From: a virus
Strand: one strand, 5' to 3'
IMG/VR virus record: IMGVR_UViG_3300025122_002258
Span: 1-27,649 of that record
Length of the DNA stretch: 27,649 nucleotides
This document shows positions 1-27,649 of the stretch, one piece after another. The notes beneath the pieces were generated by a model. That model had not been told where the DNA came from, ran no database searches, and saw only the letters and a list, made by a program, of their open reading frames with translations. A program made the position numbers and the translations under genes. Positions within the stretch are counted from its first letter, which is position 1. Every line of letters starts with the position of its first letter.

Positions 1-528
1 GTTATATTTCTCAGCCAAGGTGACAGCCTTGCCCATGCCTTTAAGCAGACCGGCAAAGGCAGAGGTTTTGGCTGCGCCGGCTTTCATCTCGCCGGCAATC
101 CTGGCTCTCTCGCCAGCAGCCCGTGAATAATGAGCCCGGATCTTATCGTCTCTCTCAAGTTGCTTGCCGGCAAACATCTGCAATGCCGCACCATAGGCAC
201 CTTGGGTTTGCGCTTTGGCCAACCACTTAACCGAGGACGGATCGCCGGCACCGCCTTTGAAGCTGGCCTTGGCGTCACTCATTGCTATATCGCTAACCCG
301 CCGCATCTCACCAGCCTTACGCTGTGCGCTGGGGATGTGGTAGCCTGACCTGTCTTCATACTGGGCTGCGAGATCCTCGTAGGATTCTGCCTTATCTATG
401 CCGACTTGCCGGTAGCCTTCAGCCTGTTGATTGGACCCCATAAAATCCAGAACGGTACTGAGGAGACCCATGCCACCTGACAGCCCCTTGGCCGTTCCCG
501 TGTCTAATCCACCTGCAAATTTGCTCAT
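1..528 (-). CDS. Probable internal virion protein, N-terminal part (cut by window edge)
   Basis: The frame is open from an ATG at 528 to base 1, giving 176 codons with no stop, so only the N-terminal part is seen. The start lies two bases after the TGA of the tail protein gene and follows GGAG about nine bases upstream. Residues 17-31 form a Gly/Leu/Met-rich, mildly hydrophobic stretch (GLSGGMGLLSTVLDFMG region). The rest is rich in Ala, Lys, Gln, Arg and Glu and looks mostly helical. In podophages the gene after tail tubular proteins A and B usually encodes an internal virion protein ejected with the DNA, and a small N-terminal apolar helix followed by Ala/Gln-rich helices fits this. No catalytic motif is visible. 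The assignment rests on position and composition, not on a recognised domain. Confidence 0.65.
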   Translation of the reverse strand, partial: MSKFAGGLDTGTAKGLSGGMGLLSTVLDFMGSNQQAEGYRQVGIDKAESYEDLAAQYEDRSGYHIPSAQRKAGEMRRVSDIAMSDAKASFKGGAGDPSSVKWLAKAQTQGAYGAALQMFAGKQLERDDKIRAHYSRAAGERARIAGEMKAGAAKTSAFAGLLKGMGKAVTLAEKYN

Positions 529-529
529 A

Positions 530-3373
530 TCAAGTCTCCGTAGTATCGAGTTCTAGAACCGCCGCCATGATCGTCGCCGGCCGCGGTGCAGTTGCCTTCA
601 GATACAATCTGTTATTTGCGTTAGTCACGCCGGGGAAGGTTACCTCGGGCTCTGACAAGAATGAATGTATGGTGTCATCTGCCACTGTCGATCCATCGAT
701 GACCTGTGGCAGGGTATCCATATTTGTGAAGTCGCGGCCATACTCGAGGCCTCTGTGGTGTGTGTTACTGAGCAGCAGCCCGATGGTCTGGATCCGCTGA
801 CGCATCGTCAGGGTGGTTCCCTTGGTGGCGCCGTAGGGTAGGTTCGCCGACTTGAACTGCGCTATATATTGCAAGCCGACCACACCATTAGTTACGGTCG
901 TGGTCGAGCCTCCGTCAGTCACCGAGATAGCTCCATTGGAAACCGTGAAGGTTTGAATATCTCCACTGGCATCGTCCAGGCACTTGCCGTCAGCCCAGCA
1001 GATCACCTCGAGACCTTCGAGATGCTCGAGCTTGTCCACCTCGGATCGCGGAACGGTGTAGGTGAATTCAACATAGCTGTCAGCGAGACGGCTGATGTCA
1101 CCACCTATGCATTCGGATTCCTTGGCCCACTTCTCGAGGTAGTGTCGCTTCTGCCCATCGACCACTCTCAGGACTTGGTAATAGACTGCATCCTCCTCAG
1201 TTCGGGGGAGTACAACCACATCTGTTATAACGCCATTGACGGTGTCTGCATCGCCGGTCTCTATCGGGATCCACGCCCGAACTTGCTCGGATGGATCATA
1301 AACCAGACACGCCACCGTGCCGTCAGCCCTCAGTGCATGGAGGCGCGTATCAGGTTGCCTCTGGACATCCATGTGGACAAAACCGGGAGAACCTATCTCA
1401 GGTGCCAGTTTCGTCAAATCTGAGGAGCTATAGTCATTACTGTCGAATGAATATTCGAGTTCAAACAACTTATACTTAGATCTATCCACAAATAATCCAC
1501 GACTATCCACCTTAACTGAGCGGATTGTCGCCGAGCCCTGCGTCGATGCGTCCTTCAGATTGAACTCCTCAACGCTCAGAGGTTCGTCAAAAGCAGATGC
1601 CCGGACAGAAACCTCACTGGTTTGCGTTCCTAACATCAATCTCTGGAGGCCCATGCCCCAGTTGATCACATCAACCGGACCCTTACCCAAGGTTCTGACC
1701 AGTGGAGCGGAGCCCCCGCTCAGTTCATCATCGAAGGAACGAAAGCTATCCGTCACCGAGCCGATGATCCAATCCCTACCAAACCACCACAGGCGTCCCT
1801 CATACAGCGTTACAGCGGTAGACCAGCCCCTCTTGTCACTCCAGACACCCTCATACCACTCGTTGGTCGCTGACGTTGATCCTAGACGCACCACAATGGA
1901 GCCATCCACCGAGGTGTTGGACGTATATGTGTGGATCCGCACGACACCCGTGATGCCGCCGCCGGGGTAAGACATTGAGACATTCGCCGTGCCTGATGTA
2001 AAATCTCCCGTATCCACACCAATCCGATAGAAGGCGATGGTATTATCCAGGCTGTCATCGAATGAAACCGCTGCCTGATTTGTCGCATAGGTGGTGACTT
2101 CCGTCCACGAGCCCTCATCATCGATGGATCTCTGGAGTGTGACCGTTGCCGTCCACGAGCCGGTGATGGTTATCGTAAAGATACGTGAATTATCTACACC
2201 AACCACCCGGATACTGTCCGACCAGTTGCCGGCAGCGGAGATCGCAGCCGAGACATCCTGACCCACAGATCTCATGCGGAACAGCACACCGATCTGATTG
2301 GCCGAAAAAACATTGTTAGAGGCCGTCAGCGTACACTCACCTGACAGCGCATCCGAGGTGATGGTAGTCGATGACGTATTAATCACCCTGAAGGGTCCGT
2401 CTTCAGTCAGGTATTTGGTTGCCGACCAAGACCGCTTTCCCCGGCGTTGGATCCTGTATTGCTGGTAGCCGTCACAGGCCAGATAAATCACGTTGCCTGA
2501 TTGATCCCAGCGGATCAGCGTCAGGTCATCCTGATTATACGGCAGCGGCATCGTCATGGGACCGGCGCCCTCGATTGACACTTCATCAACCAGAACGTCG
2601 ATCTCATCTCGATTGAGTAGCCTGACCCAGAAATTACCTTTCGGTGTGAAGGCGATTGAATGCGTTCCCTCATCCAGTGTGGAATCAGTAATGTAATCCG
2701 TACCACCTTGGGAGGATCCTATGGTCAGCGTCACCGGACCTCGCTCAACCACTATTCTGATGGCGTGTTGGTGAATGCCTGATATTGGACCCTGCGTAAC
2801 GTGAGACCTGTGCTTGTTGTCAATGATGCGGGACTGCCGGCCGTAGACCTTCACCTCTGCCCTCACCATCCCCGGCGAGGTGTTGGCGTCATAGACAAAG
2901 ACCTCCTGATCTCTGATGGCTGCGTTGAACCTCGTGCCGATCAGGGACATATAGCCTTTTGAGTTGACCGTCTTCTGCGCCGAGGTGGCTCCGCCTTCAT
3001 CCGAATCCGTCCACGATGTCAGATCAGTCTCAAAGGTGCCGTTGGCGATTGATGTGTTGTTCAGTGGCCGCTCGATCAGCGTCTCCTCATCGTCTTCAAT
3101 CAGGATCACCCGCATGGTCTCAGCGGATACCTCGATCAGCGCCATATCATCGGCATTGAAAACAAAGGGAACGTGCTTTGCTACTTTCGAATTATAACTC
3201 TCGGCCACCTTTTCCATGCCTGGACGGATGGTCATGGACCCCAAGGTGCGAGGCATCCAGTTGGTCTGTTGTGAGGCTGACATCGCAATGCGTTTGATGT
3301 CGGTACGTCCAAGCGCACGGTCATCTATGACACCGCGGTTGAAAGTGGCAATGGGTGAATTCATCTCTCCCAT
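530..3373 (-). CDS. Tail tubular protein B-like tail protein
   Basis: This 947-residue protein is the longest in the window. Its N-terminal 60 residues carry the pattern of podophage tail-tube/nozzle proteins: a Phe-Asn-Arg-Gly segment (FNRGVIDDRALGRTD, about residues 11-25), then a Trp-rich stretch ending in an Arg-Pro-Gly motif (TIRPGMEKV, about 48-56). The rest is rich in beta-forming residues, Thr, Ser, Gly and Asp, as expected for a beta-propeller/beta-barrel nozzle protein. It lies directly after the tail tubular protein A gene, five bases away, the normal order in T7-like and BPP-1-like phages. There is a second in-frame ATG three codons in (3364); the 3373 start has only a weak AGG upstream, whereas GGGAG lies very close to 3364, so either start is possible. 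The product should form the distal tail tube through which DNA exits. Confidence 0.85.
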   Translation of the reverse strand: MGEMNSPIATFNRGVIDDRALGRTDIKRIAMSASQQTNWMPRTLGSMTIRPGMEKVAESYNSKVAKHVPFVFNADDMALIEVSAETMRVILIEDDEETLIERPLNNTSIANGTFETDLTSWTDSDEGGATSAQKTVNSKGYMSLIGTRFNAAIRDQEVFVYDANTSPGMVRAEVKVYGRQSRIIDNKHRSHVTQGPISGIHQHAIRIVVERGPVTLTIGSSQGGTDYITDSTLDEGTHSIAFTPKGNFWVRLLNRDEIDVLVDEVSIEGAGPMTMPLPYNQDDLTLIRWDQSGNVIYLACDGYQQYRIQRRGKRSWSATKYLTEDGPFRVINTSSTTITSDALSGECTLTASNNVFSANQIGVLFRMRSVGQDVSAAISAAGNWSDSIRVVGVDNSRIFTITITGSWTATVTLQRSIDDEGSWTEVTTYATNQAAVSFDDSLDNTIAFYRIGVDTGDFTSGTANVSMSYPGGGITGVVRIHTYTSNTSVDGSIVVRLGSTSATNEWYEGVWSDKRGWSTAVTLYEGRLWWFGRDWIIGSVTDSFRSFDDELSGGSAPLVRTLGKGPVDVINWGMGLQRLMLGTQTSEVSVRASAFDEPLSVEEFNLKDASTQGSATIRSVKVDSRGLFVDRSKYKLFELEYSFDSNDYSSSDLTKLAPEIGSPGFVHMDVQRQPDTRLHALRADGTVACLVYDPSEQVRAWIPIETGDADTVNGVITDVVVLPRTEEDAVYYQVLRVVDGQKRHYLEKWAKESECIGGDISRLADSYVEFTYTVPRSEVDKLEHLEGLEVICWADGKCLDDASGDIQTFTVSNGAISVTDGGSTTTVTNGVVGLQYIAQFKSANLPYGATKGTTLTMRQRIQTIGLLLSNTHHRGLEYGRDFTNMDTLPQVIDGSTVADDTIHSFLSEPEVTFPGVTNANNRLYLKATAPRPATIMAAVLELDTTET

Positions 3374-3377
3374 ATGC

Positions 3378-4025
3378 TTAACCTGTCAGGTTGGTTCGGC
3401 TACCCATGTCTCGACGGCTACCGAAGCGGCCTCTCCGAGATCTCTGCCAGCCTGTCTCAGGATAGAACTTAACACCCTCTTGCAGGGCATCCTTTGATCT
3501 CGCCATCGTGCGCTGTTCCTTGAAACCCTCTGTCATATCCTCAGTCTTATCTGGATTGACACGGGGAGCGGATTTCATGGCGAGGTAGTATTCAACCATC
3601 TCGATGAAGCTCTCAGGCCAGAGGGCCATGTCCTTACCGTAGGACGCATCATCTGAGACGTATCTCACATAGATCTCATCGATGTCGGCAAAGAAATATC
3701 CCTGCTCCTTCTTGAATTCAGCATCAGTGAGAGGTGAGTAAAAGTATTCATCCGAGGAAATCTCGTGATGGTGGACATAATCACTGGGAATGTTGAATGC
3801 CCGTCTCAGCCCAAAGTCTGGCTCGATGGCTGAGTTGTAATCAAGCTTGACCGCTCTCATGGCAAAGTTCCAAAGACCATGTTCCAGACAGGCGCGCCGG
3901 CCGTCTTTGTCTTCATACCAGCCATCGAGAACGTGCCGCGGTTCACGGTCCTCATCTACGGCGGCTAACTCCGCTTGACCTAACAAGCGGAGCGCACCGT
4001 TATAGAGTGTTAGCTGCGTGGTCAT
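3378..4025 (-). CDS. Tail tubular protein A (head-tail adaptor / gatekeeper)
   Basis: A 215-residue protein whose N-terminus (LTLYNGALRLLGQ, about residues 5-17) is the family signature of podophage tail tubular protein A, followed by the usual Trp/Asp segment with a Cys-Leu-Glu-x-x-x-Trp-Asn-Phe-Ala pattern near residues 46-55. Tail tubular A proteins form a dodecameric ring under the portal and connect it to the nozzle protein. Length agrees with the family (about 190-220). The ATG overlaps the upstream gene by four bases (ATGA), implying translational coupling. The C-terminus is Arg/Gly-rich (GWQRSRRGRFGSRRDMGSR). Confidence 0.9.
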   Translation of the reverse strand: MTTQLTLYNGALRLLGQAELAAVDEDREPRHVLDGWYEDKDGRRACLEHGLWNFAMRAVKLDYNSAIEPDFGLRRAFNIPSDYVHHHEISSDEYFYSPLTDAEFKKEQGYFFADIDEIYVRYVSDDASYGKDMALWPESFIEMVEYYLAMKSAPRVNPDKTEDMTEGFKEQRTMARSKDALQEGVKFYPETGWQRSRRGRFGSRRDMGSRTNLTG

Positions 4026-4495
4026 GCAGCCATCGCTTTATTGTGTTCGACCATCCACTCCGCTGCGTCTTCGCGGGTGTTATGACCTTTGGATAGCACT
4101 GTGCTATCTGCCTTCCTTATAACCCGGAAGCCTTCAGCCGTTGTGAAATCAATCCCGAAATCCGAATCGTCGGTGTCTTCATAGACCATTGTATTGAGGT
4201 CGTGATATTCCAGCGGAGCCACCTTCGCAGATGTTCGATCAGAATAGCGGACGAACACTCGGCCATACCAAGATCCATCCTTGGGGATCAAGGTCACCTC
4301 CGACATCGTTGGCATCTGAGCAGCAACATGGGTCCAGAACATTGGTTCCATGCAGTCTTCAAAGATTGTGTCGGTTGGCACGAGGGCCGTGTATTGGGCC
4401 TGTACGGTTTCTTTCAACTGAAAGTCAATCGCCGCCAGCTTACGAGGCTCGCGGGGTTTTACTTCTTCTTTGGCTTTGGTTTTGGCTTTCGCCAT
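4022..4495 (-). CDS. Conserved-looking hypothetical protein in the tail module
   Basis: A 157-residue protein with a strongly basic N-terminal tail (Lys-Ala repeats, residues 2-20), then a compact mixed alpha/beta domain with several acidic stretches. I do not recognise the family. A good ribosome binding site (AAGGAG) lies eight bases before the ATG, and the stop overlaps the next start as ATGA. It is the first gene after a hairpin that probably reduces transcription beyond the capsid genes, so it may be expressed at lower level than the capsid proteins. Its place between the capsid-decoration genes and the tail adaptor suggests a head-completion or structural role, but this is only positional. 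Confidence 0.7.
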   Translation of the reverse strand: MAKAKTKAKEEVKPREPRKLAAIDFQLKETVQAQYTALVPTDTIFEDCMEPMFWTHVAAQMPTMSEVTLIPKDGSWYGRVFVRYSDRTSAKVAPLEYHDLNTMVYEDTDDSDFGIDFTTAEGFRVIRKADSTVLSKGHNTREDAAEWMVEHNKAMAA

Positions 4496-4512
4496 TGGGA
4501 ATACTCCTTCTG

Positions 4513-4550
4513 TTAAAGCAAGGGGCGCCCACCGCCATGATGGACGCCCC
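4513..4550 (-). terminator. Hairpin after capsid-associated genes, terminator or attenuator
   Basis: On the minus strand a GC-rich stem (GGGGCG paired with CGCCCC, one mismatch, then CCA with TGG; arms within 4522-4550, nine-base loop) is followed by TTGCTTT. It lies in the 77-bp gap between the 89-residue gene and the 157-residue gene. The T-run is interrupted, so partial termination is more likely than complete termination. A leaky terminator after the capsid gene is common in podophages and lets capsid products exceed tail products. Confidence 0.55.
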
Positions 4551-4572
4551 CCACGGTTGATGACGTTGTCGT

Positions 4573-4842
4573 CTAGGAGGCTGAACTAATCACAAGTCCA
4601 GATGTCAAGCTTGCGTATGTTGACGCCACCGCTGTCACCGAGTGAGATGTCAGCACATAGGTTGTTGAACCGATATGAAATACCGTATCACCAACCACCA
4701 TGCCGATGTCTTCACCGTTTGAGATGTGGTCGGACGCGCCGACTACAGCCTGTAGGTGAGTGGACTTGTATTTCCAAGTCCGGGGTGCCGCAACGGGCTG
4801 ATCGCCAGCTAGATGTGGCGGGTTGCCTGTTTCATAAGCCAT
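4573..4842 (-). CDS. Small structural protein, paralogue of the upstream neighbour
   Basis: An 89-residue protein with a strong ribosome binding site (AGGAGG) ahead of its ATG. It is clearly related to the 96-residue protein just upstream: both begin Met-Ala-Tyr, share the core W-x-Y-x-STHL followed by GASD-x-IS-x-G, and both end in the identical eight residues GLVISSAS. The pair follows the major capsid gene and precedes a terminator-like hairpin, the usual site of capsid decoration or cement proteins in podophages, so that role is inferred. No signal peptide, membrane segment or known domain is seen. Confidence 0.75.
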   Translation of the reverse strand: MAYETGNPPHLAGDQPVAAPRTWKYKSTHLQAVVGASDHISNGEDIGMVVGDTVFHIGSTTYVLTSHSVTAVASTYASLTSGLVISSAS

Positions 4843-4858
4843 TCGTTCCTCCTACCAA

Positions 4859-5149
4859 CTACGATGCCGAACTGATCACGAGACCAGCAGACCAAGTTGT
4901 CGAGGTTGATCCGACCGCCGTGCAGCGATGGAACGATACGCCCGAACTCTCAGAGATGGCGAGGAGGGTGTCGTTAACATTAACACCCAAATCATTACCG
5001 TCAGAGATGAAGTCGGAAGCACCAATGTCTGTCTTCAAGTGCGTCGAGACATATGTCCATGCTTTGGCACCCGTAGAACCTTGAGCAATCGGCTGATATG
5101 CGAGAGCAATCGGGTTAGGGCTGGTGGAGTCATAAGTTGCATAAGCCAT
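4859..5149 (-). CDS. Small structural protein, probable capsid decoration
   Basis: A 96-residue protein 12 bases downstream of the major capsid gene. It shares with the next gene the start MAY, the core W-x-Y-x-STHL, the segment GASD-x-IS-x-G-x-D-x-G and the C-terminal octapeptide GLVISSAS, so the two arose by tandem duplication. This copy has a longer, Ala/Pro/Ser-rich N-terminal segment (residues 4-27) and two residue changes typical of divergence in the second half. An AGGA ribosome binding site precedes the ATG. Position next to the capsid gene and a beta-rich, Thr/Ser/Val composition favour a capsid-bound decoration protein, but no database family could be assigned by eye. Confidence 0.75.
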   Translation of the reverse strand: MAYATYDSTSPNPIALAYQPIAQGSTGAKAWTYVSTHLKTDIGASDFISDGNDLGVNVNDTLLAISESSGVSFHRCTAVGSTSTTWSAGLVISSAS

Positions 5150-5161
5150 GTCTTAATCCTC

Positions 5162-6016
5162 CTATGATGCGCCGTAGGCAGATGCATCGTGCTTCATCTG
5201 AACTACGCCACTGTTTTGAAGTAAGACCGAACCCATGAAGACTGTGCAACGAGCCCAGGAATAATCCTGTTCTTCGTCGTAGCCAACCGGAGACTGCATG
5301 GTCTCTTTATCAACCGCATGGCCAATGGCATTGCGATGATAGAGATAACACTGCTCAGTCGTTCCTGCACCGCCGGCTCCAACAGAACCAGTGAGGCGAG
5401 GATGAACGATCCAGTTAATGCCATACCAACGCTTGAACATACGGGCTGGTCCGGTGAACGGTTGAACGCTCACATAATCAGCCGAAGCATATTCAGACAC
5501 TTGCATCAGATACGCATCAAAAGCCGGTGTGATGAGGCCGAACATATTATCTTCCTCTTCACATGGTACGAAATTATCGCCCAAGATGGTTTTTGATTTA
5601 GCTACCATATCGAGGGTAGCAATCGCGCTGGTGCCGGTGTCGTTGGTGGCAGTGTCAAGAACCGTAATGATATCGTCATCGATCTTGCGATTGATAACAG
5701 CCATTGAGGTTTCTTGCATGATCCGCTTCTGATCGCTTTGTGATGCAAAGACGTTGAAGCCGGTTTTACGGACGAGGTCGTGCCATTCCTTGAGGGTTGC
5801 AGTATTCTGCGTCAAGTTATCTGCACGGGCCTGGATGAGGCCATTCACGCCACGAGTGCTAGCTGCCGCGGAGCCACTATCAGCTACCAAGAAGGTTGCC
5901 TTGTTGCCCTTGATCACGGTCTCTTGCACAGTGGTCGAGCGCAGACGGGATTGTCTGTCCTCGAACCCATGGATGAATTCCTGCCGGTATTGGGTTTGAT
6001 ATGCTATTTGAGGCAT
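5162..6016 (-). CDS. Major capsid protein
   Basis: A 284-residue protein starting at the ATG at 6016, eight bases after AAGGA; a TTG two codons earlier is less likely. The sequence has the look of the HK97-fold capsid family of BPP-1-type podophages: an N-terminal arm with a Tyr/Gln/Arg-rich start, a segment on Asn/Arg-containing helices (ETSMAVINRKIDDDIITVL, about 103-121, the spine-helix type), a central D-N-M-F-G-L-I-T-P motif, and a C-terminal Trp/Asp-rich tail. It lies just before two small decoration-like genes and after the scaffold, with one radical SAM gene intervening. A 171-bp gap upstream (6017-6187) has no gene and may carry its own promoter, but I could not identify one. Confidence 0.88.
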   Translation of the reverse strand: MPQIAYQTQYRQEFIHGFEDRQSRLRSTTVQETVIKGNKATFLVADSGSAAASTRGVNGLIQARADNLTQNTATLKEWHDLVRKTGFNVFASQSDQKRIMQETSMAVINRKIDDDIITVLDTATNDTGTSAIATLDMVAKSKTILGDNFVPCEEEDNMFGLITPAFDAYLMQVSEYASADYVSVQPFTGPARMFKRWYGINWIVHPRLTGSVGAGGAGTTEQCYLYHRNAIGHAVDKETMQSPVGYDEEQDYSWARCTVFMGSVLLQNSGVVQMKHDASAYGAS

Positions 6017-6187
6017 AGCCAATATCCTTCTCTAACAGGGTTGATTCCGTCAGCAGGGTTGGCCTTCAACGATTAATGAGGGTTGTCGGAAATCCGGGCC
6101 TCGGCGGTCGTGTCAGGTGCCGCGTCTAGAAAGTTAATGCCTCGGGGCCACAGTCTATCTATATGGGTGGGTTGTCCGTCCTTCCGC

Positions 6188-7081
6188 TTATACACAAGAT
6201 GTGGTGTCTAAGTCAACAGGTCTCTGTCTACCATCATAGTCCTCCGGGTTGTGGGCTTCAAAGTCTCGGAACGATCTCGGGTTCCAATCTTCAGGGAGAT
6301 CGTCTTTAGTCATCTTGCGGGTCCAGATCTCTACACCTCTCGCCGCTTTGGGTGATCCCATGGCTAATAGCTTTTCATAGTTGCCACGGGTCATCATGTC
6401 AGGAGCGTGGCCGTCACGACCTCCCCTGCCATCGCTGAGTGTTTCCATCGGCAGCGCGCCAGAACAGGATCCGCAATATTCCATCACCTGATCTTGGAAA
6501 TCCTCGGGCTCACGCCTCCACCATCCTGGCTTAACCTCGTAGCCGCCGGGATCATCAAACAAATAGTCCTGGGCCGCGGCTATTTCGCAGAAGAAGGCGC
6601 CTTTAGGTGTGATGGCTGCTGACCAGCTTGATTGGAAAGGGCAGTTCTCGATGAGCAACTCTCGTAATTCGTGATCGTCAACCACCTCACTGATTGCGAC
6701 GAGTAGCGGTTGGTGCCGGCCACTCGCTTGGGAGTGGTCATTAAACGCCACACGCTCCCGGTTGAAGGTTTTATGGATGTCAGCTTTATACTCTCCCCAC
6801 TTAAACCCAGCCGTCCAGAACTCCCGCTTCTCTTTGGGAACCATATCCCTCATTAAGGTCAGGATTTCTCGGAACTGTGGGTGGAGTGTTGGTTCTCCAC
6901 CCATGATACCGATCCGACCTGGGAATCCTTCCAATGATTCAACGGCGCGCTTAAAATCTCCGAGCGACATAAAGTATGGCTGACGGTGGTTACCAACGAA
7001 CCTCGTACAGTTTGCACAGTTGAGGTGACAAGCGTTGGTGATGTCGATTTGGATAACCGTGTTTTCATGGATTGCCCTCAT
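6188..7081 (-). CDS. Radical SAM protein inserted between scaffold and capsid genes
   Basis: A 297-residue protein with the radical SAM cluster motif C18-x3-C22-x2-C25 (ACHLNCANC) directly after an I-D-I-T-N strand, and the SAM-binding GGEP motif at about residues 61-64 (GIMGGEPTLHP). These three Cys bind a [4Fe-4S] cluster that cleaves S-adenosylmethionine to a 5'-deoxyadenosyl radical. The second half has further Cys (PFQSSW preceded by Cys, CEIAAA, YCGSCSG) that may bind an auxiliary cluster in a SPASM-like arrangement. The ATG overlaps the scaffold stop as ATGA, so it is part of the late operon. The substrate is unknown; a peptide or sugar modification is possible. Its location inside the head module is unusual. 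The C-terminus is rich in Asp/Arg/Glu. Confidence 0.85.
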   Translation of the reverse strand: MRAIHENTVIQIDITNACHLNCANCTRFVGNHRQPYFMSLGDFKRAVESLEGFPGRIGIMGGEPTLHPQFREILTLMRDMVPKEKREFWTAGFKWGEYKADIHKTFNRERVAFNDHSQASGRHQPLLVAISEVVDDHELRELLIENCPFQSSWSAAITPKGAFFCEIAAAQDYLFDDPGGYEVKPGWWRREPEDFQDQVMEYCGSCSGALPMETLSDGRGGRDGHAPDMMTRGNYEKLLAMGSPKAARGVEIWTRKMTKDDLPEDWNPRSFRDFEAHNPEDYDGRQRPVDLDTTSCV

Positions 7082-8004
7082 CTCGCCGCTCTTTCATCCA
7101 TCCGCTGCTTGACTTGCAGCAGTTCAGCATATCGAGCCTGATGCGTCTCAGCTTTAGCACCAACGTAGTATTCACCCTTGGTGTCTTGCATCAGCTTCTC
7201 GAGATCTGCCATCTCACCCTCGATGCCCTTGGCTTGATCAGACCCTTCACCTGGAACTGTCGTGGCCGCAGGATCAATCTGGTACATCTTATCGACAAAC
7301 CACCTGACTGCCTCGGGATCATTGAACAATGCCCTGCCGTCACCCATCCGAGCAGCCATCAGGTTCTCAACGAACTCAGGTGAGCCCGATCCTGTCAGCC
7401 AACCCTTGAGTGCCACCATATTCTTATTGGTATCGGCGCCGTAATCCTCTCGCAGCGCAGACATGGTATCACGGCTTTCGGATTCATCCAGTGACTGCTG
7501 GGATTGAAGGTCAGCAGACTGATGATTGTAGATAGCTGCAACCATCTCATTGGCCACTGCCGGCGAGAGGTTGTGCTTGTGAGCTATTTCAGAGAATGCA
7601 TCGACATACCCCATGTCACCGTCTGGGATCTGGATGTCTTCAGGCAATGCCTCACGATACCCAGCGGCCTCGGCCGGCAGATCGTGATTGGTTCTCCAGG
7701 CTGCTTGCTCTTCCTCGGTCCCTTTAGTTGGGAACGGGTTTGGATCGCCGCCTTGTTTGAATAGCCTCTCAGCATTCTTTGTCCAGTTTGCCATGTCTTT
7801 TGGTGAGGCAAACCGCTCGAGCCGCTTCTCGAACTGATCATCGCCGTCAGCCACTGCCGTGCGCCAATCGTCCCGCCAGACATTCTCTGCCGGTGCGGGT
7901 TCAGGTGTTGGCTCCGGTGTGGTTTCCGGGGTAGGTTCTGGTGCTGGCTCTGGTGTGGGTTCCGGGGTTGGTTCAGGTGTTACATCTAAGGCTACTTCAG
8001 CCAT
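7078..8004 (-). CDS. Capsid scaffolding protein with N-terminal Pro-Glu repeats
   Basis: A 308-residue acidic protein upstream of the capsid gene and downstream of the portal, the usual place for a scaffold in podophages. Residues about 9-40 form a low-complexity Pro-Glu-Pro-Thr/Ala repeat. The centre is helical and includes a D-L-P-A-E-A-x-G-Y motif (about residues 108-116) seen in podophage scaffold-like proteins, and the C-terminal 40 residues are a charged helix (LEKLMQDTKGEYY then AETHQARYAELLQVKQRMDE), as expected for the capsid-binding end of a scaffold. It overlaps the previous gene by eight bases and the next by four. It probably acts inside the procapsid and is lost before DNA packaging finishes. 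Confidence 0.82.
   Translation of the reverse strand: MAEVALDVTPEPTPEPTPEPAPEPTPETTPEPTPEPAPAENVWRDDWRTAVADGDDQFEKRLERFASPKDMANWTKNAERLFKQGGDPNPFPTKGTEEEQAAWRTNHDLPAEAAGYREALPEDIQIPDGDMGYVDAFSEIAHKHNLSPAVANEMVAAIYNHQSADLQSQQSLDESESRDTMSALREDYGADTNKNMVALKGWLTGSGSPEFVENLMAARMGDGRALFNDPEAVRWFVDKMYQIDPAATTVPGEGSDQAKGIEGEMADLEKLMQDTKGEYYVGAKAETHQARYAELLQVKQRMDERAAR
7884..7980 (-). repeat. 12-bp-period coding repeat (Pro-Glu-Pro-Thr/Ala)
   Basis: About eight imperfect units of roughly 12 bp encode the (T/A)PEP repeats at the N-terminus of the scaffold. The units differ mainly at third positions, so the protein repeat is kept while the DNA has drifted. Slippage could change the unit number between relatives. 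Confidence 0.8.
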
Positions 8005-8293
8005 CGGTCTTTCCTTTCCGTTTTAAGATACGCTTCTCTGCTTTTGTAACATTCTCTAAGTTACAGTTGATTATCCCAACTATTGTCCGTCCTACTTTGC
8101 GGGAGCCTTCGTTGAACGATGTTGATCGCTCACTGTTGGGGTCGAAGGTCATATTGTATGTGCCGGCGAGTTCCTCAATAATGCACTTGATTGCGCGCTC
8201 TTGTTCATGTGGGCCTCCCTCGCCTCGTGCTACCGCCTGGATCGCATATGCGTCCTGTATATCAGCCGGCAGCAAAACCAGCTTTTGTGTCAT
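7997..8293 (-). CDS. Bbp19-like small head-module protein
   Basis: A 98-residue protein between the scaffold and portal-side genes. The segment S-T-S-F-N-E-G-S-R-K-V-G (about residues 57-68), followed by a hydrophobic helix, resembles the F-x-E-G-x-R-x-V signature of Bbp19-like proteins from BPP-1-type phages, which occupy the same gene position. The N-terminal half is a helical region with I-Q-D-A-Y-A-I-Q-A-V-A and the C-terminus is Lys/Arg-rich (KAEKRILKRKGK). The function of this family is not established. It overlaps the scaffold start by eight bases, with its own stop within the scaffold's first codons. Confidence 0.65.
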   Translation of the reverse strand: MTQKLVLLPADIQDAYAIQAVARGEGGPHEQERAIKCIIEELAGTYNMTFDPNSERSTSFNEGSRKVGRTIVGIINCNLENVTKAEKRILKRKGKTDG

Positions 8294-8297
8294 CTAA

Positions 8298-8723
8298 CTA
8301 TCGCCTCCTCCTCGGAACAGAATAATATCTGTCTCCAAGTTTCTTGACTTCAAATCCACGCTTCTCCTCACCGGCAACAGTCTTATGAAAGGTCTTGTGC
8401 TTCTTACCCTTGAGGATCATGTAGCTCTCTTCAGGCAGATCATATTTCTGCCGCTGCTCTTTTGTTGTTTCAATCACTGACCCATAGTGGCCGGTGCTGT
8501 CTCTGCTCATGCCAGCCTTCTTTGCGGAGTCATAATCATAGCCGCCGCCTCCAGAATCAAACATCGGCGTCATCACTGATGTGTCGCTGTCCGAATGATA
8601 TGGCATATTTCGAGATCCACCCATCGGCGTCTCTCCAGGCCCAGGATTGTATGGCATATTCTTGAACATCTCCGAGAAGCTGTTCTTATCCTGCGCCTGT
8701 GCCGTTGAGACAAACTTACCCAT
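8298..8723 (-). CDS. Hypothetical head-module protein
   Basis: A 141-residue protein translated in a TAATG overlap with the portal gene. The first 60 residues are Gly/Pro/Ser/Met-rich and contain two short near-repeats (KNMPYNPGPG and RNMPYHSDSD). The second half has S-T-G-H-Y-G-S, then L-K-G-K-K-H-K-T-F-H-K-T, a pattern I associate with small podophage structural proteins encoded beside the portal (G-H-W/Y-x-S ... L-K ... H-x-T), and a basic end (VPRRRR). The role is unknown; the low-complexity N-terminus and position suggest a minor virion protein. Confidence 0.65.
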   Translation of the reverse strand: MGKFVSTAQAQDKNSFSEMFKNMPYNPGPGETPMGGSRNMPYHSDSDTSVMTPMFDSGGGGYDYDSAKKAGMSRDSTGHYGSVIETTKEQRQKYDLPEESYMILKGKKHKTFHKTVAGEEKRGFEVKKLGDRYYSVPRRRR

Positions 8724-10444
8724 TAGATAAGAGCAGCCTCCTCTTCAGGCAGTGGCACTTGAGCCTGTGCCTCTTCAGCTTGAGCCGCCATCAGATCCGC
8801 TTGGGATACCTGTTGGGCAACCTGTGATCCTGCCGCTACGGTCTGAGCCAACTCAGCCATCGCCGCCTTGTTCTGCTCTTCCTCTTGGATCTTGTCGAGG
8901 TCACCATCCTCAACCATCCAATCTGCCGGCGTTCCGATACCATGCAGGGCATCTCGCATACCAGTGCGCCAATCAATCATACGGAGAGCCATCGGATCCA
9001 GTGGTTCCATCTCGACCGCAACACCTTTGGCCTCGAGTAGCTGCTGACCTTTGATCCGGTCCATGGCTTCGTTGAGCGGAGATTCAAACTTGAATTCAAC
9101 CTCCTGGCCACGCAGACCTTCAGGCATCTCTTGCGGAGATCCGAAGGCGCCATTGCGTAACAGGATATCAAAGTCCTGCTCACACAGTGCGCCGTTGTAG
9201 TCAGTCTCCATGGGCTCAAACAGTGGCAACGCATTACGGATGAACTCCTCGATGCGCTTGGACACCTCAAAGGCCGTCATGTCACTTGAACTGGTGTCAG
9301 GTAGGTTGAGCCTGTTGAGATAGAATGCCTCGGCAATCATATGCCTGACATCCTGCATCATCTCCATGCCAACCGGGACGTATTTCTCACCACCCATATG
9401 TAATGGCCGAACTACCTCACCGAGACGCTCATCATAGACAGCATCGACCGCGGTGAAGCCACCGGGGAAAGCTTCGACGCCGCCCTTAATAGCCTCGGCC
9501 ACACCGATCAGGGGAGGATCCACCGCTTTCTCCCCAGCGGCCAGCAAGGTGTAGGTCATCGATTGGATGAGCCTCGCATCAGGTAGAGCCGCAACGGTGG
9601 CCGGGGAGTAAGCATACTGTGATCCACTCACAGTCTGCCAGCGGGGAATGACATAATGCTTATTCCAGATGCCGACCTCCTCGAGGACGGTCTCGTGGTC
9701 AAGATCCAGATACACCGATACCCATGGCCGGCCGTTCCAGTTCTTGTTCTCACCTTCATCATCATACTCATGTGCTGGTACAATGATGTGCCGGCAGTTG
9801 ATCTCTTTAAAGGGGTCCTCTTTTGCCAGCTTCTTCAGATGTTCGGATGCAGTCTTTGGGAATATCCCTGTCAACTGTCGTGCTTTGGGGTTCCACTTGC
9901 GATGGATCTGCGAGACGGCGCCGAACTCATTCTCTGCCCACGCCATATCCCTGAGATGCCAGCATCGATGTAGCAGGATCTGACCTGTTGCCGGTGTGGT
10001 TGCTAACTCACTGGAGATTGCACACTGACCGAAGGCAGCGTAGTCGTTGTCTGCCTCCTTGGTTGCCCGGACAAAACCAGACTCAGTATCATACATTGCG
10101 CGCCGTTGCGTCTCCTCAGCATTGTGAAGCCACTTACGCTCGGTTTCGTTGCTGTCGTCGTGTTGGGTGTTCTTCTTCCTGATGTGGAACCACTCCTTCG
10201 CAGGAGGTCTGAGCATCGAGCCAAAAGCATTGCCCAGATCTCTCCGAGCAAGCACGGGGTACGATGTGTCGAGGTTGGTTGCGAAGGTCTCACCGACTAT
10301 CCGTTGGTAGGTGAAGTCTGCACGTTCAGGATAGAACTGCTCGGCTATCTCTTGCCACAGGATCATCAAGGTGTCACGCTGGGACTTGTAGAGAGAGCTA
10401 TCCTGTTCCATCAGCCTTTTGTGTCGGCGGAGGAGGATACTCAT
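8723..10444 (-). CDS. Portal protein (head-to-tail connector)
   Basis: A 573-residue protein of the podophage head-to-tail connecting (portal) family. The N-terminus has the typical R-x-x-x-L-W-Q-E-I-A-E-x-F-Y-P-E-R-A-D-F segment (about residues 23-44), followed by D-T-S-Y-P-V-L-A-R-R-D-L-G-N-A and M-L-R-P-P-A-K-E-W-F (about 58-87), which are strong family markers. The length is typical (about 530-700). The last ~60 residues are Gln/Ala/Glu-rich and helical, like the C-terminal barrel of T7-type portals. Portal proteins form a dodecamer at one capsid vertex, docking terminase during packaging and tail adaptor afterwards. One base separates the ATG from the upstream stop. Confidence 0.92.
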   Translation of the reverse strand: MSILLRRHKRLMEQDSSLYKSQRDTLMILWQEIAEQFYPERADFTYQRIVGETFATNLDTSYPVLARRDLGNAFGSMLRPPAKEWFHIRKKNTQHDDSNETERKWLHNAEETQRRAMYDTESGFVRATKEADNDYAAFGQCAISSELATTPATGQILLHRCWHLRDMAWAENEFGAVSQIHRKWNPKARQLTGIFPKTASEHLKKLAKEDPFKEINCRHIIVPAHEYDDEGENKNWNGRPWVSVYLDLDHETVLEEVGIWNKHYVIPRWQTVSGSQYAYSPATVAALPDARLIQSMTYTLLAAGEKAVDPPLIGVAEAIKGGVEAFPGGFTAVDAVYDERLGEVVRPLHMGGEKYVPVGMEMMQDVRHMIAEAFYLNRLNLPDTSSSDMTAFEVSKRIEEFIRNALPLFEPMETDYNGALCEQDFDILLRNGAFGSPQEMPEGLRGQEVEFKFESPLNEAMDRIKGQQLLEAKGVAVEMEPLDPMALRMIDWRTGMRDALHGIGTPADWMVEDGDLDKIQEEEQNKAAMAELAQTVAAGSQVAQQVSQADLMAAQAEEAQAQVPLPEEEAALI

Positions 10445-10445
10445 A

Positions 10446-10685
10446 TTAGTCTCCTAAACTTTCACCGCCTGAACCGAGGACGGTCGATGCTCTAGAACTC
10501 ACTCGGCGCCGTGTATCCTTTGCGCGCTTGCCGGCTGCTGTTGGGATAGTTGGTCCCCTTGCTGCTGCCGCAGCAGCAACCGGCAGCGCCGCCTGAACTG
10601 GTGCCGGTGCCGGTGCCGGTGGCGGAGGTGGCGGTGGTGCTGGTGGCGGTGTGATGGCTCGTATTACTGCTGCAAATTTACCCAT
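10446..10685 (-). CDS. Small Pro/Ala-rich protein, virion-associated by context
   Basis: A 79-residue protein. The chosen ATG (10685) follows GGAGGAG by seven bases; a TTG two codons earlier is not needed. After a short amphipathic start (MGKFAAVIRAI) comes a run of Pro and Ala (residues about 12-44, including seven consecutive Pro), then an Arg/Ser-rich tail that ends in GSGGESLGD. The tail resembles that of the upstream 93-residue protein (Arg-rich, then SESLGGD). Such Pro-rich small proteins with an R-x-S-T-V-L-G-like end occur between portal and terminase in several podophages. Function unknown. Confidence 0.7.
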   Translation of the reverse strand: MGKFAAVIRAITPPPAPPPPPPPAPAPAPVQAALPVAAAAAARGPTIPTAAGKRAKDTRRRVSSRASTVLGSGGESLGD

Positions 10686-10687
10686 GA

Positions 10688-10969
10688 TCAATCTCCTCCA
10701 AGGGACTCACTGTCGAATGTCGTAGTCGCAACCCTGCTGCCTCGACGCATAGCATTACGCCTTTCGTTCTGCGCCTGTATACGCTTTCGATCTGGTGCCT
10801 CTGGTTTCCTCTCAACCTCTGGTGCGAGGGTGGTTTGTGGTGCCGCGGGAGCTGCTTGCTGTTGTTGTTGTTTTCCACCACCGCCAAATAGCCCCTTGGC
10901 CATGTTGGCCACGCTCATCACCGTACCGATGCCTTGAATAACTGGAAGTGCGGCTGCTAGTTTTGACAT
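10688..10969 (-). CDS. Small Gly/Gln-rich protein, virion-associated by context
   Basis: A 93-residue protein starting two bases before the GNAT stop region ends. It has an N-terminal apolar segment (LPVIQGIGTVMSVANMAKGL, about residues 8-27) that could be a membrane-active or amphipathic helix, then GGGGKQQQQQAAPAAP, a charged Arg/Lys/Glu helix and the end FDSESLGGD. Its C-terminus resembles that of the next gene, suggesting a shared binding partner or old duplication. No domain is recognised. An AGAGATG-type ribosome binding site is present. Confidence 0.68.
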   Translation of the reverse strand: MSKLAAALPVIQGIGTVMSVANMAKGLFGGGGKQQQQQAAPAAPQTTLAPEVERKPEAPDRKRIQAQNERRNAMRRGSRVATTTFDSESLGGD

Positions 10970-10970
10970 A

Positions 10971-11423
10971 TCATCTCTCCAAATACATGACCGGACCTTC
11001 TTCCTTAAACCCTGCGCGCTTCATCAATAAGATAAAAGCTCGTTGGTCTCTCTCAGACAGTCCTGCTGTCGCTGTTACAAATACATGGCTCACATCAAAC
11101 ACCGCAAACCACTCCATCATGGCTGACATCAGAGCCCTACTTGTCCTGGCGTCTCGATGCTCTGGCTTCACAAAGAACTTCGAAACATAGCCAAAGGGCC
11201 GTGCCTGGAATTCAGTGGAAGCTACCACCATTACGCCGCCTGTGAGATTGCCTTCATCTTTGCCGATAAGGATATCGTAAGAAGGCTGTTGGACATACAG
11301 TCCGAAGATGTTTCGGCTGTTGTCTTCTGAATACTCTATAGCATAGCCAGATTCATTAATAAAGGTTTCTGCCATCTCTATTAATTCGGGGATGTCGGTC
11401 ATATCCGCTCGACGTATGATCAT
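10971..11423 (-). CDS. GNAT-family N-acetyltransferase
   Basis: A 150-residue protein; the ATG at 11423 overlaps the terminase stop as ATGA and gives the normal GNAT start (MIIRRADMTDIPELIEMA), whereas an upstream in-frame ATG would run deep inside terminase. A central beta strand pattern (GGVMVVASTEF, FGYVSKFFVKPEHRD) leads into the acetyl-CoA-binding loop region R-D-A-R-T-S-R-A-L-M (about residues 90-99; a variant of the R/Q-x-x-G-x-G/A loop), then the V-F-V-T-A-T strand and a G-F-K-E-E-G-P-V-M-Y end typical of the fold. The substrate is not known. Similar GNATs are found beside terminase genes in other podophages, so it need not belong to the sugar pathway. Confidence 0.8.
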   Translation of the reverse strand: MIIRRADMTDIPELIEMAETFINESGYAIEYSEDNSRNIFGLYVQQPSYDILIGKDEGNLTGGVMVVASTEFQARPFGYVSKFFVKPEHRDARTSRALMSAMMEWFAVFDVSHVFVTATAGLSERDQRAFILLMKRAGFKEEGPVMYLER

Positions 11424-13009
11424 CGTCTCTGCCTCTGGCCTCGTTGGGTGCGCTTGGTCATTACTTCTGGCTTGCGATTGCGGGAATGCGTGAACTTGCC
11501 CTGATACAGCCGGCGGTCTCCACCATACCATGACATACAAACAGCATCGCCTTTATCCGTTGATCTACCCAACCGATCAACCACCTTTTCCTTGGGTTCG
11601 ATCTTAATCCCATTGGGTGCTATCTCGAAGGTAGGAGCGGTGAGGTCGGCCAGTAGTTCTGGATCCCGTGGCAATGCAATCGGAGACCCTCCGTCTTGGT
11701 TGGGGTCAAGGGCTTCACGCATCTGCCAGATAGCCTGTGATCTCTTGTTCGTAAAGCCGAGTTGCCGGTCACTAGTCCTAGCTTTGGATTTCTCCGCACC
11801 CTTATAGGGGATGGGGTCAATCCGGTTGTCTTTGAGATGCTCATACATCGATCCTCCGTAGCCGCCACCCATATCAATGATCACCGCGGCATCCTGCCGG
11901 CGATGTGAGACAATAACACCAGCCGAGAACCGGCCGATGGAATCCGTGGGGATGTTTTTAGCAGGGATCTCGATCATTGGTGCAAACCAGCCGTCATGCC
12001 TGATGGCTAAGATCAGTGGATCCTGTCCACCGCCAGATGCATCCACCCCAATCGCACACATCGGAATACCCTGTGGTGGTTCCGGGTTCCACTTGTTCTG
12101 CGCTTCGAGTACCCACGCAGTAGGGATAGCCTGGTTCGCCGTATCCTCACGAGCGGCCATGAAGTTACCATCGCGGTAAGCAGAACGCATGGGCTCTGGC
12201 AGTTGATCCAATCTTTTAGAGTAGTCTGTGTTGATGAGGTACGGATTATCATCGAGTGTGCCATGGATGAAGCTCCTTGAAATCGGGTGATAGTCCTGGC
12301 CGTTCCATGTCTTCACATCATCGGGTCCGTCAACCCACATATCCCTGCCATCAGGATCCGTCAGCACCCAGCGCAGTTCACCTGACTTAGCTGGGTTCGG
12401 GAATGTAATGTCGAGCCATGGTGCAAACATCGGAATGATCCAATAGCCATCGGCGGTGATGGGAGGGTTGGTTGCCATCACAATGCGACACCGCTGACCC
12501 TTGACCGTGGATCTGTTCCAGCCACACAGATACCTGACCTGTTGCTCTAAGAACTGCACGGTCTCATCGAATGCCACGAGGTCGTGAGGTTGGCCCTGCC
12601 AATGCTGCTCATCTCCCATCTTGGCACAGGCGCCGAACTCGATCAGTTGATCCTCTCTGCCGGTCGGCCGCATCGTCATCGGGTGAGATCCTGAGTAGCC
12701 GTCACGAGATCCATTGATCTCAATGGCGCGCTCAGTCATCGCTCCCATATCAGTGTACTGCCGGCGCATGATCAGAGATCTGAGGTGAGCCTCGAAGGCC
12801 AGCCCCAGGATTAGATCAGTCTTACCCGGACCAGCTTGACCACCATACAACAGTTCGACGGCCTCGCTCTCGAATGCCTCGTGTTGTGGTCCCGGTGTTG
12901 GTTGCCACTTGAGATGCTTGGTCCTCTCCCGCCGCTGGGTCCGAATAGCGTCCTTGGTTTCGGCCGGCAGGGTTGTCAGTTCATCTAATGTGTCTTGAAG
13001 ATCACTCAT
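11420..13009 (-). CDS. terL: Terminase large subunit
   Basis: A 529-residue packaging motor. The ATG at 13009 (MSDLQDTLDE) overlaps the upstream stop by eight bases and is preferred over an extension to 13084. Walker A is GGQAGPGKT at about residues 56-64, Walker B is LVAFDE at 144-149, and a coupling motif follows (IVMATNPP, 176-183). The C-terminal nuclease domain begins at AIGVDASGGGQDP (about 319-331), with D323 as the first metal-binding Asp, and continues with VIIDMGGGYG (about 372-381) carrying the second acidic position. Length and motif order are normal. TerL would bind the portal, cut concatemers and pump DNA using ATP. The cognate small subunit is probably the 136-residue gene 12.8 kb upstream. 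Confidence 0.95.
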   Translation of the reverse strand: MSDLQDTLDELTTLPAETKDAIRTQRRERTKHLKWQPTPGPQHEAFESEAVELLYGGQAGPGKTDLILGLAFEAHLRSLIMRRQYTDMGAMTERAIEINGSRDGYSGSHPMTMRPTGREDQLIEFGACAKMGDEQHWQGQPHDLVAFDETVQFLEQQVRYLCGWNRSTVKGQRCRIVMATNPPITADGYWIIPMFAPWLDITFPNPAKSGELRWVLTDPDGRDMWVDGPDDVKTWNGQDYHPISRSFIHGTLDDNPYLINTDYSKRLDQLPEPMRSAYRDGNFMAAREDTANQAIPTAWVLEAQNKWNPEPPQGIPMCAIGVDASGGGQDPLILAIRHDGWFAPMIEIPAKNIPTDSIGRFSAGVIVSHRRQDAAVIIDMGGGYGGSMYEHLKDNRIDPIPYKGAEKSKARTSDRQLGFTNKRSQAIWQMREALDPNQDGGSPIALPRDPELLADLTAPTFEIAPNGIKIEPKEKVVDRLGRSTDKGDAVCMSWYGGDRRLYQGKFTHSRNRKPEVMTKRTQRGQRQRR

Positions 13010-13898
13010 GGTTTTCAGGTAAAGCGGCAACTGCTTGATCAAGCACGGGATCTCGAGTGAGGATGTTACCCTGCCCGTCCACAATGCCGCGCATCATCAG
13101 GTCGATGCGCTCAACCTTCTCGGATAATGTCTCTTCAGGGTTTGCCGTGGGTGTCATTGGATCCACACCGCTGATCACATAGAGCGATTGGATGAACTTA
13201 TATGCGTTGAGTTCCCCTTGCAGCCCGATCAGTTCAGCTTCCATCTGCTTGAAGGCTGCGCTCTTGGATGAGTGCATTCCCTCGAGGAAGGCGATCTTCG
13301 ACTTCATGGTCATCGCCAGATGGGTCTCCCAGGCATCAGGATATGGGTTCGGATCTCGTGTCAGGCCACACCCTTCAGGCAGGATAATCGTGATGCCGGC
13401 CAGCCGAGCCACATCAATGAAGAACCGAGCCCCTGTGAACTGAGACCGATACTCTTCGCCGGCCTCCAGATCGATGCCGTAGATGCCGATGGTCTGCACA
13501 CCCTCATCAATGGCCATCGCCAAGGCATAAGAGATTTGCGACTGAAACCACATCCGACCATATTTCTGGAAGTAATGGTCCTTGGGTATCACCTTACCCG
13601 CCGGCCAATCAGGCATCGGCGCCTCAGTAAAGATCATGCGTGGAGGTTGGACGGACTTCAGTTCCTCGAGGTATTCCCGAAAGCCAGGAGGCCAAGTGTC
13701 TGGCCCGTGTACCTCGAACAACCTATCCCATCGCTGAACATTCTTGCCGCCTGGACCGATGGTCCAGATCTCCCAATCGAGATCATTGACGGGTGCTTCT
13801 GTTCTGCTCGGACACGTTCCTAATATTGCTACTTTTCTCTGTTTGGGCTGGGGAACCTTCTCTGGCCCCCCTGCCTTCTTCTTACGCCTCTTGGCCAT
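13002..13898 (-). CDS. Rossmann-like phage protein of unknown function
   Basis: A 298-residue protein encoded just before terL. After a basic tail (residues 2-20) it has a nucleotide-binding-like start (VAILGTCPSRTEAP), D-W-E-I-W-T-I-G-P-G, an R-x-D-R-L-F-E-V-H-G strand, and later A-L-A-M-A-I-D-E-G-V-Q-T-I-G-I-Y-G-I-D-L (about 125-144). This order of glycine-rich start, A-L-A-x-A-I and G-I-D is shared in outline with Rossmann-type proteins including family-42 sialyltransferases and DUF115-like proteins. Proteins like this are common near phage terminase genes and their role is unknown. The C-terminal third is helical (residues ~215-290). I treat a transferase role as speculation only. Confidence 0.7.
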   Translation of the reverse strand: MAKRRKKKAGGPEKVPQPKQRKVAILGTCPSRTEAPVNDLDWEIWTIGPGGKNVQRWDRLFEVHGPDTWPPGFREYLEELKSVQPPRMIFTEAPMPDWPAGKVIPKDHYFQKYGRMWFQSQISYALAMAIDEGVQTIGIYGIDLEAGEEYRSQFTGARFFIDVARLAGITIILPEGCGLTRDPNPYPDAWETHLAMTMKSKIAFLEGMHSSKSAAFKQMEAELIGLQGELNAYKFIQSLYVISGVDPMTPTANPEETLSEKVERIDLMMRGIVDGQGNILTRDPVLDQAVAALPENHE

Positions 13899-13914
13899 TA
13901 CAGCCCTTTCTTGG

Positions 13915-14373
13915 TTAGCCGATGGTCATGCCGGCCGTCGAGCCAATCACATTGTATTGTGATGTGGTCACGCCACGCAGTTGGACTACGCCACCAGCGT
14001 TGTTTATCTTGGACAAGAACAACGAGGAACCAACCCCGCCTATCGCCGGCTTAAAGATAATGCTGGTTGCCGTACCACCAAAGGTGATCTCGGACGCACT
14101 GGTTGCGATGTGCAGTTCCAGTGACACGCCGGGAGCGGGTGCTTCGATCTCGAAGGATGCCGCGGTCGCCGTGCCGCTTGACAAGATGGTCATGCCATAG
14201 TTTTTGGCGGTCGATCCTGCGGTGGTAGTTGCCACGTTGTCATTGATGTTACCCACGTTAGCGGTCGGATATAGTGATTGATCAGCTTTGTCTCGTGCGT
14301 TCACGAGGTGACCAGATGAATTCATGCCGAGTTGACGGCCATGAAGTGAAGTAAGTATGTTTTCCTTAACCAT
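13915..14373 (-). CDS. Hypothetical protein, probable beta-rich virion protein
   Basis: A 152-residue protein with AGGAGC ahead of its ATG. Gly, Ala, Thr, Ser and Val dominate, with repeated short beta-strand patterns and almost no Cys or Trp, which is typical of phage decoration or fibre-head proteins. It begins MVKENILTSLHGRQLGM and ends GSTAGMTIG. I do not recognise the family. It lies with the 171-residue gene on the terminase side of the glycosyltransferase, so the structural module resumes here after the sugar island. Confidence 0.65.
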   Translation of the reverse strand: MVKENILTSLHGRQLGMNSSGHLVNARDKADQSLYPTANVGNINDNVATTTAGSTAKNYGMTILSSGTATAASFEIEAPAPGVSLELHIATSASEITFGGTATSIIFKPAIGGVGSSLFLSKINNAGGVVQLRGVTTSQYNVIGSTAGMTIG

Positions 14374-14449
14374 GATAAGCTCCTATTGCTTAGTGCTGTT
14401 GCTACGGAGGTGGGCTTGTTGCCCCTCTCTAATCACGCCTACCCTTTAA

Positions 14450-14965
14450 TTAGCTTTCGCCGGGAACCTTCCCGACTTCTTCCCAAACGATGGTTCCACT
14501 GATGCCCATGGCCACCGCATTCTCGGCGATACGGACAGCAAGCTGTTCATTCAGTCCAGTTTGAATTCGTTTGTCTGATGCTGGTTCATAAGAGAAGTCA
14601 TTTTCACCACCAACCGGCCAGTTGCCACCGTAGCGGAGTGTCTCACCACCGACGCCGCCGACAGTCGTTGAGTTGTAAGTTCCTGTTACCAGCGCAGTTG
14701 CGCCACGGTCAAGGAAGTTCAGCGGCGCGCCCACTGTTCCACCAACAGCCGTTGACGTACCACCTGAGATGATCTCGACGGCCAGCCGCTCACCGGATGA
14801 ACCAACGTAGTTTGTGTTGTTGCTGAGTTCCACACTGTGGAGACGGATCCTCGTGTCGGTGGATCCTTGGAGTTCAAAGATGTCGCGCTCGGCGCCACCT
14901 GAACACTCGATGTCCGAAAAGGTCATTGAGTAAATATTGGTCTTTCTTTCGAATGAAGGTCGCAT
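14450..14965 (-). CDS. Hypothetical protein, probable virion component
   Basis: A 171-residue protein with AAGGA before its ATG, four bases after the glycosyltransferase stop. It has an ordered N-terminal half (SDIECSGGAERDIFELQGS, then R-I-R-L-H-S-V-E-L-S) and a Gly/Thr/Val-rich second half with E-R-L-A-V-E-I-I-S-G-G and L-R-Y-G-G-N-W-P. The E-L-Q-G-S ... I-R-L-H-S-V-E-L pattern is familiar from small phage structural proteins whose function is not known. The next gene is 77 bases on, across a weak hairpin (minus strand, stem around GGGC/GCCC at about 14415-14437). Confidence 0.65.
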   Translation of the reverse strand: MRPSFERKTNIYSMTFSDIECSGGAERDIFELQGSTDTRIRLHSVELSNNTNYVGSSGERLAVEIISGGTSTAVGGTVGAPLNFLDRGATALVTGTYNSTTVGGVGGETLRYGGNWPVGGENDFSYEPASDKRIQTGLNEQLAVRIAENAVAMGISGTIVWEEVGKVPGES

Positions 14966-14969
14966 ATCT

Positions 14970-15653
14970 CTATTCCTTCTGCAAATAAGCCTTGAGTCCT
15001 ATCTCTGTCTCGCCGGGGCGAGGGTCAACTATCGCTGTGACCTTGTTGAGGTAGCCCATTCTTACGCCAGCCCTATGCATTCTTTCCTGTATATCAGTAT
15101 CGTTAACACGATTCCAGTGTTTTCTCCAACAGTCCCGGTTCCACTTAAAGAACCTCAGATAGGATCGATAGACCCAAGTCTGAGTTCCACCAACCAAGGT
15201 GCCATCATCAAGTTTGTATGGCATCACCACCTTGTTCTTTGAGGTGTGCATTGCTGACACGAATTCAAGCTTCTTCTTCTTGGCATATTTCAATACGCTC
15301 TCGAGGTGATCAGGCACCCACTGGTCATCGTCATCGATGCGCGCAATCCAGTGATCATTGGTGCATTCTTTGAGTGCTGCGTTGATTGGATCGACGGGTC
15401 CACAGAGCCATCTGTTCTCTGGTGTGTCAGGATAATGCAGTTTCTTAGGTATGCTTTTAATGAATACCCGTACCGATGGATATAACTTATTGTTATTCCT
15501 TACAAACTGTTCGACCTTCTCCTCGGTGCTGTCGGTGCAGCCGTGGGCAACAATGAGTACCAACATTGGCTTGTGTGTTTGTGCCAGGACAGATGGTAGA
15601 CAGGTGTTGATCAATATGTCTGCACGGTCATGTGTCGGTATAATGACTGTCAC
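14970..15653 (-). CDS. Family-2-type glycosyltransferase (GT-A fold)
   Basis: A 227-residue enzyme starting at a GTG (15653) so that the protein begins MTVIIPTHDRADILINTCLPS-like, the normal start of family-2 glycosyltransferases; longer versions would read through the acetyltransferase gene. It overlaps that gene by 26 bases. V-I-I-P-T-H-D-R (residues 3-10) is the nucleotide-binding strand and D107-D110 (RIDDDDQW) is the metal-binding DxD region. Such enzymes transfer sugars from NDP donors, with an inverting mechanism. It could attach a sugar to a virion protein or host glycan, but family-2 enzymes are not the usual users of CMP-nonulosonates, so its donor is uncertain. The DNA around 15,440-15,510 is visibly AT-richer than the structural genes. 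Confidence 0.82.
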   Translation of the reverse strand: MTVIIPTHDRADILINTCLPSVLAQTHKPMLVLIVAHGCTDSTEEKVEQFVRNNNKLYPSVRVFIKSIPKKLHYPDTPENRWLCGPVDPINAALKECTNDHWIARIDDDDQWVPDHLESVLKYAKKKKLEFVSAMHTSKNKVVMPYKLDDGTLVGGTQTWVYRSYLRFFKWNRDCWRKHWNRVNDTDIQERMHRAGVRMGYLNKVTAIVDPRPGETEIGLKAYLQKE

Positions 15654-16272
15654 GAGATCCGATGGGTTTACTCGGTAGAGGCACCGGCTTAACCACAGGC
15701 GTGGGGTCTCCGTCACCGTGTACCATCGGCACCGGCTTGCGGAAATCATTCTGTCCGACCACGAGCGTACCGGCTGGGACTCTTGTTTCGTCATTTAATA
15801 CTACTCCTTGAAGTATTGTTGCGCCGGCACCAACCTGACACCGCTTACCTATAACCACATCCCCACAGAGTATCACACCCGGTGAGATGATGCAGTGGTC
15901 ACCGATGATACAGCCGTGTCCTATCGATACTGAGTAGTTGATTAGGACGTTGCGGCCGATGACGATGTCCTCACCGATGTGGCAACTGCCGGCGATGTAT
16001 GCTCCTTCACCGATGACTGGACTTGTCATCTCAGCCTGAAACATCGAGGCATCCATGATGGTGGCAAACTGACACCCCTTGGCTTTGAAGTGTTCCCACT
16101 GCTCCAGTCTGGTGGTGAGATCTCCCACACCACAGATCACCTCATTCCAACCGGAACCGACGAGGATGGCAGTGACAAACCGCTCCTCATCGAAGTCAAT
16201 CATTGTGGTGGCGCGCTCACTTGACGCCCTGATCTGTTTGGCGTGACCGCCTTTGCCTAAGATGTATATCAT
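15628..16272 (-). CDS. legH: Sugar O/N-acetyltransferase, LegH/NeuD/PglD type
   Basis: A 214-residue protein with two parts: an N-terminal Rossmann-like sugar-nucleotide-binding domain starting I-Y-I-L-G-K-G-G-H-A-K-Q (residues 2-13), and a left-handed beta-helix from about 85 to 170 made of hexapeptide repeats ([LIV]-G-x-x-x-x). H119 in S-I-G-H-G-C-I-I-G-D matches the catalytic His of PglD/NeuD-type enzymes. In legionaminic acid synthesis this step acetylates the C4 amine made by LegC, using acetyl-CoA. A NeuD-like O-acetylation of the finished sugar is an alternative. The Pro/Gly/Asp-rich C-terminal tail after residue 175 is extra and may be disordered. The ATG overlaps the upstream gene as ATGA. 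Confidence 0.82.
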   Translation of the reverse strand: MIYILGKGGHAKQIRASSERATTMIDFDEERFVTAILVGSGWNEVICGVGDLTTRLEQWEHFKAKGCQFATIMDASMFQAEMTSPVIGEGAYIAGSCHIGEDIVIGRNVLINYSVSIGHGCIIGDHCIISPGVILCGDVVIGKRCQVGAGATILQGVVLNDETRVPAGTLVVGQNDFRKPVPMVHGDGDPTPVVKPVPLPSKPIGSRDSHYTDT

Positions 16273-16577
16273 CCTTTAATCCTCAAGCCTGATGAATCCA
16301 GGCCTACGCCTCCTCTGGGGTAAGCCATGGAGGTGGAGCTGTAGCTGCTGTAAGGAGAGCTGCCCTGCACATAAGATGCGGCCATCTGGAAGACATCACT
16401 CACGCCTTCCCGGTAACCGTCATGGTTATCTCTTTGGCTTTGTGTCTGCCGTTCTAAATAGCCCACCTCACGTTTGAGTTCATAGTTCTCTTGGCGAAGA
16501 CCTTCATTGTCGCCATTGAGCCTACCCACCTTTCTGGTCAGGCTTTGGTTCTGCGCGAATAGTTCTGCCTTTTTCAT
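16269..16577 (-). CDS. Small coiled-coil protein of unknown function
   Basis: A 102-residue protein. The ATG at 16577 is preferred because GGAGGA lies seven bases upstream, itself within an earlier ATG codon at 16589. Residues about 3-50 form a Leu/Glu/Lys/Arg-rich coiled coil (NQSLTRKVGRL, NYELKREVGYLERQTQ), followed by a Ser/Tyr/Gly-rich tail (SPYSSYSSTSMAYPRGG) and a short basic end. The coiled coil suggests self-association. It overlaps the acetyltransferase as ATGA. Nothing links it by sequence to the sugar pathway; it may be a phage structural or spanin-like accessory, but no signal peptide is seen. Confidence 0.6.
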   Translation of the reverse strand: MKKAELFAQNQSLTRKVGRLNGDNEGLRQENYELKREVGYLERQTQSQRDNHDGYREGVSDVFQMAASYVQGSSPYSSYSSTSMAYPRGGVGLDSSGLRIKG

Positions 16578-16636
16578 GTTATCCTCCATACAATAGATTG
16601 TTTGCCTTTGGGTGTTTTCCTCAGATGTAGATCATC

Positions 16637-17284
16637 TCACAATAATTTAGCTTCTGGCATCGCCATCTCTTTTAGCTCCACCACATCCTGGCGCATTTGT
16701 TTCAGGTCAACGTAGTGTGATAAGCCGGTAAAGGGTTTCACGCCGTTGATCCTGGCATAGACCTCCCACTCTCCTGCCCACATCCAAGCCCTGAGAATAA
16801 CCCTGCATGAATCACACCCCGGCGCCCTTAGAAAGTTCTTCTCATATTTCTCATCAAACTTAAAGTTTTTATCAGGCACCACATGACCAAGTGAAATCAT
16901 ATCCACATCTTCCGGGTATGCTCTCGGCAGCGTGTCACCTCTGTCACTCTCCGCTGGTTTCATGTGCTTCAACAAATTAATAGGACCGCTCCAGACTGTA
17001 CCACGGGTTGCCATACCATACGGTCCAGCCATCAGGTCCATACCACCACCGTCTCCACGCCGGCTGTCATCAGCCATGAATATTTCAGTTAGAAAGTAGC
17101 AGCACCAAGCAAACTCATTAAGTGTACCGATGAAGTTATTGAAGAAGTTTTGGATCTCTCTACTGTCGGTATCGCCATAGACATTGCCGCTGGTATATGC
17201 GGTCTTGGGGTTGGCCCGTTCCCACGCGAGTTTCCGACACATCTCAAAGTCTTTATCCTTGATTATCTTACTTGGACTTTTCAC
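16637..17284 (-). CDS. Unknown protein, possible PD-(D/E)XK nuclease-like fold
   Basis: A 215-residue protein starting at a GTG (17284) seven bases after GAGGAGG and overlapping the synthase gene by 17 bases; an upstream TTG start would have no better signal. I do not recognise the family. The layout helix with a Glu (about residues 55-68, GTLNEFAWCCYFL), then G-D-G-G-G-M-D-L (about 78-85), a Lys-containing segment (INLLKHMKP), a hydrophobic D-V-D-M-I-S-L-G-H-V-V strand and a late R-A-W-M-W-A-G-E-W, is reminiscent of phage PD-(D/E)XK-type proteins with a GDGGxD motif. This is a fold-level impression only. There are four Cys; the pair CDSC near the C-terminus is not part of a clear zinc site. 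Confidence 0.5.
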   Translation of the reverse strand: MKSPSKIIKDKDFEMCRKLAWERANPKTAYTSGNVYGDTDSREIQNFFNNFIGTLNEFAWCCYFLTEIFMADDSRRGDGGGMDLMAGPYGMATRGTVWSGPINLLKHMKPAESDRGDTLPRAYPEDVDMISLGHVVPDKNFKFDEKYEKNFLRAPGCDSCRVILRAWMWAGEWEVYARINGVKPFTGLSHYVDLKQMRQDVVELKEMAMPEAKLL

Positions 17285-18089
17285 GGTGGCGCCTCCTCTC
17301 GGTGACAATCTCGATCACCTCTTTTTCACTCTCCCGTGGTCCCAGCTTACCATCACCCATGGCTACCTCCAGTTGCCTGACGATGTCCACCATGAATGCG
17401 AACTCCATCGGCATTAGTGAGGCACAATGATCTGGTCCAACCCAGTTACGATCCAGGGTGATGTGTTTTTCGATGACCACTGCACCCATTGACACGGCGA
17501 TGACCGGCCAAACTACTGAGAGAGAGTGGTCAGAGAAACCTACGCTGTAGCCAAAGCCGTCGAGGGTCTTGATGGTTTGGAGGTTTACGTCTTCATCGGG
17601 GGTTGGATAAGCCGAGGTGCAGTGCATCAGGGTGAGGCGTTTAGTTTCTTCCATGTGTTTATCCATAATGAGAACAGCATCATAAACCCTCTCGTAGTTT
17701 GCCATGCCGGTGGAGAGTATCACAACACACCCGCTCTCGGCGGCGGCGATGAGGAGATGGGTGTTGTCTATGTCTCCCGATGAGATCTTGAGCGTCTTGA
17801 CTTTTAAGTCATCCACGAGGAATCTCAAAGATCCTACATCAAAGGGTGTGCAGATATACTCAATGCCTACCACCCGGCAGTGTGCCTTCAGATCGAAGTG
17901 ATATTCACGGCTGAGGGCTAGCTGCTCAAGGGTGATGCACCTATCAATGTCTGGTTCCAATAGTACAGGGTCATAGAGCTGGAACTTTACGGCATCGGCA
18001 CCACACTCCTTGGCCACATCGATCATCTCAGTGGCATAGGCTGGTGAGCCTTGGTGGTTTACACCTACCTCTGCGATGATGTAGGTCAT
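17268..18089 (-). CDS. legI: Nonulosonate synthase (legionaminate/N-acetylneuraminate synthase), no SAF domain
   Basis: A 273-residue TIM-barrel enzyme of the NeuB/LegI family that condenses PEP with a 2,4-diacetamido-trideoxymannose (or ManNAc) to give the nine-carbon acid. The ATG at 18089 overlaps the upstream stop as ATGA. Family motifs are all present: E-V-G-V-N-H-Q-G (7-14), K-F-Q (35-37), C-T-P-F-D (80-84), K-I-S-S-G-D (101-106), S-T-G-M-A (126-130), H-C-T-S-A-Y-P-T-P (156-164), G-F-S-D-H-S (184-189), E-K-H (207-209) and G-P-D-H (218-221). The protein ends about where the linker to the C-terminal SAF (antifreeze-like) domain would start; usual length is about 335-350. In family structures the SAF domain of one subunit caps the active site of its partner, so this form is minimal. 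Confidence 0.93.
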   Translation of the reverse strand: MTYIIAEVGVNHQGSPAYATEMIDVAKECGADAVKFQLYDPVLLEPDIDRCITLEQLALSREYHFDLKAHCRVVGIEYICTPFDVGSLRFLVDDLKVKTLKISSGDIDNTHLLIAAAESGCVVILSTGMANYERVYDAVLIMDKHMEETKRLTLMHCTSAYPTPDEDVNLQTIKTLDGFGYSVGFSDHSLSVVWPVIAVSMGAVVIEKHITLDRNWVGPDHCASLMPMEFAFMVDIVRQLEVAMGDGKLGPRESEKEVIEIVTERRRHREKSK

Positions 18090-18580
18090 GGCCAAAACTT
18101 TCTGTGGCAAAAAGGACATTCAGTGGCTGGCGAGTATCCAGTGGCTGGCGGGTATCCGTAGTCATCCAGTTGTTTATACATACTCTTCACAGACACCTTC
18201 CCCATATTTGGAACCCGTAGCCAGTAGGCTTCTTCGTAGTTATTTATTTCATCTAAAAACTGAACACCCTCATTCCTTAAACAGTTGACCAGTCTCGTGC
18301 CGTGCAAAACCCAAACTGGTAGCCGCTGCCCCCAGTGGTCTCTTAAATACAGCCACCTATCTTGCGCTTTCTCATATCTCCTCCCAACCCTTTCCACTTG
18401 AGAACGGGATAAGCCATACTCTTTCATTAACTCAGAAACCTTGGCCCCTGTAGACAAAGCCACCCCAATGGTGAGGTTTCTCTCGTAACTCGGTTGCCAG
18501 CGAAACCCTGTTGCACCCCAGACCCACTCGCTAAACTTCATCAACCTGATCGAATGGTCCCTCGTAGTCAACTCTTTCAT
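18086..18580 (-). CDS. Putative regulator: helix-turn-helix plus RNA polymerase alpha-CTD-like domain
   Basis: A 164-residue protein (ATG at 18580 chosen: ATGA overlap with legG, AGGAAG nine bases upstream; an ATG three codons earlier is the alternative). Residues about 37-72 look like a helix-turn-helix (ALSTGAKVSELMKEYGLSRS then QVERVGRRYEKA). Residues about 91-143 closely follow the pattern of the alpha-subunit C-terminal domain of bacterial RNA polymerase: L-x-T-R-x-x-N-C-L-R-N-E-G-V, a short helix, then L-R-V-P-N-M-G-K-V-S-V-K-S and L-D-D-Y-G-Y. This helix-hairpin-helix unit binds UP-element DNA and activators in RNA polymerase. A tandem hexapeptide (GYPPAT, GYSPAT) and a CPFC pair end the protein. 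It may modulate host transcription or the phage operon; that is inference. Local GC is about 42% at 18,181-18,300 by hand count, below the neighbours. Confidence 0.65.
   Translation of the reverse strand: MKELTTRDHSIRLMKFSEWVWGATGFRWQPSYERNLTIGVALSTGAKVSELMKEYGLSRSQVERVGRRYEKAQDRWLYLRDHWGQRLPVWVLHGTRLVNCLRNEGVQFLDEINNYEEAYWLRVPNMGKVSVKSMYKQLDDYGYPPATGYSPATECPFCHRKFWP
18121..18156. repeat. Tandem 18-bp repeat, 2 copies
   Basis: Two adjacent 18-bp units differ at a single base and encode GYSPAT and GYPPAT near the C-terminus of the helix-turn-helix/alpha-CTD-like protein. This is a recent in-frame duplication. Confidence 0.9.
18545..18571. repeat. 27-bp direct repeat, copy A (in the regulator gene)
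   Basis: Identical to bases 18675-18701, 130 bp away, in the same orientation. Here it encodes about residues 3-12 of the 164-residue protein (L-T-T-R-D-H-S-I-R). The flanking bases differ on both sides. Confidence 0.95.
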
Positions 18581-19602
18581 ATGTGCCATGGCTTCCTCAA
18601 TATGTCTGTGTTATCGAGATCTTGATTGACGATGATATCAGCTATTCTCTTGCTGGCGCCGAAGTCCCCAAACTCCTGATCGAATGGTCCCTCGTAGTCA
18701 ATTGCTCCCATGATGGCCTCTGAGATCTGGAACTGATTAGCACCAACACTCCAGATGGATTCACCCATCGGCCGGCCGTCCTGCCTGTCTCCAATGTTCA
18801 CGGTCGGAACCCGGAGATATGGCGCCTCAATAATCCCAGAGGATGAGTTTCCTATCACGGCGGTGGCGTGACGGCAGTGCCACAGATATTCACCCAGACC
18901 CCACTCGACTTCTTCGCCCACACCGGAGGTTTCGATCATATGTTTAATGACATCACTCTCTGGGTCATTGTTCACGCCGGTCCAATAGACAGTATAATCA
19001 GGGTAGTTCTTCAGCGCCTCGATCATTGCCTGTATGCCGTCGAGATTACCCAAGGTCTCAGGGTGATAGGTGCAGACAAAATACCTCTCTGGTTTTCTGT
19101 CCCCTAAGAAAGGCGTGAGGTTGTCTAGTCCTGGCGCGCCGGTCACATGGATATTTCTCTCCCCCATCTTTCTGAGGGTTTGGCCAAAGTCCTCATTCGC
19201 TACGCAGTGGATGTGTGAAAGTTTCGATATGGCGTGGCGCATATTGTCATCCATCGCACCAATGGTTCGCTCTCCTCCATGGATGTGGCAGATGGGAATG
19301 CGACTACAGGCGGCGGCGGCTGCTGCACAGAGGGTCTCCCATCTGTCGCCGAGTAGAACCACAAGGTCTATCTCTTGGTTTTTGATGTGGTTAGTGGTCG
19401 CCTGAAATACATAAGCACCACCCCACCTCTCATTGGTAGTCATCACCCTCACCCGACACCTCTTCTCCAGTTCCTCAATAACCGGCGTTAAGGGTGACCC
19501 GTCTGCCCTTCCTGACGTAACGACAAGACAGCGTCGATCACTTTTGTCTGCTGTTCGTCCGTCAGGGAAGTCGATGACGGCAGCATTACTACTCTGTTCC
19601 AT
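18577..19602 (-). CDS. legG: Hydrolysing UDP/GDP-N-acetylhexosamine 2-epimerase, LegG/NeuC type
   Basis: A 341-residue enzyme of the NeuC/LegG family, which inverts C2 and hydrolyses the nucleotide from a sugar-nucleotide, releasing the 2,4-diacetamido-trideoxymannose (LegG) or ManNAc (NeuC). Motifs: V-V-T-S-G-R-A-D-G (27-35, variant of T-G-T-R-A-D-Y-G), L-G-D-R-W-E (84-89), H-I-H-G-G-E (106-111), T-G-A-P-G-L-D (154-160), T-Y-H-P-E-T (178-183), G-N-S-S-S-G-I-I-E-A-P (251-261) and G-D-R-Q-D-G-R (271-277). No ATG, GTG or TTG occurs between the ATG at 19602 and the first conserved strand, so the gene must overlap the aminotransferase by 115 bases, unusual for this operon. The dehydratase and aminotransferase beside it favour LegG over NeuC. 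Confidence 0.9.
   Translation of the reverse strand: MEQSSNAAVIDFPDGRTADKSDRRCLVVTSGRADGSPLTPVIEELEKRCRVRVMTTNERWGGAYVFQATTNHIKNQEIDLVVLLGDRWETLCAAAAAACSRIPICHIHGGERTIGAMDDNMRHAISKLSHIHCVANEDFGQTLRKMGERNIHVTGAPGLDNLTPFLGDRKPERYFVCTYHPETLGNLDGIQAMIEALKNYPDYTVYWTGVNNDPESDVIKHMIETSGVGEEVEWGLGEYLWHCRHATAVIGNSSSGIIEAPYLRVPTVNIGDRQDGRPMGESIWSVGANQFQISEAIMGAIDYEGPFDQEFGDFGASKRIADIIVNQDLDNTDILRKPWHI
18675..18701. repeat. 27-bp direct repeat, copy B (in legG)
   Basis: Identical to 18545-18571. Here it encodes D-Y-E-G-P-F-D-Q in the epimerase, a family-typical region near the C-terminus, so this copy is probably the source. The two copies are read in different frames. Confidence 0.95.
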
Positions 19603-20477
19603 ATCTTTTCTGTAACCTCCAAGTTTCCCCGAGGGCAATCTTTCCATGGTGCCTGTAGGTGAAGTGGTTCCCAAAATCCAGCAGCACCGATACCCAGCTC
19701 GTTGAGTTTATGAATGTGGTTCATCGCTTCATGCGTTTGGTATCCTGAGATCCAACAAGCCGAACCCTCACTGTGAGGGACAGGATCATAAGGCAGTTCT
19801 TCTTTATACCGCTGAGAAATGCCACGCTTTTTCTTTACGAACTCATCCAGCCTGGACATCTGCGCCACACCGATGGCAGCATTCACATTTGGCATGGCGT
19901 AGTTAAATCCCTTGGAATGATAGTTGTAGTTGCCGGCATTGGCGTGACCCATCAGACCCCTGATCTTATGTTCCCGCTCAATGTTGTCTCCAACTATCGC
20001 CCCTCCTCCTCCGGTGGTTATTGTCTTGTTGCCGTTGAAAGAGAGACACGCCAGCTTATATTTCCCTCCCACCTCTCCGCTGCCTATTGAACAAGCGGCA
20101 TCGACCAAAGTGCCACGGGCATAGTTACCGAAAGTCTCCACCACTAAATCCGAACCCGCGTGATCAGCAACCCAAGTTTCCGGGTCTACATCACTGAAGG
20201 ATATTTCTGCCCCAACCATAGCCACGGCATTGGCAGTAGCGGCGAATGTATAGCTTGGCATATAAACCCCATCAGTCCAGCCCAAGACGGACAAGGCAAG
20301 GTGGAGCGCCGAAGTTCCGCTACAGGTCGCTACGCACCATGCCCGTCCCGTGGCCGAGGCCACAAGCTCTTCAAATTCTTTTACATATTTACCCTGACAG
20401 GGTTCATTATCCATGATAGCTCGAGAAACCAATTGCTCCTCATAAGATCCCATGTTCGGCACCAACAACGGTATCAT
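19488..20477 (-). CDS. legC: PLP-dependent sugar aminotransferase, LegC type (DegT/DnrJ/EryC1)
   Basis: A 329-residue aminotransferase. C-S-G-T-S-A-L-H-L-A-L (52-62) is the phosphate-binding segment, D126 in L-V-D-A-A-C-S binds the pyridine nitrogen, and K151 in S-F-N-G-N-K-T-I-T-T-G-G-G-G is the PLP Schiff-base lysine. The F-N-G-N-K form of the Lys motif is characteristic of LegC-like enzymes, which aminate the 4-keto-6-deoxy sugar made by LegB using glutamate. Length is somewhat below the family norm (about 370-385), with shortened internal loops. It overlaps legB as ATGA and legG by 115 bases. The acetyltransferase gene for the next step lies 4 kb downstream. Confidence 0.92.
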   Translation of the reverse strand: MIPLLVPNMGSYEEQLVSRAIMDNEPCQGKYVKEFEELVASATGRAWCVATCSGTSALHLALSVLGWTDGVYMPSYTFAATANAVAMVGAEISFSDVDPETWVADHAGSDLVVETFGNYARGTLVDAACSIGSGEVGGKYKLACLSFNGNKTITTGGGGAIVGDNIEREHKIRGLMGHANAGNYNYHSKGFNYAMPNVNAAIGVAQMSRLDEFVKKKRGISQRYKEELPYDPVPHSEGSACWISGYQTHEAMNHIHKLNELGIGAAGFWEPLHLQAPWKDCPRGNLEVTEKIWNRVVMLPSSTSLTDEQQTKVIDAVLSLRQEGQTGHP

Positions 20478-21439
20478 ATCCTATACTTGACCTCTCCCTT
20501 TAGATCTCCTATGTATTTTTTCCACCACTTCAGGGTTAGCTCGAGCCCCTCAGTGAGTGAAGTCTTTGGCTCCCACTGAGTAGCCTCCTTGATTTTCTTG
20601 GTGCCGGCCACCAGATCCATAACGTCATTGGTTCTTTTTCGATCTGATGTTGAGATGATATTCTTTCTCTCACCAACCAGCTTGTTGGCCAGCGCACCTA
20701 TCGAAATACTCTCGCCGGCTCCACAGTTATAGACCTCTCCCAACTTGCCGCTCATCATCGAGGCAAAGGCCATGACGGTATCATCTACATATGTCAGGTC
20801 GCGGCGTGGCGTGAGATCGCCGAGGTTGATCCGAGTGCATTGAGGGTCAAGCAGTTGTCTGATGATCGCTGGAATAACGGCGCGCTCAGATTGGCGGGGT
20901 CCGTAAGTATTGAAAGGTCGGAGCGTAATGACCGGGGTGTTAAAACTTTCGAAGAAGGACCGAGCGACTGCATCACCTCCGACCTTCGACGCGGCATAGG
21001 GAGACTGAGGAAATATTCGATGGTCTTCATGGATTGGGACCTCCTGCGCGGTGCCGTATACCTCAGACGTTGAGGTGTTGATAATCCTCTCTGCATCTCT
21101 GCCGGCGTGTAGCACATTCATCGTGCCGTTGACGTTGGTCTCCAGATAGGACCGTGGTGCCTGAGATGAGTGCGGCACAGACATCAGCGCAGCCAGATGA
21201 AAGATTACTTGTTCACCTTTCAACAGGTCTCGAAGTTGCTCTGGATCTCTAACGTCTCCATGTACACACTTCATGTCATGTCTGATAGGGCTGTCATCGA
21301 GCCAGCCAAACGATGACCAGCTATTATATTGTGCCATGGCAGTAACGTGCGCGCCCCCCTCAGTGAGTAGTCCAGCAAGGTAAGACCCGATGAAGCCTTC
21401 CGCTCCTGTGATAAAAACTTTAATGCCGTTCCAGTTCAT
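20474..21439 (-). CDS. legB: NAD-dependent sugar-nucleotide 4,6-dehydratase, LegB type
   Basis: A 321-residue extended SDR. T-G-A-E-G-F-I-G-S (11-19) is the NAD-binding glycine motif, S-T-S-E-V-Y-G (123-129) and Y-A-A-S-K (148-152) give the catalytic Ser/Glu and Tyr/Lys, and G-D-V-R-D (61-65) binds the adenine. The segment Y-N-S-W-S-S-F-G-W-L (38-47) is a close match to the Y-N-S-x-x-x-x-G-W-L signature of LegB-type dehydratases, which act on GDP-GlcNAc (or UDP-GlcNAc) in legionaminic acid and bacillosamine-like pathways. It makes the 4-keto-6-deoxy intermediate used by LegC, encoded next. The gene overlaps the HisF-like gene by 20 bases. Confidence 0.93.
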   Translation of the reverse strand: MNWNGIKVFITGAEGFIGSYLAGLLTEGGAHVTAMAQYNSWSSFGWLDDSPIRHDMKCVHGDVRDPEQLRDLLKGEQVIFHLAALMSVPHSSQAPRSYLETNVNGTMNVLHAGRDAERIINTSTSEVYGTAQEVPIHEDHRIFPQSPYAASKVGGDAVARSFFESFNTPVITLRPFNTYGPRQSERAVIPAIIRQLLDPQCTRINLGDLTPRRDLTYVDDTVMAFASMMSGKLGEVYNCGAGESISIGALANKLVGERKNIISTSDRKRTNDVMDLVAGTKKIKEATQWEPKTSLTEGLELTLKWWKKYIGDLKGEVKYRI

Positions 21440-22184
21440 CCCTCACCTCTTGGCCGGCCGCATTCGCCGCCATCCTGATTTGATCCAACCCCACAGTTTC
21501 GTAGTGCAGGACATGAGCCATCGCCACGCCGTCTGCACCATAGTCGAACGCTTCCACCACATCCTTACTTTCTCCCACACCTCCTCCGTAGATGATGGGG
21601 ACGGTTGAGGAGGAGATGCCTTCAAGAAGTCGGCTATCAATTCCTTTTGTTGTTCCTTCACATCCGACAGATGTGACAAGTATTTCTCCAGCGCCTCGAC
21701 GGATTCCTTCAGCCGCCCAACTAACTGCATCAATTCCTGACGGGTCTCTTCCACCGTCTGTCCACGCTTCGTAGCCACTGTCTTTCTCCTTCGCATCAAT
21801 CTGCAATACTATCGATTGAGATCCAAACTTGTTTGCCAACTCCGTTATAAGGTCTGGTCTTTTGACTGCTGCCGTATTGAGGGCCACCTTGTCTGCACCA
21901 GATCGAAGCAATAGTTGAGCATCTTCCACACTACGAACCCCGCCACCAACAGTGAGAGGGCAGAATATGCCAGCACTGGTACGATCAACCAGATCACATA
22001 GAGAATTACGACCATAGAGACTAGCAACGATATCCAGGTAAATGATCTCATCGATTCCATCTTGGTCGTATTTTTCCGCTCGTTCATACGGATCCCCCAG
22101 TTTCCTCAGTCCCTCCAATCGAACCGTCTTGACTAGGTTGGGTGCTTTTATATCGAGCCGTGCAATTAGTCTCTTCTTTAACAT
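21420..22184 (-). CDS. hisF2: HisF2-like cyclase/synthase subunit for sugar amidination
   Basis: A 254-residue TIM-barrel protein of the HisF family. The ATG at 22184 gives the normal start M-L-K-K-R-L-I, and places the two catalytic aspartates of HisF exactly: D11 (A-R-L-D-I-K) and D130 (L-Q-I-D-A-K-E). T-V-G-G-G-V-R (78-84) and Y-G-G-G-V are the phosphate-binding loops. In histidine synthesis HisF works with HisH; HisF2 paralogues beside WbpG/PseA-type amidotransferases channel ammonia for converting an acetamido group to acetamidino on surface sugars. Here it directly follows such an amidotransferase (101-base overlap), which supports the sugar role. No other histidine gene is present, and no HisH-type glutaminase is encoded in the window. 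Confidence 0.85.
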   Translation of the reverse strand: MLKKRLIARLDIKAPNLVKTVRLEGLRKLGDPYERAEKYDQDGIDEIIYLDIVASLYGRNSLCDLVDRTSAGIFCPLTVGGGVRSVEDAQLLLRSGADKVALNTAAVKRPDLITELANKFGSQSIVLQIDAKEKDSGYEAWTDGGRDPSGIDAVSWAAEGIRRGAGEILVTSVGCEGTTKGIDSRLLEGISSSTVPIIYGGGVGESKDVVEAFDYGADGVAMAHVLHYETVGLDQIRMAANAAGQEVRDELERH

Positions 22185-23433
22185 TCTCCACCTTGTGTTT
22201 GAGTTCCCAGGCACCCGTCTTTTGGTTGTAGTCCCACAGATGACTGGGTCTGAACCTGTTGCAGACGGTTTCAAAGTGAAACTCATCACACCCCACATAG
22301 GGGAGAAACTCTTCCAAACAATTTATGGGGTATTCCCCATCGTATTTCCGAACAAGCGCGACAGCCTCTTCGCGTGTGATTTCTCCGTCTCGGATCTCAT
22401 GTGCGGCGTCAGAGGTGCATCGGCCCATGCCGAATTTGAGAAAGCTGAAGAAGTAGTGCGGGTCATCCAGCGCATCATCGAGCGATGCATACTTTGAATA
22501 GGTGCCGGTTGATCTACCGGCGGGGTTGCCTTCAAAGCCTGTGTGTTCGGATGCATAATAATAGTTCTCCTGTGGGTGCCACTTCCGGTAATAACCAAAC
22601 CAGTGATATTCTGGGAGGGTCTCGACTATCGGTTGGGAATAAAAGCATGTTGCCTCAACCAACTCGCTCAGGGAGAAGCAGCCCAACTCATAGCCGAGGT
22701 CGAGAAGTTTCCGCGCTCCTCCACCTTTTAGATAGACACGCTCCCAATCATCGAAGTCCCACCCCGGCTTATTGTTAGCTGATGGATCACCACCATATTC
22801 TGCTTCTTGGTTTTCCCCACCAAAGATCAGGTTAATACCATGGTGCTTGGCGATGTGCAGGGGATAGTAAAGTTGACCCCAGACAAAGGGCAGGAACGGA
22901 TCACCGATGAACTCCATCGACAACCGAGCCAGCTTCCGGTGAATGATGCCGCCGGGGAAGCCCATCTGTACATCAAACCCTGAGTGAATGAACGACTGCA
23001 TATTCTTCCAACCGATGTCGGTGTGTTTGAACGGCGCCCACGTAACACAGAGCGGGTTCATGCCATGCTCATGCTTGAGCCGGTGGGCAATCATTGAGGC
23101 ATCCTTGCCCCCGGAACAGGGGACGACCACATCGTAGCCGCGCGCTGACCCGTGTTGCTGAAGGAACAGATCCTCCCCACCCAGACGGTGCTTGGCGGTG
23201 AGGTGTCCTAACTCCACCGCCCGTGCCAGCCAATCTATTGTCCCGTCAGTCTTGGTTTCTGCATACCGACAGGCCGAGCAGACGCCCTCATCATCAAAGA
23301 CTATGCGCGGTCGCTGGTTGCTGAGAACACACCGCTTGCAGAAGACCACCTCGGTTGGTGTGGTTTGCTCATCAAGGCTGTGTGCCTCGGCTCTTACTCT
23401 CTGCTCTACTTCATCTGACCATAGTTCAATCAT
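22084..23433 (-). CDS. N-acetyl-sugar amidotransferase (WbpG/PseA family)
   Basis: A 449-residue ATP-dependent amidotransferase. N-terminal Cys pairs C32-x2-C35 and C52-x2-C55 (F-C-K-R-C and G-V-C-S-A-C) form the zinc site characteristic of the family, and S-G-G-K-D-A-S (107-113) is the PP-loop that adenylates the substrate. These enzymes turn an N-acetyl group into an acetamidino group on nonulosonic acids or uronic-acid derivatives, with ammonia supplied through HisF/HisH2. Length is slightly above the family norm (about 370-400) because of a C-terminal Ser/Thr/Gly tail. The ATG overlaps the zinc-protein gene by eight bases with AAGGA upstream. The likely product modification is Leg5Am-type, but the exact position cannot be read from sequence. 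Confidence 0.88.
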   Translation of the reverse strand: MIELWSDEVEQRVRAEAHSLDEQTTPTEVVFCKRCVLSNQRPRIVFDDEGVCSACRYAETKTDGTIDWLARAVELGHLTAKHRLGGEDLFLQQHGSARGYDVVVPCSGGKDASMIAHRLKHEHGMNPLCVTWAPFKHTDIGWKNMQSFIHSGFDVQMGFPGGIIHRKLARLSMEFIGDPFLPFVWGQLYYPLHIAKHHGINLIFGGENQEAEYGGDPSANNKPGWDFDDWERVYLKGGGARKLLDLGYELGCFSLSELVEATCFYSQPIVETLPEYHWFGYYRKWHPQENYYYASEHTGFEGNPAGRSTGTYSKYASLDDALDDPHYFFSFLKFGMGRCTSDAAHEIRDGEITREEAVALVRKYDGEYPINCLEEFLPYVGCDEFHFETVCNRFRPSHLWDYNQKTGAWELKHKVENVKEETNCTARYKSTQPSQDGSIGGTEETGGSV

Positions 23434-23638
23434 TGTAAATCCTTGGCACGAGTTCACCGTCGAGCGGCACGACCGTCTCCTCATCACAGGCCACGCAGTG
23501 AAGGACGGATAGAATGTTGGGTTTCTCCGCTTGCGTCATCCTGACAAGACCATAGAATATTTCACCACCACAAATACAGGTGGCGAGGCCATCAGCCTTC
23601 ATGTGTCGGGCAAGTCTTCCGGGTTTGAATTCAGCCAT
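23426..23638 (-). CDS. Small Cys-containing (zinc-ribbon-like) protein
   Basis: A 70-residue protein coupled by eight-base overlaps to genes on both sides. It has two Cys pairs, C-I-C in A-T-C-I-C-G-G and C-V-A-C in L-H-C-V-A-C-D, spaced about 25 residues apart, fitting a small zinc ribbon. The rest is unremarkable. Its place between a radical SAM/SPASM enzyme and the amidotransferase suggests that it serves one of them, but nothing more can be said. Confidence 0.65.
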   Translation of the reverse strand: MAEFKPGRLARHMKADGLATCICGGEIFYGLVRMTQAEKPNILSVLHCVACDEETVVPLDGELVPRIYND

Positions 23639-24569
23639 CGGTCAACTTCATGTAGTCAAAGCAGCTATTACATAAAGGCATAGTATAATCTTCCTCCGAT
23701 AACCTTTTGCGATAGGACACAATAGTCATCTCTTTCCAGATGTCCTTCAGATCAAACTGATTGATGTTACCGAGATTTGTGGTGCCATTGTAGTCGTTGC
23801 AACAGACCCGCGCCGTGCCGTCAAATGAGATGGCCAGCTTGTCGAACACTTCCGGGCAGGGATTGAAGTGCTTCTTCTCCACCGTCTGGCGCGCGGCCAG
23901 ATCCTCTGGAACGTCATCCATAAAATCAAAGGTGGTGTGGCCGACAGAAAGTTGATCGCAGAACGGCGAGAACTTTCTCTTGAATACCTCGATGGTTGAT
24001 GGGTGTTCGTCCGTCACCGTGGTGGACACTGAGATGAAGGGCTTGGGATGTACACCCCGGCGCCTGTGAAACTTCCGCACGGCATTAAAGAGATCGTCAT
24101 AAAAATCAATCGACCTCATCTCTGCATAGGTCTCACGGGTTGAACCCTGCAATGAGAACTTGATGGAATCCAAACCCATGTTGATCAGCATCTGCTGCTC
24201 ATAGTCTCCAATCTTGGATCCGTTGGTGTTGAGGTGGGTGGGTAGGAGGGCATCGGTGGCCCTCCTCAAGAACCGGAACACTTGGGGGTGCATCATTGGC
24301 TCTCCCCACCCGACGAACCGTAGCCCAATGACCTGGGATGCACACTGCTCTACGATCCGATCAAACGTCTCCCAAGACATAAATCCTGCCGGCCTGTCCA
24401 ATGAAAGATTGCCGACCGGACACATCCTACACCTGAAATTACAGGTGCTGGTCAACTCAACATCGATGTGTGTAGGATATTCTGGAAGCTCTGCGTACTT
24501 CGAGGCGTTGTTGCCTCGGGCAGCTTCTTCATACATCCATTGAAAGGGGTTCTTCGCGGAACTCATCAT
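23631..24569 (-). CDS. Radical SAM/SPASM protein in the sugar island
   Basis: A 312-residue protein. C43-x3-C47-x2-C50 (T-C-N-F-R-C-R-M-C) binds the radical SAM cluster, and W-G-E-P at about 88-91 is the SAM-binding motif. A C-terminal SPASM region is indicated by F-N-P-C-P, V-C-C-N-D and M-P-L-C-N-S-C, consistent with one auxiliary cluster. Such proteins often act on peptides or sugars and are found in polysaccharide clusters next to amidotransferases. The substrate here cannot be inferred, though it is probably carbohydrate or sugar-linked. The start is ATG at 24569 (another at 24566); no strong ribosome binding site precedes it, and a small hairpin sits just upstream. Confidence 0.85.
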   Translation of the reverse strand: MMSSAKNPFQWMYEEAARGNNASKYAELPEYPTHIDVELTSTCNFRCRMCPVGNLSLDRPAGFMSWETFDRIVEQCASQVIGLRFVGWGEPMMHPQVFRFLRRATDALLPTHLNTNGSKIGDYEQQMLINMGLDSIKFSLQGSTRETYAEMRSIDFYDDLFNAVRKFHRRRGVHPKPFISVSTTVTDEHPSTIEVFKRKFSPFCDQLSVGHTTFDFMDDVPEDLAARQTVEKKHFNPCPEVFDKLAISFDGTARVCCNDYNGTTNLGNINQFDLKDIWKEMTIVSYRKRLSEEDYTMPLCNSCFDYMKLTDG

Positions 24570-24587
24570 TGTGTGATTTTACACACG
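24570..24587 (-). other. Short palindrome between legF and the radical SAM gene
   Basis: GTGTG and CACAC arms flank a TAAAAT-type loop; the structure contains the legF stop codon and lies next to the radical SAM start, where no clear ribosome binding site is present. It could affect coupling between the two genes. Biological relevance is uncertain. Confidence 0.3.
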
Positions 24588-25142
24588 ATTCTCTTCAAAA
24601 ATCAACTGTGCTTTTTCAAAGTCCTCGAGGGTATCAATGTCCACAGATCTAGCCGCCGGCATTGGTACAAGCTTGGTGTCCTGTGTGTCCCAGTTGCCGC
24701 CGTCTTCCAGCCACTGGGTGGTGCCACAATACACCGCACCATTGGGAACTGTCTTGCCTACCTCCGCGGTTGCTGCCGGCACACTCATTGTTTGGTGAGT
24801 GTTAAAACAGTGATCTATGTCATCTGAGATTCGCAAGGGTGATGTTGGTTGGAGTAAAACCACACTGCCTTGCAGATTTCCGATGGCGTGTTTCAATGCA
24901 GCATATGAGGTGGCGGTGTCAGTGGATAAATACGGAGGACGGAGCAGCGCCACCGCTCCATGCTCATTAGCCAACTCAAGAACGTCATGGTCATCAGAAG
25001 AGACGATGATCTCATCGATGTATCGAGATCTCTGAGCTTCGAGGATTGACCAGACCACCATCGGCCGGCCGGCGATAAGCTTTTTGTTTTTGCCGGGAAG
25101 CCGCTTGGATCCCGCACGAGCCAGGATGACACCAACGATCAC
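24579..25142 (-). CDS. legF: CMP-nonulosonate (legionaminate) cytidylyltransferase
   Basis: A 187-residue member of the NeuA/LegF family that activates the nine-carbon acid with CTP. It starts at GTG (25142) after GGAGGA, overlapping the previous stop as GTGA. R-A-G-S-K-R-L-P-G-K-N (9-19) is the nucleotide-binding loop, S-S-D-D (48-51) the metal site, L-Q-P-T-S-P-L-R (96-103) the CTP/sugar-binding segment, and S-V-D-I-D-T-L-E-D-F (165-174) the conserved C-terminal Asp motif. The protein is about 40 residues shorter than typical LegF/NeuA (about 220-230), with shortened loops before the C-terminal motif; all key motifs remain. Confidence 0.9.
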   Translation of the reverse strand: MIVGVILARAGSKRLPGKNKKLIAGRPMVVWSILEAQRSRYIDEIIVSSDDHDVLELANEHGAVALLRPPYLSTDTATSYAALKHAIGNLQGSVVLLQPTSPLRISDDIDHCFNTHQTMSVPAATAEVGKTVPNGAVYCGTTQWLEDGGNWDTQDTKLVPMPAARSVDIDTLEDFEKAQLIFEENRV

Positions 25143-25795
25143 ATCTTTCCTCCGGCAGCTTCATATGTCTCGAAGGTTCCGATGTCCTGCCAGTGACCTG
25201 AGATGTAATAGGCCGAGACGTTGTCCAACCCAAGTAAGAGGTCTGGCATATCGATGGGTTGGGGTGGCACTTGCACCAGCGCAGATGGTGAGATGACATT
25301 GATGCCGGCCGACACCGGATAATTCTTAATGGGTTTCTCATCGATGCTGGTCATGTGTCCGTTCTCGATCTCGACCACACCGTACTCGACCTGGTGCTGG
25401 TAGAGTGCGAGGCACATCGTGGCGTCAGCCTCTGCCATGGTGTGGTGTTTTACGAGATCTTTGTAATCAAGCTTCGCCTGGATGTCAGCATTGCAGACAA
25501 TGACGGGCTCATCGTCAGGCACATAGTAAAGAGCGCCGGCAGTACCCAACGGTTCAGCCTCATCAATATAATCAATGTCACATCCGAAGTTGGATCCATC
25601 ACTGAGATAGTCTTTAATCAGTTCGCCGAGATAGTGAACTGAAATTATGAAGTCTGTGAAATCCTGACTAATGAATTCCTCGATGACCTCTTGGATCATT
25701 GGCTTTGCGCCAACCTCCAATAAAGGCTTGGGTGCATTCTCAGTTAAAGGGTGCAGCCGCTGGCCCCTGCCGCCAGCCATGATGACTACTCGCAT
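25139..25795 (-). CDS. ptmE: Sugar-1-phosphate nucleotidyltransferase, PtmE-like
   Basis: A 218-residue GT-A nucleotidyltransferase. M-A-G-G-R-G-Q-R-L-H-P-L-T (6-18) then P-K-P-L-L-E-V-G-A-K-P (22-32) form the activation and phosphate loops, and C-N-A-D (metal-binding D) is at about 95-98. The later Y-G-V-V-E-I-x-x-G ... D-E-K-P and the end G-H-W-Q-D-I-G-T-F-E-T-Y-E resemble PtmE, the enzyme that makes GDP-GlcN or GDP-GlcNAc for the legionaminic pathway. Campylobacter PtmE carries CBS domains that are absent here. A mannose- or glucose-1-phosphate specificity cannot be excluded, but the neighbours favour PtmE. The ATG overlaps the upstream stop as TAATG. Confidence 0.78.
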   Translation of the reverse strand: MRVVIMAGGRGQRLHPLTENAPKPLLEVGAKPMIQEVIEEFISQDFTDFIISVHYLGELIKDYLSDGSNFGCDIDYIDEAEPLGTAGALYYVPDDEPVIVCNADIQAKLDYKDLVKHHTMAEADATMCLALYQHQVEYGVVEIENGHMTSIDEKPIKNYPVSAGINVISPSALVQVPPQPIDMPDLLLGLDNVSAYYISGHWQDIGTFETYEAAGGKM

Positions 25796-26205
25796 TAATT
25801 CATCTTCTCTTTCTTTATCTTCTTTGCTGATTTCATCAACGTGGCCAGGTAGATGGCGTCCTTGAGGATTGCCTCATCTTCAGTCTCAATGAAGGCCTCT
25901 TCTTTGTCGTGGACTTCGACACGCTCAACTGCCTTGCCTTCGAGACGGTTGCCAATCTCGATCATCTTTTTCACATCGCCGTTGAGGATTGCCTCATCGA
26001 CCAGTTTCTCGGCCAGGACAGTCAGCTTTCTTTTACTCTCGCCGCTCCCATCCTCTTCATGGTATCTGTTGACCGCCAGCCTGATGGCCTCGGACCATGG
26101 TTTGTTTCTTCGAGTGTCGTGTGTTTTTACTTCGTTGCCTACAGTGAACTTACCCTTTTCATCGCGGTCTTCACCGTTGGTTTTCCCGTTGGCTTTCTTA
26201 GCCAC
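25795..26205 (-). CDS. Candidate terminase small subunit / first gene of the late operon
   Basis: A 136-residue charged protein starting at GTG (26205) seven bases after AGGAGG. The start K-G-K-F-T-V-G-N, then R-R-N-K-P-W-S-E-A-I-R-L-A-V-N-R-Y and a helical L-A-E-K-L-V-D-E-A-I segment, followed by I-G-N-R-L-E-G-K-A-V-E-R-V, match a small-terminase-like pattern (G-x-F-x-x-G-N ... P-W ... R-L-x-G-K) seen near terL in other phages. It contains an internal repeat, DEAIL, encoded by an exact 17-bp repeat at 25862-25878 and 25982-25998. The Lys-rich C-terminus could bind DNA. It is 12.8 kb from terL, an unusual separation. Confidence 0.62.
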   Translation of the reverse strand: MAKKANGKTNGEDRDEKGKFTVGNEVKTHDTRRNKPWSEAIRLAVNRYHEEDGSGESKRKLTVLAEKLVDEAILNGDVKKMIEIGNRLEGKAVERVEVHDKEEAFIETEDEAILKDAIYLATLMKSAKKIKKEKMN

Positions 26206-26223
26206 AATACCCTCCTAAAAAAG

Positions 26224-26238
26224 TTGCGTCTGATGCAA
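26224..26238. promoter_or_regulatory. Operator-like palindrome 1
   Basis: TTGCGTCTGATGCAA is an imperfect palindrome (TTGCRT, 3-base centre, ATGCAA) lying upstream of the plus-strand promoter and 19 bases upstream of the late-operon start GTG. It is a near copy of palindrome 2, 23 bp away centre to centre (about two helical turns). Confidence 0.55.
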
Positions 26239-26246
26239 ATTAACTG

Positions 26247-26261
26247 TTGCATCATATGCAA
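26247..26261. promoter_or_regulatory. Operator-like palindrome 2 overlapping the -35
   Basis: TTGCATCATATGCAA has perfect six-base arms and a CAT centre. It covers the -35 and part of the spacer, so a bound protein would block the promoter. The outer arms of palindromes 1 and 2 (TGATGCAA at 26231-26238 and TTGCATCA at 26247-26254) also form an exact 8-bp inverted repeat. Confidence 0.6.
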
Positions 26262-26275
26262 TGGTGTGCTATACT
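26247..26275 (+). promoter_or_regulatory. Sigma70-type extended -10 promoter for the small plus-strand genes
   Basis: A -10 hexamer TATACT (26270-26275) preceded by TGC (extended -10) lies 17 bp after TTGCAT (26247-26252), giving canonical spacing. The -35 is only a partial match (three of six), so the extended -10 probably compensates. The start point would be about 26282, giving a leader of some 37 bases with GGAG and AAGGA before the first ATG. Confidence 0.65.
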
Positions 26276-26318
26276 ACTTAAACTTGATAACACATAAACC
26301 ACTTTTGGAGAAGGAATA

Positions 26319-26603
26319 ATGAAAATCAGAATATGCCTAGCAGACGAAGCACCGCGCATCGGCTCTGGTCACCGCATCGTTGAGGTGATCAGCCGCGGCC
26401 CTAAGTGGGTCACTGTTAAGTATGCCCCCAAGGTAATACGCCGGCCGGGGCAACGCCTCGATGGATCCACACGGGAGCCCATCTATGTCATCAACCAAAA
26501 GTTCCGCGTCTCTGAGTGGGCGCGGTTTGAAAAGAAAGGAATTGATCTGTCTGGTGCAAAGCGCATTGCGGCATCAGCCCTTCATGTAACAGGAGACGCC
26601 TAA
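26319..26603 (+). CDS. Small hypothetical protein, first gene of plus-strand cluster
   Basis: A 94-residue basic protein, the first gene after the divergent promoter, with GGAG/AAGGA before its ATG. It starts M-K-I-R-I-C-L-A-D-E-A-P-R-I-G-S-G-H-R and is rich in Arg, Lys, Val and Ile, with a W-V-T-V-K-Y strand in the centre. No family recognised. The stop overlaps the next start as TAATG. Early phage genes of this size often encode host-takeover or anti-host proteins, but no motif supports a particular role. Confidence 0.7.
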   Translation: MKIRICLADEAPRIGSGHRIVEVISRGPKWVTVKYAPKVIRRPGQRLDGSTREPIYVINQKFRVSEWARFEKKGIDLSGAKRIAASALHVTGDA

Positions 26604-26884
26604 TGCAAAAAGCATACTTACATCTAATCCAATACGCCATCAACTGTGGAGCCATTGTTGATGTCGATGACGGTGGTGATCAAGATGAGATCCACCGCGG
26701 CAGCACCTTCGCCCAGGCAAAGGAAGCCGTCGAGAGTGTGGATGTTTCAACTATCACCGTCTACACCGGCACCGACAAAACAAACTTTGAGGTTGCCCTT
26801 GAGTATGGACAACAACCCGAAGAAACCATTTATGACTATTCAGTAACTGACTTCAGCGCCCTCTGGGAAGCTGTCTATTATTAG
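26603..26884 (+). CDS. Small acidic hypothetical protein
   Basis: A 93-residue protein, acidic, with D-V-D-D-G-G-D-Q-D-E in the first third and E-Y-G-Q-Q-P-E-E later. The start is in a TAATG overlap with the previous gene, so translation is probably coupled. The pattern is mixed alpha/beta and no domain is recognised. The acidic charge contrasts with the basic upstream protein. Confidence 0.68.
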   Translation: MQKAYLHLIQYAINCGAIVDVDDGGDQDEIHRGSTFAQAKEAVESVDVSTITVYTGTDKTNFEVALEYGQQPEETIYDYSVTDFSALWEAVYY

Positions 26885-26893
26885 GAGCGAGAA

Positions 26894-27106
26894 ATGGAAC
26901 ATCCAATCCAAGTCACCGTGACCAATGTCTACTGCCACGGCTCGATCTTCAGATGGATCGGCCACGACAAGCAGGGCAACTTGCGCCACATCAACTGGGA
27001 CACTCGCCAGCACGGTGTGTTTGTCGATGACCACCCCGATGTCACCCTACCCTTCGACGTTCTTTATGAAGAGGGTGAGGATAATAACTTTATTGAACTG
27101 TTATAG
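26894..27106 (+). CDS. Small hypothetical protein
   Basis: A 70-residue protein with AGGAGCGAG before its ATG, nine bases after the previous stop. It has a beta-rich N-terminal half (H-P-I-Q-V-T-V-T-N-V-Y, I-F-R-W-I-G-H-D-K-Q-G-N) and an acidic C-terminus (LYEEGEDNNF). Function unknown. Confidence 0.62.
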   Translation: MEHPIQVTVTNVYCHGSIFRWIGHDKQGNLRHINWDTRQHGVFVDDHPDVTLPFDVLYEEGEDNNFIELL

Positions 27107-27116
27107 GAGAAATGAA

Positions 27117-27314
27117 ATGGGATACAGAATATTCACTCGCACTTGGTGGAAGAAAAACCCGGACTACCCAGATGGCTTGGAGCCCCATGCTGGCCGGCAG
27201 ACCACCATCGGCAGAGCTGAGACTGAAGCAGAGGCAGTTGAATATTGCCGCCACTGGAACGCCACCCACAACCCCGGCAAACTTAGCCGGAAGGCAGAGT
27301 TCGATAGTTATTAA
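27117..27314 (+). CDS. Small conserved phage-type protein (TRTWWKKNP motif)
   Basis: A 65-residue protein starting at ATG 27117; an ATG five bases earlier opens a different frame, and this one is chosen because the product matches a pattern I associate with small phage proteins: R-I-F-T-R-T-W-W-K-K-N-P then G-L-E-P-x-A-G-R-x-T and ending N-A-T-H-N-P-G-K-L-S-R-K-A-E-F. The role of this family is not known. Trp and Arg/Lys richness suggests nucleic-acid or protein binding. AGGAGA lies eleven bases upstream of the start. A strong terminator follows 19 bases after the stop. Confidence 0.78.
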   Translation: MGYRIFTRTWWKKNPDYPDGLEPHAGRQTTIGRAETEAEAVEYCRHWNATHNPGKLSRKAEFDSY

Positions 27315-27330
27315 CTGAAAGGAGTGGCGC

Positions 27331-27364
27331 AAAAAAAAGGTCATCAGGTTTGGTGGCCTTTTTT
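27331..27364. terminator. Strong rho-independent terminator, probably bidirectional
   Basis: AAAAAAGG-TCATCA pairs with TGGTGG-CCTTTTTT around a GGTT loop (stem 27333-27346 with 27351-27364, two G-T wobbles). The plus strand ends in a run of T, and the minus strand also ends in a run of T (complement of the A run at 27331-27338), so it can stop transcription from both sides. Confidence 0.9.
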
Positions 27365-27370
27365 ATTATT

Positions 27371-27649
27371 CAAATCTCTCTTCTTACTTAACTACTTATC
27401 TAATTATCACACTAGGCTGGAGTTTGCTGTGGGTACAGGACGCCTAACAGAAGGATATTGAAATCCCCTGCTAGACATCCTGCAAAGTTCCCGATCATCA
27501 CACTGAGGAGGAGATGCCGCTATGCACTGTCATTGGCTATTCCCTCTGACCCATGTGGTGCAATGACTGAGGACCACCACACAGGCTAACCGTTATTCCT
27601 TGGGAGCGTTGACTACCCCGACACCAAGGCGGGACTAAGAAACAATATG
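27371..27649. other. Gene-poor stretch at the right end
   Basis: About 280 bp with no ORF worth calling on either strand. It begins AT-rich, and then contains two similar segments, ATCACACTAGGCTGGAG (about 27406-27422) and ATCACACTGAGGAGGAG (about 27497-27513), and the hairpin described separately. An ATG at about 27522 after GAGGAGGAG would give only a 14-residue peptide. It could be a leader or regulatory region of genes to the right, but nothing firm is visible. Confidence 0.4.
27554..27581. other. RNA/DNA hairpin, 7-bp stem
   Basis: TGTGGTG (27554-27560) pairs with CACCACA (27575-27581) around a 14-base loop. No T-run follows, so it is not a classical terminator. It lies in the gene-poor stretch and could be part of a leader RNA. 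Confidence 0.4.

Follow-up and report, generated by a model that had tools for sequence, protein, structure and literature searches.

An entire lineage of uncultured phages carries, among its particle-assembly genes, an island of sugar genes that comes in two versions, one legionaminic (Leg) and the other pseudaminic (Pse). We analyzed it in a 27,649-nt stretch of viral DNA (the window). We lean, by no wide margin, toward the interpretation that the island is a phage-owned nonulosonic acid (NulO) glycosylation module that puts a CMP-acetamidino-legionaminate-type sugar on the phage's own virion protein. To our knowledge, no phage has been shown to encode nearly all steps leading to an activated sialic-acid-like sugar. 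No precedent for a phage-encoded near-complete NulO route was found in phage records or the open-licence literature (a published case may have been missed), and in 50,697 phage records WbuX did not occur and NeuB-like genes were limited to three.

The preliminary description of this DNA had placed seven activities of CMP-legionaminate synthesis at 15628–25795, overlapping and on the strand of the structural genes. Our data bear this out: all seven are encoded by intact minus-strand ORFs, the strand of the structural genes and of every feature given below, and several ORFs overlap. Gene identities, taken from the best NCBIfam and Pfam family matches, are as named there or close, with WbuX alone reaching its NCBIfam curated cut-off and the other NCBIfam matches falling below. 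The island is flanked by a small-terminase-like gene and the large terminase. The former (25795–26205) opens the minus-strand operon and is assigned tentatively from its position and a 33% similarity to positions 697–1143 of the diverged contig G002, having no PHROG match; the latter, terL (11420–13084; phrog_979 and phrog_2), lies downstream of the island. As an inventory, the preliminary description was right about the seven activities and omitted, within the same span, WbuX, a HisF-like gene, and the radical SAM/SPASM protein rSAM2 (23631–24569; PF04055 and PF13186), which is present in every Leg-group genome and absent from every Pse-type genome. The island also contains genes without a Leg role: two small ORFs and an HTH/RNA polymerase alpha-CTD-like gene (18086–18589; PF03118, 26.4 bits) common to the window, G001, and G002 only. 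Outside this span, we also noted a GT2 glycosyltransferase gene overlapping legH (14970–15794; PF00535, 59.2 bits), a Maf/CstII-like gene (13002–13898), and the radical SAM gene rSAM1 adjoining the major head gene (6188–7081; PF04055, 30.0 bits). Both the GT2 gene and rSAM1, which is related to rSAM2, are restricted to Leg-group genomes.

The enzyme reactions are inferred from known families, without enzyme activity data. A sugar-1-phosphate nucleotidyltransferase with a PtmE-like role (25139–25795; PF00483, 121.7 bits), whose donor nucleotide is undetermined, would use a host sugar phosphate to form NDP-GlcNAc; no early amino-sugar enzymes were seen in the window. LegB, LegC, and LegH would then convert NDP-GlcNAc to NDP-2,4-diacetamido-trideoxyhexose. 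LegB, a putative NDP-GlcNAc 4,6-dehydratase (20474–21439), scored 345.6 bits with TIGR04180, compared with 148.3 for RmlB and 41.5 for PseB, without reaching the curated cut-off of 475. LegC, a shortened PLP aminotransferase (19488–20477) whose catalytic lysine motif is retained in all Leg-type phages, scored 206.8 bits with TIGR04181 compared with 147.2 for PseC, again under the cut-off (420). LegH is a NeuD-type hexapeptide N-acetyltransferase (15628–16272; TIGR03570, 109.6 bits). Placement of the dehydratase and aminotransferase in an unrelated deoxyhexose pathway would have overturned the preliminary description; the HMM comparison it had proposed rules this out, as the LegB and LegC models outrank PseB, PseC, and the deoxyhexose families.

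LegG/NeuC, a hydrolysing 2-epimerase (18577–19674; TIGR03568, 226.6 bits against a cut-off of 235.9; structures 5xvs/5zlr), would release the 2-epimerised sugar, LegI would condense it with phosphoenolpyruvate, and LegF would activate the product with CTP. LegF, a compact CMP-NulO synthetase (24579–25142; PF02348, 83.5 bits; NeuA structures 6ifd and 1eyr), is shortened to 187 aa with its signature motifs retained across phages; its best NCBIfam model is PseF, at 101.9 bits under a cut-off of 205.7. Motifs of the pathway enzymes in general are likewise retained across phages.

NeuB enzymes rely on the SAF domain for a complete active site. LegI/NeuB, the putative NulO synthase (17268–18119; 283 aa), scored 231.9 bits with PF03102 (cut-off 22.1) and 278.2 bits with the NeuB/LegI NCBIfam model; PF03102 was its sole domain match in the Pfam search, and the SAF domain of full-length NeuB/LegI was not found. 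Other Leg-type phages have a LegI of the same SAF-less length, and the solved structure of a Leptospira relative (6ncs) is similarly short. Since all Leg-type phages and the Leptospira relative share the SAF-less form, it does not reflect decay.

WbuX, an N-acetyl sugar amidotransferase of acetamidino formation (22084–23487), scored 267.9 bits with TIGR03573, above the curated cut-off of 203.2, and 297.8 bits with 8wex. Its HisF/WbuZ-like partner (21420–22298; TIGR00735, 240.3 bits; TIGR03572, 239.5 bits) has a domain that begins near residue 39. We take the two proteins together to be the known acetamidino-sugar machinery and, because both are present, an acetamidino derivative is the likely product. 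They would convert an N-acetyl group to an acetamidino group with host-derived ammonia, perhaps via host HisH, and a CMP-acetamidino-legionaminate-type sugar would be the end product, made late in infection. WbuX and HisF are paired in 70 of the 72 Pse-type viral loci that were informative; the HisF-type partner is missing from G002. The HisH glutaminase (PF00117) was absent from 15 of 15 phage records, which are perhaps incomplete, with the control positive in 14 of 14 genomes. The WbuX proteins of Leg- and Pse-version phages form two separate clades, suggesting that the two versions are of separate origin.

The gene beside terL at 13002–13898 encodes a protein with a predicted Maf/CstII/MptE fold ("GxxPS"), which we regard as a candidate NulO transferase. 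Its model matched Maf 5mu5 with a VIA Z of 12.1 and CstII 1ro7 with a Z of 10.5, CstII being the best Foldseek match (E 9.9e-4), and the predicted Maf/CstII-like core spans residues 19–182; E62, H64, D143, and E149 are invariant. MptE and thiamine pyrophosphokinase match the fold at similar Z. PF01973 (Maf/MptE-like) gave a weak match (E 0.073) in only one of 13 family members and none in the window protein. Every one of the 25 scored NulO-positive records has such a gene; in eight records that lack NulO genes it is missing from the position beside terL, a count that leaves out the uninformative L068 and L080, whose contigs end 2.7–2.9 kb upstream of terL. On the terL tree, where L068 and L080 were counted as NulO-negative, this co-occurrence amounts to only 3–5 independent pairs and therefore cannot reach significance. 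The 31.5-kb contig G011 has WbuX, GT2, and a transferase-like gene without LegC/G/H/I/F, and a distant homologue occurs in G007, which lacks NeuB; the gene is therefore perhaps not NulO-specific. One tree, which we used loosely, wrongly labelled G011 "Leg", as this contig lacks a NulO synthase. A search of 398 genomes from a single bacterial phylum, run without a positive control, gave no homologues. The legionaminic transferase Maf4 of C. jejuni was proposed from similar co-occurrence combined with mutant labelling (PMC9298399).

Next to this gene lies gp13915 (13915–14373), a small Ser/Thr-rich protein and candidate acceptor by its Ser+Thr content and neighbourhood. Its family contains 22–29% Ser+Thr, and the family genes adjoin the 13002–13898 homologues; the gp13915 model (pLDDT 58.8) was too poor for use. 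A Maf/CstII-like fold by the terminase, with a Ser/Thr-rich family adjacent, thus tilts the interpretation toward protein glycosylation. The 13002–13898 protein would move the sugar onto a phage virion protein, gp13915 being our best guess and two small proteins encoded after the head gene being alternatives, and the benefit may be particle masking or adsorption tuning. CMP-NulO transfer to protein is an inference from the predicted fold; donor, acceptor, late timing, and benefit are guesses.

Bacterial-type metabolic genes on a metagenomic contig could point to a bacterial sugar cluster misjoined to phage DNA, and such a chimeric join would have refuted the preliminary description. We leave this practically no chance: independent contigs carry the island with its gene order unchanged. 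G001 is ~99.7% identical to the window, including across the island joins; G002, most of whose pathway proteins are 43–63% identical, keeps the gene order; and such islands, one legionaminic and two pseudaminic, also occur on three related contigs that have exact terminal repeats (G005, G013, and G020). Purifying selection acts on the pathway genes (pN 0.26–0.41, pS 0.65–0.83). G010 and G011 have partial islands. A narrow-pattern scan of genome contigs matched distant bacterial LegB only, and two bacterial genomes had distant terL relatives (42%) with no NulO genes nearby, so that no host is indicated.

Two other interpretations have to be weighed. The CMP-NulO could be destined for the LPS, capsule, or flagella of the host instead of the virion, as a surface coat that blocks superinfection by other phages or alters host traits. 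Bacterial NulO sugars are mostly surface sugars, GT2 could use a lipid-linked sugar, Maf enzymes modify flagellin, and phage-encoded enzymes acting on the NulO capsules of their hosts have been reported for Acinetobacter (PMC12053666, PMC6586298). However, we recognised no flippase, polymerase, or export gene within the island, which sits amid head and packaging genes, and terL is adjoined by the genes for the Ser/Thr-rich protein and the transferase candidate; we consider a host coat unlikely, if still a serious contender. It is also rather improbable, in our view, that the phage's contribution is limited to boosting or completing NulO synthesis by its host, or that its product is some other sugar. 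The SAF-less LegI, the short LegC and LegF, PseF as the top cytidylyltransferase model, the lack of HisH and early amino-sugar enzymes, and the incomplete islands would fit such a role, but six consecutive steps are retained together under purifying selection, and the SAF-less LegI is common to all Leg-type phages and the Leptospira relative.

Virion glycosylation by a phage-owned module remains our preferred interpretation; the observations behind it are gene content, intact frames, conserved motifs, purifying selection, lineage recurrence, and, as a prediction, the transferase fold. The SAF-less LegI, the missing HisH (15/15), the missing HisF in G002, the MptE/thiamine pyrophosphokinase matches, and the few independent changes speak against it. 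A broader version, to which we give slightly less than an even chance, is that a widespread podovirus-like lineage encodes its own acetamidino-NulO (Leg or Pse) synthesis plus a new compact Maf-like transferase family glycosylating its own virion, that separate acquisitions gave rise to the two sugar types, which set the glycan type of the particle, and that the acetamidino module works without phage HisH. If the sugar is on the virion, these phages produce a bacterial-surface sugar for their own use, which would affect adsorption, host and immune recognition, and glycan-type evolution. They would also offer a small set of enzymes for glycosylating proteins with NulO, with a SAF-less LegI and a HisH-free acetamidino module. 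Phage virion glycosylation with NulO sugars thereby becomes directly testable.

The C. jejuni CMP-legionaminic pathway (LegB/C/H/G/I/F with PtmE- and PtmG-type genes; PMC9298399) has the same enzyme families and reaction order, whereas the phage island has compact overlapping genes, a SAF-less LegI, and no early amino-sugar enzymes in the window. Bacterial HisF-HisH-WbuX modules, such as the one by neuB on the Azospirillum thermophilum plasmid NZ_CP029359, likewise set WbuX and a HisF-like protein beside NulO genes; the 15 phage records differ in lacking HisH (GATase). Maf flagellin NulO transferases (5mu5) and GT42 CstII sialyltransferases resemble the predicted core fold of 13002–13898, but this protein is only 11–17% identical to them, has no Pfam match, and fits MptE and thiamine pyrophosphokinase nearly equally. 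Mycobacteriophage capsid glycans have been linked to phage glycosyltransferases (Freeman et al. 2023, cited in PMC11256854); the available portion of the citing source describes no phage-encoded nonulosonic acid synthesis there. As a precedent, HRPV-1 is the only virus we found to carry such a sugar, its VP4 spike bearing 5-N-formyl-legionaminic acid (PMC6137143): legionaminic acid sits on the virus particle, as we propose for the phage, but the pathway is that of the archaeal host and is not virus-encoded.

The window (27,649 bases of an IMG/VR virus record) carries a series of minus-strand genes that begins near 26,205 and continues to the window start, with a small-terminase-like gene at the upper end followed by the sugar island, terL (11420-13084), the portal gene (8723-10444), the major head protein gene (5162-6022) and then tail protein genes toward the window start. 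Compared with phage records, the portal matches HTVC010P-type Pelagibacter phages best, at roughly 29% identity. All seven activities from which the preliminary description had inferred a legionaminic acid pathway proved to be intact ORFs with the expected family match. Among the island proteins only WbuX passed its curated NCBIfam cut-off; the remaining pathway proteins placed the expected model on top with a score below the cut-off, except LegF, for which PseF was the best model, and the nucleotidyltransferase, for which Leg-specific models gave no match. An HTH/RNA polymerase alpha-CTD-like gene within the island (18086-18589) is common to the related contigs G001 and G002 only.

That gene list had overlooked three members inside its span: an N-acetyl sugar amidotransferase of the WbuX family (22084-23487), to which 8wex is the nearest solved structure, and a HisF/WbuZ-like protein (21420-22298), both between LegF and LegB, and a radical-SAM/SPASM gene, rSAM2 (23631-24569). 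Outside it lie a GT2 glycosyltransferase (14970-15794), a second radical-SAM gene beside the head gene (rSAM1, 6188-7081), and the gene at 13002-13898, named GxxPS after its motif.

The separate IMG/VR record G001 (34,962 bp) is about 99.7% identical to the window over their common region and extends beyond it into additional genes. The chief difference is a region of plus-strand small ORFs (26321-27310, ~990 bp, in the window; 34423-34893, ~470 bp, in G001); window positions 8461-8649 (~189 bp), within ORF 8298-8723, also lack an aligned counterpart in G001. In G002 (29,470 bp) the genes are ordered as in the window, apart from a missing HisF, and the pathway proteins are mostly 43-61% identical (LegH, ~36%). 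Because pN between the two is low in the pathway genes (0.26-0.41, the range of many structural genes) against near-saturated synonymous sites (pS, 0.65-0.83), we infer that these genes are maintained. Three further contigs with nonulosonic acid (NulO) islands, G005, G013, and G020, end in exact direct repeats (77-127 bp), which fits complete genomes assembled as circles; G028 has a repeat of the same kind without an island.

The LegB-C-H-G-I-F route leads from NDP-GlcNAc to CMP-legionaminate (PMC9298399), and the phage enzymes would follow it, judging from family knowledge and without biochemistry. LegI lacks SAF in all Leg phages (260-283 aa), and LegF and LegC are compact. WbuX and HisF would add an acetamidino group. 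Bacterial acetamidino modules combine such genes with HisH (PMC11340318), which was found in none of the 15 phage records searched; the simplest answer is that the host would supply the ammonia. Legionella LPS contains a homopolymer of a 5-acetamidino-7-acetamido nonulosonic acid, according to a reference cited in PMC3694923.

NulO or WbuX genes occur in about 20 loci among 78 further terL relatives, many of which lie on contigs too short to score; when only the 22 loci with 9 kb or more of sequence upstream of terL are counted, 12 have them. The majority of these islands are of the pseudaminic (Pse) type: PseB, short PseC, PseF, WbuX, HisF, a PseH-like GNAT, and PseI (in G005 and G033 scoring above the curated cut-off). 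Several Pse-type aminotransferases are merely ~203-212 aa (L018:2441-3073; G019, G020, G025), with the lysine region kept and the C-terminal domain apparently missing. A dedicated scan yielded 76 viral loci with Pse-type WbuX; of those that were informative, 70 of 72 also have HisF and 47 of 62 a synthase of the NeuB family. A methyltransferase-like gene directly precedes WbuX in 63 of the 76 (L146:856-1482, L139:12673-13290).

Leg-type islands were found in the window/G001, G002, G010 (neither LegB nor the nucleotidyltransferase recognised), G012, and G013. rSAM1, rSAM2, and GT2 are present in all seven Leg-group genomes (window, G001, G002, G010-G013) and absent from every Pse-type genome compared. 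Phage WbuX sequences split in the tree into a Leg-group clade and a Pse-type clade (support, 99 each), with different bacterial clades beside them, so two origins are the simplest reading. G011 retains the nucleotidyltransferase, rSAM2, WbuX, GT2, a GxxPS homologue, and rSAM1, but its SDR enzyme is a different one and the contig lacks LegC/G/H/I/F. Its variant island (L129:1942-8110), without NulO synthase, possibly builds a different sugar on the same module.

The GxxPS protein had no family match. Its structural model (mean pLDDT, 76.8; higher in the core, residues about 20-180) resembles the Maf glycosyltransferase 5mu5 (Z 12.1, 3.3 Å over 159 residues), MptE (Z 11.4), thiamine pyrophosphokinase (10.9), and the sialyltransferases CstII/CstI (about 10-10.5); CstII was the sole Foldseek PDB match below 0.001. 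On this predicted fold alone, transferase or kinase remains undecided. The gene occurs in 25 of 25 NulO-positive records scored and is absent beside terL in the 8 NulO-negative records that reach 10 kb upstream; exceptions are G011 and a distant homologue in G007, whose 26 kb contig has no NeuB. With few independent changes available, this co-occurrence is suggestive and falls short of significance.

The adjoining gp13915 (13915-14373) belongs to a family with 22-29% Ser+Thr. In G013, which has two copies of the transferase-like gene, a larger protein encoded close to the lysis genes has a further such domain as its C-terminal half; on these grounds gp13915 is a candidate acceptor, no more. 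The family is also kept at some loci without a transferase-like gene. In G013 the two transferase-like genes and the second gp13915-like domain lie at L127:13150-14978 and L128:13948-14649. Directly after the major head gene, tandem related small proteins (4573-4842 and 4859-5149; 89 and 96 aa), Ser/Thr-rich by eye, are possible head-decoration proteins and alternative acceptors.

Together, these data bear out the original observation; its interpretation was sound as far as taken, and is extended here to a phage NulO module that recurs, is nearly complete, and comes with a candidate transferase. Enzyme activity and a virion glycan have not been shown. WbuX queries of both types gave no tblastn match among 50,697 phage records, and only three had NeuB-like matches (~30%). 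A non-exhaustive literature search found no description of a phage-encoded NulO pathway. Two Acinetobacter studies describe phage-encoded enzymes that modify host NulO, not de novo synthesis (PMC12053666, PMC6586298). The nearest precedent in biology comes from an archaeal virus, HRPV-1, which bears a legionaminic acid on its spike; there the sugar is host-made (PMC6137143).

Follow-up and report, generated by a model that had tools for sequence, protein, structure and literature searches.

The C-terminal domain of the RNA polymerase alpha subunit (alpha-CTD) naturally contacts region 4 of sigma as well as activators. For the Escherichia coli domain, we take the DNA-contact surface, or 265 determinant, to comprise R265, N268, C269, G296, K298, S299 and E302, and the acidic residues touching sigma region 4 to be D258, D259 and E261. 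Phage proteins with a detached alpha-CTD have already been named in BFVD and in one paper, and the open literature that we searched contained no functional study of such a protein. The Rac protein of phage phiKMV represents an independent phage strategy, by which the host alpha-CTD is disabled (PMC7552054).

Here, we analyzed a virus record from IMG/VR, 27,649 bases long and referred to in full as the window, whose late genes are podovirus-like and encode tail proteins, the major head protein, a head-tail adaptor and terminase. As listed in Table 1, a small gene for a protein with a helix-turn-helix (HTH) and an alpha-CTD lies in a nonulosonic acid operon, with NeuC upstream and NeuB downstream, which agrees with the setting between epimerase and synthase genes given in a preliminary description of this DNA. 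Judged by family matches, the stretch from 17268 to 25795 appears to encode a near-complete pathway of the legionaminic acid type, along with WbuX and HisF as an amidation pair and an enzyme of the radical SAM/SPASM kind; most family scores fall under the NCBI equivalog cut-offs, which makes the exact sugar tentative. A phage-borne pathway of this kind is a likely surface-sugar modifier. Elsewhere in the window, a radical SAM gene (6188-7081) is located between scaffold-like and major head protein genes.

Table 1. Coordinates of features in the window
Feature	Position	Strand	Remarks
GNAT gene	10971-11540		Between terminase and head-tail adaptor; adjacent to the portal gene, like LUZ19 gp28 (Rac)
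NeuB/LegI-type synthase	17268-18089	-	From MTYIIAEVGVNHQG; PF03102 1e-68; TIGR03569 7.8e-83, under cut-off; downstream
HTH + alpha-CTD-like gene	18086-18589	-	ATGA overlap with NeuC; TGA overlaps NeuB ATG
CPFC + H162	18107-18118 (CPFC)	-	Residues 158-161; low-confidence C-terminal tail
18-bp near-perfect tandem repeat	18118-18153	-	Codes YPPATG/YSPATE, just before CPFC
Alpha-CTD-like domain	18137-18331	-	Residues 87-151
PF03118 match	18164-18298	-	Residues 98-142 of the HTH + alpha-CTD protein
Helix-turn-helix	18368-18493	-	Residues 33-74; AF2 models and sub-threshold Pfam
27-bp exact direct repeat, copy 1	18545-18571	-	Codons 7-15 of the HTH gene
NeuC/LegG-type UDP-N-acetylglucosamine 2-epimerase	18577-19674	-	PF02350 2.8e-54; TIGR03568 4e-67, just under cut-off; upstream
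27-bp exact direct repeat, copy 2	18675-18701	-	Inside NeuC 3' end
LegC	19488-20477	-	Nonulosonic acid operon (rest: 19488-25795)
LegB	20474-21439	-	Nonulosonic acid operon
HisF/WbuZ	21420-22298	-	Nonulosonic acid operon
WbuX amidotransferase	22084-23487	-	Nonulosonic acid operon
Radical SAM/SPASM	23631-24569	-	Nonulosonic acid operon
CMP-transferase	24579-25142	-	Nonulosonic acid operon
NTP transferase (PtmE-like)	25139-25795	-	Nonulosonic acid operon
Candidate operator at operon head	26223-26261		Two palindromic 16-mers 23 bp apart

Read from its first ATG (M1), the gene encodes 167 aa. An alternative start, M4, is present at the fourth codon (18580) and yields a product of 164 aa; the ORF claimed earlier, 18086-18580, is present and corresponds to this second start, which from the gene arrangement is likely the true one. 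The ATG of M4 overlaps the stop codon of the upstream NeuC gene as ATGA, and the TGA of the gene overlaps the NeuB ATG at 18089. This embedding, with ATGA overlaps at both gene ends, suggests that the gene is translationally coupled to the flanking sugar genes.

The alpha-CTD pattern reported in the preliminary description was borne out. The T-R-x-x-N-C-L and P-N-M-G-K-x-S motifs are found at residues 98-104 and 127-133 (M1 numbering), respectively, and in a Pfam scan PF03118 (RNA_pol_A_CTD) scored 26.4 bits, above its curated cut-off of 23.8. With a profile HMM built from other phages' alpha-CTDs, from which the window sequence and its sister copy were both absent, the protein scored 42.9 bits, whereas the top score among 5000 shuffles was 8.6 bits and the runner-up ORF in the window reached 4.5 bits. 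The PDB sequence matches listed for the protein were all RNA polymerase alpha subunits (best E = 1e-4). AlphaFold modelled the alpha-CTD part with a pLDDT of about 90, and a fold search with this prediction returned RNA polymerase alpha subunits in all of rows 1-29 (Z 10.9-9.1), with E. coli alpha-CTD structures at Z 10.2-10.9 and RAD51/Dmc1 helix-hairpin-helix domains at Z 8.9 and lower; the input alignment of the model consisted of alpha-CTDs and favours that fold, whereas the sequence tests are free of this bias. With RpoA-CTD ranking first in both sequence and fold, and with the majority of its minor-groove contact residues retained, a reading of the region as an unrelated helix-hairpin-helix fails, and the alpha-CTD domain in this protein is real.

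The DNA-contact surface is largely retained, as R99, N102, C103, G130 and S133 are the equivalents of R265, N268, C269, G296 and S299, respectively, but K298 is replaced by V132 and E302 by S136. The acidic residues D258, D259 and E261 have no acidic counterparts, and the stretch at this place reads LPVWVLHG. Pfam detected no match to the alpha-NTD, the RpoA assembly domain, in the 167-aa protein, and the NCBIfam rpoA models matched it solely at their C-terminal end and far below cut-off. These results weaken the earlier suggestion that the protein might recruit polymerase. Such a protein would bind upstream of a phage promoter through its HTH, and its alpha-CTD-like domain would draw in RNA polymerase via sigma region 4 or host activators, in keeping with the natural contacts of alpha-CTD and with the acidic residues that some other phage copies retain at D259/E261. 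Since both the alpha-NTD for assembly into RNA polymerase and the sigma-contact residues are missing here, recruitment is poorly supported, and we consider it quite improbable.

In front of the alpha-CTD, two AF2 models contain a three-helix HTH core (helices 33-46, 51-58 and 62-74, or longer). The second model, whose beta strands are less certain, has a pLDDT of about 92 over residues 51-70. Sequence scores for this part were below threshold in Pfam: HTH_28, HTH_29 and HTH_23 gave 18.9, 18.6 and 16.6 bits against cut-offs of 25, 28.1 and 24.6, the best match being HTH_28 with E = 0.0016. Its fold matches were weak and mostly to HTH or winged-helix proteins. The HTH described earlier is thus upheld as a core modelled twice, and the CPFC pair described behind the alpha-CTD was likewise located, in a disordered tail with pLDDT under 50 whose only potential zinc ligands are C158, C161 and H162; a zinc-binding CxxC domain would have four ligands in an ordered fold. 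Two other phage alpha-CTD proteins (L025 2604-3098 and L054 5705-6328) also end in CxxC (CREC, CQSC).

The 27-bp exact repeat ties the 5' end of the gene to the 3' end of NeuC, with the two copies read in different frames, and thereby keeps alive the reading that the gene is a passenger, or a mobile-gene remnant such as the DNA-binding portion of a homing-endonuclease-like insertion, at the epimerase-synthase junction and with no regulatory role. The 18-bp tandem repeat at the 3' end, a weak HNH-family match (E = 0.065) and the lack of the gene in a related phage with an analogous island would fit such an origin. However, the ORF is intact and has ATGA coupling at both ends, domain searches found no nuclease domain, and the G+C content of 48% lies near the bottom of the neighbours' range while the GC3 of 54% is within it; we regard a passenger as unlikely. 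A recent foreign origin was also considered and finds no support in this composition.

At the corresponding place in its genome, the related phage, whose terminase is 55% identical, has a pseudaminic-type island with PseB, PseC, PseF, a PseA-like protein, HisF, a GNAT and PseI (L006 1-4972, L073 1338-3073), and PF03118 had no match within its record. Hence, an island of this kind does not require the alpha-CTD gene. This result, together with the gene neighbourhoods of other phage copies described below, weakens the proposal that the protein might coordinate the island. The sugar type seems to be swapped among related phages, between legionaminic and pseudaminic types.

The HTH + alpha-CTD gene recurs in one sister contig, which is nearly identical. 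A scan of genome contigs gave no close homologues beyond this sister, and full-length tblastn against annotated phages gave no match at E 0.01. The alpha-CTD part alone matched Ruegeria phage V16 and, in phage-labelled records, chromosomal rpoA. Across 398 genomes from a single phylum, the HTH part gave one match, which had internal stops and was taken as chance. The negative results in these collections are weak evidence of absence.

We searched viral contigs for other phage alpha-CTDs with a DNA pattern coding for N-C-L, 67 bases, and P-N-x-G-K-x-S. This yielded 60 stretches, compared to 1 in a control with the spacing shifted by one base. About 57 of the 58 in-frame ORFs were short phage proteins and none was a full RpoA; one ORF (L049) looked like a chance pattern match and was dropped. 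PF03118 matched all of the scanned pattern-derived proteins (35/35). The R265 position, which the pattern does not demand, was arginine in 43/43 phage copies covering it (44 distinct copies), whereas N268, C269, N294, G296 and K297 are fixed by the pattern and hence uninformative. Partner domains included sigma region 4 (L050), Arc/RHH (L020), an HTH-like stretch (L024) and pyrophosphatase. The recognisable gene neighbours were mostly for replication, recombination or packaging (DNA polymerase A, nucleases, annealing proteins, small terminase and others); no sugar-nucleotide synthesis families were among the 25 commonest per library, with many neighbours unmatched. The pattern count and the existing database names show that detached alpha-CTD phage proteins are a known, uncharacterised and common kind, to which the window protein belongs as an ordinary member in an unusual context.

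We propose, with a probability of roughly 60%, that the HTH + alpha-CTD protein acts as a regulator with two DNA-binding parts, encoded by the phage. Its HTH would recognise one specific site through the major groove, and the alpha-CTD-like domain, with no RNA polymerase assembly domain attached, would grip neighbouring DNA, probably AT-rich, by the minor groove. Made along with the sugar enzymes via translational coupling, the regulator would most likely tune transcription from the operon or from a different promoter of phage or host, and would do so by occupying promoter-proximal DNA, not by joining RNA polymerase. The domains, most contact residues and the overlaps are observed in the sequence; DNA binding, its target and the sign of regulation are inferred. 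Several results argue for this regulator: PF03118 is above its cut-off, the alpha-CTD fold ranks first, the R265 equivalent is invariant among the phage copies, the HTH is confidently modelled, and ATGA overlaps flank the gene on both sides. Moreover, other phages join alpha-CTD to other DNA-binding domains, and the sigma-contact positions that are acidic in E. coli differ from one phage copy to the next and are non-acidic here. Against it count the lost K298/E302 equivalents, the ability of helix-hairpin-helix folds of this type to bind protein as well, and the lack of a close homologue outside the one sister contig.

The largely retained DNA-contact surface would also suit a decoy or mimic that competes with the host alpha-CTD for UP elements, as the preliminary description suggested, or for host activators and represses host promoters, and phiKMV Rac is a precedent for an independent phage strategy against the host alpha-CTD (PMC7552054). 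Yet a competitor that is soluble and of low affinity would have to be present in many copies, the gene belongs to a biosynthetic operon with late genes alongside, the K298 and E302 equivalents are lost, and the HTH points to a specific site and not to a general decoy, all of which makes this role doubtful.

A candidate operator, for this regulator or for another protein, is present at the head of the operon, within the divergent promoter region 26206-26318. Its palindromic 16-mers have the cores TTGCGTCTGATGCAA and TTGCATCATATGCAA and lie beside an extended -10-like TGCTATACT; they are kept in the sister phage, and similarity to the sister contig ends at 26321. A scan for consensus promoters and terminators found sites no more numerous than in shuffles. 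The GNAT of the window, positioned like Rac, did not match Rac significantly in a direct sequence comparison (E 0.4) and its best PHROG differs; Rac-like GNATs at this genome place need not cut alpha, as in phage LKA1 (PMC7552054), and we treat a Rac role as a lead. A far-fetched extension would be that phages widely deploy detached alpha-CTDs as interchangeable promoter-DNA grips, with the window protein as an HTH-guided substitute for the host alpha-CTD, perhaps where the Rac-positioned GNAT disables the host's own. Detached alpha-CTDs are common in phages, have varied DNA-binding partners and always kept the R265 equivalent in our sample. The window protein is a compact test case, and its two domains, one HTH and one alpha-CTD, with a candidate operator heading the same operon, make a possible phage use of the polymerase's DNA grip as a regulator part directly testable.

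Among known proteins, A0A6J5MNY7, A0A2P1JY10 of Rhodococcus phage Finch and ORF 40 of Erythrobacter phage vB_EliS-L02 are likewise phage proteins with a detached alpha-CTD, but their partner domains differ from that of the window protein. In gp23 of Ruegeria phage vB_RpoS-V16, the alpha-CTD is 33% identical to ours over 49 residues but is N-terminal and is followed by a probably pyrophosphatase-like part, in agreement with the RefSeq label. The closest alpha-CTD found, with about 40% identity, is that of the L024/L076 protein (275 aa, beside DNA polymerase A), in which an HTH-like stretch, read by eye and without Pfam significance, directly precedes the alpha-CTD as in the window protein; it differs in its long N-terminal region, its replication context and its lack of a CPFC tail. 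The HTH part is weakly similar in fold to Mor-type activators of phage Mu (1rr7, besides further Mor matches), although the sequence similarity is not significant and Mor lacks an alpha-CTD. With RNA polymerase alpha-CTD itself, the window protein shares the sequence family, the fold (Z 10-11) and most of the 265 determinant, and it differs from the alpha subunit in having no alpha-NTD, in the loss of the K298/E302 equivalents and the sigma-contact acids, and in the HTH placed in front.
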